Source: an uncultured Bacteroidales bacterium
GTDB lineage: Bacteria; Bacteroidota; Bacteroidia; Bacteroidales; UBA932
Reading direction: 5' to 3'
DNA: 64,000 nt
Assembly (NCBI GenBank): GCA_944322585.1
Contig: CALUPB010000004.1
Coordinates: 1-64,000, forward strand
The first letter of the stretch is position 1; each line of letters opens with the position of its first letter. Below the pieces are notes generated by a model. It saw only the letters and a program-made list of their open reading frames with translations. It was not told the origin of the DNA and did no database searches. A program made the position numbers and the translations under genes. Of the stretch, positions 1 through 64,000 are shown in pieces.

Positions 1-312
1 GTAACAGATAAATTGATATATTTGCAGAACTAAGAGGTCTGAAGGCTTACTCCGGACACACTGTTTGAAACACTACCCTTTAGATGTTTCAGTACTAATA
101 GTAATGTCAATGGCTATGAGGTTGATAATTTCCCTATTCCACAGTTGTCCCCAAATGCTCAAGCGACGATTTCAGAATTGGTTAAGAAGGTTATTGATGC
201 TAAACGAACAAACTGCTCAACTGATACTTCTGCAATAGAAAAGCAGATTGATGAGCTTGTTTATCAAGCTTATCAATTATCAAAGGATGATATAAAAATC
301 ATTGAACAATAA
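1..312 (+). pseudogene. C-terminal remnant of a type IIG / Eco57I-like restriction-methylase
   Basis: The frame that stops at 310-312 encodes a tail with FPIPQLS, then EKQIDELVYQAYQL, KDDIKIIEQ. This IDELVY-x-x-Y-x-L ending is typical of the C-terminal specificity part of type IIG and related N6-adenine methylases. In the same frame there are stops at 31-33 and 40-42, and no ATG start codon follows, so the visible piece cannot be a normal gene start. It is either a decayed gene or the end of a gene frameshifted near the window edge. Its base composition is AT-rich like the island that follows. The family call rests on the short tail only; the fragment status is clearer than the exact family. 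Confidence 0.6.
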
Positions 313-322
313 TTAAATAGCA

Positions 323-355
323 AAAGAGCGATCTGATTTCTCAAGGTCGCTCTTT
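323..355. terminator. bidirectional intrinsic terminator
   Basis: A perfect 9-bp inverted repeat (323-331 AAAGAGCGA against 347-355 TCGCTCTTT) encloses a 15-nt loop. A-rich and T-rich ends give short U tracts in either direction. It lies between the plus-strand methylase remnant and the convergent minus-strand repeat-protein gene whose stop is at 359, so it can serve both. Confidence 0.7.
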
Positions 356-358
356 AGT

Positions 359-784
359 TTAATATGTGTAATCTATGAATCCTATACTAATTAGATAGTC
401 TGCAATATCATTCATATTCCTTTTCTGTAGTTCTTTAATTAAAATATGTGGTGGAGGCCAATTACTCATATATGGGTTACTACATGGCCCTGTGTAAAGT
501 CCACCACCGGGACCTGTGTAAAGTCCGCCACCGGGACCTGTGTAGAGTCCGCCACCGGGACCTGTGTAAAGTCCGCCACCGGGACCCGTGTAAAGTCCAC
601 CACCGGGACCCGTGTAAAGTCCACCACCGGGACCTGTGTAAAGTCCACCACCGGGACCTGTGTAAAGTCCGCCACCGGGCCCTGTGTAAAGTCCACCACC
701 GGGACCTGTGTAAAGTCCACCACCGGGACCTGTGTAGAGTCCACCACCAGGCCCTATGTATCTATCTCTTGGCCATTTGTTCAT
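359..784 (-). CDS. GGGLYTGP octapeptide-repeat protein
   Basis: The 141-residue product has a 12-residue head (MNKWPRDRYIGP), eleven perfect copies of GGGLYTGP (about residues 13-100) and a 41-residue non-repeat tail containing CSNPYMSNWPPP and a helical-looking KELQKRNMNDIADYLI. No signal peptide or membrane segment is visible. The repeat is Gly/Pro/Tyr rich, so an extended or turn-rich fibre-like structure is likely; the tail looks folded and may be the targeting or docking part. It is the last gene of the five-gene operon, starting 6 nt after the stop of the Ntn-hydrolase gene. The function is unknown. It could be the substrate, the effector or a structural partner of the Ntn-hydrolase; this is inference from adjacency only. 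Confidence 0.8.
   Translation of the reverse strand: MNKWPRDRYIGPGGGLYTGPGGGLYTGPGGGLYTGPGGGLYTGPGGGLYTGPGGGLYTGPGGGLYTGPGGGLYTGPGGGLYTGPGGGLYTGPGGGLYTGPCSNPYMSNWPPPHILIKELQKRNMNDIADYLISIGFIDYTY
491..754. repeat. 11 x 24-bp tandem repeat inside the octapeptide-repeat gene
   Basis: Eleven directly repeated 24-bp units fill exactly 264 bp. Unit-to-unit differences are few and nearly all fall at positions silent in the minus-strand reading (for example CCACC/CCGCC, TGTGTA/CGTGTA), so selection holds the GGGLYTGP peptide. As 24 is a multiple of 3, all other frames also stay open, which creates long false reading frames on both strands. Unit number could change by replication slippage without a frameshift. 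Confidence 0.95.
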
Positions 785-790
785 ATTCTA

Positions 791-1489
791 TCACTTATGA
801 AGTTCTTTTCTATCTATCCAAAAAGCATTATCTGGCTTTATTATTAAAATATCAACAGGGCCTCCAACCGTCTTCGTCCGTTGTTGAAATTTCATTGTAT
901 CTATAGTGGTTTGAATTGCATATTTTGCAAAATCAATAGCATCTTGTATTGTAAAAAGATTAAATGGGATAGGATAATCTGTTAAAGCATCACCATTCTG
1001 CGTATACATTGTAGTCAATACTCTACTAAGTACATCTATTTCACCATCCCATATTGCCCCTTGAATATCTGTATTAATAGATTCTATTTTATCTATAGCG
1101 GTAGAAATTCTATATAATTTTTGTTCATATGTTTTTCCTGTGTTTATATAACCTCCAATGATAAAATCTGTATCTATTGTTTGGCATAATGCTTTGAAAT
1201 ATGGAATTATTTCATCTTTAATTTTATCAACACATTCATCTTTATGTTCATTGATAAAACTTTCTATATAACCTGCGATAGGTTTGTTGTTGATACTTGC
1301 TTGACCACATGTCGAAATACCAACTCCCTTTGGAGTTAGGAATGTCTTATATGAAGAATCACTATAATGAATTCCGTTATTTTGGACTATTGTTCCATCT
1401 TGCTTATGAATAGTAGTACTGAATGTTGTTCTACTATCACTGGCCATAACAATACCTTCGCCTAAATGTAATGCAATAATTAGTGACAT
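791..1489 (-). CDS. proteasome-like Ntn-hydrolase
   Basis: The 232-residue protein begins MSLIIALHLGEGIVMASDSR, which aligns with the start of proteasome beta subunits, HslV and Anbu. After Met removal Ser2 would take the place of the catalytic Thr1; Asp18-Ser19-Arg20 matches the conserved D17-S18-R19, and Lys48 followed by GISTCGQA matches the catalytic Lys33 and the glycine-rich strand. About 14 extra residues lie between Asp18 and Lys48. The C-terminus is variable and no transmembrane segment is seen. Known family members are self-assembling N-terminal-nucleophile peptidases; activity here is inferred from these residues. It is the fourth gene of the operon, 30 nt after the RES gene. No dedicated ATPase partner (HslU-like) is present nearby, which is unusual for a housekeeping protease. 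Confidence 0.75.
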   Translation of the reverse strand: MSLIIALHLGEGIVMASDSRTTFSTTIHKQDGTIVQNNGIHYSDSSYKTFLTPKGVGISTCGQASINNKPIAGYIESFINEHKDECVDKIKDEIIPYFKALCQTIDTDFIIGGYINTGKTYEQKLYRISTAIDKIESINTDIQGAIWDGEIDVLSRVLTTMYTQNGDALTDYPIPFNLFTIQDAIDFAKYAIQTTIDTMKFQQRTKTVGGPVDILIIKPDNAFWIDRKELHK

Positions 1490-1519
1490 ACTATCTTAAC
1501 GATTTATAGCTGTTAAAAA

Positions 1520-2527
1520 TTATTTTTTGTCGATATCAATTTTTGTGATTTCATGCGAATCTACTCTTATACATTTTGCAGAACTATCATCAAACAATAC
1601 ATAATTACGACCTCCTTTATGCAAAGAACTCTCAAAGCTTATTCCATCAGCACCAACAATCCGTTTACAATATTCACAAATTAACTGAGTCGGGACATAT
1701 TCTAATTCGGAATCATATCTACGAAGAGGTTTGGACAGATCTTCACTTATGGCATCTATTATTTTTTTCTTGATGACGATTTCCTTCAGCGATGTAGTAT
1801 CATCATTATATGCCAAGAATAAATTTACATCGTAAATAAAATCAACAAGTTCTAATTCACGTTCTATTCTAAATGTACCAACACTTAATTTATCTAAATA
1901 GACTGCACGTACTTCGAAATAAGTCGTTTTTGCTGAATCACTTAAATACAAATAAGGTATTCCTATTGGGTTTGCACGACCTGCTGTTGCCAGTTCTTTA
2001 GGAGGACACCCCATTTTATCACATTTAATTTTCTTTTGACCAACGGGTGTTATACGAGAACGATATAATTTTTGACCAACATGTAAACTCTTACCAGCTG
2101 TCAGATAATTATACTGAGCAAATTCATCCATATTGGTGAAGAAGCGGGATTTTTCTTTTACGCTAGTTTTAAGTCTATCCCAAACTGCAACACGAATGCA
2201 AATATCATCTGTGTAATCTACGAAATCAGCTATTGAGTAACCAAGATTATTTGCCTGAATAACATCAGCTAATAAAACCATTGCAACGTCTTTATCTTTA
2301 AAGAAATGCCACTCGTCCTGAATAATATCAACAATTGTTTTACTACTATTCACTGTTGGAGAATACAATTCTAGCAAGGTAGTAAAGAAGCCATAAAACT
2401 CAGAAAAGTCCATTACTTTACTTTGTTTGCCACACACATCACATATGTCATCAATAACAGCATTGGCATTTATTTCGGAACGTAATTCCTCATCAAAAAA
2501 ACAATCTTTACATATTTTCATACGCAA
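1520..2527 (-). CDS. RES-domain protein with N-terminal zinc ribbon (HEPN/RES type)
   Basis: Residues 6-32 hold two CxxC pairs (C6/C9, C29/C32), a probable zinc ribbon, followed by a helical region to about residue 145. The C-terminal half is a RES domain: LYRSRI (R156, R158), GRANPIGIPYLYLSD with R184, FEVR with E205, then QLICEYCK, DGISFESS (S297-S300) and NYVLFD. Arg, Glu and Ser are the hallmark residues of the RES family, whose characterised toxins (MbcT, ParT, Xre-RES toxins) degrade or transfer from NAD+. No Xre-type antitoxin is adjacent; the partners here are an sce7725-like protein and an Ntn-hydrolase, so the context is not an ordinary RES-Xre toxin-antitoxin pair. It starts 5 nt after the preceding stop, so it is probably translationally linked. 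An alternative start is Met3. Confidence 0.8.
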   Translation of the reverse strand: MRMKICKDCFFDEELRSEINANAVIDDICDVCGKQSKVMDFSEFYGFFTTLLELYSPTVNSSKTIVDIIQDEWHFFKDKDVAMVLLADVIQANNLGYSIADFVDYTDDICIRVAVWDRLKTSVKEKSRFFTNMDEFAQYNYLTAGKSLHVGQKLYRSRITPVGQKKIKCDKMGCPPKELATAGRANPIGIPYLYLSDSAKTTYFEVRAVYLDKLSVGTFRIERELELVDFIYDVNLFLAYNDDTTSLKEIVIKKKIIDAISEDLSKPLRRYDSELEYVPTQLICEYCKRIVGADGISFESSLHKGGRNYVLFDDSSAKCIRVDSHEITKIDIDKK

Positions 2528-2532
2528 TATTA

Positions 2533-3477
2533 TTATAATGAAAGAATTAGCTCTAAATGATTTTTAACTGATAACTTCTTCAAATATCCTAGACCAGGAT
2601 AACCTTCTGATGCATTAGCTTTTTCAATTATTTCTTTTACAGCTTCTGTTTTGTTCTTATCTTCGTAGAATGGAGCAACTTTTCTTGCTGCCTCTCTAAA
2701 TTTTCCACGGATATCATTATTGGTCTCATTGCTATCTGAAACGAAATGATGAACATAAAGCTGCTCCTCATTCTTTCTATACGAAAGATGGATCGCCAAA
2801 GCATATGGTAACATCCCACCTTCTATGTACTCAGATGGTAAAGTTGTATAATCTGAATATCCATCTAAATTACCTTCCTCGGCATAGAAAAACGGTTCTT
2901 CTGAAAACAGTTCATCTACCTCAAGAGCGTAGTCAGCATTACGAACCCTTGATTTGAAACAATCATCTAATCTAATAATCTGTTTCCCCGTTTCTTTTAA
3001 TCTACTTCTTAATCTTCTAGATATGGTAGAGCCAAATGAATTGACAACATAACCGACAGATTCATTGTTGATTATTTTCCAAGCACTTTCATCATCCATA
3101 TCCATGCAAGTGCGGAATATAATCATGGCGTTACCAAGTGTATATTCATCAATTATTGATGATATCTCATGAGCATTAAGCTTGGAATAAAGAAAGGCAG
3201 GAATCCAACTATCTTTATTTTCCATTAACTTCTCATTTTGGAACCATGTATCAAATTTTACTGTAGGGTGTTTGAAGTCGCCATCTTTAGGATTTAAGAT
3301 AATGGCAAATTTTAAACCACAGGTCAACATTTCATCTATTGCAAGATTCAGCGCATTAGGTTGCTGTTTCACTGGCTCTAAAATCGGTACAATAGAGTTT
3401 TGTCCTTTATGTTCTACCGAAAATTCTCTTAAAGCCTTAAGCTCATATTGTTTTGCACGAAGATATGGATAATACAT
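2533..3477 (-). CDS. sce7725 / beta-family protein
   Basis: The 314-residue protein begins MYYPYLRAKQYELKALREF, the characteristic opening of the sce7725 family (related to the phage beta-protein family), and continues with IVPILEPVK and an alternating strand/helix pattern (FAIILNPKDGD, GYVVNSFGS, QIIRLDDCF) that suggests a TIM-barrel-like fold. There is no signal peptide. The biochemical function of the family is not established. It sits 3 nt downstream of the sce7726-like gene, the pairing for which these two families are named, and 5 nt upstream of the RES gene. Its role is inferred to be within a defence-type module, since both partners look like nucleic-acid or NAD+-acting enzymes. Confidence 0.75.
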   Translation of the reverse strand: MYYPYLRAKQYELKALREFSVEHKGQNSIVPILEPVKQQPNALNLAIDEMLTCGLKFAIILNPKDGDFKHPTVKFDTWFQNEKLMENKDSWIPAFLYSKLNAHEISSIIDEYTLGNAMIIFRTCMDMDDESAWKIINNESVGYVVNSFGSTISRRLRSRLKETGKQIIRLDDCFKSRVRNADYALEVDELFSEEPFFYAEEGNLDGYSDYTTLPSEYIEGGMLPYALAIHLSYRKNEEQLYVHHFVSDSNETNNDIRGKFREAARKVAPFYEDKNKTEAVKEIIEKANASEGYPGLGYLKKLSVKNHLELILSL

Positions 3478-3480
3478 AAT

Positions 3481-4350
3481 CTATGCTTGATTTATGTTAA
3501 TATTCAACTGTTCCAATAATTTATTAGCTTTGTCTTCAGGCAAATTTAGACTCAACATCATTTGTCTAATTGACATAGGATATTTTCGTAATAATGCTGT
3601 ATTATTTTTGCGTTTCTTAATTTCACACAAAAAAAATTCTCTCAGTTTATTGGGATTTGCTTTTGAAATGACTTGATAACAATATTTGTACATATCATAT
3701 CCAGCTACTCCTTCTAAAGATTCACCCAACGACAATACAATATTTTTATATTCTTCAGTTCTAAGGCATGACATTAGTGCTTCGTATTCAAAACGTTCAT
3801 TCTGTTCCGCATCTCTAAATTCTTTTAGAATAATGCGCCCATTATTTCGGTTCATTACTATGATGCCTGTTGTTGGCTCAACAATGTCACGATATTCATC
3901 TACTTTATTTTCTGGAACAATTATATAACATTTATCAAAAAAGCGTTTATAATCGTCCATTTGTTTATCTAACCTACGAGGAGTATCATATTCTGTCTTG
4001 ATTTCAAAGGCTTTGCTCTCACCATTGAACATCACCATATCGGCAATAGAATTCCCAACTCTAAATTCATTGAAGTATACAGAATTTTTTGTTCCGTATT
4101 TTTTTAGAAGTAGTTTTATCAACTCATTCTTATATACATACTCACACCTGTAATGTTTAGAAATTACAGAATACGATTTCTTCAACAAATCTGAATAGGT
4201 CGCACATCTTAATATATCATATTTGGAAGCCAACCAATTAAAATGCGAATAGTCATTGAAATTTAAGACATCTATAAATGCACTACGAGAGAAGGCTGAA
4301 GAAAAATCCCTCAGTCTAATCAGCTCTTCATTTGCATTTATCATTGCCAT
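3481..4350 (-). CDS. sce7726-family PD-(D/E)XK nuclease-like protein
   Basis: With the start at 4350 the protein has 289 residues. The centre contains GNSIADMVMFNGESKAFEIK, giving D104, E116 and K118 in the PD-(D/E)XK nuclease pattern, followed by LDKQMDDYKRFFD with the Q-x3-Y motif seen in many restriction-like nucleases. The remainder is helical and resembles the sce7726 family. An upstream ATG at 4392 is in frame, but the TATCTTTG promoter box at 4380-4387 lies inside that extension, so 4350 (MAMINANEE) is preferred. It is the first gene of the five-gene operon. Nuclease activity is inferred from the motif; DNA or RNA specificity cannot be told. Confidence 0.7.
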   Translation of the reverse strand: MAMINANEELIRLRDFSSAFSRSAFIDVLNFNDYSHFNWLASKYDILRCATYSDLLKKSYSVISKHYRCEYVYKNELIKLLLKKYGTKNSVYFNEFRVGNSIADMVMFNGESKAFEIKTEYDTPRRLDKQMDDYKRFFDKCYIIVPENKVDEYRDIVEPTTGIIVMNRNNGRIILKEFRDAEQNERFEYEALMSCLRTEEYKNIVLSLGESLEGVAGYDMYKYCYQVISKANPNKLREFFLCEIKKRKNNTALLRKYPMSIRQMMLSLNLPEDKANKLLEQLNININQA

Positions 4351-4379
4351 ATACAATACACCCAAATTAAATCTTCTTG

Positions 4380-4387
4380 CAAAGATA
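4380..4387 (-). promoter_or_regulatory. -7 box of the five-gene operon promoter
   Basis: On the minus strand the sequence TATCTTTG fits the Bacteroidetes -7 consensus TAnnTTTG. It lies about 30 nt upstream of the chosen start codon at 4350. A matching -33 TTG at 19-20 bp is not clear; a TTG exists at a longer distance. Confidence 0.5.
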
Positions 4388-5019
4388 CACATATTTTCGC
4401 CATATATAAAATTTCAAGTAATAAAACAACCGCTTGCCTTATTATTTTTTACAAAATATTTTCTTCACAGTTTTTGTCTTATATTATCCTGCGTAAGAAT
4501 CAAATTATAAGCAATTTTCTTTTTGCTGTTACAAGTTTTCCAATGCCTTTTGCCTTAATCCTATTTGCTCACAAGTACTCAATCGAAACGCAAGTGCAAT
4601 TACCTCTTCTACTCTTCAGCCATCTAACGATACGATTTGGTAATGCCTACAAGTAGGAACGGAAAGTATTACCGCACTTGTAAATCATCATTCACATTAT
4701 CTTTGAAATTGTAATGGTTTTTAAGTGTGGAGAATAAAAAGAATTCAATTAAATAATAAATTATCAAATAATTTCCTTGTTAGGCTTGGTAATGCATTTT
4801 TATAATGGTGATAAGAATGTGGTTTCTTTGTATGATTTGTTACATTTTCCATCGGCAGTAACTCTATTATTCTCCTATCTTCCAACAAAGAATCATAGGC
4901 ATTTGAAAATATTGTCTTCTGAAAAAATAACAAGAAACGGGAACTTTACGGTATCAAATTAAAGATAGAACCTGATACTTGCATTGAGTATTATATTGAT
5001 ATATAGATATTTTCGGTTC
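4388..5019. other. AT-rich intergenic stretch without a recognisable gene
   Basis: About 630 bp between the nuclease-like gene and the first copy of the ~200-nt element. Short open frames occur on both strands, but none has codon use, a start context or a protein resembling a known family. A short inverted pair GTATCA/TGATAC lies near 4953-4978 and could end transcription coming from the ncRNA-like element. Nothing else is supported. Confidence 0.6.
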
Positions 5020-5207
5020 AAGCGTGGGACTTCCAACTTATTAAAGGTAACAGGCTCTGACAAATCATAACGGAAATAAATAAGCAAAAATCCATGCCAT
5101 AGCATGAGTATTAGCCTATTCCCTTTCCTAAAAAATTGGCCATATTTCGTTACCTGAGAATACGCCGGACACTTTAGATGTCCTGATATGTCTCTGTCCA
5201 AAACAAC
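5020..5207 (-). ncRNA. candidate structured RNA, copy A
   Basis: Read on the minus strand, a TATATTTG box (5214-5221) precedes this element, which would start near 5207. It contains GGACA...TGTCC and CATGC-TATG-GCATG hairpins and a long-range GGTAAC/GTTACC pairing. In copy B the same hairpins read GAACA...TGTTC and CACGC-TATG-GCGTG, so both arms changed together and pairing is kept. No open frame is shared between the copies. A -33 box for this copy is not convincing. The element is unlike tRNA, tmRNA or RNase P RNA; a 6S-like or family-specific small RNA is possible. Confidence 0.5.
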
Positions 5208-5232
5208 TGTCAGCAAATATAATAATATTTAA
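5020..5232. repeat. ~210-bp direct repeat, copy A
   Basis: This segment repeats at 6014-6229 in the same orientation, offset by 994 bp at the left end. By eye about 85% of bases match over the best 170 bp, starting with AAGCGTGGGACTTCCAACTT and continuing past the promoter-like box. No terminal inverted repeats or target duplications of a transposon are visible. Confidence 0.9.
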
Positions 5233-5263
5233 TGTCTATCCGTATTATTACCCCTAATTCAAA

Positions 5264-5848
5264 TTACCATTTATCTGGTATTATATTTTCTGGGAATTTA
5301 ACGGTAAACATGTATGTAAACGTATTGTTCAGTTGTGCTGCACCTTTCTTTATAAAAAATTTTCTGAATCTATCTTTCTTGAATGCTATTTCTTCAAGAG
5401 TATGCGTTTCCGTACCTGATGCTCCTATTATTATACCACCTGTGGGAATACCTACAGAATAAACATTCGACCATTTAACACAATCAACAACCACTCTGTA
5501 TCTATTTTCTGCCAAATCAATACGGAACGACACTTCACATTGGTCATCCAATGGATGTACAATGGCAGATGGTTTATATCCACAATCATAAATCGGCAAT
5601 ACTTCAGAACGGGTAAAGCCAACGATAACACTATCTGTTGTCTGGTTCATCACAAAGTACCTGCCATTGGAAAAATATTTTAAAACATCGTCTTTCGACA
5701 CATTCTCATATACTCGCGACCATAAAATCTTTCCATTACTTACGGTAAAATTCTGAAAAGTAGTGTCTGACACATGGGGCTGCTGCGCAGCCAACACATA
5801 CGTTACCGTCAAAAAACTGAAAATCAACATTATTTTTCCCATCTCCAA
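5264..5848 (-). CDS. small exported protein of unknown function
   Basis: The 194-residue protein begins with a short charged end and a hydrophobic stretch (IMLIFSFLTVTYVLAA) followed by QQ, a likely signal peptide cleaved near residue 21. The mature part has FQNFTVSNGKILWSRVYEN, then RYRVVVDCVKW, a pattern loosely like exported Bacteroidales proteins of the DUF4468 type (weak resemblance by eye). A glycine-rich GIPTGGIIIGASG lies in the C-terminal half. It stands alone, enclosed by the two copies of the ~210-bp repeat in an AT-rich setting, so it may have been acquired or duplicated with them. The function is unknown. Met3 is an alternative start. Confidence 0.65.
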   Translation of the reverse strand: MEMGKIMLIFSFLTVTYVLAAQQPHVSDTTFQNFTVSNGKILWSRVYENVSKDDVLKYFSNGRYFVMNQTTDSVIVGFTRSEVLPIYDCGYKPSAIVHPLDDQCEVSFRIDLAENRYRVVVDCVKWSNVYSVGIPTGGIIIGASGTETHTLEEIAFKKDRFRKFFIKKGAAQLNNTFTYMFTVKFPENIIPDKW

Positions 5849-6013
5849 AACTTATTACAAAACGCTTACAAATCACTATCAAGATTTTTCGTAGTAATGC
5901 AACCATAATATTGCGACATACACGTATCTATAAAATGATATGACGCATATAGTTTTTTCATATTGCTGAACGGTTATGCTAACTGTCCCGAGATAGCATG
6001 TTACAAATAAAGA

Positions 6014-6205
6014 AAGCGTGGGACTTCCAACTTATTCAAGGTAACAGGCTCTGACAAAACCTAACGAAAATAAATAAGCAAAAGCCCACGCCATAGCGTG
6101 AGTATTAGCCTATTCTCTTTCCGTAAAAAATTTGTCAGATTTCGTTACCTGAGAATATGCTGAACACTTTCGATGTTCCGATATTTCATACTGTCCGAAG
6201 ACAGC
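6014..6205 (-). ncRNA. candidate structured RNA, copy B
   Basis: On the minus strand the predicted transcript starts near 6205, just after a TACATTTG box. The 5' end forms CTGTC-TTCG-GACAG, a five-pair stem closed by a C(UUCG)G tetraloop, which fixes the likely RNA strand. Next come GAACA...TGTTC, a long-range GGTAAC/GTTACC helix with an adjacent GACAAA/TTTGTC helix, and CACGC-TATG-GCGTG. Two of these helices show compensatory changes relative to copy A. The exported-protein gene begins about 165 nt downstream, so a long leader rather than an independent RNA is also possible. Confidence 0.55.
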
Positions 6206-6229
6206 TAACTACAAATGTAATGATATTTT
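6014..6229. repeat. ~210-bp direct repeat, copy B
   Basis: Second copy of the element at 5020-5232. Both copies flank the exported-protein gene, so recombination between them could delete or duplicate the roughly 1-kb unit. Confidence 0.9.
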
Positions 6230-6243
6230 CAACATAAATCAAA
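6212..6243 (-). promoter_or_regulatory. Bacteroidetes-type promoter of RNA copy B
   Basis: On the minus strand a TTTG (6240-6243) is followed after 20 bp by TACATTTG (6212-6219), a full match to the -33/-7 consensus. It points into the structured element and onwards to the exported-protein gene. Confidence 0.7.
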
Positions 6244-6286
6244 ATACGGGACAGGAAGATATAAGAAGGGAATATTCAGGATATCC

Positions 6287-6481
6287 CTAAAATGAAAAAG
6301 GCAGGTCATCGGAAGTGATGCCTGCCTTTTTCAAGCGCTTGCGGTCATAGACTTTCTTAGAGCGGTGGACCGTCATCCTCGTGACAGGTCTCCCGTGGGA
6401 GGCGATTTCCTCATTCCGGCTCGCCCTGCGGTTTGCCCTGACATAATCGTCGAGGGTAACCCTCATTTTACTGTTTTTCAT
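6287..6481 (-). CDS. small basic protein downstream of fur
   Basis: The 64-residue protein is strongly basic (MKNSKMRVTLDDYVRANRRA, then HRSKKVYDRKRLKKAGI). It has no membrane segment or signal peptide. The start overlaps the fur stop by 4 nt (ATGA), so the two are translationally coupled. Similar short basic proteins ending in a KVYDRKR-type motif are believed to occur in other Bacteroidales, but no function is known to me. An intrinsic terminator is embedded in its last codons. The basic composition would allow nucleic-acid or ribosome contact, which is speculation. Confidence 0.7.
   Translation of the reverse strand: MKNSKMRVTLDDYVRANRRASRNEEIASHGRPVTRMTVHRSKKVYDRKRLKKAGITSDDLPFSF
6295..6331 (-). 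terminator. terminator overlapping the 3' end of the small basic gene
   Basis: AAAAAGGCAGG (6295-6305) and CCTGCCTTTTT (6321-6331) are perfect 11-bp arms; inside them CATC and GATG extend the stem on the minus strand with one unpaired base. The U tract is read as the final Phe codons, so the stop codon at 6287 lies just after the hairpin. The A-rich 5' arm lets it act in both directions, insulating the island from the core region. Confidence 0.8.
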
Positions 6482-6897
6482 AACATCCGCTGTTTTTTAG
6501 AACATCTGTCACATATTCCCTTTATGGTATAGTTCACCGAACGCACCTCGAAACCGTCTGGAAGATCAACCGAAGGGACATTTATCATCTTGAGGCAGTA
6601 TGTCTCATGACATGATTCACAATAGAAATGGGTATGCAGCTCGGCATGCTCGCCTTCCCCGATGACTTCATATTTCTCCGAACCGCTCCCGTCCTCAAAA
6701 GAATGGACAAGCTGCTGCTGCCTGAAAAGATTGAGAGTCCGGAAGATACTGGACTTGTCAACCGTCTCGAGCTCCGCCTCCAGATCGGAAAGGGACAGGG
6801 AATGGCTCGCCTCCAGCATGGCCTCCAGAACCAGGATACGGTTGGCTGTGGGCTTTATGTCATGGCTTTCAAGCAGTTCTATACAATAATTATTCAT
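6478..6897 (-). CDS. Fur-family transcriptional regulator
   Basis: The 139-residue protein has the Fur layout: an N-terminal winged helix (IKPTANRILVLEAMLEA, then LEAELETVDKSSIFRTLNLF) and a C-terminal metal and dimer domain with HTHFYCESC, a second pair CDRC near residue 133, and HAELHTHF. The two CxxC pairs fit the structural zinc site of Fur/Zur/PerR proteins. Whether it senses iron, zinc or peroxide cannot be told. The strong promoter at 6940-6971 gives a leader of about 35 nt, and the small basic gene is cotranscribed. Confidence 0.9.
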   Translation of the reverse strand: MNNYCIELLESHDIKPTANRILVLEAMLEASHSLSLSDLEAELETVDKSSIFRTLNLFRQQQLVHSFEDGSGSEKYEVIGEGEHAELHTHFYCESCHETYCLKMINVPSVDLPDGFEVRSVNYTIKGICDRCSKKQRML

Positions 6898-6939
6898 AAT
6901 TGCATATCATTCAAGAGCTGGGGACGCCCATACTGTCCG

Positions 6940-6971
6940 CAAAAATACTATATCTTGTCCAATCTCCCAAA
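6940..6971 (-). promoter_or_regulatory. promoter of fur
   Basis: On the minus strand TTTG (6968-6971), a 20-bp spacer and TATTTTTG (6940-6947) match the Bacteroidetes consensus. It lies between the barrel-protein stop at 6984 and the fur start at 6897. Confidence 0.65.
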
Positions 6972-6983
6972 AATTCCGGAGTG

Positions 6984-7709
6984 TCAATCCGCATGCCCGA
7001 ACATGAAGCCGAGATAAAGCCTCGGCCCAGTCACGAAATCATCCTGCGGGTTGGTTGCATTCAGGAGATAATCAGCCTTCAGGACTATGTTTATCTTCCT
7101 GCTGGCCGCATATTCCACTCCGGCAAACGGCGCCACGGCCAGGAACCCGTATTTGCGGTATGAAATGTTTTCCTCGGCGATATAGTCATCGGAGACAGGG
7201 GAGAGGATTGTCGTGTTCGTCTGGCTGCCTCCCCCGACAGTGCCCCCGACAAAAAGCCTGCACTTGCCAACTTTCCATGCGCAATCTGCGAGAAGCCCTC
7301 CCCAGCCGGTCTCCGCATGGCTGCGGTACTGCCCGTAAGTCAATGTAGACACATACCCCTCCGCCCCGATACGGAGATGGCGGCCGAACATGAAACGTAT
7401 CGCACCTCCAATCCCGAACGGAGCCCCGCAGACCGGCACTGACTGCACCTGTCCGGAAAGGGATGTGACAGTGATATCACTGCTCCAAACGACACCTGAA
7501 TGAAGCATCATGCCCCCGATGAACCCTCTGTAGGCCATTTTCGGTTTCCGTGTCCTGACCTTTCCTTCCGGAACGTCCCTGACTCCAATGCTGTCCTCCG
7601 GATGCCCGATACCGGCAGAAATACCGGAGGATGTATCATCTGCATACGCACAGAAAAGGCTGCCTGAAAACAGACAGCCAACTGTAATCATTAGAAGTAT
7701 TCCCTTCAT
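6984..7709 (-). CDS. outer-membrane beta-barrel protein
   Basis: The 241-residue protein starts with a signal peptide (MKGILLMITVGCLFSGSLFC, AYA before the mature end). After a polar segment it shows alternating beta strands with aromatic ends, FIGGMMLHSGVVW, IRFMFGRHLRIGAEGYV, CRLFVGGTVGGG, GFLAVAPFAGVEY, NIVLKADYLLN, and ends LYLGFMFGHAD with the near-terminal aromatic pattern of outer-membrane barrels. The size suggests about 8 to 10 strands. No substrate is suggested by the sequence. It has no obvious operon partner. Confidence 0.75.
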   Translation of the reverse strand: MKGILLMITVGCLFSGSLFCAYADDTSSGISAGIGHPEDSIGVRDVPEGKVRTRKPKMAYRGFIGGMMLHSGVVWSSDITVTSLSGQVQSVPVCGAPFGIGGAIRFMFGRHLRIGAEGYVSTLTYGQYRSHAETGWGGLLADCAWKVGKCRLFVGGTVGGGSQTNTTILSPVSDDYIAEENISYRKYGFLAVAPFAGVEYAASRKINIVLKADYLLNATNPQDDFVTGPRLYLGFMFGHAD

Positions 7710-7829
7710 CTGTCCCCTGTCTTTCCATAACCGGGCAAAACCGCAGACCGCGGAAGTTCCCGTTTCAGGGCGTAAAGATAAGCAAAAGCATGGAGCAGAA
7801 CAAATTTATTTGCCGTGCCCCGGCACAAT

Positions 7830-8813
7830 TCACTTATGCTCCTTGAACATGTCCTGGAAGCAGCCTATGGAACTCATCATGGACGATGCCTCGTACGGCA
7901 TGTAAACGACCTTGCTGTCCTTGCCCGACGCCATCTCTTTCAGGGCTTCTATGTATTTCTCCGCAAGCATATAGGTGGCAGGAGACATGTTCATGCCGCT
8001 TATTGCCCCGGTTATCTTCGCTATGGCCTCAGCCTCGGCCTGTGCCTGAAGCAGTTTCGCTTCGGCATCGGCCTGCGCTTTCAGTATCTTGGACTGTTTC
8101 TCGGCCTCCGACTGATTGATCAGGGAAGCCTTCTCCCCTTCTGACTTCAATATTGCCGCCTGCTTCTCGCCTTCAGCGCTGAGTATAAGCGCTCTTTTCT
8201 CCCTTTCCGCCTTCATTTCCTTTTCCATGGCCTCCTTTACACTCATAGGCGGTATGATATCCTGCAGTTCCACCCTGTTGACCTTCACACCCCATTTGTT
8301 GGTGGCATCATCGAGCACGGCCCTTATCCTGGAATTGATAGTATCCCTTGAGGTCAGGGTCTCGTCGAACTTCATCTCCCCTATCACGTTTCTCAATGTA
8401 GTCTGTGTCAGAGTCTCTATGGCATTCGGAAGGTTCTCTATCTCATACACGGACTTGAAAGGATCGGTTATCTGGAAATATATCAGGGCGTTTATTATCG
8501 TGGACACATTGTCTTTCGTAATCACGTTCTGCCCGGGGAAATCGAACACCTGTTCCCTGAGATCGATAGTCGACGACGACCTGATCTTCCATCTCTCGTT
8601 TCCGCTGGCATCCCGGTACGGTACACGGCTCTTGATGATACGGGCCTTCTCTATGATAGGAAGGACGATGTTTATCCCGGAATTCAGGGTTCTGCTATAT
8701 TTGCCAAGCCGCTCTATGACTTTGGTCGAAGACTGCTGGACAATGGTAAAACCCGCCAGCACATAGATAATCACTATGACAGCGATTATCGAAATAATAA
8801 TGGTTGTTGCCAT
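7830..8813 (-). CDS. SPFH / band 7 membrane protein (QmcA-like)
   Basis: The 327-residue protein has one N-terminal membrane segment (IIISIIAVIVIIYVLAGF) and then the SPFH domain: VIERLGKYSRTLNSGINIVL, KDNVSTIINALIYFQITDP, and VNRVELQDIIPP. A long Ala/Glu/Lys coiled coil follows (ILSAEGEKQAAILKSEGEKA) and a short C-terminal tail. Such proteins oligomerise at the membrane and form microdomain scaffolds with NfeD proteins. Two NfeD-like genes lie directly upstream in the same direction, which supports a functional complex. Confidence 0.92.
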   Translation of the reverse strand: MATTIIISIIAVIVIIYVLAGFTIVQQSSTKVIERLGKYSRTLNSGINIVLPIIEKARIIKSRVPYRDASGNERWKIRSSSTIDLREQVFDFPGQNVITKDNVSTIINALIYFQITDPFKSVYEIENLPNAIETLTQTTLRNVIGEMKFDETLTSRDTINSRIRAVLDDATNKWGVKVNRVELQDIIPPMSVKEAMEKEMKAEREKRALILSAEGEKQAAILKSEGEKASLINQSEAEKQSKILKAQADAEAKLLQAQAEAEAIAKITGAISGMNMSPATYMLAEKYIEALKEMASGKDSKVVYMPYEASSMMSSIGCFQDMFKEHK

Positions 8814-8847
8814 AATATGAAATAATTATAATACTGCCTGCCAGGGA

Positions 8848-9276
8848 CTATGCTGTCCTGCGGACTTTCAGGATATTGGAATCCTGCCCGACTATTTCGG
8901 CCTCGCTTCCGGCCGGTATCTCCGCGCCGTCGTCGGAGACGGCCTGCCAGTCATCCCCGTCCACCTTGATCCGGCCCATAGTGTTCCTGCCCACAGCCTC
9001 AATCACCTTTGCCTTCCGTCCTATCAGGGATTCCATGTTCGACGGCTTGGCCCCTTTCGAAAACCAGCGCAACATTACAGGCCTCACCGTTACCAGCGAG
9101 ACAAGGGCAAGCAAAGCGAAAGCAAGTATCTGCCCCCAGAACGGTGCCCCGAAGGCAGAAGCAGCAGCACCGCCAAGCGCCCCCACAGCAATGCAGATGA
9201 CGGCAAAGCCTGACGTAAATATCTCTACAATAAAGAGGAGAAGGGCAGCTATGACCCAGATATGCCATACTTCCAT
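8848..9276 (-). CDS. NfeD-like membrane protein, copy 2
   Basis: The 142-residue protein has two or three N-terminal membrane segments (IWVIAALLLFIVEIFTSGFA, then a Gly/Ala-rich helix) and a C-terminal OB-fold-like domain with ESLIGRKAKVIEAV, MGRIKVDGDDWQAVS and VGQDSNILKVRR. It is of the short NfeD type, lacking the ClpP-like protease part. It is closely similar to the next upstream gene and 34 nt upstream of the SPFH gene. Confidence 0.88.
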   Translation of the reverse strand: MEVWHIWVIAALLLFIVEIFTSGFAVICIAVGALGGAAASAFGAPFWGQILAFALLALVSLVTVRPVMLRWFSKGAKPSNMESLIGRKAKVIEAVGRNTMGRIKVDGDDWQAVSDDGAEIPAGSEAEIVGQDSNILKVRRTA

Positions 9277-9288
9277 ATCGGACGGATT

Positions 9289-9714
9289 TTATATTTTCCT
9301 GGCTTTCAGAATGTCGGTGTTCTGTTTGAGTATCTCTACCCTGTCACCCGGACCCACCTCATCTCCATCGACGACAAGTACCTGCCATTCATAATCACCG
9401 AGCCTGATACGCCCGACCTGTCCGGCAGGGATCTTTTCGGTCACCTCGACCGTACGTCCTACCAAAGGCCCCGTATGGGTACGCTTTATACCCTTGTGCA
9501 TATAGAGCCTTACCACAGGCCTTACGGTGAAAAATGCGAACAGGGCCACAAATATTCCCGAAAGGACCTGAGCCCAGACGGGAAGATCGCAGACAGCGGC
9601 AACCGCCCCGCCCACAGCTCCGAAGGCAAGACATGTAACGATATAACCGCTCGTAAAAACTTCAATGATGAAAAGCAGCAGTGCCGCTATCACCCAGATA
9701 TCCCATACGTCCAT
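9289..9714 (-). CDS. NfeD-like membrane protein, copy 1
   Basis: The 141-residue protein (start at 9714, MDVWDIWVIAALLLF) mirrors its neighbour: membrane helices WVIAALLLFIIEVFTSGY, then VRPVVRLYMHKG and the OB-fold-like GPLVGRTVEVTEKIPAGQVG, IRLGDYEWQVLVVDGDEV. The reading frame is open up to 10029, but a promoter at 9782-9813 and the alignment with copy 2 place the start at 9714. The pair looks like a tandem duplication that has diverged, presumably giving a heteromeric partner for the SPFH protein. Confidence 0.88.
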   Translation of the reverse strand: MDVWDIWVIAALLLFIIEVFTSGYIVTCLAFGAVGGAVAAVCDLPVWAQVLSGIFVALFAFFTVRPVVRLYMHKGIKRTHTGPLVGRTVEVTEKIPAGQVGRIRLGDYEWQVLVVDGDEVGPGDRVEILKQNTDILKARKI

Positions 9715-9781
9715 AATTGAATCAGTTTTAGGAAAATGTTTCAAACAGCTTGTCTGTCGGTCCGTAAAATCCCGATCTGTC

Positions 9782-9813
9782 CAAAGATACATAAAAGAAT
9801 CCATTATATCAAC
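9782..9813 (-). promoter_or_regulatory. promoter of the nfeD-nfeD-SPFH operon
   Basis: Minus strand GTTG (9810-9813), 20-bp spacer, TATCTTTG (9782-9789). It lies about 70 nt upstream of the first NfeD start. The rest of the gap 9715-9947 contains no further feature. Confidence 0.6.
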
Positions 9814-9947
9814 AGACACAGCTATAATCAGCAAAAATACCACCTGATTGAATGAGAGGAATAAGCGGAGGCAAATCGTCGCAGTCCTGCCGGCTGCGGG
9901 TGGACAACAGGCCATATCCTGGAACAGTCCGCCATCACTTCCGGAAA

Positions 9948-11312
9948 TCAACCGACACCGGCATGCCGGCGCACCTTTTTCAGGACAACGGCAAACATCA
10001 CTATCTCTACCGCAAAAGTGAGTATCCATGAAATAGGATAGGACACATATATACTGTCAAGGGTATGGAACCGGTCTATCCGGAATACGGTCATGATCCA
10101 CCCGACCCTGAACACGACCACCCCCATAATGGCCGTAACCATCGGAAGGGTCGAATATCCGAGTCCCCGGAGCGACCCGGTCACCGTATCCATGATGCCG
10201 CACAGGAAATACGGCAGACAGACATACGTCATACGGATAAGTCCGCAGTCTATCGCGGAGGCTTCATCTGTAATGTACACTCCCAGCAGCGGACGTCCGA
10301 AACCGTATATCAGTATGCTGAGCACAATGCCCACGACAGACACATACAGGAGACACAGCCTGGTGATGCTGCTGACACGGTCGAACCTCCGTGCTCCTGC
10401 ATTCTGGCCGGTAAAATTCATGGACGTCTGCTGGAATGCATTCATGCATACGTATTCGAAGCCCTCGATATTCGCGGCTGCCGCGTTTCCCGTCATCGCT
10501 ATGTGGCCGAATGAATTGACCGAAGACTGGATCACGACATTGGACACCGAGAAAAGGGAGCCCTGGATACCTGCCGGAAGACCGACAAGGACAATCTTCC
10601 GGAGAGCATTCCTGTGGAACCTCATTCTTTTCGGGAAAAACCTGCAGGCATCATCCCTGCGCATCAGTTCCCTGATGACAAGTCCGGCCGCAAGTATCTG
10701 CGATATCGCAGTGGCGAGTCCCACACCTTCAACCCCCATCCCGCAGAGAGGGACAAAGACGAGGTTGAGAATCACATTGAGTACTCCGGCGGCAGAAAGA
10801 TATATCAGAGGACTGGAAGTATCACCCACAGCCCTCAGGATGGATGCCCCGAAATTGAAAACCATCATGAAGGTCATTCCGGAAAAATACATCCTCATAT
10901 ATGCGACAGACTGGTCGATGACATTATCCGGAGTAGCCATCATCACAAGAAGCGGTTTCGCGAAAATGATTCCCGCAACAGTAAGTCCCAGACCGCTCAG
11001 AATAGCGGTAGGAATGGCCGTATGCACTATGCTTGAGACCTGACCGTCATCCCGTGCTCCGACTCCCTGGGCCACACCTACTCCGGCTCCGATTGAAAAA
11101 CCTATGAAAAGATTGACAATAAGGTTGATCAGGGCACCTGTAGCCCCCACAGCCGCCAGCGCGATACTTCCGCAGAAACGACCGGCAATGATCAGATCCA
11201 CCGCCATGAACAGCAGCTGCAGCAGACCGGTCATGATAATAGGGACAGTATACACTATGATCATGCGCCATAGCGGTCCCTGTGTCATATCCATTACTCC
11301 TGCTCTTCTCAT
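9948..11312 (-). CDS. MATE-family multidrug/Na+ antiporter
   Basis: With the start at 11312 (MRRAGVMDMTQGPLW) the protein has 454 residues and about twelve membrane helices in two homologous halves. Typical MATE features are the N-terminal MTQGPLWRMIIVYTVPI, DLIIAGRFCG, SIGAGVGVAQGVGA and the mid-protein GLPAGIQGSLFSVSNVVIQ. The family exports cationic drugs or metabolites using Na+ or H+. An in-frame extension to 11426 would add a polar segment not seen in MATE proteins, so it is not used. It is divergent from the deoxynucleoside kinase. The substrate cannot be predicted. Confidence 0.9.
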   Translation of the reverse strand: MRRAGVMDMTQGPLWRMIIVYTVPIIMTGLLQLLFMAVDLIIAGRFCGSIALAAVGATGALINLIVNLFIGFSIGAGVGVAQGVGARDDGQVSSIVHTAIPTAILSGLGLTVAGIIFAKPLLVMMATPDNVIDQSVAYMRMYFSGMTFMMVFNFGASILRAVGDTSSPLIYLSAAGVLNVILNLVFVPLCGMGVEGVGLATAISQILAAGLVIRELMRRDDACRFFPKRMRFHRNALRKIVLVGLPAGIQGSLFSVSNVVIQSSVNSFGHIAMTGNAAAANIEGFEYVCMNAFQQTSMNFTGQNAGARRFDRVSSITRLCLLYVSVVGIVLSILIYGFGRPLLGVYITDEASAIDCGLIRMTYVCLPYFLCGIMDTVTGSLRGLGYSTLPMVTAIMGVVVFRVGWIMTVFRIDRFHTLDSIYVSYPISWILTFAVEIVMFAVVLKKVRRHAGVG

Positions 11313-11550
11313 ATGATGTCGGTTTCCTTTATTCGCATCCGGATTTGCGACATGTTCCTGCGCGTTTTCCGGCACTCCTTGTACCGGCATGCCATCCGGC
11401 CGCGGATGCGGCGCGAAGTTAATCAAAATCCGGATACATTATCCTGCCGGATTCGCAGAAAGTGTCCGGAAACTGTTCTGAATTTTTCCGAAAATGCCTT
11501 TACGGACCTTTCCGGTACAATTCATACCATCAATTTTCAAAACAGTTTCT

Positions 11551-11558
11551 TAAATTTG
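11551..11558 (+). promoter_or_regulatory. -7 box upstream of the deoxynucleoside kinase
   Basis: TAAATTTG fits the -7 consensus and lies about 45 nt before the ATG at 11601. No convincing -33 TTG occurs at 19-20 bp. Confidence 0.45.
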
Positions 11559-11600
11559 TACGGTTTTACAAAATAGTTGATAAACTTGAGCAAGAGACTT

Positions 11601-12212
11601 ATGCACATAGGAATAGCTGGAAACATCGGTTGCGGGAAGACGACACTGACAAAGATGCTGGCCGGGCACTACGGCTGGACACCCAAATACGAGTCAGTCA
11701 CATACAATCCGTATCTTGAAGATTACTACAGGGATATCGAAAGATGGTCATTCAACCTCGAAGTATATTTCCTGACCCGGAGATTCAAGGATGTACTGGA
11801 AATAGCGAAGTCTGAAGACGTGATAGTCCAGGACAGGACGATATTCGAGGGAGTATATATATTCGTAGCCAACAACAGGGCGATGGGAAACCTTTCCGAA
11901 AGGGACTTCAACACATACATGGACCTGTTCCGTCTCATGATGTCTCTTGTGAAGGCTCCCGATCTGCTCATCTATCTCAAATCATCCATCCCGCATCTCG
12001 TAAGCCGGATTGCGAAGCGAGGACGCGACTATGAAAAGGGCATAAGCATAGAATACCTTACCGGACTGAACGAAAGATACGACAAATGGATATCGGAATA
12101 CCCGGGCAAGGTGCTGACCATAGATGCGGACGGGCTCGACTTCCAGAACCGTCCGGAAGATTTCTCATCCATCACGGACCGCATTGACGCACAGCTCTAC
12201 GGGCTTTTCTGA
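11601..12212 (+). CDS. deoxynucleoside kinase (dCK/dGK family)
   Basis: The 203-residue protein begins MHIGIAGNIGCGKTTL, a P-loop at the extreme N-terminus as usual for the family. It has the VQDRTIFEGVYIF segment (the D/E-R-S-like motif contacting the sugar) and the LID segment RIAKRGRDYEKG. It phosphorylates deoxynucleosides for dNTP salvage in the cytoplasm; base preference is not decidable by eye. A TTG at 11577 would add eight residues, but the ATG gives the normal family start. It is a single gene, convergent with the polyphosphate genes. Confidence 0.9.
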   Translation: MHIGIAGNIGCGKTTLTKMLAGHYGWTPKYESVTYNPYLEDYYRDIERWSFNLEVYFLTRRFKDVLEIAKSEDVIVQDRTIFEGVYIFVANNRAMGNLSERDFNTYMDLFRLMMSLVKAPDLLIYLKSSIPHLVSRIAKRGRDYEKGISIEYLTGLNERYDKWISEYPGKVLTIDADGLDFQNRPEDFSSITDRIDAQLYGLF

Positions 12213-12287
12213 ATTCCTGCGGATGCGGTACGGGAGTATTCCCCGCAGTGCATACCGGCATCCGGCTCCTGCAGGATCCATGCGGGC

Positions 12288-13214
12288 TCACCGGACGGGG
12301 TCGGGATGATTGCGGGTATAAAGCCAGTCTATGATTCCGTCGGCAAGGCCTATGACCGGAACGTATATCCATGTCGCACCGGTGATGCCGGCGATTGTCA
12401 GGAAAATCCGCCCTGCGGGGATAATCACATCGGCACGGTCGGGCTTCAGGCCGTATTCCTCTATTCTCTGCTCCACGGTAAGGGCATTCAGTCTGTCGAA
12501 TATTTCCTGCAGTGCCTCTACCCCCATCCTGTTATGACGGTTGTCACGACGCGGCACGAGCCTGTAGTATTTATTGATGTTTCCGCCCGAACCTATTATC
12601 TGTATACCCGGATAAGACCCGGCAAGATCTGCCATGTCCTTGCGGAGACGCTGCCATTCGGATTCTGCCACGGAGCCGTTGAGAGATCTGACCGTACCGA
12701 TGTTATATGAACGGGAACAGACAAGGCCGCCGTCTGCAAGAAGATTTATCTCCGTACTTCCTCCTCCCACATCCACGAACATGAAGTTGCCCTTTTTCCC
12801 GCGCATCGTCTCGATATGGTTGCTGTAAATCATTTCCGCCTCTTCCTGTCCGCCGATTATCTCGATACGGATACCTGTCTCCTTGAAAACGGTCCTTATG
12901 ACGGACTGTCCGTTTTCCGCATCCCTCATTGCCGATGTCGCACATGCCCTGTAGTCATCCACATTATATATCTTCATCAGCTGTCTGTAGCATTTCATGA
13001 GCCGGATCAGATCCTTTTCCTTCTTACGGGATATCTTACCCTCGGCAAAGACATCGAACCCCAGCCTAAGGGGTACACGCAGAAGCAGGGCCTTGTTGAA
13101 AAGAGGTCTTGTGTCGCTCTCGAGCTGTTTGATCAGCAGCCTGACCGCATTGGAGCCGATATCGATAGCCGCATAGGTTTCGGCATCCTTCCTTATTCCG
13201 TCTGTTTCAGCCAT
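12288..13214 (-). CDS. ppx: exopolyphosphatase / Ppx-GppA family
   Basis: The 308-residue protein starts MAETDGIRKDAETYAAIDIG; AIDIGSNAVRLL is the first phosphate-binding loop of the ASKHA fold, and FVDVGGGSTEINLL the second. LRDAENG, QEEAEMIYSN and the size equal the short Ppx/GppA form lacking the C-terminal HD part. Members hydrolyse terminal phosphate of polyphosphate or pppGpp. It lies 87 nt downstream of polyphosphate kinase on the same strand, which favours the polyphosphate role. The start at 13214 is chosen over an in-frame upstream ATG because the family begins just before the first loop. Confidence 0.88.
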   Translation of the reverse strand: MAETDGIRKDAETYAAIDIGSNAVRLLIKQLESDTRPLFNKALLLRVPLRLGFDVFAEGKISRKKEKDLIRLMKCYRQLMKIYNVDDYRACATSAMRDAENGQSVIRTVFKETGIRIEIIGGQEEAEMIYSNHIETMRGKKGNFMFVDVGGGSTEINLLADGGLVCSRSYNIGTVRSLNGSVAESEWQRLRKDMADLAGSYPGIQIIGSGGNINKYYRLVPRRDNRHNRMGVEALQEIFDRLNALTVEQRIEEYGLKPDRADVIIPAGRIFLTIAGITGATWIYVPVIGLADGIIDWLYTRNHPDPVR

Positions 13215-13301
13215 TGCATCATAATCTTTAAAGTCCTTTCTGTCAGGAAAACCGGCCGCAAATGCGACAAGGTGGCCCCTTGCCGGCATAATGCCGCCCC
13301 G

Positions 13302-15437
13302 TTACAGTCCGTCCGGGAATGTCTGCCCCTCCGAAGAAGCATAATACCGGTACAACGCCTCCTGCGAACCTGTCGGCAACGGCTCGGAAGGAGAGGCGAA
13401 TTCCAGCGAACCGTATCCGTCCACCACCCGTGCCTGTCGGGCATCCTTCAGTCCGTAATCCACTATCCTTATCATTTCCTGCTTGACGGTAGGGTCATAG
13501 ACAGGTGTCACCACCTCGATCCTGTTGTCCAAATTGCGCGGCATCCAGTCCGCAGAGCCGATAAAGACCTTGTCCCGGCCTCCGGCAGCGAAAACGAATA
13601 TGCGCGAATGTTCCAGATAGCGATCGATTATTCCGGAAACTCTCATCGGAGTCCCTTCAGGAAGATCTGCCGTCACTATGGAGCAGTTTCCCCTGACAAG
13701 GAGGTCTACAGGTACTCCTGAAAGGGCCGCCTCATACAGCTTCGAGACGATGTCCGGATGGGTGACATGGTTGATCTTTACCTTTATATATGCAGGAAGG
13801 CCTTTCCTGTGATTTTTTATCTCATCATTAATCAATGAAATGAATTTCCTCTTCATCTCGTTGGGTGAAACCAGCAGTTCATTGAACCGTACCGGCATGT
13901 ATGGTTTCCCTATGAACTCGAACAGGGCTTCCACATCCCGGGATATCCGGCGGGACGCAGTCATCAGGATACAGTCCGTATATGTCGCTGCATTGCCTTC
14001 ATGAAAATTGCCCGTACTGATACAGCAGATATCCGGACCGGATTTCATCTCTATCTGCACGACCTTTGAATGGACTTTCAGACCTTCGACCCCGAATATG
14101 ACCTTCACTCCGGCATCCTGCATCTTCTGGGCCCATTTCATATTCGATTCTTCGTCGAACCGTGCCAGAAGTTCGATGACCACCGTGACCTTCTTGCCGT
14201 TCCTTGCAGCTCCGACAAGTGCATTCACGACCCTCGAATCCTTTGCCAGACGATAGAGAGTAATCTTTATGCTTTTCACCCTCCTGTCCACCGCAGCCTC
14301 ATGAAGCAGCCTTATGAACGGGGCAAAACTGTGATACGGCACATGAAGGAACCTGTCCTGAGCGCGGATCTTGTCCAAAAGACTCTCATTGCCGTCTATG
14401 GCAGACGGTATTATCGGGACAAACGGTCTGAATTTCAGGTCCGATCTTCCGCAATCCGGAAATTTCATGAGATCCTTGTGGTTCTGGTAGCGGCCTCCAC
14501 GCAGAACAGTGTCATTCCTGTCCAGATCCAGTTTGTCCAGAACCCTGCGCAACAGATCGGCGGGCATGGAACTGTCGTAGACGAAACGCAGCGGCTCCCC
14601 TTTCTTTCTGTTTTTCAATCCTTTCGATATTTTCTGAAGCAGACCGTTATGTTTGTCTTCATCAATATCCATCTCCGCATCGCGCGTAAACTTGAAGGCA
14701 TAGGCTTCAGCCGAAATGTAATCCATTCCTTCGAATATTTCGGAAAGCGAACACCTCACCACATCATCAAGATACATTATGTAGCTTTTCCCGTCCCTGT
14801 CAGGAAGACGTATGAAGCGTCCGCAAGTCCGGACCGGGAGGTCGAAATAGGCGTAGTCGTATACAACTCTTTCCTTGCCGTCCGACCTCCTGACAGCCAT
14901 GCGTCCTGCCTTCACGGCAAGATATATATCCTCGTCAGTCTCATAGTCGAGATATTTGACGGCGGAAAACCATATCGGGACAATATGTCCCTCAAGCTTT
15001 TCATGGAAATACCTGCGGATGAACTTCAGCTGTTCCGGATCGGCATCCTTGTCGGTTATAAGGCATATATTATTCTTTTCCAGCTCCCTGTAGACCGCTT
15101 CAACCGTCTCTTCGTACTCTTTTGAATAACTCGCATTGAGCTTCGATATCTCCTTGACTGTCTTCCTGGCGAGCTGTGCCTCCCTGACGACCGATGCATT
15201 CCCGGAATGCGATCCGCCTTTACCGGTCTCCTTGTCTCCCCATTCGATCACGCGGTTGAGCGAAGCTACTCTCACCCTGAAGAATTCATCGAGGTTATTG
15301 GAATATATCCCGAGAAATGAAAGCCTTTCGAGAAGCGGCACTTCCGGCCTGCCTGCCTCCTGAAGTATCCTTCGGTTGAAATACATCCAGCTGACATCCC
15401 GCTCCGTATAAGGGAATGAAGAATGTTTCCTGCCCAT
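13302..15437 (-). CDS. ppk1: polyphosphate kinase 1
   Basis: The 711-residue protein has the Ppk1 layout: N-terminal SYTERDVSWMYFN-type opening (FPYTERDVSWMYFNRRILQE), a middle domain, and two phospholipase-D-like catalytic domains. The autophosphorylated His lies in KVHSKVVQIEMKSG and the second catalytic His in LEHSRIFVFAAGG; YRLAKDSRVVNAL binds phosphate. It reversibly makes polyphosphate from ATP. A promoter is seen at 15461-15490, and the exopolyphosphatase follows, so synthesis and breakdown are encoded together. Confidence 0.96.
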   Translation of the reverse strand: MGRKHSSFPYTERDVSWMYFNRRILQEAGRPEVPLLERLSFLGIYSNNLDEFFRVRVASLNRVIEWGDKETGKGGSHSGNASVVREAQLARKTVKEISKLNASYSKEYEETVEAVYRELEKNNICLITDKDADPEQLKFIRRYFHEKLEGHIVPIWFSAVKYLDYETDEDIYLAVKAGRMAVRRSDGKERVVYDYAYFDLPVRTCGRFIRLPDRDGKSYIMYLDDVVRCSLSEIFEGMDYISAEAYAFKFTRDAEMDIDEDKHNGLLQKISKGLKNRKKGEPLRFVYDSSMPADLLRRVLDKLDLDRNDTVLRGGRYQNHKDLMKFPDCGRSDLKFRPFVPIIPSAIDGNESLLDKIRAQDRFLHVPYHSFAPFIRLLHEAAVDRRVKSIKITLYRLAKDSRVVNALVGAARNGKKVTVVIELLARFDEESNMKWAQKMQDAGVKVIFGVEGLKVHSKVVQIEMKSGPDICCISTGNFHEGNAATYTDCILMTASRRISRDVEALFEFIGKPYMPVRFNELLVSPNEMKRKFISLINDEIKNHRKGLPAYIKVKINHVTHPDIVSKLYEAALSGVPVDLLVRGNCSIVTADLPEGTPMRVSGIIDRYLEHSRIFVFAAGGRDKVFIGSADWMPRNLDNRIEVVTPVYDPTVKQEMIRIVDYGLKDARQARVVDGYGSLEFASPSEPLPTGSQEALYRYYASSEGQTFPDGL

Positions 15438-15460
15438 AACGCTATTTTTCGCGAATATAA

Positions 15461-15490
15461 CAAATTTATGTTACAAAAATATTGCGCAAC
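15461..15490 (-). promoter_or_regulatory. promoter of ppk1-ppx
   Basis: Minus strand GTTG (15487-15490), 18-bp spacer, TAAATTTG (15461-15468); the -7 box lies about 24 nt before the start codon. The spacer is slightly short. Confidence 0.5.
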
Positions 15491-15503
15491 GGGCGGTAAC
15501 CGG

Positions 15504-16676
15504 CTACCGCATCATGGCTCCGAGACCTGAGGCAAGCCTCTTCAGGCCATCCGCCAACACGGATTTAGGGCATGCGATATTTATCCTGATGAAGCTGTCC
15601 CCTTCCTCCCCGTAATGGATACCGGCATTTATCCATAGCCTGCTGTCAAGCAGAAGCCTTCTTTCTATATCTTCAGACCTCATCCCGAGAACAGAACAGT
15701 CCGCCCACACGAGATAGGTGCCTTCGAGAGGAAGAACAGGGAAATCCGGCAGTTCATTCCGGAAAAAATCCTTCAGATACAGATAATTGTCATAAAGATA
15801 GGCTTTCAGCTGCTCAAGCCATTCTCCGCCTTCATTATATGCGGCGACAAGCCCTGCGACCCCGAACGGATTGACATCGCACACTTCGTTGACATTGACA
15901 GCCCTGTCTATCCTTGCCCTGATATCGGGATCGGCGCAGACTATATTCGCTATCTGGAGCCCGGCAGTATTGAAAGCCTTGCTCGGAGAAGTGCATGTGG
16001 CGGAATGCATCAGGAATTCCTCCGAAACGGAAGCAAACGGAGTATATTCATGCCCCGGATACGTCAGTTCGCAATGTATTTCATCCGCTATCACAAAGAC
16101 ATTATGCCTAAGGCATATCTCCCCTATCCGGATCAGTTCTTCCCGCGTCCAGACTCTTCCTGCCGGATTGTGCGGATTGCAAAGTATCATAAGGGTCGCG
16201 GCAGGGTCTGATGCCTTCCTTTCCAGATCCTCAAAATCTATCGAATATGTGACATCCTTGTATACAAGAGGATTATGACTGGCTTCGCAGCCATTGTTGC
16301 GGATAGAGGAGAAGAAACAGTTATACACTGGAGTCTGGATTATGACCTTCTCTCCGGGCGATGTCATGGCCTTTATTATGGCGGAAAGGGCGGGAACCAC
16401 TCCCGGGACATAGATTATCCATTCCTTGCTGATATTGAAGCCATGCCGCCTCCCGAACCATCCGATAACGGCCTGATAATACTCATCAGGCACGTGAGTA
16501 TAGCCGAATATGCCATGCATTGCCCTGTCCGTAACGGCCTTCACGACTGCCGGGGCCGTCCTGAAATCCATGTCGGCCACCCACATCGGCAGAATTCCGT
16601 CACGCTTTACGGCATCCCATTTCATCGATCCTGTCCCTCTTCGCGGAACTACCGTGTCAAAATCATATTTTTCCAT
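15504..16676 (-). CDS. MalY/PatB-type PLP aminotransferase or cystathionine beta-lyase
   Basis: The 390-residue protein begins MEKYDFDTVVPRRGTGSMKW, followed by LPMWVADMDF, the usual MalY/PatB opening. ILCNPHNPAGRVW, DEIHCELTYPGHEYTPF and SPSKAFNTAGL mark the fold-type I PLP site; the Lys of SPSKAFN binds PLP. The family splits cystathionine or cysteine conjugates to pyruvate, ammonia and a thiol. It lies last in a row with the TPR protein and YebC. The substrate is uncertain; the nearby methionine genes are 30 kb away and not evidence. Confidence 0.9.
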   Translation of the reverse strand: MEKYDFDTVVPRRGTGSMKWDAVKRDGILPMWVADMDFRTAPAVVKAVTDRAMHGIFGYTHVPDEYYQAVIGWFGRRHGFNISKEWIIYVPGVVPALSAIIKAMTSPGEKVIIQTPVYNCFFSSIRNNGCEASHNPLVYKDVTYSIDFEDLERKASDPAATLMILCNPHNPAGRVWTREELIRIGEICLRHNVFVIADEIHCELTYPGHEYTPFASVSEEFLMHSATCTSPSKAFNTAGLQIANIVCADPDIRARIDRAVNVNEVCDVNPFGVAGLVAAYNEGGEWLEQLKAYLYDNYLYLKDFFRNELPDFPVLPLEGTYLVWADCSVLGMRSEDIERRLLLDSRLWINAGIHYGEEGDSFIRINIACPKSVLADGLKRLASGLGAMMR

Positions 16677-16754
16677 ATATCGCTCCTGTAAAACATAAAA
16701 TCCCGGAAAACATCTCTGTAATCCGGGACGGTCTGTCATAATAATCAAATAATG

Positions 16755-17495
16755 TTATTCCTCCGCCGGTTTGAGAGTGGAATAGACATTCTGCACGTCG
16801 TCATCCTCTTCGAGCCTCTCTATCAGCTTGTCCACCTCTACCCTGTCTTCTGCCGGGAGTTCCTTCAACTCCACATTCGGAAGCCTTGTAAACTCACCGG
16901 AAACAAGTTCATAGCCATTGTCCTCGATATATTTCTGTATCTGGTTGAAAGCCGTGAACTCACCGTAGATATGGATTTCCTTCTCCTCATCCTCGTTCTC
17001 AACCTCGAAGACCTCTTCCGCACCGTAATCTATGAGTTCAAGCTCAAGCTCCTCTATATCCACAGGCTTGTCGCTTTTGATTACAAAGGCGCATTTGCGG
17101 TCGAACATATAGTCAACGCTGCCTGAAGTTCCGAGTGAACCGCCGCTCTTCGTAAAATAGGAACGGACATTGGCCACTGTACGGTTGTTGTTGTCGGTAG
17201 CGGCCTCCACCAGTACGGCTATTCCGTGAGGCCCGTATCCCTCAAGCACAATCTCCTTATAATCGCTCTGATCCTTGTCGCTTGCCCTCTTGATGGCCCT
17301 TTCGATATTGTCCTTAGGCATGTTCTCGCTTCTTGCAGTCTGAAGCAGCGCCCTCAGACGCGGGTTTCCGGTCACATCCGGACCTCCCTGCTTTACGGCG
17401 ATGGTGATTTCCTTGCCTATTTTCGTGAATGTCCGGGCCATATGACCCCAACGCTTGAATTTTCTCTCTTTTCTGAACTCAAATGCTCTTCCCAT
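16755..17495 (-). CDS. YebC/PmpR family protein
   Basis: The 246-residue protein starts MGRAFEFRKERKFKRWGHMA, then RTFTKIGKEITIAVKQGG, RLRALLQTARSENMPKDNIE, and LEGYGPHGIAVLVEA, which define the YebC family. It has been described both as a transcription regulator and, for close homologues, as a ribosome-associated factor relieving stalling. It begins 6 nt after the TPR-protein stop and is probably cotranscribed with it. Confidence 0.94.
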   Translation of the reverse strand: MGRAFEFRKERKFKRWGHMARTFTKIGKEITIAVKQGGPDVTGNPRLRALLQTARSENMPKDNIERAIKRASDKDQSDYKEIVLEGYGPHGIAVLVEAATDNNNRTVANVRSYFTKSGGSLGTSGSVDYMFDRKCAFVIKSDKPVDIEELELELIDYGAEEVFEVENEDEEKEIHIYGEFTAFNQIQKYIEDNGYELVSGEFTRLPNVELKELPAEDRVEVDKLIERLEEDDDVQNVYSTLKPAEE

Positions 17496-17501
17496 ATGAT
17501 A

Positions 17502-18176
17502 CTATTCTGCTTTTGCCTCGATTCTTGAAATATATTTGTCGATGTCATAGGCCTCCATCGACTGAGGATAATTGTCCTTTATATCATTGTAGCAGGCAAG
17601 AGCCTTGGCATCGTCTCCGAGCTCCTCCCATGTCACGCCTGCCTTCAGAAGATACGCGGCCGAGAACATGTCATCTGATACCTTTGCAGCCTTCATGAAG
17701 CACTCTACAGCCTGTGCATAGTCCTCGAGTCCGACATATGCGTCACCGAGACATGAAAGCGCACGGCCTGCAAGTATCCTGTCCTTTCCGCTGTATTTCC
17801 TGAGATATTCCGCTGCTGACTCATAATTGCCGAGCTGAAGCTCGCATACTCCGGCATAGAAATATACGGACTTCCCTGCCTTAGCCCCGTATTCGTCAAT
17901 TATCTGGGCAAAACCGAGCACATTGCCGTCACCGTTCAGGGCAAGCTCATATTCCGCATTGCGGAAATTGTTCTCGGCAGGATACATCTGCTCCTGCGCC
18001 TCCGCTCTTGCAGGCTCATATGCGAACTTGTGCCAGAGGAAGAATCCCACTGCCAGAATGATTATGACTGCCACCGTTATAACCAGCGGCTTTGAATTCT
18101 CCTTGAAAAAAAGCTCCGTTCTGGACACTGCCTCGGCCACAGCCTCCGCATTCGGATTTTTGGTTTCTTTTGCCAT
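17502..18176 (-). CDS. membrane-anchored TPR protein (YfgM-like)
   Basis: The 224-residue protein has a cytoplasmic head, one membrane helix at about 30-50 (LVITVAVIIILAVGFFLW), then tetratricopeptide units: VYFYAGVCELQLGNYESAAE, ALSCLGDAYVGLEDYAQAVE, AYLLKAGVTWEELGDDAKAL. The C-terminal part would be periplasmic, as in YfgM-type envelope chaperone adaptors. It is the first gene of the group with yebC. Confidence 0.8.
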   Translation of the reverse strand: MAKETKNPNAEAVAEAVSRTELFFKENSKPLVITVAVIIILAVGFFLWHKFAYEPARAEAQEQMYPAENNFRNAEYELALNGDGNVLGFAQIIDEYGAKAGKSVYFYAGVCELQLGNYESAAEYLRKYSGKDRILAGRALSCLGDAYVGLEDYAQAVECFMKAAKVSDDMFSAAYLLKAGVTWEELGDDAKALACYNDIKDNYPQSMEAYDIDKYISRIEAKAE

Positions 18177-18212
18177 ATTACTGTAATTTTATTCTATCTG
18201 TGAAACAGGGCG

Positions 18213-18244
18213 CAAATTTATAAAAATTTGATAAATCCTACAAT
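18213..18244 (-). promoter_or_regulatory. promoter of the TPR-yebC group
   Basis: Minus strand ATTG (18241-18244), 20-bp spacer, TAAATTTG (18213-18220), about 36 nt before the start codon. It overlaps the divergent recF promoter. Confidence 0.6.
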
Positions 18245-18260
18245 TATTTCCGTATCTTTG
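18227..18260 (+). promoter_or_regulatory. promoter of recF
   Basis: TTTG (18227-18230), 22-bp spacer, TATCTTTG (18253-18260). The spacer is slightly long. The predicted start of transcription is near 18267, about 110 nt before the recF start. Confidence 0.5.
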
Positions 18261-18270
18261 TTTTCCGGTT

Positions 18271-18364
18271 CCGCAAGCCGTCCAAGCCCACGGATATCCC
18301 ATGTTATGGACTTGCGGACGCGGGGTTGTATGTTTATCCGCCGCAGGGACTTGATCTTGCGGCG
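18271..18364 (+). promoter_or_regulatory. two stem-loops in the recF leader
   Basis: CCGCAAG (18271-18277) pairs with CTTGCGG (18311-18317), and CGCCGCA (18339-18345) pairs with TGCGGCG (18358-18364). Both lie between the recF promoter and the chosen start at 18380. They may be structural leader elements; an in-frame ATG at 18326 means part could instead be coding. Confidence 0.35.
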
Positions 18365-18379
18365 ACTTATGCTGAACTG

Positions 18380-19492
18380 ATGCCGATACTTGAGAAAATA
18401 GTGGTTTCCGATTTCAGGAACATAGATTTCCAGGAGATAATGTTCTCGCCCAACGTCAACTGCATTTCGGGCAACAACGGCGAGGGCAAGACCAACCTTC
18501 TGGACGCAATCTATTATCTGTCCATGACCAAGAGCGCATTCGCCACATCCGACAGGTACATATTCCGTCACGGGAAGGATTCGTTCTCGATATGCGGGAC
18601 CTATCTGATGGAAAGCAGCGGGGACTCCGGCCGGCTCACTTCCAGATTTGCCGTCCAGGTAAATGCCGGAGGAGAAAAGAAGCTGAAGAAAGACGACAAA
18701 GTCTATGACAGGATTTCATCCCATATAGGAGAACTTCCTGTCGTAATGGTATCGCCATCGGACATATCGCTCGTGAGCGAATCCGGCGAGGAACGCAGGC
18801 GTTTTGCCAACTCGGTGCTGTCCCAGATGGACAGGGAATACCTCAATTCCGCCCAGCAGTACAACAGGCTGCTTTCCCAGCGCAACAGGCTTCTGAAGGA
18901 CCGCAGGCCCGACAGGGAACTGCTCTCGGTTTTCGGGTCAAGGATGGCTCCTCATGCCGAAAGGATACACAGTTCGAGGGCAAGATTCATAGAGGAGCTC
19001 TCTCCGGTCGTCGCCGGATATTACAGGATGCTTTCAAAAGGAAGGGAAACCGTGGGCATCAGCTACAGGTCGGATCTTGAAAAGTGCAGTCTGGAGGAGG
19101 CATTTGAGGCAAGTGCGGAAAAGGATGCAGTCCTCGGATACACTACCTCCGGAATACAGAGGGATGATTTCATTTTCACCATTGACGGTCATCCGATCAG
19201 GAGATGCGGTTCACAGGGCCAGCAGAAGTCATTCATTGTGTCACTGAAGTTCGCCCAGTACGAAATAATGAAGAAAAACTATGGTTTCGCCCCCATGATG
19301 CTCCTCGACGATGTATTCGACAAGCTGGACATGGGAAGGATATCCAACCTCATATCCATGGTTGCCAGCAGCGATTTCGGACAGATTTTCATCACTGACA
19401 GCAACAAGGTGAGACTGAGCGGCATTGTGGACGGCTTTACATCCGACAGAGCCTATTTCGAGGCTTCGGGAGGACATTTTACAAGAAAATAG
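18380..19492 (+). CDS. recF: DNA replication and repair protein RecF
   Basis: The 370-residue protein begins MPILEKIVVSDFRN, as RecF does. It has the Walker A loop GNNGEGKTN, the RecF-typical YYLSMTKSAFATSD, the signature TTSGIQRDDF and GSQGQQKS, and Walker B MMLLDDVFDKLD. RecF loads RecA at gaps with RecO and RecR. An in-frame ATG at 18326 would add 18 residues not typical of the family. The DUF721 gene follows after 9 nt. Confidence 0.94.
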   Translation: MPILEKIVVSDFRNIDFQEIMFSPNVNCISGNNGEGKTNLLDAIYYLSMTKSAFATSDRYIFRHGKDSFSICGTYLMESSGDSGRLTSRFAVQVNAGGEKKLKKDDKVYDRISSHIGELPVVMVSPSDISLVSESGEERRRFANSVLSQMDREYLNSAQQYNRLLSQRNRLLKDRRPDRELLSVFGSRMAPHAERIHSSRARFIEELSPVVAGYYRMLSKGRETVGISYRSDLEKCSLEEAFEASAEKDAVLGYTTSGIQRDDFIFTIDGHPIRRCGSQGQQKSFIVSLKFAQYEIMKKNYGFAPMMLLDDVFDKLDMGRISNLISMVASSDFGQIFITDSNKVRLSGIVDGFTSDRAYFEASGGHFTRK

Positions 19493-19501
19493 GCACAGGG
19501 A

Positions 19502-19837
19502 ATGAAGGCAGAGAGCGCAATACGGAGGAAACAGGAAACGGCGATGGATGTCCTGATAGAAGAATACATCAGGGAAATGAAACTGGCAGCAGGACTCGAC
19601 CGGCAACGGGTATCGGAAGCATGGGACATGGCTTCGGGAGCAGGGAGATATACCTTGGGCAGGGAGTTCCGCAACGGGAAGTTGACCGTCACGGTCTCTT
19701 CATCGGTAATCAGGAGCCGGCTGTACCTCCAGAAAGATGTCATCCTGCGGAAACTCAACGGAATCCTTGCAGAAGACAGCCTGTTCTCCGGGACAGGAGA
19801 CGATTCCGCTCCTGTCAGGGATATAATATTGAAATAG
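19502..19837 (+). CDS. DUF721 (DciA-like) protein
   Basis: The 111-residue protein has the DUF721 pattern: ETAMDVLIEEYIREMKLA, a W in VSEAWDMASG, then the core GKLTVTVSSSVIRSRLYLQK and a C-terminal VRDIILK. Proteins of this type next to recF have been linked to loading of the replicative helicase in bacteria without DnaC; that role here is inferred from family and context. It is coupled to recF. Confidence 0.85.
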   Translation: MKAESAIRRKQETAMDVLIEEYIREMKLAAGLDRQRVSEAWDMASGAGRYTLGREFRNGKLTVTVSSSVIRSRLYLQKDVILRKLNGILAEDSLFSGTGDDSAPVRDIILK

Positions 19838-19903
19838 ATTAAAAAAAACGAGAGGCCGACCCAAAAGGTCTTTTCAGTCACCCTCAATGTACCGTACTGA
19901 CAT

Positions 19904-20950
19904 ATGTACAGAAGGATCAAAATAGTAGCAGACAGCAACATACCTTTTCTCGAAGGCATATTCGAGCCGTATGCCGACATAGACTATATCGACGGGAAAG
20001 ACATCGTACACAATGATATAGTCGATGCGGATGCCCTGATAATCAGGACAAGGACCAGATGCAACGAGGCTCTGCTGGCAGGCACCAAGGTGTCCCTGAT
20101 CGCCACTGCGACAATAGGGACCGACCACATCGACATGGAATATTGCAAGACCAACGGGATAAGGGTTTACAACGCCCAGGGATGCAATGCAGGAGGAGTA
20201 ATGCAGTATGTATTCACGGGACTGTACGGTACAGCATCCCGCAACGGCATCAAGCTCGACGGGATGACCCTCGGGATAATAGGTGTAGGCAACGTCGGGA
20301 AGAAGGTGGAACACATGGCCAGGTACCTCGGGTTCAATGTCCTCAGATGCGACCCTCCCCGAGCAGAAAGGGAAGGAGAGGAAGGTTTCGTTTCCATGGA
20401 CTACCTTGTGGCCAACTCGAACATAGTGACAATGCACACTCCTCTGGACGAAACCACGAAAGGCATGGCAGACAACCGCTTTTTCGAGCTCATGCAGCCC
20501 GGGGCGTTCTTCATCAACGCTTCAAGGGGAGAAGTGGTTGACGAGAACGCCCTGATGGAGAACAGGCTGAAACTCGGTCCTGTCATCATAGATACCTGGA
20601 ACAACGAGCCGAACATCAATACCGCGCTTCTGGACATGGCGGACATAGCCACTCCGCACATCGCAGGCTATTCATTCCAGGGCAAGCAGAACGGGACTGC
20701 ATCGGCAGTAAGGGCGGTTGCCAGACATTTCGGCATCAACGGACTGTTCCATTTCTACCCTGTATGCAATCTTCCCGAACATCAGCCCAAACGGCTGGAC
20801 CTCAAGGGCAAGAATCAGGGAGAAATAACAACGATACTGCAATACAACTACCCGATATTCACAGACGATTTCATGTTCAGGATGAATCCCCGGAATTTCG
20901 AGAAACTGCGCAGCGAATATCAGTACCGGAGGGAAATCTATGTGGACTGA
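19904..20950 (+). CDS. pdxB: erythronate-4-phosphate dehydrogenase
   Basis: The 348-residue protein opens KIVADSNIPFLEGIFEP, the PdxB-specific start, and has the D-2-hydroxyacid dehydrogenase fold: ATIGTDHID, NAD loop GIIGVGNVGKK, catalytic Arg in INASRGEVVDE, Glu in NNEPNIN, and His in TPHIAGYS. The C-terminal dimerisation part is present. It makes 2-oxo-3-hydroxy-4-phosphobutanoate for pyridoxal phosphate. A short GACC/GGTC hairpin with T4 lies just upstream (19858-19874). Confidence 0.94.
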   Translation: MYRRIKIVADSNIPFLEGIFEPYADIDYIDGKDIVHNDIVDADALIIRTRTRCNEALLAGTKVSLIATATIGTDHIDMEYCKTNGIRVYNAQGCNAGGVMQYVFTGLYGTASRNGIKLDGMTLGIIGVGNVGKKVEHMARYLGFNVLRCDPPRAEREGEEGFVSMDYLVANSNIVTMHTPLDETTKGMADNRFFELMQPGAFFINASRGEVVDENALMENRLKLGPVIIDTWNNEPNINTALLDMADIATPHIAGYSFQGKQNGTASAVRAVARHFGINGLFHFYPVCNLPEHQPKRLDLKGKNQGEITTILQYNYPIFTDDFMFRMNPRNFEKLRSEYQYRREIYVD

Positions 20951-21003
20951 CGGTGAGGGTAGCAGACAGCGTTACAGCAGACATAACCAATACGACAGAT
21001 ATT

Positions 21004-22578
21004 ATGTTTTCCGAAAAAGACATCAGACAGATCGAAGGGCGCAACTCCTCAGTGGAAGAGGTCAAAGCCCAGGTGGAACGTTTCAGGAAAGGTTTTCCAT
21101 GGATGAAGATAGAGGCTCCGGCAACACCGGGACACGGTATAACCGTTCTCGGCGAAGAGGAGGCACAGGCCGCGGCAGACTATTATGAAAAAGCGGAAAT
21201 ACACGGCAAATGCAAGTTCGTCCCTGCTTCCGGAGCAGCGTCAAGGATGTTCAAGGACCTGTTCAGCGGACTGGACACTCTCAGAAGCGGGAAAGATGTG
21301 GCTCCGGATTCCCCTGCCGCTAAATTCGTTGCGGACATCCGCAAATTCGCATTTTACGACAACGAACTGTTCGGGACTCCGGAAGACACGGCAGAGAGCC
21401 GGAGGAAAATTCTGGGCAGGACACTGACGGAGGAAGGGCTCGGTTACGGCTCAAAACCCAAAGGCGTACTGAAATTCCACAGATACAGGAACGGTGAGGT
21501 ACGCACCGCCATTGCCGAACACCTCGTGGAGGCTCAGGAGTACATGCGGAACTCCGACGGTACGGCCAACCTTGTAGTGACCATATCCCCGGAGCACAGA
21601 CAGCTTTTCGAAGAAGCCCTCGCCGAGGTCAGGGAAGAATACGAGACCCGTTACGGAGTGAAATACAACGTGACTTTCACATATCAGGACAAGTCCACGG
21701 ATACCATCGCAGTGGACGTGGAAAACAGACCGTTCCGGACGGAGACCGACTCTCTGCTGTTCCGCCCCGCAGGACACGGAGCGCTTATCCACAACCTGAA
21801 CGGTATCGAGGAGGAAGTGGTGTCGATCAAGAACATAGACAATGTAGCCGTAGAAAGGCTGCTGCCTGTAACCGCAAAATACAAAAAGGTGCTTCTCGGC
21901 AAGGCTGTCGAGCTGAGGGACAGGATTTTCGGGTATCTGCATGAACTTGACGCGGCTACCGGAGAAGGTATGGCCCAGGCTCTTCCTCCTTTTATCCCGA
22001 GCCTTACCCAGAACTATGACGAGAGATACATGAGTCCGGAAGTCCAGACACTTTGCAATGACATAGAGGAATTCCTGCTCAATGAGCTATGTATCAGGAT
22101 GCCGGATGCGCAGGACTGCAAGACGAGGGTACGGAATCTCCGCAAGAAGCTCAACCGCCCTGTCCGGGTATGCGGCATGGTAAGGAACCAGGGCGAGCCC
22201 GGCGGAGGGCCGTTCATAATCGAAGAAAAGGACGGCTCGACCTCTCTCCAGATTTTGGAAAGCGTACAGATCAACATGTCCGACAAAAAGGCACGTGCCG
22301 CGCTTGCCGGTGCGACTCATTTCAATCCGGTGGACATAGTATGCTGTCTGCATGACTACAGAGGCAACCGTTTCGACCTGACGGAACATGTAGATGAAGA
22401 GGCCGGATTCATAAGTTCCAAGAGTTACCAGGGACGCGAACTCAAGGCCCTCGAACTGCCCGGACTCTGGAACGGCTCCATGAGCGACTGGAACACGATG
22501 TTCGTAGAAGTGCCTCTCGAGACATTCAACCCCGTCAAGGTGGTACTCGACCTGCTCCGCCCCGCCCATCAGGACTGA
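21004..22578 (+). CDS. DUF4301 family protein
   Basis: The 524-residue protein starts MFSEKDIRQIEGRNSSVEEV. Recognisable DUF4301 segments are FVPASGAASRMFKDLFSG, PKGVLKFHRYRNGEVRTAI, DKSTDTIAVDVENRPFR, FRPAGHGALIHNLN and NQGEPGGGPF. The first and fourth resemble sugar-nucleotide transferase glycine loops, so a nucleotidyltransferase-like fold is plausible, but the reaction is unknown. The frame stays open upstream into pdxB, yet this ATG gives the family start. Its stop is 1 nt before hydE, suggesting coupling. Confidence 0.88.
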   Translation: MFSEKDIRQIEGRNSSVEEVKAQVERFRKGFPWMKIEAPATPGHGITVLGEEEAQAAADYYEKAEIHGKCKFVPASGAASRMFKDLFSGLDTLRSGKDVAPDSPAAKFVADIRKFAFYDNELFGTPEDTAESRRKILGRTLTEEGLGYGSKPKGVLKFHRYRNGEVRTAIAEHLVEAQEYMRNSDGTANLVVTISPEHRQLFEEALAEVREEYETRYGVKYNVTFTYQDKSTDTIAVDVENRPFRTETDSLLFRPAGHGALIHNLNGIEEEVVSIKNIDNVAVERLLPVTAKYKKVLLGKAVELRDRIFGYLHELDAATGEGMAQALPPFIPSLTQNYDERYMSPEVQTLCNDIEEFLLNELCIRMPDAQDCKTRVRNLRKKLNRPVRVCGMVRNQGEPGGGPFIIEEKDGSTSLQILESVQINMSDKKARAALAGATHFNPVDIVCCLHDYRGNRFDLTEHVDEEAGFISSKSYQGRELKALELPGLWNGSMSDWNTMFVEVPLETFNPVKVVLDLLRPAHQD

Positions 22579-22579
22579 G

Positions 22580-23761
22580 ATGACCGGCAAAGGATACGAT
22601 ATCATAGAAGAGCTGAAGCGTAAGAGAAGACTGGACGAGGAAGGTTACAGGACCCTGCTCGAAGGACGGGACGAAGACATGTCCGGCAGACTGCGGAGAG
22701 CCGCGGGGGAAGCTGCAGCAGAAAGGTTCGGGCATGCCGTCTACATAAGGGGGCTGATCGAGATAAGCAACATATGCAGGAACGACTGCCTGTACTGCGG
22801 GATTCGTAAAAGCAACGGAAATGTCAGGAGATACAGGCTTTCAACCGATGAAATCCTCGACCGCTGCAAGTCCGGATACAGTCTGGGATTCAGGACATTT
22901 GTCCTTCAGGGAGGAGAACTACCCGATGAGGCCGATGCATGGATAGAACGGCTGTGCTCGTCTGTCAGCCATGAATTCCCGGACTGTGCCCTGACTCTCT
23001 CGCTCGGAGAACGTTCTGAAGAAAGCTACAGACGTTTCTTCAGGGCAGGAGCCACAAGATATCTTCTGAGGCACGAAACCCGCAATCCGGAACACTATGC
23101 AAGACTGCATCCTCATGAAATGTCCCTACGGCACCGTCTCCAATGTATCGGCACCCTGAAAGCCATCGGCTACCAGACGGGAACCGGCATCATGGTCGGA
23201 AGTCCGTACCAGACTGTCGGTGACATCATAGAGGACATACGGTATATGGAAGAACTGCAGCCGGAGATGATAGGCATAGGCCCGTTCATTCCACACCGGG
23301 ACACCCCATTCTCCGGCTGGTACTCCCAAACGGACACGGTACCGCCGTCCGGCGATGAAAGGAAAATCATGAAAAGCGATACAGGACTGCAGGACACCAC
23401 CGACAGGCTCCGGGACAGGACTGACCTCGAAGACAGAAGGCTGGGACTGACATTGAATCTGATCTCCGTCTTCAGACTCATGTTTCCGGACGCCCTGATT
23501 CCAGCCACCACTGCCCTTGCCACCCTCACGCCGGACGGCACTGTGCAAGGGATACTTGCAGGAGCGAATGTCGTAATGCCCAACCTCTCCCCCGCCACGG
23601 TCAGGAAAGACTATTCCCTGTATGACGGAAAGGCTTCGGAAGGTCCGGAAGCAGCGGAAGGGCTCGGGAGCCTTAAAGACAGACTCGGAAAAAACGGATA
23701 CCGTATCGTGACTGACCGGGGCGACTTCAGTCCCGCTACGTTCCGCTTGGAAGCCCTTTAA
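22580..23761 (+). CDS. hydE: [FeFe]-hydrogenase maturase HydE
   Basis: The 393-residue radical-SAM protein has the CX3CX2C cluster site (C66, C70, C73) within ISNICRNDCLYCGIRKSN, and HydE features YRLSTDEIL, FVLQGGE, ETRNPEHYARLHP, IGIGPFIPH and GANVVMPNLSP. HydE acts in building the dithiomethylamine bridge of the H-cluster. A hydrophilic Asp/Arg/Thr-rich segment (about residues 255-285) interrupts the region after FIPH. hydG and hydF follow. Confidence 0.95.
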   Translation: MTGKGYDIIEELKRKRRLDEEGYRTLLEGRDEDMSGRLRRAAGEAAAERFGHAVYIRGLIEISNICRNDCLYCGIRKSNGNVRRYRLSTDEILDRCKSGYSLGFRTFVLQGGELPDEADAWIERLCSSVSHEFPDCALTLSLGERSEESYRRFFRAGATRYLLRHETRNPEHYARLHPHEMSLRHRLQCIGTLKAIGYQTGTGIMVGSPYQTVGDIIEDIRYMEELQPEMIGIGPFIPHRDTPFSGWYSQTDTVPPSGDERKIMKSDTGLQDTTDRLRDRTDLEDRRLGLTLNLISVFRLMFPDALIPATTALATLTPDGTVQGILAGANVVMPNLSPATVRKDYSLYDGKASEGPEAAEGLGSLKDRLGKNGYRIVTDRGDFSPATFRLEAL

Positions 23762-23874
23762 AAATTTTATGGGATATTTTCGAGGATGTCCGAATCCCGG
23801 CATCGGGTCCATATACGGAAGCAAAAGAGACAGTCTTATTTTACGGGAAAAACTTGGAACAATCGACCTTTATA

Positions 23875-25377
23875 ATGGAAAAGGAAACATACGGATACGA
23901 TCCCGCATCGCGCATCGCCGATGAATTCATCTGCGACCGGGAAATAAGGGATACGATGGAATATGCCGCAGCCCACAGAAACGACAGGGCGCTCGCGGAC
24001 AGGATAATACGCAAGGCTTCGGAATGCAGGGGACTCAGTCACAGGGAAGCGGCCGTGCTGATGGAATGCAGCGAGCCCGACCTGCTCGGACGCATGTTCA
24101 CCCTTGCCAGGGAAATCAAAAGGAAATTCTACGGCAACCGCATCGTGATGTTCGCACCTCTCTACCTGTCCGACTGGTGCGTCAACGGATGTGTATACTG
24201 TCCCTATCATGCGGAAAACAGGCACATCCCGAGGAAAAGACTGACCCAGGAGGAAATCAGGCGCGAAGTCATTGCCCTGCAGGACATGGGACACAAGAGA
24301 ATAGCGATTGAATCCGGGGAAGACCCGGTGCACAATCCGATAGAATACATATTGGAATCAATCGGGACAATCTACGGCACACGGCACCGCAACGGAGCCA
24401 TCCGCAGGGTCAACGTGAACATAGCTGCAACTACTGTGGAGAACTACAGCAGACTGAAAGATGCCGGTATCGGGACATATATCCTGTTCCAGGAGACATA
24501 TGACAGGGAAAGATACGAAATACTGCATCCCTACGGTCCCAAAAAGGACTACCGCTGGCACACGGAAGCCATGGACCGGGCCATGGAAGGCGGCATAGAC
24601 GATGTGGGTATCGGCGTACTGTTCGGACTGGACACATGGAGATATGACATGACCGGGCTTCTGATGCATGCCGAACACCTCGAAGCCAGGTTCGGCGTAG
24701 GGCCGCATACCATAAGCGTGCCCCGCATCTGTCCGGCCGACGATATCGATACCGGTAACTTCCCTGACGCGGTGCCGGATGACATCTTCTGCAGAATAGT
24801 GGCGGTGCTGCGGCTTGCCGTGCCGTATACCGGAATGATAATCTCTACAAGGGAAACCGAGGCCGTACGTGCGAAAGTACTGGAATTAGGCATCTCCCAG
24901 ATCAGCGGAGGTTCACGGACGAGCGTTGGAGGCTATGCGGAATGCCGGGACACAGGAACGGCGTCATCCGCTACGGCAAAAGACGATGACGGGAACGGCA
25001 AGCCGGCAGGCGGAGAAACGGCCGGAAGTACCGCGCAGTTCGATATCAGCGACAAAAGAAGCCTTGACGAAGTGGTCGGCTGGCTTCTGGACAACGGACA
25101 TATCCCGAGTTTCTGCACCGCATGCTACCGTGAAGGAAGGACCGGAGACCGGTTCATGTCCTTGGTAAAAACAGGAAAAATAGCCGACTGCTGCCAGCCG
25201 AACGCGCTTATGACTCTGATGGAATATCTTCAGGACTACGCTTCGCCCGAAACCCGCGCCAAAGGACTTGCAGCCATCGGACAGGGACTCGGGAATATCC
25301 GCAGCGGCAAGGTAAGGGAACTGACCGGACATCGCCTTGCGGAAATCGAAGCCGGGAGACGTGATTTCAGGTTTTAA
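23875..25377 (+). CDS. hydG: [FeFe]-hydrogenase maturase HydG
   Basis: With the start at 23875 the protein has 500 residues. The radical-SAM cluster site is C102, C106, C109 in DWCVNGCVYCPYH; the C-terminal second-cluster motif is CTACYREGRTG followed by DCCQPNAL. HydG cleaves tyrosine and supplies the Fe(CO)(CN) units of the H-cluster. A Ser/Gly/Asp-rich insert of about 35 residues lies between GGYAECRDTG and FDISDKRSLDEV. A TTG at 23854 is an alternative start; the ATG is preferred. Confidence 0.96.
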   Translation: MEKETYGYDPASRIADEFICDREIRDTMEYAAAHRNDRALADRIIRKASECRGLSHREAAVLMECSEPDLLGRMFTLAREIKRKFYGNRIVMFAPLYLSDWCVNGCVYCPYHAENRHIPRKRLTQEEIRREVIALQDMGHKRIAIESGEDPVHNPIEYILESIGTIYGTRHRNGAIRRVNVNIAATTVENYSRLKDAGIGTYILFQETYDRERYEILHPYGPKKDYRWHTEAMDRAMEGGIDDVGIGVLFGLDTWRYDMTGLLMHAEHLEARFGVGPHTISVPRICPADDIDTGNFPDAVPDDIFCRIVAVLRLAVPYTGMIISTRETEAVRAKVLELGISQISGGSRTSVGGYAECRDTGTASSATAKDDDGNGKPAGGETAGSTAQFDISDKRSLDEVVGWLLDNGHIPSFCTACYREGRTGDRFMSLVKTGKIADCCQPNALMTLMEYLQDYASPETRAKGLAAIGQGLGNIRSGKVRELTGHRLAEIEAGRRDFRF

Positions 25378-25415
25378 GAGGCCGACCTCCTTAATATTAA
25401 CTATACAGACATCGC

Positions 25416-26837
25416 ATGAAAACGCCGGATTCTGAAAGGCTGCACATAGCCGTCATAGGGAAACGCAACAGCGGGAAATCCAGTCTCGTAAATGCGCTTG
25501 CAGGACAGACCGTATCCATCGTATCGGATGTTCCCGGCACTACCACCGACCCGGTCAGCAAAGCCATGGAAGTGCCCGGAGCCGGACCGTGCGTATTCAT
25601 AGACACGGCAGGCTTCGATGATGACGGCACTCTCGGAGACATGCGGACAGGCCGGACAATGAAGGCAATGGAAAAGGCGGACATGGCCATATTCATGTTC
25701 CGCTGTCCGGAAGACAATGCCAGCAATGGAAATCCGGACCGGACAGACAGCAGAGCCGCCGTCTGTCCCGGCGGCGGAAATTCTCTGACCGATATTGCCG
25801 ACAACCGGACACAGAAATGGCTTGATATCCTGAAATCGGAAAACATCCCGATAATACCTGTCCTGAATGTCAGTCTGGCTGCAATCATGCGTACGGATTG
25901 CTACAGCACCGGCACTCCGGACACCGATTCCGCTGATGACAGCAATGGCAGTCATGACGGCATACGGCACAGACGTACCGGTAATGCTGCGACCGGCAAT
26001 ACAGGTGCGGCAGAGGGACGGACTGAAGCGCCCGGAACGCTGAAAGACAGAGAAGCTCAGATTGCAGACCTTACGGGGAAACGGCCGGTCATCGTCGATG
26101 CGGCTTCCGGGAAAGGTATACGCGGAGTATTCGACGCTATCATAGAAAATATTCCGGAACATTCCGTACGGCCGACCATTACCGGCTCATTGGCAAAGCC
26201 CGGGGATACAGTCATGCTCGTCATGCATCAGGACAGCCAGGCTCCGGCAGGCAGGCTTATACTTCCGCAGGTCCAGACAATCAGGGAGCTCCTTGACAAA
26301 GGATGCAGCACAATATGCTGTACGCCGGACAAGATGCAAGAGACATTGCTGAAACTGTCGGGTTCCCCCGATCTTATAATCACAGATTCCCAGGCATTCC
26401 AGAAAGTCTGGGACGCCAGACCGGAAGGATGTCCCGTTACATCGTTTTCGATACTTTTCGCCGGATACAAGGGAGACATCCGCACTTTCCTCTCCGGAGC
26501 CGAAACCCTGGACAGACTTGACGGACAGGCACATATTCTCATTGCAGAGGCCTGTACCCATGCTCCCGCTTCGGAAGACATCGGAAGGGTAAAGATACCG
26601 GAGATGCTCAGAAAACGTCTCGGAGAAGGCATACGCATCGACACCGTTGCAGGCAATGATTTTCCCGATGACCTGACCGGATATGACCTCATCATCCATT
26701 GCGGAGCCTGCATGTTCAACAGGAAACATGTCCTGAACAGGATAGAAACCGCCCGAAGACAGAATGTCCCGATCACGAACTACGGTATGGCAATTGCCTG
26801 GGCCGCAGGCATCCTCAATAAGACAGCCTTGCCATGA
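25416..26837 (+). CDS. hydF: [FeFe]-hydrogenase maturase GTPase HydF
   Basis: The 473-residue protein has an N-terminal GTPase: Walker A GKRNSGKS (15-22), DVPGTTTDPV, DTAGFDD. The C-terminal part has the HydF cluster ligands C380-x-H382 and H428-C429-x-x-C432 (HCGACM). HydF is the scaffold that hands the di-iron precursor to HydA. Inside the G domain, about residues 100-215 carry Asn/Asp/Thr-rich filler around LKSENIPIIPVLN, longer than usual. It converges with the hydrogenase operon through the hairpin at 26911-26944. Confidence 0.93.
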   Translation: MKTPDSERLHIAVIGKRNSGKSSLVNALAGQTVSIVSDVPGTTTDPVSKAMEVPGAGPCVFIDTAGFDDDGTLGDMRTGRTMKAMEKADMAIFMFRCPEDNASNGNPDRTDSRAAVCPGGGNSLTDIADNRTQKWLDILKSENIPIIPVLNVSLAAIMRTDCYSTGTPDTDSADDSNGSHDGIRHRRTGNAATGNTGAAEGRTEAPGTLKDREAQIADLTGKRPVIVDAASGKGIRGVFDAIIENIPEHSVRPTITGSLAKPGDTVMLVMHQDSQAPAGRLILPQVQTIRELLDKGCSTICCTPDKMQETLLKLSGSPDLIITDSQAFQKVWDARPEGCPVTSFSILFAGYKGDIRTFLSGAETLDRLDGQAHILIAEACTHAPASEDIGRVKIPEMLRKRLGEGIRIDTVAGNDFPDDLTGYDLIIHCGACMFNRKHVLNRIETARRQNVPITNYGMAIAWAAGILNKTALP

Positions 26838-26993
26838 CATCCCGCCATGGCTTGCATACGACCTTAATGGCTGTGGCCCAAATGGGTACGCCTGCGTTAC
26901 GCTTGCTTCGAAAAACCTCATGTACACCAGTACACTGCGTTTTTCTTATCTTCACAAGCTTTAAAATTCATCATTTGGGGTCAACCTTACAGG
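26838..26993. repeat. intergenic REP-like element between convergent operons
   Basis: Besides the hairpin listed separately, the segment contains GCGTTACGC and GGCTGTGGCCCAAATGGG. Its layout resembles short intergenic repeats that recur at 3' ends in Bacteroidales genomes, from memory; only one copy is present here, so the repeat nature is inference. Confidence 0.35.
26911..26944. terminator. bidirectional hairpin between hydF and hydC
   Basis: AAAAAC-CTCA-TGTAC-ACCA-GTACA-CTGC-GTTTTT forms two stacked stems separated by an internal loop, with A and T runs at the base suitable for termination in both directions. Confidence 0.65.
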
Positions 26994-27470
26994 TCAATCC
27001 AGTTCATCGAGGATTCTTTTCACATCCACCGGCTGGAGACGGCCGTAGACTTTCTCGCCTATCATCACCACAGGCGCCAGGCCGCATGCTCCGACACACC
27101 GGAGACAGTCCAATGAGAACTTTCCATCCGGAGTCGTTTCCCCGACATCGATACCGAGCACCCGTCTGAACTCATCAAGGAGCTTCTCCCCTCCCCTGAC
27201 ATAACATGCAGTCCCCATACACACTGAAATCGGATATTTCCCTTTGGCCGTCATTGTGAAAAAGGCATAGAACGTCACTACTCCATATACCTTAGAGACA
27301 GGAATATTGAGTTTCCCGGCGATAATCCTCTGCATTTCCTCCGGCAGATAACCCATAAGATGCTGGGCTTCATGAAGGATATTTATAAGCTCCCCGGGAT
27401 CATTCCCGTGGGTGTCGCATATTTCATTGACCTTTGCCTCTACATCGCAAGGAAGTTTAAAGTCCGGCAT
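26994..27470 (-). CDS. hydC: hydrogenase subunit HydC (NuoE-like)
   Basis: The 158-residue thioredoxin-like [2Fe-2S] protein has C84 and C89 (SVCMGTACYVRG) and C125 and C129 (LRCVGACGLAP), the NuoE/HydC ligand set, with YGVVTFYAFF ahead of it. It passes electrons between the flavin of HydB and the other clusters of the bifurcating hydrogenase. It is the last gene of the hydBAC operon, 95 nt behind hydA. Confidence 0.93.
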   Translation of the reverse strand: MPDFKLPCDVEAKVNEICDTHGNDPGELINILHEAQHLMGYLPEEMQRIIAGKLNIPVSKVYGVVTFYAFFTMTAKGKYPISVCMGTACYVRGGEKLLDEFRRVLGIDVGETTPDGKFSLDCLRCVGACGLAPVVMIGEKVYGRLQPVDVKRILDELD

Positions 27471-27565
27471 AAATATATTTTTTACTCAGGTTTCGCAAGT
27501 TCATTCTTGCACTTATATTCTTATGTTTGTGCGGCATCATTTCCGGCATCCGGGCACTGTGCAGG

Positions 27566-29329
27566 CTACATGGACCTGTTGAAATAGCGGGTATGCAGCA
27601 GATGTTCTGCCTTGTCGCTCAACGGCTTGCCGAGGTATTCGCTGTACAGCGTCTTTATGAACGGATTTTCATGTGACTTGCGCAGAGTCTTGCCTGCATC
27701 TTCCCTGTACAGGGCATTGGCTCTTGCGTATAGTACGGCAGAATTGCCATGATGCAGAGGCTGTCCGCCGCCTCCTATGCATCCGCCGGGACAGGCCATG
27801 ATTTCTATCGCATGATACTCGTTCCTGCCATGACGTATGTCCTCCAGCAAATGGCGTGCGTTGCCGAGACCGTGCGCAATGCCGACCTTCAGTTCAAAGC
27901 CGCCGAGATCCACGGTAGCTCTCCTCACACCCTGAAGACCTCTGACAGCCTGGAAATTGACGTCCTTGAGAGTCTTGCCGGTATAAAACTCATACACAGT
28001 CCTGAGTGCAGCCTCCATCACGCCACCCGTAGTTCCGAAAATAACCCCTGCGCCGGTAGACTCTCCCAACGGACGGTCGAACTCCATGTCCGGGAGGAGG
28101 GTAAAGCTGATGTTCGCCCTCTTGATAAGACGGGCAAGTTCCCTCGTAGAAATCGAATAGTCTACATCCGGATTGCCGTCAGTCTTGAATTCGTCCCTGT
28201 CGCATTCATATTTCTTCGCCAGACAAGGCATGATGGACACGACAACCAGTCTGTCCCTCGGAATTCCCATCCTTTCAGCCCACCATGTCTTGGCTATGGA
28301 GCCGAACATCTGCTGAGGGGAACGGGCCGTAGACGGAATGTCCAGCAGGTCCGGGAACTGGTGCTCGAAGAAATTGACCCATGCCGGACAGCATGATGTC
28401 AGGATAGGAAGCCGCACTGAAGTGTCCCCGTCAAGAAACCCCGTCAGACGGTTGAGCATCTCGGCCCCTTCCTCCATTATGGTAAGATCGGCCGCAAAAT
28501 CAGTATCGAAGACATAGTCGAACCCGAGTTCACGGAGAGCGGCCACCATCTTGCCGGTAACAAGCGTTCCGGCCGGCAGACCGAACTCCTCTCCTATCGC
28601 CGCCCTCACCGCCGGTGCTGTCTGGACTATCACCACCTTGTCCGGATCGGCAAGATCCTCCACAAGGCGGTTGGTATGGTCGCGCTCCGTCAGGGCACCT
28701 ACAGGACATACGGCCACACACTGTCCGCAATACGTACATTCGCTCTCCACCATCATTCTGTCGAAAGCAGGGGCTATCGTGGTATTGAACCCCCTCCTGA
28801 TGGCACCGAGGGCCCCGACCGTCTGGACTTCGTTGCATACGCTCTCGCACCTGCGGCAGAATATGCATTTGTCCATGTTCCTGACAATGGAAGCCGTGAC
28901 TTCCCTCTTCCTCGGGGACAGTTCTCCGCCGTTGAACGGCATCTCCCTGATATTGAAGCGGAGAGCGAGATTCTGAAGTTCGCAGTTCCCTGCCTTGGGA
29001 CAGGTAAGACATTCGTTGGGATGATCCGACAGGATGAGTTCCGCCACGATCTTGCGGGCATTCATGACCCTCAACGTACTGGTTCTCACTATCATCCCTT
29101 CAGTGCACCTTGTGGCACAGGCCGGAGCGAGATTGCGGCGTCCCTCGACCTCGACCACACATATACGGCAGGATGCCGGATTGTTCTTTATACAGGTTCC
29201 CTTGAGGTCTATATGACAAAGTGTGGGAATGTCTATACCTATCTTCTGGGCTGCTTCCAGAATCGTCGTCCCTTCCGGAACAGTCACGAAATGGTGGTCT
29301 ATCTGAAGTGTTATCTGTTTTTCTTCCAT
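27566..29329 (-). CDS. hydA: [FeFe]-hydrogenase catalytic subunit HydA
   Basis: The 587-residue protein holds, in order, an N-terminal [2Fe-2S] domain (C38, C46, C54, C57 region), a His-Cys [4Fe-4S] site (HPNECLTCPKAGNC), two [4Fe-4S] motifs (CIFCRRCESVC and CTYCGQCVAVC) and the H-cluster domain. H-cluster motifs are TSCCPAW (C313 relay, C314 ligand), MPCLAKK (C369) and MACPGGCIGGGGQP (C513, C517). L1 has Ala in place of the common Gly (TSCCPGW). Together with HydB and HydC it fits the trimeric enzyme coupling NADH and ferredoxin to H2. Confidence 0.96.
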   Translation of the reverse strand: MEEKQITLQIDHHFVTVPEGTTILEAAQKIGIDIPTLCHIDLKGTCIKNNPASCRICVVEVEGRRNLAPACATRCTEGMIVRTSTLRVMNARKIVAELILSDHPNECLTCPKAGNCELQNLALRFNIREMPFNGGELSPRKREVTASIVRNMDKCIFCRRCESVCNEVQTVGALGAIRRGFNTTIAPAFDRMMVESECTYCGQCVAVCPVGALTERDHTNRLVEDLADPDKVVIVQTAPAVRAAIGEEFGLPAGTLVTGKMVAALRELGFDYVFDTDFAADLTIMEEGAEMLNRLTGFLDGDTSVRLPILTSCCPAWVNFFEHQFPDLLDIPSTARSPQQMFGSIAKTWWAERMGIPRDRLVVVSIMPCLAKKYECDRDEFKTDGNPDVDYSISTRELARLIKRANISFTLLPDMEFDRPLGESTGAGVIFGTTGGVMEAALRTVYEFYTGKTLKDVNFQAVRGLQGVRRATVDLGGFELKVGIAHGLGNARHLLEDIRHGRNEYHAIEIMACPGGCIGGGGQPLHHGNSAVLYARANALYREDAGKTLRKSHENPFIKTLYSEYLGKPLSDKAEHLLHTRYFNRSM

Positions 29330-29362
29330 AGTCTTTTCAAGTTTCGCAAGTTCACATCCCCG

Positions 29363-31270
29363 TCATGAAACCGATATGGCCTTGAACCGGCAGCGTGCCA
29401 TGCACATCCCGCATCTGATACATTTGTCATAATTGATGACATGAGGCTTGCGTACGTCCCCTATTATCGCATCGGCAGGGCAGTTCTTCGCACAGAGATG
29501 GCAGCCGATACACAATGACGGGTCTATCATATATGTCAGCAGGGCCTTGCACTGTTTCGCACGGCATCTTCGGTCGCGCACATGCTCCAGATACTCGTCA
29601 TAAAAATGATTCAAAGTGGAAAGCACAGGATTCGGGGATGTCTGTCCGAGACCGCAGAGGGCGGTATCCTTTATGACCTTGCCGAGAGTCGAGAGAGTCT
29701 TGAGATCCTCCTCCGAGCCCTTCCCGTCCGTTATCCTGTTCAAAGTCTCCAGAAGGCGCTTGTTGCCTATACGGCACGGAGTGCATTTTCCGCAGGATTC
29801 CTCCACTGTAAAGTCAAGATAGAACCTTGCTACGGAAACCATGCAGTCATCCTCGTCCATGACAATCATCCCTCCGGATCCCATCATGGAACCTTCTGCG
29901 AGCAGGTTGTCGAAATCTATGGGGATATCGAGGTGCTTTTCAGTCAGGCAGCCTCCCGATGGACCTCCTGTCTGGACAGCCTTGAATTTCCTGCCTCCCT
30001 TTATGCCTCCTCCTATCTCGTAGATGACTTCCCTGAGAGTCGTCCCCATCGGAACCTCGATAAGTCCCACATTGTTGATTTTTCCGGCAAGGGCGAACAC
30101 CTTCGTTCCCTTGGACTTTTCAGTACCGATGGATGCGAACCACTCCGGTCCTTTCGTAAGGATGACCGGAATGTTGGCGAATGTCTCCACATTGTTGACA
30201 TTGGTAGGCTTGCCGAGATAGCCGGACTCTGCCGGGAACGGAGGCTTCATGGTAGGCTCACCGCGTTTTCCTTCCATGGAATGTATCAGAGCAGTTTCCT
30301 CCCCGCAGACGAAAGCCCCGGCCCCGTAACGTATCTCGATGTCGAAACTGAAACCGGAACCGAGGATGTTCTCCCCGAGCAGACCGTATTCCCTTGCCTG
30401 GGAGATGGCGGTCCTGAGCCTGTGGATGGCAAGCGGATATTCGGCCCTTATATACACCAGGCCTTTGGACGAACCTATGGAATAGCCGCATATGGCCATC
30501 GCTTCGACAATGGAATGCGGGTCTCCCTCCATGATCGACCTGTCCATAAACGCTCCCGGATCTCCCTCATCAGCATTGCAGACCACATATTTCACGTCAG
30601 AGACACTCTTGCGTGCAAATCCCCATTTCACCCCGGTCGGGAATCCTCCGCCACCCCGTCCTCTCAGACCGGAACGCTTCACAGCTTCTATCACATCTTC
30701 CGGAGACCTGTGCATCAGGCTCTCCGCCAGAGCCGCGTAACCGTCACGGGCTATGTACTCCTCTATATTTTCCGGGTCGATGAAGCCGCAGTTCCTCAGG
30801 GCGACCCTCATCTGCTTGCGGTAGAAGTCCATATGCTTGGAATCGCTCACGCTCTGCCCAGTCTTCGGATCCACATAGAGCAGCCTTTCGACCCGTTTCC
30901 CGGAAATGATATGGTCATTCACTATATCGGCTGCATCTTCCGGAGTCACCTGGGTGTAGAAAGTATTGTCCGGTATAATCTTCACCACAGGCCCTTTCTC
31001 GCAGAAACCGAAACAGCCCGTCGTGATGACATCCACCCTGTCATCTATTCCCTTTTCCGATAATATTTCCTTGATTTTTCCGCCTATAAGCTGGCTTGAA
31101 GACGCCTTGCACCCCGTTCCTCCGCATATCAGTATCTGCATCCGGGCAGTTCCTGTAGCCGTTCCGCAGCATTGTCCGCCGGCCATCGTATCGCTCTGTT
31201 CCCTGAGAGCCAGTCTCCGGGCAGAGGCAGACCTGACAGACTTCAGATCCTCGATTGTCAGAATTTTCAT
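29363..31270 (-). CDS. hydB: hydrogenase subunit HydB (NuoF-like)
   Basis: The 635-residue protein has an N-terminal thioredoxin-like [2Fe-2S] domain (ILICGGTGCKASS, TTGCFGFCEKGP), the NuoF core with NADH/FMN loop RGRGGGGFPTGVKW and CNADEGDPGAFMDR, the cluster motif ESCGKCTPCRIG, and two C-terminal [4Fe-4S] motifs (CIGCHLCAKNCP, CIRCGMCMARC). This is the bifurcating-hydrogenase form rather than complex I NuoF. The first about 43 residues (LTIEDLKSVRSASARRLALR) are an extra N-terminal stretch. hydA starts 33 nt downstream. Confidence 0.95.
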   Translation of the reverse strand: MKILTIEDLKSVRSASARRLALREQSDTMAGGQCCGTATGTARMQILICGGTGCKASSSQLIGGKIKEILSEKGIDDRVDVITTGCFGFCEKGPVVKIIPDNTFYTQVTPEDAADIVNDHIISGKRVERLLYVDPKTGQSVSDSKHMDFYRKQMRVALRNCGFIDPENIEEYIARDGYAALAESLMHRSPEDVIEAVKRSGLRGRGGGGFPTGVKWGFARKSVSDVKYVVCNADEGDPGAFMDRSIMEGDPHSIVEAMAICGYSIGSSKGLVYIRAEYPLAIHRLRTAISQAREYGLLGENILGSGFSFDIEIRYGAGAFVCGEETALIHSMEGKRGEPTMKPPFPAESGYLGKPTNVNNVETFANIPVILTKGPEWFASIGTEKSKGTKVFALAGKINNVGLIEVPMGTTLREVIYEIGGGIKGGRKFKAVQTGGPSGGCLTEKHLDIPIDFDNLLAEGSMMGSGGMIVMDEDDCMVSVARFYLDFTVEESCGKCTPCRIGNKRLLETLNRITDGKGSEEDLKTLSTLGKVIKDTALCGLGQTSPNPVLSTLNHFYDEYLEHVRDRRCRAKQCKALLTYMIDPSLCIGCHLCAKNCPADAIIGDVRKPHVINYDKCIRCGMCMARCRFKAISVS

Positions 31271-31293
31271 TGTAGTTTTAGTTGTGGCAAGGG

Positions 31294-31324
31294 CAAAGAT
31301 ATGAAAAGATTCTTATTCCACAAG
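31294..31324 (-). promoter_or_regulatory. promoter of hydB-hydA-hydC
   Basis: Minus strand CTTG (31321-31324), 19-bp spacer, TATCTTTG (31294-31301), about 24 nt before the hydB start. The -33 box lies inside the end of the GH5-like gene. Confidence 0.6.
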
Positions 31325-32458
31325 TCCCTGCGCCCCGCTCTTGAGAGAATTCTTGCCGTATCGTGTCAGGGAACGGATACAGTCGGCTTCTTCCCGGCTG
31401 TACGGGGTGCCGTCCTGCCGCAGGATATCGTGGAACCAGACTTCAGGCTCATCGGCTTCGACAGGAGTCGCCCATGCGAATATGGTATTTGTCTTGCCGG
31501 CCACCAGGCCCCAGTTTATGGCACCGATATTCTCATCCTTAAGCATGGGCATTATGTCCTGGAATGTGCTTCCCTGGGTACGCGCCATGTATTCAGTGCA
31601 TATCATCGGACGCCCCCAGGCTTTAAGGGTATCTATCAGATGCCTGTGCTGCTCCGGGCCTTCATATGTATGGTAGGTGACAATGTCCGAATTCTCTATC
31701 TGCCATACATTCATCTCGCCGAGTTCCGCGCTCCAGATGCCGGCCGTAACAGGCTGGGACGGATCGACTTCACGCGCCCAGCCGAACACGCTTTTCAGCA
31801 GAGGGAAACTGCGTTCCCAGTACCGGTCCGGGTCCTGGCCGCCGCCCGGCTCGTTGTAAAGGTCCCACATCAGGATACGGTCATCGTCACGGAATTCCGT
31901 CATTATGTCCTTGACATAGGCCTCCAGAACTTCCACGATGGCAGTCGTATCCTCAGCATACCGGCAGCCGCTCCCGCAAGGACCGAAATAGAGTATACCG
32001 GGATCCTTGACCCAGCCGGAATTGTGGACACCGTGCTGCGGCTCGGGCTGTTTTCCGGGCGCATAGCTCTCGTTCCAGCAGTCGTCGAGAAAAACGAACA
32101 TTGTGGATATACCATGCCCGGAGGAAATGTCCAGATACCGGTCTATCCTGTCCTTGAAACCTTCCCTGTCTGTCTCCCAAAGCACATGATGAAGGAAGAC
32201 TCTCATGCAGTTGAAGCCGAGTTCTTCTGCCCATCCGAGCTCGCGGTCTATCGCTTCGGGATCGAAAGTGTCTTCCTGCCACATCTCAAGCTGGTTTATG
32301 GCGTAGGAAGGAATAAAATTGCAACCTGCAATCCAATCATGTGAGGCATACCATTCTGCCGCCTCTTCATCAGTCCACCTCTCCCCCGCCACATTACCGG
32401 CAGGAGAGCATGACAGTACGGCCGAAAGGAACACTGGTATATATAATAATTTATTCAT
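31313..32458 (-). CDS. GH5-like glycoside hydrolase lipoprotein
   Basis: With the start at 32458 the protein has 381 residues: a lipoprotein signal (MNKLLYIPVFLSAVLSC), then a TIM barrel. WDLYNEPGGG places the acid/base Glu at about residue 203, and MICTEYMAR the nucleophile Glu at about 289, as in clan GH-A (GH5-like) enzymes; FNCMRVFLHH and NVWQIENSDIVTYHTYEGP fit the barrel. The linkage attacked is not predictable. It ends the polysaccharide-utilisation locus, and its 3' end carries the hyd promoter. Confidence 0.8.
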   Translation of the reverse strand: MNKLLYIPVFLSAVLSCSPAGNVAGERWTDEEAAEWYASHDWIAGCNFIPSYAINQLEMWQEDTFDPEAIDRELGWAEELGFNCMRVFLHHVLWETDREGFKDRIDRYLDISSGHGISTMFVFLDDCWNESYAPGKQPEPQHGVHNSGWVKDPGILYFGPCGSGCRYAEDTTAIVEVLEAYVKDIMTEFRDDDRILMWDLYNEPGGGQDPDRYWERSFPLLKSVFGWAREVDPSQPVTAGIWSAELGEMNVWQIENSDIVTYHTYEGPEQHRHLIDTLKAWGRPMICTEYMARTQGSTFQDIMPMLKDENIGAINWGLVAGKTNTIFAWATPVEADEPEVWFHDILRQDGTPYSREEADCIRSLTRYGKNSLKSGAQGLVE

Positions 32459-32530
32459 ACGCAATAATTTGATGTAAAAATCATTTACTTGTCGCATTTT
32501 GTATCCCATGCTATAACAGAGGGGCAGGGT

Positions 32531-33745
32531 TTATAATATCCGATAAAGGACAATGTCGCCCGGTTCCACGACAATGCTTCCTGACACCGCCTCGGCCATG
32601 TTGCCCTGTTTGTCTATCCTCATTGCCCGCGAAGAAAAGGAAATATCCAGAGTCATCCGTGCCCTGTAGTCCCTGTTGACAATCGCAATATAGGTATTTC
32701 CGTCTTTCACGACCCTTGACACGACCGCTCCCCCGTCAGGGGTTGAAAGGGACGAAATTCCTTCAGGCATTGAAGAAAGCGCTTTCGTCCCGTAAGGGAT
32801 CTCCCTGCCGGTATGCCATACATCAGTCACGTCAGCTCCGAGGAAATAAGGAGAGAGGGCCTGGAGTTCTGTATTGACAGTCTTCACCCTGTCGTAGACC
32901 TGAGTCGGACCGCTTTGGTAGACACCCCACCATGTGAAATACTGGAACCCCTGCGCCCCATAGGCAAGGTTGCTGAACATCTGGAGCCGCAGTTCAGCCA
33001 CAGTAGGAATAGGATAGAGGACATCATCGAGCTGATGCGACAGGGCAAGGGCGAATGCCCAGAAAGGTATGTTCTTCGACCTTGCCACACGGCGTATATC
33101 CTCGAGATTCTTGTACCAGTACGGTCTCAGGGACGATACACCGTCCTGTTCTATCACAGGGTAATAGTCGAAGGAAAGGAATCTGACCGGCACTTCGGAA
33201 TAGAACCGGAGGACTTTGGACATGTAGCCGTCTATCTCCCCCCAGGCCCAGTTGGGATACAGGTTGATATAGCACGGATGGACATTGTCCACTGCCGCAA
33301 TGTTCTCCACTATCTCGGAAAGAACGGAAAATTCCGAGACTTCCGGCTCATCCTCGATATGGTAGGCAAACAGGGCAGGATGATCCTTCATCATGCCGGC
33401 CGCATTCCGCGTGTCGGTCATCAGGGCATCGCCTTTCACGATAAGCTTTACTCCTGCTGCTTCAGCCTTGTCAAGAGCCAGCATGACATCATCCATGGAT
33501 GAAAACCATCCGAGATAGATATTGGCTCCGCACTCTTTCATCGGACCGAACTTGCTGTCCATGTCCGCCAGATCGATACCGGTCCAGGCCACAATCGGGA
33601 ACTGTCCGTCCACAGTAAGCCCCGTCAGGTCTGCGGGACTTCCTCCTGACGGCTCCCGTCCGTCAGGGTCTTTCTCACAAGCCGCCGCTATAATGGCGGC
33701 GGCCGGTAGGAAAGACAGTATTTTCAGGATACTGTTCATAATCAA
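32531..33745 (-). CDS. TIM-barrel glycosidase-like lipoprotein B
   Basis: The 404-residue protein has a lipobox at AAAC (C23) and a barrel with IVAWTGIDLADMD, AYHIEDEPEVSEF (candidate acid Glu133), YINLYPNWAWG, FLSFDYYPV, PFWAFALALSHQ and GAQGFQYFTWWG, followed by a beta-sandwich-like C-terminus ending IVLYRIL. It resembles clan GH-A enzymes but matches no family I can name. It is a clear paralogue of lipoprotein A at 35224-36417. The pair with the glycan-binding gene upstream forms one of two repeated modules. Confidence 0.7.
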   Translation of the reverse strand: MIMNSILKILSFLPAAAIIAAACEKDPDGREPSGGSPADLTGLTVDGQFPIVAWTGIDLADMDSKFGPMKECGANIYLGWFSSMDDVMLALDKAEAAGVKLIVKGDALMTDTRNAAGMMKDHPALFAYHIEDEPEVSEFSVLSEIVENIAAVDNVHPCYINLYPNWAWGEIDGYMSKVLRFYSEVPVRFLSFDYYPVIEQDGVSSLRPYWYKNLEDIRRVARSKNIPFWAFALALSHQLDDVLYPIPTVAELRLQMFSNLAYGAQGFQYFTWWGVYQSGPTQVYDRVKTVNTELQALSPYFLGADVTDVWHTGREIPYGTKALSSMPEGISSLSTPDGGAVVSRVVKDGNTYIAIVNRDYRARMTLDISFSSRAMRIDKQGNMAEAVSGSIVVEPGDIVLYRIL

Positions 33746-33754
33746 AACAACTTC

Positions 33755-35125
33755 TTATTCTACCGAAATCGCAGGGACGGTCCCGGTATATCTGTCAAGG
33801 GATGCCTCTGAAGTACTGCTGTTGAAACGGAGCATGTAGAGACCTTCGGAGAATGACGGTCCGGCATTGCCGTAATTACCGTCCACCTTGCCTGTATCCG
33901 GATCAGCCTCCATAGGGGAAATCACGAGAGTCCCGGGAGTCAGAGAAATCCAAGGATTGACTTCGTTGGCCCATGCGGCTGCTGTCGCATAAAGCTTTAT
34001 GCCGAAATTGTCCTTAAGATATATGAGAAGTCTCCAATTGTCCTCATCTTCCTTTACCAATGACATACCGGATGTACTGTTCTCGGCATTGAAGGATGCC
34101 GCAAACCAGTTTATCGGATGTCCGTCGACATACGGCGACATAGGCAAGGATCCGTTCTCCCCTGTCAGCCACATCGACGACAGGTCGTTCCACTGGTATT
34201 TCAGCACAAGCCAATTGACATCAGACAGATAATAGACCTCGAAATTCTCCTTTGTCTGGCCCGTATATCTGGCCCTGTTGCCGTCAACATCCGCAAAACG
34301 GTCTCCCTGGAGCTGCATCCCGTCCGGATAATTCAGGAATTCCACTTCGCAGTCCTGGACAAACGCCTGGTTCCAGTATACTTTATAAGGAGAGTCCTCA
34401 GCCATTGTATTCAAATCCAGAGTCACGGTATGGTTGACCATCTTGAAGACCTCCCCGGTAAACACGTCAAAGCCTATCCATTTCAGTCCGTATTCAGACG
34501 CCGGAGTTTCAAGATCCTCCCACACATCTCCCGAAGGATCGACGGCACCGCCGGTCACGGCAGACGCCACTGAGAATGACATCCCGATTCCTGAAATGTC
34601 GTCAGAGGTGCGGTACCGGCCCCTGACGGAAGTAGCTGCCATCTCATATGTATTTCCGACATTGTCTACGAGATAAAGCCTGTCTGGAAGATCAGGCACG
34701 GTAATCTGCACATTTTCCTCCTGCGAGAGAGTCTTCTCCGCATACATCCCGTCCGTGTTGGTGACTTTCAGCGTGACGGCGGGATAGAAATCTTCCGTGA
34801 TTGTCACAGGGCTTACCGCCAGTTCAAGGTCTTCATCTATGACAGCGGATGTGCCGGAAAGTTCTCCTGAAGCAGAAGCCACAAGCTCTGTCCCCTGCCT
34901 CACTTCAAGAGTCCATGTACCGAGCTCACTGTCAGATACGGACACATTCGCGACAAAGGTCACCGGAGTACCGGCTTCTACAGCAGTCTCCCCTTCAGGC
35001 CCTCTCAATGAGGCCGACTCCACTACAGGAGCCTTCGGTTCGGGGTTCGGTTCTGCCGCATCCTTCTTGCATGAAAGGGAAAGAAGCAATGCGGAAATCA
35101 TCAGAATTGAATTGAAATAACGCAT
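33755..35125 (-). CDS. surface glycan-binding lipoprotein (SusE/F-position) B
   Basis: The 456-residue protein has a lipoprotein signal (LISALLLS-type start, LSLSC at about residue 19), then an Ig-like domain (VEAGTPVTFVANVSVSD) and beta-rich domains with RLYLVDNVGNTYEM and WLTGENGSLPMSPYV and a C-terminal FSEGLYMLRFNSS. Position after susCD and the layout fit outer-membrane glycan-binding proteins. It parallels the protein at 36425-37840 in domain order and in segments such as YLVDNVGNTYE / YIVDSDGTVLE. The glycan is unknown. Confidence 0.7.
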   Translation of the reverse strand: MRYFNSILMISALLLSLSCKKDAAEPNPEPKAPVVESASLRGPEGETAVEAGTPVTFVANVSVSDSELGTWTLEVRQGTELVASASGELSGTSAVIDEDLELAVSPVTITEDFYPAVTLKVTNTDGMYAEKTLSQEENVQITVPDLPDRLYLVDNVGNTYEMAATSVRGRYRTSDDISGIGMSFSVASAVTGGAVDPSGDVWEDLETPASEYGLKWIGFDVFTGEVFKMVNHTVTLDLNTMAEDSPYKVYWNQAFVQDCEVEFLNYPDGMQLQGDRFADVDGNRARYTGQTKENFEVYYLSDVNWLVLKYQWNDLSSMWLTGENGSLPMSPYVDGHPINWFAASFNAENSTSGMSLVKEDEDNWRLLIYLKDNFGIKLYATAAAWANEVNPWISLTPGTLVISPMEADPDTGKVDGNYGNAGPSFSEGLYMLRFNSSTSEASLDRYTGTVPAISVE

Positions 35126-35223
35126 AACATTTAGTTTTAGTGGTATGATTTATTATCTTTTATACTTGTTCAGATCATGGCTGAACTACAGGAGTATTTT
35201 GGTTGATAAGCATATAGTATCAA

Positions 35224-36417
35224 TCAACGGCTCTTCCCGAGGTCGAACACGGCGATATTTCCGGCGGTAAGGGTCACCGGCCGCCCGTCATACCGGCCGA
35301 CGCCTTCAGGTGTGAAAAGCCTGACTTTCCGGGTAAAGGATATGTCCAGAACGGCATCGTGTTCACAGTCGCGGTTCTGGATCGCAAGATAGATGTGTCC
35401 TCCATTGGAAACCAGAGATATGACACCGCCTTCACCGCTGACCGACAGAGACTCCACTGCTGGATGAGGCATTGCCTCCAGCCTCCGTGTGTGGGAAGGG
35501 ACAGTGTCTCCCGTATGCCATACGCCTTCCACGCTGCAGCCGAGAAATACAGGGGAATATGCCTTTATCTCCCCATTGACTTCCTTTACAATGTCATAGA
35601 CCGGAGTCCTCTCCGACGTCCCGCTGTCATACAGCCCTCCTGCCGTGAAATACTGTATGGCCTGCGCCCCGTAAAGAAGGTCGCTGAACACCTGCAGCCT
35701 CAAATGCCCGGGAGTCGGGACAGGATAGAAAGCCGGAGGGGACGGGGCCCCGAGATGGTGGGAGGATGTCAGTGCGAATGCCCAGAACGGTTTGCCGTGC
35801 CTGCGGGCCATGGCGGAAAATACTTCAAGATTCCTGTACCATGTCGGACGTATCTGGATTTCCCCGTCTTTTTCCGTCACCGGATACTGGTCGAAAGAAT
35901 AGAAGGGCACATCCACCTGCGATGCAAATGCTTCAATATTGTCTGCATAGTCATCCTGCCCCCAGGCCCAGTCCGGATAAAGATTGACATACGGCGGGTG
36001 CTCCACGTCAAGGGACCGCACCTGCCGGACCAGCTCTGCTATCCACCGGATATCCGACAGCTCCGGTTCATCCTTGATATGCCACGCCACGAGTGCCTTG
36101 GCGTCTTTCAGCATCGCGACTGCCGTCCCCGTTGAATCCCTGATTCCCGGAAACCCGGGAATCAGGCCTATGCCGGCATCCCCGGCCGCCTTCAGGGCAA
36201 CTCTGGCCTCCCCGCTGTCTCCATACAGACCGAGGTGACAGTCCACACCGCATGCCTTCAGCATGGGAAAAATCTCTTCCGACATGTCCGCCGGGACACC
36301 TGCCCAGGTGATGACGGGAATTGTCTCCCGTTCCGTCTCCTGAATGCATCCCGAGAAGGCCGTCACCTGAAGTACAGCCAAAAGGACATATACCTTATTA
36401 TAAACATGGTGTTTCAT
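35224..36417 (-). CDS. TIM-barrel glycosidase-like lipoprotein A
   Basis: With the start at 36417 the protein has 397 residues, lipobox FSGC (C24), then VITWAGVPADMSE, VAWHIKDEPELSD (candidate acid Glu117), YVNLYPDWAWG, FYSFDQYPV, PFWAFALTSSHH and GAQAIQYFTAGG, with a beta-rich C-terminus ending NIAVFDLG. The order and spacing of these motifs equal lipoprotein B. Catalysis is inferred. The start 36417 is chosen because it gives the lipoprotein signal; an upstream in-frame ATG would bury it. Confidence 0.7.
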   Translation of the reverse strand: MKHHVYNKVYVLLAVLQVTAFSGCIQETERETIPVITWAGVPADMSEEIFPMLKACGVDCHLGLYGDSGEARVALKAAGDAGIGLIPGFPGIRDSTGTAVAMLKDAKALVAWHIKDEPELSDIRWIAELVRQVRSLDVEHPPYVNLYPDWAWGQDDYADNIEAFASQVDVPFYSFDQYPVTEKDGEIQIRPTWYRNLEVFSAMARRHGKPFWAFALTSSHHLGAPSPPAFYPVPTPGHLRLQVFSDLLYGAQAIQYFTAGGLYDSGTSERTPVYDIVKEVNGEIKAYSPVFLGCSVEGVWHTGDTVPSHTRRLEAMPHPAVESLSVSGEGGVISLVSNGGHIYLAIQNRDCEHDAVLDISFTRKVRLFTPEGVGRYDGRPVTLTAGNIAVFDLGKSR

Positions 36418-36424
36418 AGCAATG

Positions 36425-37840
36425 TCAGAGAGAACAGTATTCGAGGGAAATCTCCGCCGTAGAGCCGGTGCCGGAACCCGTATCCCCTTCACTTGTCAGA
36501 TGGACCTTGAGCATATATACACCCGGAGTGAAGGATGTGCCCTGCATGATGTAAACACCGTCATCCGTGATGGTGCCTATATCCGGTGTAAGGGATTCGA
36601 GACTGACGAGTGTGGCCCATGCGACCCAACGGTACAGCTGCAGGGCGAAACCGTCTTTGAGGTAAAGCATGATACTGAAATCACCGTTATCGTCCTTGAC
36701 AGCGGAAAGTGAGGCGAACCTCACCTTGCCGTCTCCGGCAAAATAGTTCAGTTCGTTGGCTGTATCATCGTTTCCGAGCGGGAAACATGACTTGGTCCCG
36801 GTTATCCAGAGCTGACCGGATGTGTTGTTTATGGCATAATTCACTATCATCCAGTTGTCAGGCACGTCATACCAGATGCTCCAGTTCTGGGTGTGTCCGG
36901 TCCACTTTGCAGTCGTCTCATCCAGTATCTCGAACCTGTCCGGCTGGAGCATGGCTGACAGGTCCCCGAACCCGGAGAACACAACCTCGCAGTCCCTCAC
37001 CAGCCGGATATTCTCCATCGAGAGATAGCTCACCCCGCTCTCCTCCACTGAAGCCATGGATGACCTGTCCACAGTCACCGTATAGTCAACCAATCTGTCA
37101 AGTTCGAAGGACCAAATGTCAAATCCCATGCTCTTGAATCCGTAGCCTGAGGAATCAGGGGTTCTTACAGGGTCACCGCCTTCCTGGACGATGACAAGCG
37201 CACCGTCTTCACCGCTTCCCCAGACAAAGCCGGAAAAGTCAGGGGCTGTCCCTGCCGTTTTCTCGGCTATCCAGAACGATTCCCCGAGTTCCGCAAGTTC
37301 TTCCGAGGAAGTGGAATAGACATATTCATCCGTTCCTTTGGACAGTTCCAGAACAGTACCGTCGCTGTCCACTATATACAGGTTCTGCGGCGCTTCTGGC
37401 CTGACTACCATTACATTGTTCTCCCGTGCGACCCTGACTGTGCTCTCCCCGTTCTCTATATTCCTGACTGTCAGGCTGACTTCAGGATAGAAATCCCCTG
37501 CATCGAGATAGGCGGCGAAAGGCATCACGAAATCCACGTCGATTACAGCATTGTTTCCCTCTATGGCGGCATTCTGCCTGTACACCACATTCTCTCCATA
37601 GCTTACTTCCAGAGTATAGTCTGAAAGCGCATTGTATTCGTCGCTGACCTCAGCATGGAAATTGACTTCGGATCCGGCGACTACGGAACCGGTCCCGGCG
37701 GAGACGACAGGGTTTCCGATGATCGGACGGGAAGCCCATTCCGGCCAGGTCACATCCTTGTCGACCTTCTCCTCACACGATGCGAGGCACAGGGCCGGCA
37801 ATACCATTATAATATATAGCAATATCTTTTTCATTCTCAT
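36425..37840 (-). CDS. surface glycan-binding lipoprotein (SusE/F-position) A
   Basis: The 471-residue protein has a lipoprotein signal ending LASC (about residue 22), an Ig-like domain (VVAGSEVNFHAEVSDEYNAL) and beta-rich domains containing NLYIVDSDGTVLELS, WITGTKSCFPLG and GVYMLKVHLTSEG. It is 117 nt downstream of susD. It probably sits on the cell surface and presents the substrate to SusC/SusD. Met3 is an alternative start. Confidence 0.7.
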   Translation of the reverse strand: MRMKKILLYIIMVLPALCLASCEEKVDKDVTWPEWASRPIIGNPVVSAGTGSVVAGSEVNFHAEVSDEYNALSDYTLEVSYGENVVYRQNAAIEGNNAVIDVDFVMPFAAYLDAGDFYPEVSLTVRNIENGESTVRVARENNVMVVRPEAPQNLYIVDSDGTVLELSKGTDEYVYSTSSEELAELGESFWIAEKTAGTAPDFSGFVWGSGEDGALVIVQEGGDPVRTPDSSGYGFKSMGFDIWSFELDRLVDYTVTVDRSSMASVEESGVSYLSMENIRLVRDCEVVFSGFGDLSAMLQPDRFEILDETTAKWTGHTQNWSIWYDVPDNWMIVNYAINNTSGQLWITGTKSCFPLGNDDTANELNYFAGDGKVRFASLSAVKDDNGDFSIMLYLKDGFALQLYRWVAWATLVSLESLTPDIGTITDDGVYIMQGTSFTPGVYMLKVHLTSEGDTGSGTGSTAEISLEYCSL

Positions 37841-37957
37841 TCGGTTTCTTGGAAACCGCCGGATTTCCGACAGGATTCCGGACAGTTTCCTGTATTAACA
37901 TATTCCGATAAACCGGGGGTATTGTGGAGATGAATTCGTCCTCCCGGCAACATGGAG

Positions 37958-39649
37958 TCATTCCACGGAAGCCGCCAAGGCAAGATCTTCCTCCCAGCCT
38001 TCGCGCGACCAGGTCTGTACAAGCTCTTTCCCGAGATTGGCCGCTTCGTCCACCGCATAGTTAGGGACAGGCATATACTGGTGTGTCGGCACCTTTCCCT
38101 TTATGGCCTTGCAACGCCGGGCATATTGATTGAACCGGATAAGGTCTATCTTCCTCATTCCCTCGAACCAGAATTCATGTCCCCTCTCTTCAAGCAGGGC
38201 ATCAAGAAAAGCCTCTGCCGAAGCCGTCCTGTCGGCAGACAAGCCCTCCAGTCCGGCCCTCGCCCTGACCTCGTTTACGGCAGCCACAGCCGCAGATGAC
38301 GGAGCGGCGCCTGAAAGCCTCACATCAGCCTCAGCATACATCAGAAGCACGTCTGCCCACCGCGCAAGCGGGAAATCATTTCCGAAGCATGGTGCAGTAG
38401 CGGTCTCTGCCGGATATTTGTAAGGTATATATCCGTCCCATTCGGCTCTGGCTCCTATATCCTCCGGCCCCCACCATTCTCCTCCGGTGGTATAATAGGT
38501 CGTGATGATGCTCTCCTGCCTGAGGTCATATCCTTCCCCACCTTCGTTCACCGGAGTCTTGCTGAAAGAGTCATAGAATTTCGGGGCAATGTTGAATGTC
38601 ATGCCCCAGCCCGGCCCGACCGTTGCAAAAGGTGTAGGATCCCCGAGATCGTCTTCCTTTGCACAATTATTCGGAGTCGACAGCATCACGAACGGATTCA
38701 TACCCCCTTCCTTGGCATTTCCGGTCGATGAAGGGTCGCAGCTGATGGCCGCTATTATCTCGCAGTTGAAGTCATTTGCCTCCCTGAACATCTCCCTGTA
38801 CGGGTTGTCCCCGGATCTGAAAAGGGAATATTTTCCCGTATTCAGTTCATTGTACATGTCTATCGCCTTCCGGTAATATCCCTCCATGTGATATCCCTCG
38901 TTAAGGCAATGACGCATCAGCATCACCCTTGCGAAATCCCTTGTAAAGCGTCCTTTCTCGGCCTGGCTTTCAGGAGCATATCTTGCAGCAAAGTCGAAAT
39001 CGTCGTATATCCAGCGCGTAATGTCGTCGAGAGAAGGCCGCACGGCATTGTTGAGGGCGTCCGAATTCTCCACATCCTCCGTATTCACGACAAGAGGCAC
39101 CGGACCGTACACATGGAAGAGATTGTACATGTGGAGTCCGCGGCAAAGTCTCGCCTCCGCCAGTATCTCCTGCTTCCTCTCTTCGGAAATCCTGTCCGCA
39201 GGGGCTTCGGATATGGACTTTATCACGTCAGTGAAACGTGTCACTTCACGTGTCTTGGGATAATTGTTGGGTCTGGTATCCTCGAGCACATCCCGTGTAT
39301 AGTAGATGCACATCGAATAATTCGCCTCTGAAAGCTGTCTGTAATTGATATCCCATACCCCGTTTATCCACGGAGCCTCCACGTCTGATGTGGTGTCGAA
39401 CATCTTCAGCACCCCTCCTGCCGGAATGTACCACGGATGCTGGTTGCCTCCCGATGCGTACAGGGAATACGTCCATGTGTTCACGAACGGCACATAGCAG
39501 GACATCATCAGGGATACGAAGTCATCCTCGGAAACCGGGAAGTTCTGCGAAGTCAGGACACCATATATCTTGGGGTCGAAATTCTTCTCGCAACCCTGAC
39601 CGGAAAGCAGCACCGCCGCTAAAGAAACTATGGTTATGATCTTTTTCAT
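37958..39649 (-). CDS. SusD/RagB-family outer-membrane lipoprotein
   Basis: The 563-residue protein has a lipobox (VLLSGQGC, C20), helical TPR-like SusD regions (AEARLCRGLHMYNLFHVYGP, VMLMRHCLNEGYHMEGYYRK) and the C-terminal SusD signature WADVLLMYAEADVRL, AAVAAVNEVRARAGL, LLEERGHEFWFEGMRKIDLI. SusD forms the lid on the SusC transporter and binds glycan. It starts 8 nt after the susC stop. Confidence 0.95.
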   Translation of the reverse strand: MKKIITIVSLAAVLLSGQGCEKNFDPKIYGVLTSQNFPVSEDDFVSLMMSCYVPFVNTWTYSLYASGGNQHPWYIPAGGVLKMFDTTSDVEAPWINGVWDINYRQLSEANYSMCIYYTRDVLEDTRPNNYPKTREVTRFTDVIKSISEAPADRISEERKQEILAEARLCRGLHMYNLFHVYGPVPLVVNTEDVENSDALNNAVRPSLDDITRWIYDDFDFAARYAPESQAEKGRFTRDFARVMLMRHCLNEGYHMEGYYRKAIDMYNELNTGKYSLFRSGDNPYREMFREANDFNCEIIAAISCDPSSTGNAKEGGMNPFVMLSTPNNCAKEDDLGDPTPFATVGPGWGMTFNIAPKFYDSFSKTPVNEGGEGYDLRQESIITTYYTTGGEWWGPEDIGARAEWDGYIPYKYPAETATAPCFGNDFPLARWADVLLMYAEADVRLSGAAPSSAAVAAVNEVRARAGLEGLSADRTASAEAFLDALLEERGHEFWFEGMRKIDLIRFNQYARRCKAIKGKVPTHQYMPVPNYAVDEAANLGKELVQTWSREGWEEDLALAASVE

Positions 39650-39657
39650 TGCATGTC

Positions 39658-42600
39658 CTATTTAAAGTTGAACTTGGCCCCTATCGTATAGCTCCTTATC
39701 ATAGGATATCCTGCCGGCGACGAGCTGTTGCCGATGTATATTTCAGGGTCGACTCCGGAGAATTTCGAGAAGGTGAACGGATTCTGGAAATCCACATATA
39801 TCCTGATGCTCCCGACCCTCTTGGAAAGGACATTGCCGAGCAGACTGCCATCGAGGTTATAACCGAGGGTTATGTTCCTTACCCTCACGAACGAAGCGTC
39901 CTGCCTGCCGAGGTCCCATCCCGCATTTCCGGGAAGAGGATCACTCTTGCTGGTGGCAATTCCCGCCAGAGTGCCCTCGGTATTGGTCTGGGAATTCCAG
40001 ATCAGGTAGGCAAACTGGTTGGAATTCTGTGGAGGGCTGTAGGCAAGGGAACTTGCATTCGCCCACTGGAAAGCATAATTGTACTTCGTGGCCCCGAACT
40101 GTCCGTACAGGAATATGTCGAGATCGAAATTCTTGTAAGTGAATGTATTGCCGAAACCTATGCTTATCTTCGGCAGCACATCGTCCATGTATATGTCATT
40201 GATGTCTATCACGCCGTCGCTGTTGCGGTCTTCGATGATAGGATAGCCCGGCATCTGGGAATTCGCCCCGAGACTGAGCTGGGATTCCGGCATATTGGAC
40301 CTGTCGGCATTGATTATTCCCGTGACATGATAGAAATAATTGGCATTCATCGGTTCGCGTTCCCTTATCTGGTACTCCTGATAATCATAGTTTTCCGTCC
40401 TTTCGACCCAATACATGTTGTAATGGGTAAGGGTAAGCATGGAAGACCAGGTGAAGCCGTCGGCAGTCCTGACATTGACGGAATTCAGGGCTACATCCAC
40501 TCCGGAACGGTAATAATGCCCGTAATTGACAGGTCTCATCCCGACCATGCTCAGCGGCTCTCCGGGAGCTTCTCCGAGAAGGTCAGTGACATCATTGCGG
40601 AACACGTCTATGCTGCCCCAGAAACGGTTCTTGAAAAGATAGAAGTCAATGCCCACATTCTTCATTATCGTCTTCTCCCACGTCACGTCCGGGTAGTCCG
40701 TGCCGGACTTCACATACGGGATATAGTTGACGGTATTGTTGTCGAACTTGACATATGACGGAGCCATCGTATACAATCCGTACAGAGACGTCCCGAGATT
40801 GTCCCTTCCGGTCACTCCGTAACTCGCCCTGACTTTAAGGAGATCAAGCCATGTCAGGCTACGCATGAACTTCTCGTTCGATAGTTTCCAGGCCAGGGAT
40901 ACGGAAGGGAACCATGCGTATTTCTTGGAAGGGAAGAACTTGTCAGTCCCGTCCCTCCTGACCGAAGCGGAAACCACATATCTGTCCAGCAGATCGACTG
41001 AAACCCTTCCGAACTGGGAACGCTTCTCATTCGCCCATTTCGAAGAAGTCGGTGTGAAAGGACCTTCGGCAGCCGCTATGTTGTCGTTGGCATTTCTGAA
41101 ATCCACATCGAGACCGTCCCCGGACTGATTGTAGACACCCATTCCCAAGACTGCCTCCACATCCGCGATGCCGGCGAACTTCTGCTTGTACATCAGCATC
41201 CCTTCTATGGTCTGGTCATCACGGGAAGCCTCGCCGATATGTCCCCTGGAAACGCCTGCCACCTCATACCACATCATGGTGGTCGGGATATAGAGTGAGC
41301 GCTTCGAATGCTCCCTGTTCAGTCCGTACACTCCGCGAAGCGTCAGTATATCCTTGTAAAGTCTGATATCGGCGGAAATGTTGGTATACCATCCGGACGA
41401 CCTGGTGTTGTCGCTGTACAGCTGCATCTCGGCAGGATTGGCCGTAGAACGGTACCGCATATAGTTGCCTTCCGCATCGTAGACCTGATAGTTCGGAGGG
41501 AACATCAGGGCAGACTGCAGGGCGTCCTTCCCCACTCCTCCGGCACCTCCGCCGTCGGCATTCGAGTTGACATAGTCGTTGGAATTGATATTGAGTATCG
41601 CCGTCACATTCATGAACGGGAATATCTGTGCGCTGACATTCGTCCTGAGGGTGTACCGCTTCATTCTCGAATTGATGACGGTTCCCACCTGGTCGTAATA
41701 GTTGGCTCCTATATAATACCGCACATATCTGGAACCTCCGGTTATGGATACTGAATGGTTGTTTATGCTTCCCGGACGGAGGATATAGTCCAGCCAGTCC
41801 GTATCCGTAGCACTTGCAATCTGGTCAGGATAGAAGACCGGAGACCATCCCCCGTCATACGGGGCACTTCCGTACGGCTGCATACCGTGATTGAGAAGAT
41901 AGCTCTCCTTGCTGAATACATTGGCGAAATTCATGTATTCGTATGAAGACAGAGGCTGGAGATATTCATAGTTCCTGACAAAGGAATAATTGGTCTCCAC
42001 AGTCACCCTCGGGGCGCCTTCCGAACCTTTCTTGGTCGTGATGAGAATGACTCCGTTGGCCGCATTGATTCCATAGATGGCGGCCGAAGCGTCCTTCAGG
42101 ACCTCGATGGACTCTATATCCCCCGGATTCAGTCCTGCAAGTCCTGCCCTGTTGATGGAATTCGGAGTCTCGATGGTGCCATGTCCCACCTCCAGAGAGC
42201 TTTCAGGCATCATTATGCCGTCCACGATATAGATAGGGGTGCCTCCTCCCCTGATCGAAATGTCGACATTTCCTCCCGGCTGGGTACTGCTGATGTTGGC
42301 CCTGAGTCCGGCAGCCTGTCCCATAAGGAGCTGGGACACATTGCTGGATGCCGCCTGGGAGATACGGTCCGGCTTGACTGTAGCCACTGACGTTGTGAGG
42401 TTTTTCCTCAACGTCGTACCGTAACCTACCGCCACCGCCTCCTCCAGCATTTCATGGTTCTCGTCAAGGACTATATCCACATTGGCAATGCTTCCTACCC
42501 TGTATTCTTCAGTCACATACCCGAGAGAAGAAAACACGAGGACATCGCCCTTATGCACGGAAATGGAGAATCTTCCGTCGAGGTCCGTCACTACACCGGT

Positions 42601-43011
42601 CATCGTGCCCTTGATCATGGCCGAAGCACCGATTACAGGCTGGCCTGCCCTGTCCTTTACCGTTCCTGACAATCGGACCGGAGTCCTGTCTCCGGAAAGA
42701 GATGCCGGAGTGACGACAATCTTGTCTTCTACAAGCGTGTACTGCAGTCCGGCCTTGGAAAGTTCGGAAGACAGCAGCCGGGACAGCTGCATGTCCCTGA
42801 CCTCCACATTCACGGCAGGCTTTCCTTCCAGTTCAGAATCCCTGTAGGAAAAACTGTAGGAAGTCTGCTCCTCGATAGCTCTGAAAAGTTCTTTCAGCGA
42901 AGCGTCCCGGAGAGTGATACTGACCCTCACATCCTGGGCAAACAGAGGCAGCGACAGGAAAAGGAGGACAAGCACAGTCAACGGGAGCCGTTGGGAAAAG
43001 TACTGTTTCAT
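39658..43011 (-). CDS. SusC/RagA-family TonB-linked transporter with STN domain
   Basis: The 1,117-residue protein has a signal peptide, an STN domain (about 25-105: VSITLRDASLKELFRAIEEQ), a carboxypeptidase-like repeat (LSGTVKDRAGQPVIGASAMI), a plug (VAVGYGTTLRKNLTTSVATV, IRGGGTPIYIVDGIMM) and a 22-strand barrel ending YTIGAKFNFK. The STN domain marks it as a transducer signalling to a FecR anti-sigma factor, which lies directly upstream. It imports oligosaccharide into the periplasm. Confidence 0.96.
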   Translation of the reverse strand: MKQYFSQRLPLTVLVLLFLSLPLFAQDVRVSITLRDASLKELFRAIEEQTSYSFSYRDSELEGKPAVNVEVRDMQLSRLLSSELSKAGLQYTLVEDKIVVTPASLSGDRTPVRLSGTVKDRAGQPVIGASAMIKGTMTGVVTDLDGRFSISVHKGDVLVFSSLGYVTEEYRVGSIANVDIVLDENHEMLEEAVAVGYGTTLRKNLTTSVATVKPDRISQAASSNVSQLLMGQAAGLRANISSTQPGGNVDISIRGGGTPIYIVDGIMMPESSLEVGHGTIETPNSINRAGLAGLNPGDIESIEVLKDASAAIYGINAANGVILITTKKGSEGAPRVTVETNYSFVRNYEYLQPLSSYEYMNFANVFSKESYLLNHGMQPYGSAPYDGGWSPVFYPDQIASATDTDWLDYILRPGSINNHSVSITGGSRYVRYYIGANYYDQVGTVINSRMKRYTLRTNVSAQIFPFMNVTAILNINSNDYVNSNADGGGAGGVGKDALQSALMFPPNYQVYDAEGNYMRYRSTANPAEMQLYSDNTRSSGWYTNISADIRLYKDILTLRGVYGLNREHSKRSLYIPTTMMWYEVAGVSRGHIGEASRDDQTIEGMLMYKQKFAGIADVEAVLGMGVYNQSGDGLDVDFRNANDNIAAAEGPFTPTSSKWANEKRSQFGRVSVDLLDRYVVSASVRRDGTDKFFPSKKYAWFPSVSLAWKLSNEKFMRSLTWLDLLKVRASYGVTGRDNLGTSLYGLYTMAPSYVKFDNNTVNYIPYVKSGTDYPDVTWEKTIMKNVGIDFYLFKNRFWGSIDVFRNDVTDLLGEAPGEPLSMVGMRPVNYGHYYRSGVDVALNSVNVRTADGFTWSSMLTLTHYNMYWVERTENYDYQEYQIREREPMNANYFYHVTGIINADRSNMPESQLSLGANSQMPGYPIIEDRNSDGVIDINDIYMDDVLPKISIGFGNTFTYKNFDLDIFLYGQFGATKYNYAFQWANASSLAYSPPQNSNQFAYLIWNSQTNTEGTLAGIATSKSDPLPGNAGWDLGRQDASFVRVRNITLGYNLDGSLLGNVLSKRVGSIRIYVDFQNPFTFSKFSGVDPEIYIGNSSSPAGYPMIRSYTIGAKFNFK

Positions 43012-43144
43012 GATGGTTATTAATTCGTTATAAGTGGTTATTATTGTCTGTCGGTCTGAAGTTGCCGGCAGTGTGCCAATCCCGGATTTTCAAATTCATT
43101 CATGACATCATCCATACGAGACCAGCTTGGCGTCGGGTTCACCC

Positions 43145-44086
43145 TCACCGGCCGATTTCTATGTGTCTGCCGTCATATTCATAGACGAATCCGTAATGCA
43201 TCTTCAGGATTTCGAGAATATCGCCCAACCTCCTGTCCCGGAAAGTACCGGTGTATCTGTCGGACAGATTAATGTCATCCGTACACTCTATCTCCACTCC
43301 GAAACATCTCCGGAGCACATCGAACACTTTATACAGAGGATCATTGATGAACACTATCCTGTCGCTGAGCCAGACTGTCTCCACGGAATTGTCCGTCTTC
43401 ATGAGATTCATCCTTCCCGTACTTCTCGTCACGCACACCTTCTCGTTAGGAGCCACATCGATGACCGTCTCTCCGCTCCTGAGACTGACGCTTCCTTCCA
43501 CGAGCGACATTTCGGACACTTCGGCATCAGGATAGGCATATACATTGAACTTCGTCCCGTGGACTGTTATCTCCATACCGGGAGCCTCGACCGTAAATTC
43601 TTTCGAAGCATCCTTGGCGACATCGAAAAAGCCCTGCCCCGAAATGCTTACCGACCTTGAACGCAGTCCGAAATCGGACGGATAGGTTATGGATGAGCGG
43701 GCATTGAGTATCACCTTGGTGCCGTCAGGGAGCATGACGGAGGACAGTCCTGTCTCTCCTGCAGAAAGGGTGACTTCCCTTGATGCAAGATACTCTTTCT
43801 CCTTTTCGGAGACTGCGAGCATGAGACCGAGTCCGGCGGACACCATGAACAGAAGTCCCGCCGCGGCCGATGCCCATACCTGGATCCGTGATCTGCCGCT
43901 GAAATATGTCCTGATACGGCCTTTCTTCCAGTCCGGCGGCATCAATGCGGATGAGAAATCCTGCCAGTCCTCCTGCATCAGCCGGGAAAGTTCTCCGTCG
44001 GAGGAGGCGGAAACCATGGAAGACAGCCTGTCGAACTCTTCAGGCGATATATTGCCTTCCCTGTATTTTTTCAGAAGATGTTTCAT
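43145..44086 (-). CDS. FecR-family anti-sigma factor
   Basis: The 313-residue protein has a cytoplasmic N-terminus (HLLKKYREGNISPEEFDRLS), a membrane helix at about 90-110 (VWASAAAGLLFMVSAGLGLM), and the periplasmic FecR domain: VTLSAGETGLSSVMLPDGTK, VILNARSSITYPSDF, FDVAKDASKEFTVEAPG, VTVHG-type GTKFNVYAYPDAEVSEMSL. The C-terminal part (VFDVLRRCFGVEIEC) resembles an STN-like fold that meets the transducer. It holds the sigma factor until SusC signals substrate. Confidence 0.93.
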   Translation of the reverse strand: MKHLLKKYREGNISPEEFDRLSSMVSASSDGELSRLMQEDWQDFSSALMPPDWKKGRIRTYFSGRSRIQVWASAAAGLLFMVSAGLGLMLAVSEKEKEYLASREVTLSAGETGLSSVMLPDGTKVILNARSSITYPSDFGLRSRSVSISGQGFFDVAKDASKEFTVEAPGMEITVHGTKFNVYAYPDAEVSEMSLVEGSVSLRSGETVIDVAPNEKVCVTRSTGRMNLMKTDNSVETVWLSDRIVFINDPLYKVFDVLRRCFGVEIECTDDINLSDRYTGTFRDRRLGDILEILKMHYGFVYEYDGRHIEIGR

Positions 44087-44178
44087 ACCCTATATATCCG
44101 CAAAGGGCGGATCTATAACATATGAAAATGTACTTTTTCGGATTTTTTTGCGGAACGGCATGAAAAGCCACGGCAGTC

Positions 44179-44733
44179 CTACATGGACAGTACCCGGTCG
44201 AGTTCGGCCCTGATCCTTTTCAAGGCCGCCGACAGCTGGTTCCGGACCACCTGCTCTCCGATTGAAAGTCTGGCGGCAATCTCGGATGCAGACAGCCCTT
44301 CATGCCTGCTGAGCATGAAGATTTCCCTCTGCCTCGGCGACAGCATCGCACAGGCCTGACGGATCGTCCTTACATAAGTGTCATAGTCGTATGAAATCCT
44401 CGATTCGACGGAAAGACCGGAAACGAAGTCGAAATAATCCTTCATAAGGGGATTGCGGAGCTGGCGTCTGAATTCCTTGATCAGGGAATTTCGGCAGATG
44501 GCAAACAGATAGGCCCTCACCGGACGGCTGTCGTCGAGGTTCTGCCTGTGGAGCCACAGTTTCACAAAGGCGTCATGCGTTATTTCCCTGGCAATATCCG
44601 CCGACCTGACATACCGGTATATGAAATGGAAAAGTTCCGGATAGTAGAAGTCATACAGAATCCTGAAACTTTTATTCTGGGCATTCCCCCCCCCACTTTT
44701 TATTTCCCTGATTATTTTTTTCTCGTCAATCAT
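44179..44733 (-). CDS. ECF RNA polymerase sigma factor
   Basis: The 184-residue protein has sigma region 2 (FRILYDFYYPELFHFIYRYV, ITHDAFVKLWLHR) and region 4 (MLSPRQREIFMLSRHEGLSA, SEIAARLSIGEQVVRNQLSA). It belongs to the FecI-like group used by Bacteroidetes utilisation loci and lies 92 nt upstream of fecR. Codons 14-16 are GGG GGG GGG, part of a nine-G run, so slippage would shift the frame before region 2 and inactivate the product. Confidence 0.93.
   Translation of the reverse strand: MIDEKKIIREIKSGGGNAQNKSFRILYDFYYPELFHFIYRYVRSADIAREITHDAFVKLWLHRQNLDDSRPVRAYLFAICRNSLIKEFRRQLRNPLMKDYFDFVSGLSVESRISYDYDTYVRTIRQACAMLSPRQREIFMLSRHEGLSASEIAARLSIGEQVVRNQLSAALKRIRAELDRVLSM
44686..44694. repeat. 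homopolymer (C9 / G9) in the sigma gene
   Basis: Nine consecutive C residues on the plus strand, read as three Gly codons in the sigma factor (KSGGGNAQN). No other run of this length was noticed in the window. Confidence 0.9.
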
Positions 44734-45044
44734 TCCTGCATGTTCACGGCCACGGTACCGCTGACTGTCACCCGCTCCCGTGACTTCACCGGACCGTACG
44801 GGGCGACAAAATTATATCTTTTTTCCGAAAAAGCGACATATCCGGCAGGACTCTTCCGGGACATGACTCCGGACAGTATGTGCGGCAATGTATATAAGAA
44901 GCCTTTTAAACCAGACAGTTTCCGATTATAAAAACTTTTCCTTATCTTTGTCGGTTTAGAAGTCGTTTTAATTTTTTCAAAAATTCAAAACAGCTTCTTA
45001 TGATGGTTTCATCACGGATGAAAATAATTTAACTATATGACATT
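44734..45044. other. divergent intergenic region, sigma gene / mmdA
   Basis: This 311-bp gap holds the control regions of two divergent operons. On the minus strand TAATTTTG (44807-44814) is a possible -7 box for the sigma gene. On the plus strand TATCTTTG (44943-44950) serves mmdA. No open frame in it is convincing. Confidence 0.5.
44943..44950 (+). promoter_or_regulatory. -7 box of the mmdA operon
   Basis: TATCTTTG matches TAnnTTTG. The leader to the ATG at 45045 would be about 88 nt. The -33 region (GTTTC) is weak. Confidence 0.5.
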
Positions 45045-46607
45045 ATGAGTATCCAGCAGGAAAAAATCAAAGAACTCGTAGAGCGCAGGGCAAAGGCGCG
45101 CATGGGCGGCGGCCAGAAAAGGATCGATGCCCAGCACCAGAAAGGCAAATACACGGCGCGGGAAAGGATTGCCATGCTTCTGGACGAAGGCAGTTTCGAG
45201 GAATATGACATGTTCGTACAGCACAGGTGCACCAATTTCGGAATGGACAAGACCCATTACGACGGGGACGGAGTAGTCACCGGACACGGCACCATCGACG
45301 GCAGATCCGTCTATATCTTCGCCCAGGACTTCACCGTATCGGGAGGTTCGCTTTCGGAGACCATGGCCCAGAAGATATGCAAGGTAATGGACATGGCCAT
45401 GAAGAACGGAGCACCATGCATCGGCCTTAACGATTCCGGCGGAGCGCGTATCCAGGAAGGCATCTGTGCCCTTGCAGGCTTCGGAGAAATTTTCCAGAGA
45501 AACATCATGGCTTCCGGAGTCATTCCGCAGATTTCCGGCATCTTCGGTCCGTGCGCAGGGGGAGCAGTATATTCTCCGGCCCTGACAGACTTCAACATAA
45601 TGGTGAAAGACACGTCATACATGTTCCTTACGGGACCTGGAGTAGTGAAGACGGTCACGGGAGAAGTCGTAAGCCAGGAAGACCTCGGCGGTGCAAGCGT
45701 ACATTCCACCAAGAGCGGAGTTGCGCATTTCGCGGCAGAGACAGAAGAGGAAGGTCTTCAGATTATCAAGGATATTCTCAGTTTCATTCCTCAGAACAAT
45801 ATGGAAGAGGCGCCTGTGGTTCCTACAAATGACCCTGTAAGCCGTGTTGACGACATGCTCAACGAAATCATCCCGGACAATCCGAACAAGCCTTACGACA
45901 TGTACCAGGTCATCGGCAGCATTGTGGATGACGGACGTTTCTTCGAAATTCACAGGAATTACGCAAAGAATATCATCATCGGCTTCGCCCACATGAACGG
46001 ACGCTCTGTCGGCATCGTGGCCAACCAGCCGAAGATTCTTGCAGGAGTCCTCGACATCAACGCATCCAGAAAGGCTGCGAGGTTCGTGCGTTTCTGCGAT
46101 GCCTTCAACATTCCTCTCGTAACCCTCGTGGACGTGCCAGGCTTCCTCTGCGGTACACAGCAGGAATACGGCGGCATCATCGTACACGGAGCCAAACTCC
46201 TCTATGCATACGGTGAGGCGACTGTTCCTAAGGTGACAGTAACCCTCAGGAAATCATACGGAGGTTCCCACATCGTGATGAGCTGCAAACAGCTCCGCGG
46301 CGACATCAACTATGCATGGCCTTCCGCAAACATCGCTGTAATGGGAGCCGAAGGTGCCGTAGAAGTCCTCTATTCAAAGGAAATCAAGGCTATCGAAGAT
46401 CCTGAAGAGAAAAAGCGCGTGGCCGAAGAAAAGAAGACAGAATACAACGATCTCTTCTGCAACCCGTACCAGGCAGCGAAATACGGATACATCGATGACG
46501 TAATCGAACCTCGCAACACCCGTTTCCGTGTCATAAGGGCTCTTGAACAGCTTGCGGGCAAGAAGGTGGTCAATCCTGCCAAGAAGCACGACAACCTGCC
46601 ACTGTAA
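45045..46607 (+). CDS. biotin-dependent acyl-CoA carboxyltransferase (MmdA/PccB type)
   Basis: The 520-residue protein is a two-crotonase-domain carboxyltransferase: [91 protein letters not shown] and [12 protein letters not shown]. The family includes methylmalonyl-CoA decarboxylase alpha and propionyl-CoA carboxylase beta subunits. Propionate-forming Bacteroidales use it at the methylmalonyl-CoA step. A small OadG-like gene and a biotin carrier follow; no membrane beta subunit is adjacent. Confidence 0.93.
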
Positions 46608-46626
46608 GTCATTAAAGGATAATATT

Positions 46627-46845
46627 ATGAACGATATTTCACCAGAAAAGGCATTCGAGATAGCGGCAAGGCTCGACAACTCGATCGGAGGAGAGATCTG
46701 CGCGGCAATTGCAATGGCCCTGGACAGATGCACTGCGGATGAAGTGCATGACAACGAAAGTTTCGTCCTGACGATGAAACCGAAGGCCACACCCTGGAAT
46801 TCACGTTATGCGACACTGCGCCAGCTCCCGGACAAAAAGAAATGA
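46627..46845 (+). CDS. OadG C-terminal-like small protein
   Basis: The 72-residue protein contains GGEICAAIAMALDRC, VHDNESFVLTMKP and TPWNSRYATLRQLP, matching by eye the cytoplasmic C-terminal end of OadG-type decarboxylase gamma subunits (pattern HDxES-x-LT, PW-S, LRQ-P). The N-terminal membrane helix normal in OadG is missing. It lies between the carboxyltransferase and the biotin carrier, so it probably helps assemble the complex. Confidence 0.65.
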   Translation: MNDISPEKAFEIAARLDNSIGGEICAAIAMALDRCTADEVHDNESFVLTMKPKATPWNSRYATLRQLPDKKK

Positions 46846-46866
46846 CCCCATTAAAACTATCGTAAA

Positions 46867-47355
46867 ATGAAACAGTATAATTTCAAGATCAACGGAAACG
46901 AATATAATGTGACCATCAATTCAACAGACGGGAATGTAGCCGATGTGACAGTGGTCGCTTCATATAAGGTAGAGCTCGGTAACGGAATGGCACCTCTCTC
47001 CGTACAGGCAGGGACGGCCGCTCCTGCCGGTGCTGCACAGGCTCCGGTATCAGCTCCCGCAGCACCGGTACAGACAGCTCCGGCTCCTGCTGCTCCTGCT
47101 CCGGCCCAGGCAGCGGCACCAGCACCTGCCGCTTCAGGCGCAGGCAAGGCAGTGACAGCTCCGCTTCCGGGCAACATCGTCGGCATCTCCGTAAAAGTCG
47201 GGGATACGGTCAAGGCAGGCCAGCAGGTCGCTGTCCTCGAAGCGATGAAAATGGAGAACACCATCGAATCGCCTGTAGCCGGCACCGTTACGGCAGTGCA
47301 TGTGGCTGTCGGTGATTCCGTTCCTGCAGACGCCCCTATCGTCACCATAGGATAG
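46867..47355 (+). CDS. biotin carboxyl carrier protein
   Basis: The 162-residue protein has an N-terminal strand region (YNFKINGNEYNVTINS), an Ala/Pro-rich flexible linker of about 55 residues (for example APAPAAPAPAQAAAPAPA) and a C-terminal biotinyl domain with EAMKMEN, where Lys128 is biotinylated. It carries carboxyl groups for the carboxyltransferase two genes upstream. Confidence 0.94.
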   Translation: MKQYNFKINGNEYNVTINSTDGNVADVTVVASYKVELGNGMAPLSVQAGTAAPAGAAQAPVSAPAAPVQTAPAPAAPAPAQAAAPAPAASGAGKAVTAPLPGNIVGISVKVGDTVKAGQQVAVLEAMKMENTIESPVAGTVTAVHVAVGDSVPADAPIVTIG

Positions 47356-47362
47356 TTTCACG

Positions 47363-47418
47363 CTGCCGTGCGGAAGACGGGAAAACGCCCTGACGGCGCT
47401 GTCATTCCGGCACGGCAG
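47363..47418 (+). promoter_or_regulatory. long hairpin before metH
   Basis: CTGCCGTGC (47363-47371) pairs perfectly with GCACGGCAG (47410-47418). There is no U tract after it, so it is a weak terminator at best. It sits 20 nt before the metH start and could be an attenuator or mRNA stabiliser. Confidence 0.4.
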
Positions 47419-47438
47419 GAGAAATACTATGCCAGCCG

Positions 47439-50400
47439 ATGTTTTCAGGAGAGAAAATATGGATTCTGGACGGGGCGATGGGAACCATGATCCAGAAATA
47501 CGGTCTGTCGGAGGAGGATTTCCACGGCAGACCTTTCTCTCATATACCGTCTCCGCTGGCAGGCAATAACGAATGTCTCAACCTGACCCGCCCGGACATC
47601 ATAGCCGAAATCCACAGGCAGTACATCGAAGCCGGAGCAGACATTATAGAGACAAACACTTTCAGCGCCAATTCCATCTCCCAACAGGAATACGGCTGCA
47701 GCGGCCTTGCGTCAGAGATGGCCCGGGCCGGAGCCGGAATAGCCAGGGAAGAAGCGGATCGGGCCATGGAAAGACTCGGGCGTAAAATCCATGTGGCAGG
47801 CAGCGTAGGTCCCACTTCCAAATCGCTTTCTCTCGCCCCCGACATCACCGACCCCGCATTCAGGCCATACAGTTTCGATGACATGGCGGCGGCATACAAG
47901 GAGCAGATCGGGGCACTGATCGAAGGAGGAGCGGACATCATCCAGATAGAGACCTGTTTCGACGCCCTCAACACCAAGGCAGCCATCTATGCTGTCGAAC
48001 AGCTCAACAATGAAGGTGTATGGAGACCTGCCTTCGGGAAACATACCGGAGAGACAAGCCCGATTCCCGTAATAGTATCCGTCTCTGTCGCAGACCGCAG
48101 CGGACGGACACTGACAGGCCAGACGATCGAAGCCTTCTATACTTCCGTAAGGCATTATCCTCTTGCCGCATTCGGACTCAACTGCTCTCTCGGGGCTTCG
48201 GATCTGACGCCTCTTTTAAAGGAAGTGGCCTCCTGGGCCGGATGTCCGGTGATTTTCTATCCCAACGCGGGCCTTCCCAATGAAATGGGAGGCTATGACC
48301 AGACTCCGGAACAGATGGCAGCTGAAATAGCGGAGACGGCAGCAGAGGGACTTGTAAATATTGCTGGAGGATGCTGCGGGACCACACCGGAGCATATCAG
48401 AGCCATCGCTGATGCCGTCAGGGATATCCCGGCAAGGAAAGCCCTGCATCAGACGGCATCCGGCAGGAGCATCAGCCTACACTCCAGCCGGGAAACAGAT
48501 GCTGTCGGACAGAAACACTTTACTGAAAGCGGGGAGCTGACGGTAAGCGGATTGGAGACAGTCCACATTGACCTTGCCAGAAGCAACTTCATCAATATAG
48601 GCGAACGGACCAATGTTGCCGGCTCAAGGAAATTCGCCCGTCTTATCGCTTCCGGTGACTATCAGGCTGCCATTCAGATAGCCGCCGGCCAGATAGACAG
48701 CGGAGCTTCCGTCATCGATATCAACATGGACGATGCCATGCTGGACAGCACAGGCGAAATGGAGCGTTTCTGCCGGTATATATCGAACGACCCGGCTACG
48801 GCAAAGGCGGCACTGATGATAGACTCTTCCCATTGGGAGACAATCCTTGCCGGACTGAAGAATGCTCAGGGAAAGAGCATCGTCAACTCCATCAGCCTGA
48901 AAGAAGGAGAGGAAGCATTCATCTCCAAGGCAAGGACAATCCGGGAGCTCGGAGCCGCAATGGTGGTGATGGCTTTCGATGAGGAAGGCCAGGCCACGAC
49001 ATTCAGCCGGAAAACCGGAATCTGTGCAAGGGCATACCGGCTGCTTACCGGAGCCGGCATTCCTCCGGAAGATATAATCTTCGATGCGAATGTCCTTTCG
49101 ATAGGAACCGGTATCGAAGAACATGCAAGATACGGCATCGACTTCATCGAAGCTGTCAGATGGATAAAGGCCAACCTCCCGGGAGCCAGGACTTCCGGAG
49201 GAATATCCAACCTGTCATTCGCTTTCAGGGGCAACAATGCCGTTCGGGAAGCGATGCATTCCGCATTCCTGTACCACGCCATTCAGGCCGGACTTGACAT
49301 GGCCATAGTCAATCCGGGTATGCTCATGATATACGACCGGATAGAGCCCGGAATGCTCAGATGCGTGGAGGACGTGATTTTCGACCGGGATCCCGAAGCT
49401 ACCGAGCGGCTCATTGACAAGGCCCGGGAAGTGATGGAGGAGAAAGAAAGAGCCCGCAGTGACACATCCAATACAGGCGGACAGAGAAAGCTGTCAGACA
49501 GCCGGAACAGAGAATCCGGAAAGACCGGACAGGAGAGCGGAAGGGAAGGAAATAACGGAAGGCAGTCTACAGGCCAGTCCGGCAAATCAGGTTCCGGGAT
49601 ATCCGGAACCTTGGAAACCGTAGTGGAAGACAGACTCTGTGCTGCCATAGTCAGCGGACGCACGGCCAGTCTCGAAGCCGACCTTATGGAAGCCCTGACA
49701 AAATACGGAGGCAAGGCCGTCGAGATCATAGAGGGGCCGCTCATGAGCGGAATGAAGGAGGTGGGAGAACTTTTCGGAAGCGGAAAGATGTTCCTCCCCC
49801 AGGTAGTCAAGTCTGCCGGAGTGATGAGAAATGCTGTAACCATCCTGGAACCCTATATGCCGGCTGGCGGTCCTTCCACATCCGAAGCCGCGGCTTCCAT
49901 GACGGCCGGGATGTCCGACGGTACCGGAAACGGTCCGTCCGTGCCGGATGGAAATATTCCTGCATATTCTCGGCCTAAAATAGTCATTGCCACCGTCAAG
50001 GGAGATGTCCATGACATAGGGAAGAATATCACCGGGACAGTACTGACCTGCAACGGGTTCAATGTCATCGACCTTGGCGTGATGGTGGACAGGGATACCA
50101 TCCTGGAAGCGGCAGCCAGGGAGCAGGCTGACATTATCGCCGTAAGCGGACTTATAACCCCGTCGCTGTTCCAGATGGAGGAGCTCTGCCGGGAAATGTC
50201 GAGGAGAGGGATGGACACTCCCCTGTTCATAGGCGGCGCCACAACATCCGCCCTCCATACGGCCGTGAAACTGGCGCCCCTGTACGATCATGTGTTCTAC
50301 GGAGCCGATGCCTCGGCAAGCGCGGTGATGGCCAAGAGATGCATGATAGACAGGGATGCATTCGAAGCGGAAGAACATGCCGGACAGGAACGCATAAGGG

Positions 50401-51539
50401 AGCTGTATCACAGCCGGGACAATTCCCCCGAAAAGGACTCACGGAATCCCGTCAGATCCGCCGGGCCGGCCATGACAGTTCCTTCCGATACTGAAAATGC
50501 GGAAGGTCGGACGTCAAGGCAATGCTCCCCGTCAGCAGCCAGTGCTACGGCATTCCCGTCCGGAACATATATCGGCTGCAAGGAAGCAGGTTTCACCGAC
50601 ATTCCAGCCAAGGAAATACCTGTCAGGGAAGTCCTTCCGTACTTCGACTGGAGAATGTTCCTCACGATATTCGGAATCAGATACACCGGAACCGTTCCCG
50701 ACAGCGATGAAATCAGGCGGCTCGAAGCTGACGGCAGGGCTGTTCTTGATGAAATGACGGCAGCAGAGAAAATGCGAACTCTTGCAGAAGAAAGACCGGA
50801 CGACAGCAGCATCCTTTCCCATGACAGCATAGTAAAGATTGCTGACAAGAAACCGGTCAGCTGCCGGATAATGCTGGCGGCAAGATTCTTCGACGCCTGC
50901 TCCAGGGATGAAGGGATCAGCTTCGACGGACATTTTTTCCCGATGTTCAGACAGGAACAGAAGACGGACAAGGCCACCGCAAAGGCAAATCTCTCCCTGT
51001 GCGATTTCGTTCCTACTGAAAGTTCCGGGAAGAAAGGCAATTTCGGGATGTTCGCCATATCAGTATCAAGAGACACACATACACGTACCACCAACACTTG
51101 CAGCTGCTGCGGACAGCCATATATCAGCACTGGACATACCGGTCCGTCCGACATGGACTATCAGGACATGGTGCGCAGGGCTGTCCGGCTCACCCTCGCG
51201 GAAGCTGCATCGGTATGGCTCGACCGGCATCTTGAAGAATACCTTCCCGGGAATATGAAAATAGTCAAACCTGCCGCCGGATATGCAAGCTGTCCTGACC
51301 ACACCCTCAAGAGAGATATTCTGGAACTGCTCCCGGACAGCGACAGGCTCGGCATCAGACTTACGGAAAGCTGCGCTATGATCCCGGACGCTTCCATCTG
51401 CGGACTGATATTCGCCCATCCTGACGCAACATATCCGGAAATACGGAGAATCAGCCGGCAACAGTACGAAGACTATGTCCGTAAACGCGGCATGGACCAG
51501 GACACAGCCCGCCGGTTTCTGTCCCACCTGCTCGACTGA
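47439..51539 (+). CDS. metH: cobalamin-dependent methionine synthase
   Basis: The 1,366-residue protein has all MetH modules: homocysteine domain with zinc ligands C249, C312, C313 (GLNCSLGA, GGCCGTTPEH), folate domain (NIGERTNVAGSRKF), cobalamin cap and binding domain with GDVHDIGKN (His858), and the C-terminal reactivation domain (DWRMFLTIFGI-type region). Two hydrophilic linkers are unusually long: about residues 670-722, rich in Ser/Gly/Asn/Arg, and about 990-1041. It is longer than the usual roughly 1,220-residue enzyme mainly because of these. metF follows. Confidence 0.95.
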   Translation: MFSGEKIWILDGAMGTMIQKYGLSEEDFHGRPFSHIPSPLAGNNECLNLTRPDIIAEIHRQYIEAGADIIETNTFSANSISQQEYGCSGLASEMARAGAGIAREEADRAMERLGRKIHVAGSVGPTSKSLSLAPDITDPAFRPYSFDDMAAAYKEQIGALIEGGADIIQIETCFDALNTKAAIYAVEQLNNEGVWRPAFGKHTGETSPIPVIVSVSVADRSGRTLTGQTIEAFYTSVRHYPLAAFGLNCSLGASDLTPLLKEVASWAGCPVIFYPNAGLPNEMGGYDQTPEQMAAEIAETAAEGLVNIAGGCCGTTPEHIRAIADAVRDIPARKALHQTASGRSISLHSSRETDAVGQKHFTESGELTVSGLETVHIDLARSNFINIGERTNVAGSRKFARLIASGDYQAAIQIAAGQIDSGASVIDINMDDAMLDSTGEMERFCRYISNDPATAKAALMIDSSHWETILAGLKNAQGKSIVNSISLKEGEEAFISKARTIRELGAAMVVMAFDEEGQATTFSRKTGICARAYRLLTGAGIPPEDIIFDANVLSIGTGIEEHARYGIDFIEAVRWIKANLPGARTSGGISNLSFAFRGNNAVREAMHSAFLYHAIQAGLDMAIVNPGMLMIYDRIEPGMLRCVEDVIFDRDPEATERLIDKAREVMEEKERARSDTSNTGGQRKLSDSRNRESGKTGQESGREGNNGRQSTGQSGKSGSGISGTLETVVEDRLCAAIVSGRTASLEADLMEALTKYGGKAVEIIEGPLMSGMKEVGELFGSGKMFLPQVVKSAGVMRNAVTILEPYMPAGGPSTSEAAASMTAGMSDGTGNGPSVPDGNIPAYSRPKIVIATVKGDVHDIGKNITGTVLTCNGFNVIDLGVMVDRDTILEAAAREQADIIAVSGLITPSLFQMEELCREMSRRGMDTPLFIGGATTSALHTAVKLAPLYDHVFYGADASASAVMAKRCMIDRDAFEAEEHAGQERIRELYHSRDNSPEKDSRNPVRSAGPAMTVPSDTENAEGRTSRQCSPSAASATAFPSGTYIGCKEAGFTDIPAKEIPVREVLPYFDWRMFLTIFGIRYTGTVPDSDEIRRLEADGRAVLDEMTAAEKMRTLAEERPDDSSILSHDSIVKIADKKPVSCRIMLAARFFDACSRDEGISFDGHFFPMFRQEQKTDKATAKANLSLCDFVPTESSGKKGNFGMFAISVSRDTHTRTTNTCSCCGQPYISTGHTGPSDMDYQDMVRRAVRLTLAEAASVWLDRHLEEYLPGNMKIVKPAAGYASCPDHTLKRDILELLPDSDRLGIRLTESCAMIPDASICGLIFAHPDATYPEIRRISRQQYEDYVRKRGMDQDTARRFLSHLLD

Positions 51540-51571
51540 CACGGCAGGGTGCAATACTCCTGAAACGACAT

Positions 51572-51602
51572 ATTGTCTTTCCTGACGAATTTTCTAACTT
51601 TG
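51572..51602 (+). promoter_or_regulatory. promoter of metF
   Basis: ATTG (51572-51575), 19-bp spacer, TAACTTTG (51595-51602). It gives metF its own promoter although it follows metH by 142 nt. Confidence 0.6.
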
Positions 51603-51681
51603 CAAGAACCGGAATTGATTTTCGCGTCTGCGAAAGTCTGTACAGCGGAAAGCATTTCAATAATGAAAGTTGACCTATATT

Positions 51682-52611
51682 ATGAAGATCAGTGAAATAC
51701 TGGCCTCCAGCACGGAAGCCTTCCCTTCCTTGGAAATTGTCCCCCCTCTCAAGGGCATGACAAGAAGGGAACTGATGGATTCCATAAGGCCGTTCATGGA
51801 ATTCTCACCGAAATACATAAACGTGACCTGCCATCGGGACGAATATGAGTTCCGTATGGAATCCGACGGTACGTATTCGCGCCACCTTGTGCGCAACAGG
51901 GTCAGTGAAGTGGCTGTCTGCGGGGCAATCATGGCGGAATTCGGGATAGACGTCGTTCCGCACATCATCTGCGGAGGTGCAGGACGGGAGGAAATCGAAA
52001 GCGAACTGTATGACCTGAGGTTCATGGGCATAGAGAATATAATGGCATTGCGGGGAGACAGCATCTCAGGCGAAAAAAGATTTACGCCCGCACCGGGAGG
52101 ATACGGCTATGCCAGCGAACTTGTCGGAGGCATCAGGGCATTCGAGAAGAAGATAGGCAGCCATGTGTTCAGCATAGGTGTCGGAGGCTACCCTGAAAAA
52201 CATTTCGAGGCTGCCAACATGGAGACCGATATAGCCAATCTCCGGAAAAAAGTAGACGCCGGGGCAGATTATATAATCACGCAGATGTTCTTCGACAACA
52301 GGTCTTTCTACAGTTTCGAGGAACGCTGTCGTAAAGCAGGCATAACGGTCCCGATAATTCCCGGACTCAAGCCGCTCTCGACCCACCGCCAGGTCACACT
52401 GCTCCCGCAGTCCTTCTCGATTGACATTCCGGTAGAGCTCACTGAAGCCCTGAGATCAACAGGAGAAGACAGGGAGGCTGCATACCGGATCGGAACTGAA
52501 TGGTGCATAAGCCAGAGCAGGGATCTTCTTGCCCACGGAGTGCCGGCCATCCACTACTACACCATGGGCAAGTCCCGCAACATCATGGAAATACTTCAGA
52601 AGTGTTTCTGA
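51682..52611 (+). CDS. metF: methylenetetrahydrofolate reductase
   Basis: The 309-residue protein begins MKISEILAS and shows the MetF barrel: SLEIVPPLKG, YINVTCHRDEYEF, HIICGGAGREEIE, NIMALRGDS, GYPEKHFEA, DAGADYIITQMFFD, IIPGLKPLST and HYYTMGKS. It makes 5-methyl-THF, the methyl donor for MetH. A TTG at 51670 is possible but the ATG gives the normal start. Confidence 0.94.
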   Translation: MKISEILASSTEAFPSLEIVPPLKGMTRRELMDSIRPFMEFSPKYINVTCHRDEYEFRMESDGTYSRHLVRNRVSEVAVCGAIMAEFGIDVVPHIICGGAGREEIESELYDLRFMGIENIMALRGDSISGEKRFTPAPGGYGYASELVGGIRAFEKKIGSHVFSIGVGGYPEKHFEAANMETDIANLRKKVDAGADYIITQMFFDNRSFYSFEERCRKAGITVPIIPGLKPLSTHRQVTLLPQSFSIDIPVELTEALRSTGEDREAAYRIGTEWCISQSRDLLAHGVPAIHYYTMGKSRNIMEILQKCF

Positions 52612-52685
52612 AATTACTTGAATTGTCCATATTGTCTACAAATATTTCCGTATTTTACTTTTACTTGTTTTTAGCATAGGATTTG

Positions 52686-52716
52686 TTTGTTTCGTCGCGA
52701 CATTTTCCTAAATTTG
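52686..52716 (+). promoter_or_regulatory. promoter of the V-ATPase operon
   Basis: TTTG (52686-52689), 19-bp spacer, TAAATTTG (52709-52716), a full consensus match. The leader is about 70 nt. Confidence 0.7.
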
Positions 52717-52794
52717 TAGGATTATGGTTTCAGCGTAGACCTGAATTTCAAGTCACGCCGCCAATACGAAGTTGCAGATTTAACGGACAATATT

Positions 52795-53400
52795 ATGCAG
52801 AACAAATTGCAGGAACTGACCGACAGGCTCTACAATGAGGGGCTGTCAAAAGGGAAACAGGAAGGAGAAGCCATTGTCGGAGAGGCGAAGGCAAAAGCCG
52901 AAGCCATCTTATCCGATGCCCGCAAGGAAGCTGACGACATCATCGCAAAGGCAAGACGCGAGGCAGAGGAACTCAAGACACGTGTTACAGGAGATCTCAG
53001 AATGGCTGCCGCGCAAAGCATGGCCGCCACGAAGCAGGACATCGAAAGGCTTGTAGTCATGAAGATGACGGACAAGGAAGTCGGATCGGCTCTTTCTTCG
53101 GCCGATTTCATGAAGGAAATCATCTCCTCTGTCGCGAAGAACTTCAATGCAGGCGAACCGGCCGACCTTGAGCTCATGCTTCCGGAATCCCTTAAGAAAG
53201 AACTTGAGCCTTTTGTCCGGAAAGAACTGTCTGCTATCCTCGGCTCCAAAGTCAACGCTACGTTCTCGAAAAAGATAAACGGAGGATTCACCATAGGTCC
53301 TGCCGACGGAGGATATTTCATCAGCCTGACTGACGAGACTTTCAGAGAGCTTATCTCCGGGTATCTCAGGCCTGCCACAAAGAAACTGCTGTTCGGATAA
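52795..53400 (+). CDS. V-type ATPase subunit E
   Basis: The 201-residue protein has a long charged N-terminal coiled coil (GEAKAKAEAILSDARKEADD) and a C-terminal domain (MLPESLKKELEPFVRKEL, NGGFTIGPADGGYFISLTDE) as in subunit E, the peripheral stalk. It is the first gene of the operon. Confidence 0.85.
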   Translation: MQNKLQELTDRLYNEGLSKGKQEGEAIVGEAKAKAEAILSDARKEADDIIAKARREAEELKTRVTGDLRMAAAQSMAATKQDIERLVVMKMTDKEVGSALSSADFMKEIISSVAKNFNAGEPADLELMLPESLKKELEPFVRKELSAILGSKVNATFSKKINGGFTIGPADGGYFISLTDETFRELISGYLRPATKKLLFG

Positions 53401-53406
53401 TCCGGT

Positions 53407-54075
53407 ATGTTCAGTATGACCAACTATTACTACATAGTCGCAAGTCTTCCGGCCATATCGCAGGACTGGAAATTCGGAGACAGGACGGCCCAGGGACTCA
53501 TAAACGAGATCAAGGGACAGAGCGCTGCCAAAGACCTTGCCCTGATAGAATTCGTCGAACGCAGCTTCGACGACGGCAATCTCGGTCCAGACTTCTACCG
53601 GCAGGCCCTGTCGCACAGGAACAGGTTCATAAGGGAATATTATGCCTTCGACCTCGAAATACGCAATGCCAAGGTCAGGTATCTGAACAGCGCTCTCGGC
53701 CGGGAAACAGGCAGGGACGAAATCAGTCTCTCCGACAGCACCTTCGAAAGCAGGGAACCGTTCTGCAAGGCGGCGGAACTCGATGCGATACTGCACGGCA
53801 AGGACATTCTGGCCAGAGAAAGGAATATCGACAACCTGTATTGGAACATGCTGGACGAACTGACTGTGCAGCATTATTTCGACATGGATGTCATTCTTGC
53901 CTTCATTCTCAAACTGCATATAATCGACAGATGGCATCTGCTGGACGAGCAGACCGGAAGGGAAATGTTCAGGAAGCTGGTCGATGAAGTCCGTGGAACA
54001 TTCAAGGGCGTAGACTACAATCCGGGAACTGCAGGCGCTCCGGAAGGCTCCCCTGCCAGAACGGACAATAATTGA
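53407..54075 (+). CDS. DUF2764 protein of the V-ATPase operon
   Basis: The 222-residue, mainly helical protein begins with NYYYIVASLPAISQDWKFG and contains LIEFVERSFDDGN and LDEQTGREMFRKLVDEVRG. It belongs to DUF2764, found in Bacteroidetes-type V-ATPase operons between E and A. The position suggests it replaces the missing subunit C, the rotor-axle adapter; that is inference. Met4 (53416) is an equally likely start. Confidence 0.8.
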   Translation: MFSMTNYYYIVASLPAISQDWKFGDRTAQGLINEIKGQSAAKDLALIEFVERSFDDGNLGPDFYRQALSHRNRFIREYYAFDLEIRNAKVRYLNSALGRETGRDEISLSDSTFESREPFCKAAELDAILHGKDILARERNIDNLYWNMLDELTVQHYFDMDVILAFILKLHIIDRWHLLDEQTGREMFRKLVDEVRGTFKGVDYNPGTAGAPEGSPARTDNN

Positions 54076-54096
54076 TAATACAAAACAGATTAAAAT

Positions 54097-55848
54097 ATGA
54101 AAAGTACAGGAAAGGTCACAGGCATAGTCTCCAATCTTGTCACGGTGCTGGTGGACGGACCGGTATCCGAGAACGAGATCTGCTACATCGACTGTTCCGG
54201 GACAAGGCTGATGGCCGAAGTAATCAAGGTAAACGGGAAGAATGCGTCCGTGCAGGTATTCGAAAGCACGAGAGGGCTCAAGAACGGGGATCCCGTGGAG
54301 TTCGAGGACAGGATGCTTGAAGTGACTTTAGGACCGGGGCTTCTGTCAAGCTGCTACGACGGACTTCAGAACAATCTCACGACAATGACAGGGGTGTTCC
54401 TCAAAAGAGGGGAATACACCGAACCTCTCGACCGCACGAAACTCTGGGACTTCACTCCGATAGCCGCTCCGGGAGACAGGGTCATTGCCGCAGACTGGCT
54501 CGGAGAAGTCAAGGAAGGGTGGCTGCCGCACAAGATAATGGTACCTTTCGCCTTCCAGGGAGAATATACCGTAAAGTCAATCGTTCCTGCCGGACAATAC
54601 AATATCGACACTGTAATTGCCGTACTCACTGACGGGAACGGCAACGACACCGACATTACGATGACACAGAAATGGCCTGTCAAGGTAGCTGTCAAGGGAT
54701 ACCGGGAAAAGCCGAGACCGTCAAGAATAATGGAGACCGGAGTAAGGACGATCGACACCCTCAATCCCATAGCGGAAGGAGGAACGGGATTTATCCCGGG
54801 ACCTTTCGGATGCGGCAAGACAGTACTCCAGCATGCCATAGCCAAGCAGGGGGATGCCGAGGTAATCGTAATGGCTGCATGCGGAGAAAGGGCGAACGAG
54901 GTTGTGGAGATATTCACCGAATTTCCGGAACTGATCGACCCGCATACAGGAAGGCACCTTATGGAGAGGACTACCATAATATGCAACACCTCCAACATGC
55001 CTGTAGCCGCACGTGAAGCATCAGTATACACAGCCATGACGATATGCGAATACTACAGGGCAATGGGACTCAAGGTGCTGCTTCTCGCCGACTCCACATC
55101 GCGTTGGGCCCAGGCGCTCAGGGAAATGAGCAACCGTATGGAAGAACTTCCGGGAGCTGACGCATTCCCTGTCGACCTTTCGGCCATCATATCCAACTTT
55201 TACGCCCGTGCGGGAATGGTCGTGCTGAACAACGGCAAGACCGGCTCCGTGACTTTCATCGGTACGGTCTCCCCTGCCGGAGGCAACCTCAAGGAGCCCG
55301 TAACGGAGTCCACCAAAAAGGCCGCCCGCTGCTTCTACGCATTGGAACAGAACCGCGCAGACAAGAAGCGCTACCCGGCCGTCAACCCTATCGATTCCTA
55401 CTCGAAATATCTCGAATATCCTGAAATACAGCAATATCTCTCAGAGAAAGTGACTCCTGGCTGGGTGGATATGGTGAACAGGACCAAGAACATCATCCGC
55501 AAGGGACGCGAAGCCCAGGAACAGATCAACATCCTCGGAGATGACGGCGTGCCGATGAACTACCACGAACAGTTCTGGAAATCGGAATTGGTGGACTTCA
55601 TCATCCTTCAGCAGGATGCATTCGATCCGGTGGACAGCGTCACCCCGATGGAAAGACAGGAATACATGCTCGAACTCGTGATCGGCATATGCGACCGCAG
55701 TTTCGAATTCGAGGATTTCGGGCAGTGCCGCACATTCTTCAACGAGATGATCAACCTGCTCAGGCAGATGAACTACTCTGAATTCAGGAGCGAGGATTTC
55801 AACGGATATCAGGAACAACTCAATAATCTGATCAGCAATGGCAAATAA
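54097..55848 (+). CDS. V-type ATPase catalytic subunit A
   Basis: The 583-residue protein has the beta-barrel start, the non-homologous insert, and the nucleotide domain with P-loop GPFGCGKT (K241, T242), CGERANEVVEIFTEFP and LLADSTSRWAQALREMS. It hydrolyses or makes ATP. Its stop overlaps the subunit B start by 11 nt. Confidence 0.96.
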   Translation: MKSTGKVTGIVSNLVTVLVDGPVSENEICYIDCSGTRLMAEVIKVNGKNASVQVFESTRGLKNGDPVEFEDRMLEVTLGPGLLSSCYDGLQNNLTTMTGVFLKRGEYTEPLDRTKLWDFTPIAAPGDRVIAADWLGEVKEGWLPHKIMVPFAFQGEYTVKSIVPAGQYNIDTVIAVLTDGNGNDTDITMTQKWPVKVAVKGYREKPRPSRIMETGVRTIDTLNPIAEGGTGFIPGPFGCGKTVLQHAIAKQGDAEVIVMAACGERANEVVEIFTEFPELIDPHTGRHLMERTTIICNTSNMPVAAREASVYTAMTICEYYRAMGLKVLLLADSTSRWAQALREMSNRMEELPGADAFPVDLSAIISNFYARAGMVVLNNGKTGSVTFIGTVSPAGGNLKEPVTESTKKAARCFYALEQNRADKKRYPAVNPIDSYSKYLEYPEIQQYLSEKVTPGWVDMVNRTKNIIRKGREAQEQINILGDDGVPMNYHEQFWKSELVDFIILQQDAFDPVDSVTPMERQEYMLELVIGICDRSFEFEDFGQCRTFFNEMINLLRQMNYSEFRSEDFNGYQEQLNNLISNGK

Positions 55849-57157
55849 GGCTTATCAAAGAATATACACCCAGTTGGAGAGCATAACCAAGGCCACTGTA
55901 GCCCTCAAGGCGACAGGAGTCGCCAATGACGAACTTGCCGTAGTGGACGGGAAACTCGCCCAGGTGGTAAAGACCAAGGGGGATCTGGTCACTCTTCAGG
56001 TATTTTCCGGTACGGAAGGCATTCCTACTGATGCGGAAGTCACTTTTCTCGGACATCCTCCCGTACTGAAAGTAAGCGACGAACTGTCCGGCAGATTTTT
56101 CAACGCATACGGAGAACCTATCGACGGAGGGCCTGAAATCGAAGGCGAAGAAAGGCAGATAGGCGGACCATCGGTCAACCCGTACAGGAGAAAACAGCCG
56201 TCCCAGCTGATACCTACGGGAATTGCCGGCATAGACCTCAACAACACGATCGTTTCCGGCCAGAAAATCCCATTCTTCGCCGATCCGGACCAGCCATACA
56301 ACAATGTGATGGCCCAGGTGGCTCTCAGGGCAGACGTTGACAAGATAATCCTGGGAGGAATGGGACTGTCCAACGACGACTACCTCTATTTCAGGCATGA
56401 GTTCGAGTCAGCCGGCGCCCTCGACAAGATCATCAGTTTCGTCAACACGACAGAACAGCCTCCTGTAGAAAGGCTGCTTATTCCGGACATGGCTCTGACC
56501 GCCGCCGAATATTTTGCCGTGGACAGGAACGAGAAAGTGCTTGTCCTGCTGACAGACATGACCCTGTATGCAGATGCGCTGAGCATAGTCAGCAACCGTA
56601 TGGACCAGATACCGTCAAAGGACTCCATGCCCGGTTCGCTTTACTCCGACCTCGCCAAGATATACGAGAAGGCCGTACAGCTTCCTGACGGAGGCTCCAT
56701 CACCATCATAGCCGTGACGACCCTCAACGACGGAGACATCACACACGCCATTCCGGACAACACCGGATACATCACCGAAGGCCAGCTATACCTGAGGGCT
56801 GACCCTGATTCGGGAAAGGTCATCATAGACCCGTTCCGCTCGCTTTCCCGTCTCAAACAGCTCGTAATCGGCAAGCAGACGAGGGAAGACCACAACCAGG
56901 TGATGAATACTGCCGTACGTCTTTACTCGGATGCCCGGAACGCCAAGACCAAGCTCGAGAACGGGTTCGACCTGAGCGACTACGATCTCCGCTGTCTGGA
57001 TTTCGCCAAGGAATATGCCACACGCCTGCTTGCAATCGACGTCAACATTTCCATAAACGAGATGCTCGACACCACATGGGAACTGTTCGGGAAATATTTC
57101 TCAAAGGCCGAGACGGGGATAAGGCAGGCTCTTATAGACAAATACTGGCCGAATTAA
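55838..57157 (+). CDS. V-type ATPase subunit B
   Basis: The 439-residue protein shows FNAYGEPIDGGPEIEG, NPYRRKQPSQLIPTGIAGID, and KIPFFADPDQPYNNVMAQVA, with SGQKIPFF in place of the P-loop, as expected for the non-catalytic B subunit. LLTDMTLYADALSIVSNRMD and GSLYSDLAKIYEKA are family signatures. Confidence 0.96.
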   Translation: MANKAYQRIYTQLESITKATVALKATGVANDELAVVDGKLAQVVKTKGDLVTLQVFSGTEGIPTDAEVTFLGHPPVLKVSDELSGRFFNAYGEPIDGGPEIEGEERQIGGPSVNPYRRKQPSQLIPTGIAGIDLNNTIVSGQKIPFFADPDQPYNNVMAQVALRADVDKIILGGMGLSNDDYLYFRHEFESAGALDKIISFVNTTEQPPVERLLIPDMALTAAEYFAVDRNEKVLVLLTDMTLYADALSIVSNRMDQIPSKDSMPGSLYSDLAKIYEKAVQLPDGGSITIIAVTTLNDGDITHAIPDNTGYITEGQLYLRADPDSGKVIIDPFRSLSRLKQLVIGKQTREDHNQVMNTAVRLYSDARNAKTKLENGFDLSDYDLRCLDFAKEYATRLLAIDVNISINEMLDTTWELFGKYFSKAETGIRQALIDKYWPN

Positions 57158-57167
57158 AGAACAATAT

Positions 57168-57779
57168 ATGGCAATAAAGTTTCAATACAACAAGACGTCT
57201 CTGAACGACATCAGCAAGCAGCTGAAAATAAGGCAGAATGCGCTTCCTACCCTCAAGAACAAGGAATCGGCGCTCCGCCTTGAGGTCAGGCTTGCCAAAA
57301 ACCATGCAGAGAAACTTGTCGCGGATCTGGATGCCTCATTGAAACGCTACGACTATCTTGCTGCGCTCTGGAACGAATTCGATCCGGGCCTCATCTCCAT
57401 CACTGACGTGGACCTCGAAACCGTCAAGGTCGCCGGTGTCAAGACCCCGTCACTGAAGGATATCCATTACGAGATACATGATTTCAACGCTTTCGCGAAA
57501 CCGGCATGGTATGCAGACGGGGTCGGCATCCTTAAGGAACTTTCACGTCTCGGCATAGAATCGGAGGTGTATCTGGAAAAAAGCAGGATCCTGGACTACA
57601 ACAGGAAAAAGACCACACAGAAGGTCAACCTGTATGAAAAGGTCCAGATACCGGGCTATCAGGAAGCCATCCGCAAGATAAAGAGATATATGGAAGACGA
57701 GGAGAACCTTACGAAGGCTGCATCCAAGATTGTCAAGAACAGACACGAACAGGAAGAAGAGGAGGAAAAGACATGGTAG
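57168..57779 (+). CDS. V-type ATPase subunit D
   Basis: The 203-residue helical protein (FQYNKTSLNDISKQLKIRQN, LPTLKNKESALRLEVRLAKN) is the central rotor shaft; a long terminal helix pair and KSRILDYNRKKTTQKVNLYE match the family. The acidic C-terminal end overlaps subunit I by 7 nt. Confidence 0.92.
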   Translation: MAIKFQYNKTSLNDISKQLKIRQNALPTLKNKESALRLEVRLAKNHAEKLVADLDASLKRYDYLAALWNEFDPGLISITDVDLETVKVAGVKTPSLKDIHYEIHDFNAFAKPAWYADGVGILKELSRLGIESEVYLEKSRILDYNRKKTTQKVNLYEKVQIPGYQEAIRKIKRYMEDEENLTKAASKIVKNRHEQEEEEEKTW

Positions 57780-59620
57780 AGAAGATGACCAAATATTCAT
57801 TCATCCTGCTCGACGAGGAAACCGAAGGCTTCCTCCTGCAGTTGCAGGAGCTGGGTGTAGTGGACATCACAAGAGCCAGAAAACCTATAGATGAAGACTC
57901 GGCCGCCATGCTGGAGAAGGCCGGGGCTGAAAAACGCGCTCTGACGATACTCCGGAAAACCGACTTCAAGGAAGATCCCGACAGGGAAGCCATCGAGGCT
58001 GCTGCCGGAACAGCCGAGTGCAGAGGAGACTACAGCACCGAAGCCATAGAGACCGAAGCCAGGCTGAAAGACCTCCAGACAGCGCTGTACAATGCCAGGA
58101 AGACGGCAAAGGCAAGAAGCCCGTGGGGAGAATTCGACAAGGCCGCCATCGGCAGTCTTGAGCGGCAGGGACTGAAAATCAGATTCTACACGGTTCCGAG
58201 AAAATCTTTCACGGAATCATGGGCGGAACTGTATCCTCTGCAGATAATCAGCGAGGACAAGAACAGCGTGTGGTTCGTAACCGTAGCCGGCAATTCCGAA
58301 GAATACAGTTTTCCTGTCAAGGAATGCCAGGCTCCGGACGGTTCGGCCAAGGATGCAGAGGAGGAAGCGGCACGCATCAGCAGGGAAATCATAGAACAGA
58401 AGGGACTTCTGCTGAAACTGACGGAACATACGGACGATATCGGAAAAGAATACGACCGTATCCTCACGGATCTGGACCTGTATCTTGCAGGAGCCTCAGC
58501 GGAACAGGCCGCTGAAAACAGGATAAATGTATTCACCGGTTTTGCCCCTTCCGGAATGGACGGGAAACTGGCCGGAGAATTCGACAGGATGGGCGTATTC
58601 TACATTGCGGAGCAAGCCGTTGAAGAGGACAATCCGCCTATCAAATTGAAGAACAACAGGTTCGCGAGCATGTTCGAAGTCCTGACCGGAATGTACGGAA
58701 TGCCGGAATACAGGGAATATGACCCGACTCCGGTACTTGCCCCGTTCTTTCTGCTCTTCTTTGCGCTGTGCATGGGGGACGCCGGATATGGAATAATACT
58801 CATGCTCATCAGCATTTTCCTGAAGAAAAAGATGCCCGGCATGGCGAAACTGGCGCCTTTGGTCATGACCCTCGGAATAGGGACATTCTTCATAGGCATC
58901 TTCATGCACTCATTCTTCGGATTCGATCTGCTGACAGTGGATTTCATTCCGGAATGGCTGAAGAAATGCATGCTCAACGGTGATGTGGCCGGCTTTCCGG
59001 CAGCCATGGTCCTTGCCATCGGCATAGGTATCTTCAACACCTGCGTAGCCATGGTCATGAAGGCCATGTGCTATACACACAGATTCGGTCTGAAAGAGAA
59101 TCTCGGGACATGGGGATGGACGATACTGGTGGTCGGAGGCATAATACTCGGCGGCATCACGCTTCTGGGACTTCTCCGGTCCGAGGTCGCGAAATGGATA
59201 TTCATAGTCCTGGCCATCATTTCAGGTCTCGGGATATACATTTTCAACAAACCTGGACGGAACCCGTTCGTCAACATCGGAGCCGGCCTGTGGGACACAT
59301 ACAACATGGCCACCGGCCTGCTCGGCGACACACTGAGTTTCATAAGGCTGTATGCCCTCGGTCTTGCAGGAGGAATGCTCGGCTCCACATTCAACATGCT
59401 CGGCGGAATGATAATGGACGGATGTCCGGTTCCGGGTCTGAACTGGCTGCTGTTCGCCGTCATTTTCGTGATAGGACATACACTGAACATCGCCCTTTCC
59501 TGTCTGGGAGCGTTCGTACATCCGCTGAGGCTTACTTTTGTGGAATTCTTCAAGAACAGCGGATACGAAGGCAGCGGCAAGGCATACAATCCGCTCTCGA
59601 TCAAAAACGGGAACGATTGA
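57773..59620 (+). CDS. V-type ATPase subunit I (a-subunit)
   Basis: The 615-residue protein has a cytoplasmic N-terminal half and about seven C-terminal membrane helices (VLAPFFLLFFALCMGDAGYG, GFPAAMVLAIGIGIFNTCVA, GDTLSFIRLYALGLAGGMLG). The conserved Arg in SFIRLYALGLA faces the ion-binding Glu of subunit K. It is the stator channel of the membrane sector. Confidence 0.95.
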   Translation: MVEKMTKYSFILLDEETEGFLLQLQELGVVDITRARKPIDEDSAAMLEKAGAEKRALTILRKTDFKEDPDREAIEAAAGTAECRGDYSTEAIETEARLKDLQTALYNARKTAKARSPWGEFDKAAIGSLERQGLKIRFYTVPRKSFTESWAELYPLQIISEDKNSVWFVTVAGNSEEYSFPVKECQAPDGSAKDAEEEAARISREIIEQKGLLLKLTEHTDDIGKEYDRILTDLDLYLAGASAEQAAENRINVFTGFAPSGMDGKLAGEFDRMGVFYIAEQAVEEDNPPIKLKNNRFASMFEVLTGMYGMPEYREYDPTPVLAPFFLLFFALCMGDAGYGIILMLISIFLKKKMPGMAKLAPLVMTLGIGTFFIGIFMHSFFGFDLLTVDFIPEWLKKCMLNGDVAGFPAAMVLAIGIGIFNTCVAMVMKAMCYTHRFGLKENLGTWGWTILVVGGIILGGITLLGLLRSEVAKWIFIVLAIISGLGIYIFNKPGRNPFVNIGAGLWDTYNMATGLLGDTLSFIRLYALGLAGGMLGSTFNMLGGMIMDGCPVPGLNWLLFAVIFVIGHTLNIALSCLGAFVHPLRLTFVEFFKNSGYEGSGKAYNPLSIKNGND

Positions 59621-59665
59621 ATATCATTGAGAGACAAACAATTGAATGAACAAACAAATTTTTAA

Positions 59666-60109
<444 letters not shown>

Positions 60110-60137
60110 GCTATCTATCCGGAAACCCAACGGTAAA

Positions 60138-60173
60138 AGGGGTGACTCAAAAGGGTATGCCTGAGTCACTCCT
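60138..60173 (+). terminator. terminator of the V-ATPase operon
   Basis: AGGGGTGACTC (60138-60148) pairs with GAGTCACTCCT (60163-60173) with one G-U pair, followed by a short T run. It lies 28 nt after the subunit K stop. Confidence 0.75.
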
Positions 60174-60290
60174 TTATCTGTTGTTGGTGTCCGGGCTCTT
60201 CATCAGCCAGGTGCCGGATATCAGCCATGTCCTCGTGACACCGGCAGGCAACGTCAACGGAAACCGAATAATTTATAAAGACATACGCCA

Positions 60291-61403
60291 ATGATAAAGC
60301 TGCAGACTCCGGTAGCCGACACTGAATGTATGGTACCGGTAACATATGAGGACAGGATAATGATGCTCGGAAGCTGTTTTACCGACAACGTAGGGCAGAA
60401 ACTGGCAGACTGGGGCTTCAATGTATGCATCAATCCTTTCGGGACGCTGTATAACCCGGCTTCCATAGCAGAATCGGTCGCAAGACTTGCAAATGGCAGG
60501 CATTTCACTGAAGATGAATGCGTATGGATGGGCAGCGGGGCAGGAAAAGTCTGCTCTTTCAGTCACCACACTTCATATGCAAGACCGACCGTGGAGGAAT
60601 TTCTGGAAAACGCCAACCGGAAACTCGACGAAGCATGCGTTTTTTTCCGCGACTGCAGTAAAGTCATCATTACCCTCGGGACAGCCTGGTGTTTCAGGTA
60701 TACCGGAGGCCCGTACATTCCGGGAACGGGTCTTCCTGAAGGAAAGGCTGTACGCTCAGAAGAACCGTTGCCATCGGAGAAATACCGGGACCGGATTGTA
60801 AGCAACTGTCTGAAAAGGGACGCAAAGGAATTTTCCCGAGAGCGGCTGACTGTCGGGGCATGCACTGAACTTTTGAATTCCATCGTTGACATATGCAGTG
60901 CGGACACCCATGCCGATACCGTAGACGCAGTAATGACAACGGGAGCAGACAGGAGAGAAAGAGAGATTATCCCGAAGCAGATAATATTCACTGTCAGCCC
61001 GATACGGCACATGGCCGACGGCGCCCACGGCAACCAGCTAAGCAAGAGCACTCTGCTGCTCGGAATAGAGAACATCCTGAATCCCGGAAATCCGGCCGGC
61101 ATCCATGGAAACACCTGTAGAAGTCAGCCCGGCAGTACGGCAGAAACAGGCTGTCATATACGTTGCGACTATTTCCCCGCATACGAGATAATGATGGACG
61201 AACTGAGAGACTACCGTTTCTATGCGGAAGACATGGTCCACCCGTCGCAGCAGGCCGTAGACTACATTGCGGAACGGTTCCTGGACCGGGCGCTCCCGGA
61301 AGCGGACAAGCCCCTTCTGGAAGAAAAGCGAAGACAGTTCCGTCGGAGCAGACATATACCGAAACAGTTCCCGCCGAAGTCCCCGCTTACGGCAGGAGGG
61401 TGA
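60291..61403 (+). CDS. GSCFA-domain protein
   Basis: The 370-residue protein has the eponymous IMMLGSCFTDNVGQKL, then NPFGTLYNP, ITLGTAWCFRY, FTVSPIRHMADG and DDMVHPSQQAVDYI-type ending (AEDMVHPSQQAVDYIAERF). The GSCF Ser with the terminal D-x-x-H resembles an SGNH-like hydrolase, so an esterase role is plausible. About 30 residues near 265-295 (GNTCRSQPGSTAET) look like filler. Convergent with the BT_3928-type gene. Confidence 0.88.
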   Translation: MIKLQTPVADTECMVPVTYEDRIMMLGSCFTDNVGQKLADWGFNVCINPFGTLYNPASIAESVARLANGRHFTEDECVWMGSGAGKVCSFSHHTSYARPTVEEFLENANRKLDEACVFFRDCSKVIITLGTAWCFRYTGGPYIPGTGLPEGKAVRSEEPLPSEKYRDRIVSNCLKRDAKEFSRERLTVGACTELLNSIVDICSADTHADTVDAVMTTGADRREREIIPKQIIFTVSPIRHMADGAHGNQLSKSTLLLGIENILNPGNPAGIHGNTCRSQPGSTAETGCHIRCDYFPAYEIMMDELRDYRFYAEDMVHPSQQAVDYIAERFLDRALPEADKPLLEEKRRQFRRSRHIPKQFPPKSPLTAGG

Positions 61404-61413
61404 TTCCCGGAAA

Positions 61414-62625
61414 TCATACGAACAGGATAACTGCAAATGAGAGCAACAGGAAAGCCTGGAAAGCCAGATGACCTGCCGTGGTAGTCTCTATGACAGTCTC
61501 ATCAACATAGTCAAGGGCTATCCTGTCGAGTTCGTCCGAAGAGGGAAGGTTTCTGAACGACCATTTCCTTACAAGATAACCGTCATGGAAGTAGACGGCC
61601 CCTCCATTCGACCTGTTCAGTGTCATAAGAGTCTTATAATCCGCAAAATAAGCGGAACCCGCAATGTTCCCGGCAATATCTTCAGGAACAGTTCCTGCAA
61701 GTGCGGATGCAAGGGAGAAGGAATCCCCCGCCACAAGAATTATCGGATGATAGCCTGCCCCGAATATCTCCGGAAGCCTGCCGGCAATTTCCTCCCATCT
61801 GCGTCCGGGCACCGACCCGGGATCATAAACGGATATCACTATCACTTTGCCGGAAGCTGCAAGATTGTCGCAGTACCGGCCGTCAGCATCCGTAAAAGAC
61901 AGGGTCGGATAGGTTTCCCCCGTCCCTCCTGACTGCACGGTTTCCGTCCTCACGAATGTCCATGTACTGTCAGGAAGATTCTCAAGGGAAAAAATCTTCT
62001 CTATTCCATCCTTCTCATATACGAATGAAGCCTCGTAGGTTCCTGACACTTCACCTGCAGAAGCAGCCAGTCTGGATGCGGCCCTGAAATCCGTAAAATC
62101 CACCATCGGAATATACATCAGGGAATAGACGGCAAAAACGGCCACCGATGCTGCAACTATCCCGAATGACACATATTTGCGCCGTTTCGGCCTTCCCAGA
62201 CGGTTTATGGGTGTAAAAGCGACCGCAGAAAGGGCACACAAAACAAGATTCTTCACTAAAGACTGCATATGGGAAAGATGTACAGCCTCTCCGAAACACC
62301 CGCAGTCCATATCCGGATTGAATATCACCAGAATTACCGTAAGAATGGTAAAACCGCAGATGAACACCAACGCTGTCACGGCTACGACCTTTCTCCATAA
62401 GCCTGTCATAAGAAGCGCTCCGAGCAGAGTCTCGAATATGGACATTGCCTCTGCTGCAGGTTTCGCAGCCTGGAGCATGAAATCCGTTCCGAAAAACCTG
62501 AAATATTCAGCCATGACCAGACCTGCCCCTACCGGGTCAAGCAGCTTCAGAAGCCCTGACACGAAAAAAACCGCTCCTATGATAAAGGCGCATAGCCTGC
62601 GCAACCTGTTATAGTTTCTGCCCAT
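61414..62625 (-). CDS. BT_3928-type DoxX-like membrane protein
   Basis: The 403-residue protein has four N-terminal membrane helices of the DoxX/MauE type (FIIGAVFFVSGLLKLLDPVG, ALLMTGLWRKVVAVTALVFI, MDCGCFGEAVHLSHMQSLVK), a periplasmic region resembling a thioredoxin-like fold without CxxC (VIVISVYDPGSVPGRRWEEI), and a C-terminal membrane helix. NPDMDCGCFG is typical of the MauE group. Function unknown; redox or envelope sulfur chemistry is a guess. Probably cotranscribed with tmk. Confidence 0.8.
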   Translation of the reverse strand: MGRNYNRLRRLCAFIIGAVFFVSGLLKLLDPVGAGLVMAEYFRFFGTDFMLQAAKPAAEAMSIFETLLGALLMTGLWRKVVAVTALVFICGFTILTVILVIFNPDMDCGCFGEAVHLSHMQSLVKNLVLCALSAVAFTPINRLGRPKRRKYVSFGIVAASVAVFAVYSLMYIPMVDFTDFRAASRLAASAGEVSGTYEASFVYEKDGIEKIFSLENLPDSTWTFVRTETVQSGGTGETYPTLSFTDADGRYCDNLAASGKVIVISVYDPGSVPGRRWEEIAGRLPEIFGAGYHPIILVAGDSFSLASALAGTVPEDIAGNIAGSAYFADYKTLMTLNRSNGGAVYFHDGYLVRKWSFRNLPSSDELDRIALDYVDETVIETTTAGHLAFQAFLLLSFAVILFV

Positions 62626-62688
62626 TCGTTTCTGTTTTTCAATGATTTTGTCACGCCTGTCCGAACCGGAACACCTTATCGCCGATGC

Positions 62689-63363
62689 TCACAGGGACGA
62701 AACAAGATCAAGCACTTTCCTGAAGATATCGTCCGGAGGAAGCATCCGCCCCGTGCCGTCGGAACAGTCTACCCGTACAAAATGCGGATCGAGCCCGCAT
62801 TGCCGAAGATACATGTCCCTGACCGACTTCTGGAATGACATGTCGGCTTCATGGATATCCCGTGCCCCCTCAAGATATGTCCGGTCACCTCCCTGTCTTT
62901 GTCCTGAGAGTTTCTGTTCCACGAAACCCAACGGAACATCCAGAAAAATATTCAGATCAGGCTTAGGAAGGTCAAAGACCTCATATTCAGTATGCAGTAT
63001 CCACTGACGGAGTTCTTCCCTTTCTTCCTCATTTCTGACCTTGGCGCACTGGTAAGCGACATTGGAATACACATATCTGTCAAGAAGCACCGTACCTCCC
63101 CGTTCTATCACCTGCCTCATCATCGGAGCGGCATAATGCCTGTCCTCTGCATAGAGAAGCGCCACAAGCTGCGGATGTACGGAGTCTATGCTTCCGAACC
63201 CTCCCCGCAGGAACTTGCCGATCAACTCTCCGTAGACGGCGGAATCATAACGCGGAAAATGAATGTATTCCAGCTCGCTGCTGACTTCCTCAAGATATTT
63301 TTCAAGTCTTTTGACCTGAGTGGACTTGCCTGATCCGTCCAGACCTTCTATAACAATAAGCAT
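62689..63363 (-). CDS. tmk: thymidylate kinase
   Basis: The 224-residue protein begins MLIVIEGLDGSGKSTQVKRL with the P-loop, has DRYVYSNVAYQCAKV (DRY motif) and a LID-like region LSGQRQGGDRTYLEGARD. It phosphorylates dTMP for DNA synthesis. A -7 box TATCTTTG lies at 63384-63391 on the minus strand. The BT_3928-type gene follows 63 nt downstream. Confidence 0.94.
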   Translation of the reverse strand: MLIVIEGLDGSGKSTQVKRLEKYLEEVSSELEYIHFPRYDSAVYGELIGKFLRGGFGSIDSVHPQLVALLYAEDRHYAAPMMRQVIERGGTVLLDRYVYSNVAYQCAKVRNEEEREELRQWILHTEYEVFDLPKPDLNIFLDVPLGFVEQKLSGQRQGGDRTYLEGARDIHEADMSFQKSVRDMYLRQCGLDPHFVRVDCSDGTGRMLPPDDIFRKVLDLVSSL

Positions 63364-63478
63364 ATATCCGTAATCAAATCATGCAAAGATAATGAAATAT
63401 TCATTACTTTTGGCCCGCTTTTGCACCGGTTTTCCGGCAGCAGATCCGGGAAGACAATACCGATAAAAGATAATTACT

Positions 63479-64000
63479 ATGGACAGCAGACAGATAGACA
63501 TAATGGGGATAATCAATGTCACCGATGATTCATACTATCCGGAGAGCAGATGTCTCGGAAATGACGGTACACCAGACATCTGGAAGATCCTGTCCAAAGC
63601 CGGAAGCATGCTGGAAGAAGGTGCTGCAATACTGGATATCGGAGCCTGCTCTACAAGACCCGGTTCCCTGCCGGTCAGAGAGGAAGAAGAATGGAGACGT
63701 CTCCGCCCTGCACTGGAAGCAATCTTTCGGCATTTCCCCGACGTTACGGTCTCCATAGACACATACCGGGCATCCGTAATAGACAACGCCGCCTCCCTTC
63801 TGGACTCATTGTACACGGCACGTCACAGACCGTCAGGAACAGGACAACATCAGGATATGCCTTCTGACGGGACATCGGCGGCACCGGGACATTGTCCCCG
63901 TACGGAGTCACAGAAGGAATACATCAGGAAAAGGCTGATAATAAACGACATTTCTGCCGGAAGGCTTGACCCTGGAATGCTGCCGCTTGCCGGCAGGCTC
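63479..64000 (+). CDS. folP: dihydropteroate synthase, partial (3' end beyond the window)
   Basis: The visible 174 residues begin MDSRQIDIMGIINVTDDSYY, corresponding to the GI-x-N-x-TPDSF motif, and include DIGACSTRPGS, VSIDTYR and IINDISAG, all FolP landmarks of folate synthesis. Between SLLDSLYTARH and RLIINDISAG there is an extra hydrophilic segment of about 35 residues (SGTGQHQDMPSDGTSAAPG) not present in typical enzymes. The N-terminal motif has TDD in place of TPD. Divergent from tmk. Confidence 0.9.
   Translation, partial: MDSRQIDIMGIINVTDDSYYPESRCLGNDGTPDIWKILSKAGSMLEEGAAILDIGACSTRPGSLPVREEEEWRRLRPALEAIFRHFPDVTVSIDTYRASVIDNAASLLDSLYTARHRPSGTGQHQDMPSDGTSAAPGHCPRTESQKEYIRKRLIINDISAGRLDPGMLPLAGRL

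What the first reader, a model, noticed from the sequence alone, without database searches (positions are those of the whole stretch)
359..4350. Five-gene operon joining sce7726, sce7725, RES, a proteasome-like Ntn-hydrolase and a GGGLYTGP repeat protein
Five minus-strand genes with gaps of 3, 5, 30 and 6 nt follow one promoter-like box, in an AT-rich segment next to a restriction-methylase remnant. The parts (restriction-like nuclease, NAD+-acting RES fold, orphan N-terminal nucleophile hydrolase, repetitive small protein) are the sort of modules found in defence or toxin systems, but I know of no described system with this combination. The Ntn-hydrolase may process the repeat protein or release an inactive RES effector; this is inference.
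Basis: partly seen in the sequence, partly recalled or inferred. Interest (0 to 1): 0.9.

Follow-up and report, generated by a model that had tools for sequence, protein, structure and literature searches.

The report
Phage-defence-like operon with proteasome-like enzyme
A bacterium carries a three-gene toxin-and-nuclease module of a kind found on prophages, plasmids and defence islands, to which its lineage has added a small proteasome-like enzyme and a repeat protein; some relatives of that enzyme sit inside restriction operons, which offers a clue to the role of an orphan proteasome relative.

Summary
The five genes are real, codirectional and intact, but not one widespread five-gene system. 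Three of them, sce7726 (PD-(D/E)xK motif), sce7725 and a Zn-ribbon/RES protein, form a recurrent mobile triad: 7 of 8 phylum genomes above cut-off (the window's own included), 6 of 10 distinct viral loci, 4 of 6 opened plasmids, 2 of 3 phage-collection records, in several cases beside R-M genes. sce7726 is clearly homologous to cII, and sce7725 weakly to beta, of the P4 anti-phage system gop-beta-cII; gop has no counterpart, RES standing in its place. The proteasome-like Ntn protein and the GGGLYTGP protein join the triad only in the window and sister genome L104: 0 of 35 other loci. Each occurs alone elsewhere, also on phage contigs. Yet the Ntn family has a context: in 7 of 79 loci (six Bacillota) it lies in type I R-M operons, in 4 overlapping the preceding hsdS, and the window copy falls in that clade. 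The paper describing new proteasome homologs reported no suggestive context. Best reading: an abortive-infection module with an NAD+-acting RES toxin plus an accessory protease and repeat protein. NAD+ use, defence and the Ntn fold are untested (structure server busy).

The parts
1..312 (+). 3' end of an Eco57I-type DNA methyltransferase gene, cut by the contig edge; convergent with the operon
   Evidence: Window begins at contig base 1; window 79-4414 aligns with L104 7079-11410, where the full 1025-aa gene (11180-14257) matches Eco57I E=1e-31
325..353 (.). inverted repeat AGAGCGA / TCGCTCT with a 15-nt loop between the two convergent transcription units, possible two-way terminator
   Evidence: Read by eye; the terminator scan, limited to loops of 3-8, found none
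359..784 (-). GGGLYTGP repeat protein, 141 aa, 11 units of 8 residues, termini MNKWPRDRY... and ...SNWPPPHILIKELQKRNMNDIADYLI
   Evidence: the 11 window units differ only at silent positions; 17 silent: 1 changed against L104; relatives with like termini on viral contigs and in E. coli prophages
791..1489 (-). proteasome-like Ntn hydrolase (predicted), 232 aa, Ser2 exposed if Met is removed, Asp18, Arg20, Lys48
   Evidence: Ser after the initiator in 68 of 70 relatives with a called start; D18 invariant, S2, R20 and K48 at 90% or more of 65; profile against PDB: proteasome beta 8oix E=6e-4; Pfam Proteasome matches 8 of 65 members at E<=0.01, best 1.3e-4; fold not modelled
1520..2521 (-). Zn ribbon (C6xxC9, C29xxC32, numbered from the TTG at 2527) + HEPN/RES-NTD1-like region + RES domain
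   Evidence: RES PF08808 E=5.5e-13; four Cys and Arg, Glu and Ser residues of the RES region invariant in 8 of 8; HEPN_RES_NTD1 below cut-off
2533..3477 (-). sce7725 family protein, distant relative of P4 beta at the N terminus
   Evidence: NF033831 E=4.3e-79; Beta_protein PF14350 E=4.2e-6, 26.9 bits against a cut-off of 27; profile against beta profile prob 63.6, E=6.7e-5 over 50 columns
3481..4350 (-). sce7726 family protein, PD-(D/E)xK nuclease motif (motif recalled), homologue of P4 cII
   Evidence: NF033832 E=6.1e-51; PADLOC cll E=5.5e-24; hhalign against P4 cII prob 98.7, E=4.6e-16 with P4 left out of the profile; D and ExK invariant in 10 of 10 including cII
4380..4387 (-). TATCTTTG, candidate -7 promoter element (TAnnTTTG), 37 nt before the ATG at 4350
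   Evidence: a TAnnTTTG also stands 32 nt before the ATG in L104; consensus recalled, chance rate not tested

Best explanation
A mobile three-gene toxin-antitoxin-like anti-phage module (sce7726 nuclease, sce7725 sensor or antitoxin, Zn-ribbon/NTD1/RES toxin), a variant of the P4 gop-beta-cII kind in which the toxin is an NAD+-acting RES enzyme, has in this lineage (window and L104) been extended by two accessory genes, a proteasome-like Ntn peptidase and a phage-type GGGLYTGP repeat protein. Proposed working: sce7725 keeps the RES protein inactive; infection, perhaps nuclease action of sce7726 on phage DNA, disturbs that complex; RES consumes NAD+ and stops the cell; the Ntn peptidase adjusts the response by cutting a protein of the complex. 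Shown: gene order, recurrence, families, homology to cII (strong) and beta (weak), Ntn motif, presence on mobile elements, R-M neighbours in several loci. Inferred: nuclease activity, NAD+ use, antitoxin role of sce7725, anti-phage effect, any role of the Ntn and repeat proteins.
For: Triad recurrence in same order and strand. Defence genes beside it in chosen loci: L016 type I and PtuA-like, L019 and L188 type I, L020 type IIG, L202 PDC-S21; a Salmonella ICE with a caspase-like gene nearby; L104 Eco57I and PLD/helicase. cII homology; beta. gop-beta-cII protects against lambda and P1 and gop is toxic without beta (PMC9122126, passages); PD-lambda-2C, related to the P4 antitoxin, is required for defence (PMC9519451, passages). 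On plasmids a beta-cII pair has varying upstream partners (5 of 8 records opened), in two an M78 peptidase, which suggests a constant pair with exchangeable partners, peptidases included. Ntn within type I R-M operons and the window copy in the same starred clade.
Against: No experiment on a sce7726-sce7725-RES operon was found. beta homology is N-terminal and weak. In PD-lambda-2 the beta-like component is not needed to neutralise the toxin (PMC9519451), so an antitoxin role for sce7725 does not follow. Orientation differs from P4, where cII is convergent with beta. sce7725 and RES lie on either side of a recombination breakpoint between window and L104 (78% against 94.5% DNA identity), which a finely matched toxin-antitoxin pair would not be expected to tolerate easily. 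Most Ntn relatives have no type I R-M neighbour: among 109 adjacent proteins Pfam finds 6 Methylase_S, 5 N6_Mtase and 1 HaeIII, the other families among the 25 of 119 shown being mostly metabolic, with dapF in 7 Chloroflexota loci.
Confidence: 0.58

Rival explanations
1. Five genes as one obligate machine: the Ntn hydrolase processes the repeat protein or releases an inactive RES effector.
For: Tight spacing; the same five in a sister genome; RES, Ntn and repeat genes share one exchange block of 94-97% identity while sce7726 and sce7725 are at 78%.
Against: No Ntn or repeat in 35 of 35 other loci tested (26 if ten viral copies count once; some have an incomplete triad); no repeat at 78 of 78 other Ntn loci; no Ntn at 78 of 78 pattern-hit viral loci.
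Confidence: 0.12
2. Defence-island pile-up: the Ntn and repeat genes are passengers, or the Ntn gene works with the neighbouring Eco57I/PLD-helicase R-M system rather than with the triad.
For: R-M genes directly downstream; Ntn inside type I R-M operons in 7 of 79 loci; the combination seen only in window and L104; both are solitary genes on some phage contigs.
Against: Codirectional with 30- and 6-nt gaps and no internal terminator found, convergent to the R-M genes; low dN/dS of the repeat gene.
Confidence: 0.25
3. The triad is an addiction module that stabilises mobile elements and is not anti-phage.
For: On plasmids, an ICE and viral contigs; RES toxins are known in toxin-antitoxin pairs (search listing and abstracts' first lines).
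Against: A cII-family protein and R-M neighbours; the P4 relative is anti-phage.
Confidence: 0.15

Closest known systems
gop-beta-cII anti-phage system of satellite P4 (Rousset et al. 2022, PMC9122126, passages seen)
   Same: cII-family protein (strong homology) and beta-family protein (weak, N-terminal), three genes, mobile, toxin expected
   Different: RES in place of gop; all genes codirectional in the order cII-like, beta-like, RES; in P4 gop-beta with cII convergent
PD-lambda-2 (Vassallo et al. 2022, PMC9519451, passages seen)
   Same: third component related to the P4 antitoxin, toxin-antitoxin-like, includes a peptidase domain
   Different: HigB-like and Xre-peptidase partners; no RES or Ntn in the description read
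Zn ribbon + HEPN/RES-NTD1 + RES proteins (Anantharaman et al. 2013, PMC3710099, passages seen)
   Same: domain architecture of the RES protein
   Different: a link to sce7726 and sce7725 is not in the passages seen
New prokaryotic proteasome homologs, 22 subfamilies (Fuchs, Alva and Lupas 2021, PMC8665760, abstract and sections 3.1, 3.3, 4 read)
   Same: Thr1/Ser1, Asp17, Lys33-type motif, prokaryotes and some phages, no propeptide; probably one of the group II subfamilies (inference)
   Different: subfamily not assignable here; the authors found no genomic context suggestive of a specific function
sce7725 / sce7726 families (NCBIfam NF033831, NF033832)
   Same: members above cut-off
   Different: the model names give no function

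Membership tests
gop-beta-cII system | cII-family protein | tested here: met
   PADLOC cll 5.5e-24; hhalign prob 98.7
gop-beta-cII system | beta-family protein | tested here: inconclusive
   PF14350 26.9 bits against cut-off 27, residues 2-50 only; PADLOC beta E=0.026; single P4 beta prob 0.8; beta profile prob 63.6
gop-beta-cII system | gop toxin gene | tested here: not met
   no PADLOC gop match in the window genes; RES profile against gop prob 0.1
gop-beta-cII system | gene orientation of P4 (cII convergent with beta) | tested here: not met
gop-beta-cII system | anti-phage activity, toxicity relieved by beta | not testable with these tools
   bench only
sce7726-sce7725-RES triad (recurrent operon described here) | three genes adjacent, in this order, same strand | tested here: met
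   window, L104
RES domain, NAD+ phosphorylase/NADase | RES domain with conserved Arg, Glu, Ser | tested here: met
   PF08808 5.5e-13; R156, R158, E205, S300 and S301 invariant in 8 of 8; which are catalytic is recalled, not tested
RES domain, NAD+ phosphorylase/NADase | NAD+ consumption | not testable with these tools
   bench only
HEPN/RES-NTD1 | NTD1 domain at curated score | tested here: inconclusive
   window 13.3 bits, L016 17.4, L020 23, L021 24.7, cut-off 27.4
Proteasome-like Ntn hydrolase | N-terminal Thr/Ser nucleophile, Asp17, Lys33 | tested here: met
   Ser after Met 68 of 70, D18 invariant, K48 at 90% or more of 65; equivalence of K48 to Lys33 is by eye
Proteasome-like Ntn hydrolase | Pfam Proteasome at curated score | tested here: not met
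   window 13.4 bits against 22.4; 8 of 65 relatives at E<=0.01; own genome gave no PF00227 match at E<=1
Proteasome-like Ntn hydrolase | Ntn fold | not tested
   Structure prediction busy at all 21 attempts
Fuchs et al. subfamilies (PMI, FC and others) | match to the published subfamily alignments | not testable with these tools
   alignments not held
HslV | HslV-like sequence | tested here: inconclusive
   hhalign against only 2 HslV rows, prob 0.2

The most novel reading that the evidence does not exclude
A branch of the orphan bacterial proteasome homologs serves as a protease subunit of prokaryotic immune operons: coupled to hsdS in type I R-M operons, mainly of Clostridia, and to a sce7726-sce7725-RES toxin module in the window's lineage, where it controls or self-limits the effector by proteolysis.
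Probability: 0.28. Interest if true: 0.82.

Novelty: new variant of a known kind. Interest (0 to 1): 0.6.

Why it matters
It ties two NCBI families named without a function (sce7725, sce7726) to the P4 gop-beta-cII type of anti-phage system, with a RES protein in the toxin's place. It also gives a genomic context, R-M operons and a toxin module, for a proteasome-like family of a kind whose describers reported no context suggestive of function (PMC8665760, section 4); two paper searches for such a link turned up no other report, but only this library was searched. Both points are testable in laboratory strains. The repeat protein belongs to an accessory gene family of phages that RefSeq annotates in another frame in at least two E. 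coli records.

Tried and rejected
Rejected: (1) a five-gene system of general occurrence (35 of 35 other loci lack Ntn and repeat within the fetched stretch). (2) RES as a homologue of gop. (3) 1-312 as a decayed methylase: it is a contig-edge cut; whether the window's gene is intact beyond the edge cannot be seen. (4) The repeat gene read in another frame, other frames being open through the 24-nt period: rejected by 17 silent to 1 changed site and by termini shared with relatives. (5) A conserved Ntn-repeat pair.

Led nowhere: Ntn in plasmids (none) and, by single sequence, in viral contigs (none); repeat protein by tblastn in phages and plasmids (none; the low-complexity filter may hide it); PDB profiles of RES, sce7726 and sce7725 (nothing credible); HslV comparison (only 2 of 12 loci passed my start pattern). 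Paper searches for sce7725, GGGLYTGP, sce7726, Ntn with defence terms, and YTGPGGG gave 3, 0, 4, 0 and 0 papers; the 3 and 4 were not opened, so I cannot say that the triad is not in print. Searches gave 1, 69, 194, 2 and 2 papers; of all these I opened four (passages of PMC9122126, PMC9519451 and PMC3710099; outline, passages and three sections of PMC8665760). Structure prediction of the Ntn family, and then of sce7725, was planned and never accepted, so no fold search was made.

Limits of counts: the search for related loci kept the best 80 of 131 Ntn relatives; 79 gave a phmmer hit (L183 did not). Starts were called for 70 of 79; of the nine others, L109, L118, L134 and L159 begin MS, L176 VS, and L128, L129, L142 and L154 are cut, split or unclear. 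L156 is the Ala and L166 the Thr exception. Alignment A6 holds 65 rows: the window, L023, L025 and 62 of the 70. Neighbour scans left out L104 and three Methanoregula near-duplicates (L115, L121, L127) and proteins under 100 or over 1300 aa; only the first 25 of 119 (Pfam), 179 and 70 (PADLOC) families are shown by the tool, so further defence families may be hidden on either side. The naming of hsdR, hsdS and hsdM at single loci rests on BLAST clusters with aggregate Pfam/PADLOC counts; only L105 was shown singly. G289 (below cut-off, two stops) was not opened. Of 12 plasmid records with sce7725, 6 were opened; of 8 with beta, 5. Ten viral loci (L191-L199, L204) have the same scores and gene coordinates or lengths and were taken as copies of one. 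In the tree L109 was not among the 65 rows, so 6 of the 7 R-M loci were used.
Full report
OBSERVATION. The window starts at base 1 of a contig of a 2.87-Mb genome. Five minus-strand ORFs tile 359-4350 with gaps of 6, 30, 5 and 3 nt. NCBIfam names the first two transcribed sce7726 (6.1e-51) and sce7725 (4.3e-79); Pfam finds RES in 1520-2527 (5.5e-13). A second genome, L104 (titled Candidatus Gallipaludibacter merdavium), has the same five genes in order; whether the window's organism is of that genus was not tested. Between the two all five are open, with dN/dS below 0.4 by a simple count. G+C is 31-41% in the 1-kb bins up to 6 kb against 48-54% from 7 to 20 kb, as for acquired DNA.

A BREAKPOINT. 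Against L104, sce7726 and sce7725 are 78% identical in DNA with near-saturated silent sites (pS 0.68), whereas RES, Ntn and repeat genes are 94.5, 97.3 and 95.7% identical (pS 0.14, 0.06, 0.16). Either the downstream three genes were exchanged recently as a block or the upstream two were replaced. The repeat gene has 17 silent and 1 changed site; within the window all 11 units encode GPGGGLYT with only silent differences.

THE TRIAD. In 296 genomes of the phylum, sce7725 was found in 9, 8 above cut-off. Of these 8, the window and G071, G284, G213, G266, G171 and G259 have sce7726-sce7725-RES in that order; G012 has the pair only. In viral contigs 19 loci were found: all 19 have sce7726, 15 have the triad (in L188 the RES is in two ORFs); ten look like copies of one, so 6 of 10 distinct. 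Three of the distinct loci without RES are cut or hold a partial sce7725 (L203, L205, L206). Of 12 plasmid records six were opened: 4 have the triad (Shinella, Moraxella, Rhizobium, Pseudorhizobium), one (Arthrobacter) has a short sce7725 and then an IS3 element, one (Enterococcus) has by phmmer neither sce7726 nor RES. Of 3 records in the phage collection, 2 have it, one on a Salmonella ICE with a caspase-like gene nearby. Neighbours include type I R-M (L016, L019, L188), type IIG (L020), a PtuA-like ATPase (L016) and PDC-S21 (L202) (ten proteins chosen by me, so not a rate). None of the 35 loci outside the window and L104 has, within the fetched stretch, the Ntn (phmmer) or an ORF with two or more repeats; 26 if the ten copies count once.

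RELATION TO P4. PADLOC's cll model matches window sce7726 (5.5e-24) and P4 cII; with P4 left out of the profile, hhalign gives prob 98.7 and E 4.6e-16. D and E-x-K are invariant in ten sequences, cII included, the PD-(D/E)xK motif by recall. sce7725 shares with beta only about the N-terminal 50 residues. gop shows no relation to RES. Rousset et al. report that gop-beta-cII protects against lambda and P1 and that gop is toxic without beta (PMC9122126, passages). Of 8 plasmid records with beta five were opened: beta stands convergent to an annotated sce7726 gene in L231, L232 and L233, and by eye L230 and L234 are alike; the upstream partner varies, in L230 and L234 an M78 peptidase. Vassallo et al. 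describe PD-lambda-2 with an Xre-peptidase and a third component related to a P4 antitoxin, which is required for defence though not to neutralise the toxin (PMC9519451, passages). I infer a constant cII-like and beta-like pair with exchangeable toxins and, at times, a peptidase.

THE RES PROTEIN has four invariant Cys in two CxxC pairs at its N terminus, then a stretch like HEPN/RES-NTD1 (below cut-off), then RES. Anantharaman et al. list NTD1 fused to RES, some with a Zn ribbon in front (PMC3710099, passages). NTD1 is there an N-terminal domain found with HEPN or RES, not a HEPN domain. NAD+ as substrate is from knowledge of the RES family and search listings, not tested.

THE NTN PROTEIN. 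It is rare in the phylum sample (3 of 296 genomes, the window's own included) and was not found in the plasmid collection, but is widespread: 131 confirmed loci in the genome collection, 80 kept, titled Bacillota, Bacteroidota, Chloroflexota, archaea and others, plus viral contigs L023-L025. Ser follows Met in 68 of 70 called starts. The profile's best PDB match is a proteasome beta subunit (6e-4); Pfam Proteasome matches 8 of 65 members. No fold was obtained. In 7 of 79 loci, six titled as Bacillota and one (L109) Kiritimatiellae, the gene lies within type I R-M operons: hsdS directly before it in L109, L125, L130, L133 and L155; hsdM before and hsdS behind it in L105; in L122 another gene stands between hsdS and Ntn. 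It overlaps the preceding hsdS by 1 nt in L125, L130 and L133 and by 32 nt in L109. Among 109 adjacent proteins Pfam finds 6 Methylase_S, 5 N6_Mtase and one HaeIII in the 25 of 119 families shown, PADLOC 6 type I specificity and 10 type IIG-model matches in the 25 of 179 shown. In a control of 78 proteins five places away no type I R-M model is in the 25 of 70 families shown; type II or orphan methyltransferase, PDC-S02 and RmrA models match single members. Most other contexts named are metabolic, and in 7 Chloroflexota loci the neighbour is dapF. The tree puts window and L104 in a starred clade of 27 rows, 22 of them Bacillota, with all 6 R-M rows used and the phage copy L023; the nearest row, from Prevotella (L124), joins without starred support. 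This suggests acquisition from Bacillota. Set only against window and phage rows, R-M embedding needs two changes. Fuchs et al. [quoted passage not shown] This family is probably one of their group II clusters; I could not test which.

THE REPEAT PROTEIN. The pattern occurs in 1 of 296 phylum genomes, the window's own. Of 78 viral loci with one match or more, 12 encode two or more repeats: eight with a W-x-R start and a PP-containing tail like the window's, four with a secretion-type start (the split is by eye). By eye six of the eight (L049, L061, L083, L087, L088, L102) lie near integrase, portal, terminase or tail genes; L041 and L072 are unclear. In E. coli 18 of 5426 genomes match; the three opened have it at the end of a P2-like prophage after the integrase. 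RefSeq annotates another frame there in two of the three and nothing in the third.

MECHANISM. Most likely the triad is an abortive-infection module: RES toxin held by sce7725, sce7726 contributing to sensing or attack. The Ntn protein would act as a protease on one member; the repeat protein has no assigned role. The breakpoint between sce7725 and RES, and the dispensability of the beta-like part of PD-lambda-2 for neutralising its toxin, speak against a finely co-evolved toxin-antitoxin interface and leave room for RES, Ntn and repeat as the exchanged block. Confidence 0.58 for the whole reading, lower for any Ntn role.

KNOWN OR NEW. The parts are known families; the triad is a variant of a known kind. 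No paper on the triad was recognised in the held library under sce7725 or sce7726 (3 and 4 papers, not opened), gop-beta-cII or RES with HEPN or anti-phage (20 of 69 listed). Not in anything I read, and so possibly new, are the link of the sce7726 family to cII, the RES swap, and the R-M context of the Ntn family.

Noticed in passing
L224 and L225 9035-9349, L226 near 9001-9335 (E. coli P2-like prophages): The GGGLYTGP gene is annotated in another frame (WP_024205920.1) in L224 and L225 and not at all in L226; in the first two the frame with the repeats begins MWPRNKYTGPGGG and ends with a PP-containing tail as in the window.
   Followed up: partly
L105, L109, L122, L125, L130, L133, L155: Proteasome-like gene inside type I R-M operons, overlapping the preceding hsdS in four of the seven.
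   Followed up: partly
L230 2953-3453, L234 2929-3474: M78 (IrrE-like) peptidase directly upstream of a P4-beta relative with, by eye, a cII-like gene convergent behind it.
   Followed up: partly
L211 and L186 around 5300-6957 (Enterococcus plasmid and a contig labelled Listeria phage): sce7725 without sce7726 or RES; the gene before it reads like a different PD-(D/E)xK nuclease (by eye).
   Followed up: no
L104 3174-7009 and 11180-17559: Around the sister operon: an AlbA_2/Schlafen-type protein, an AAA ATPase, an Eco57I methyltransferase and a PLD/helicase, like a defence island.
   Followed up: partly
whole genome G000: No PF00227 (HslV/proteasome) match in the genome, nor in the six other same-class genomes of that sample, while all 19 genomes of other classes have one.
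   Followed up: no
L167, L168, L172, L174, L177-L179 (Chloroflexota): A distinct branch of the Ntn family sits in a conserved block with dapF and, by eye, a MiaA-like gene, so not all members are defence-linked.
   Followed up: partly
L025 / L006: Divergent Ntn copy (24-28% identity, very long branch) in a prophage, with a 72-aa gene overlapping its 3' end; matches phrog_5990 at the C terminus.
   Followed up: no
L126 10920-11435, L181 10836-11612, L131 9025-9942: Genes next to Ntn that by eye read like AbiH-type (L126) and TIR-like (L181, L131) proteins; not checked with any library singly.
   Followed up: no
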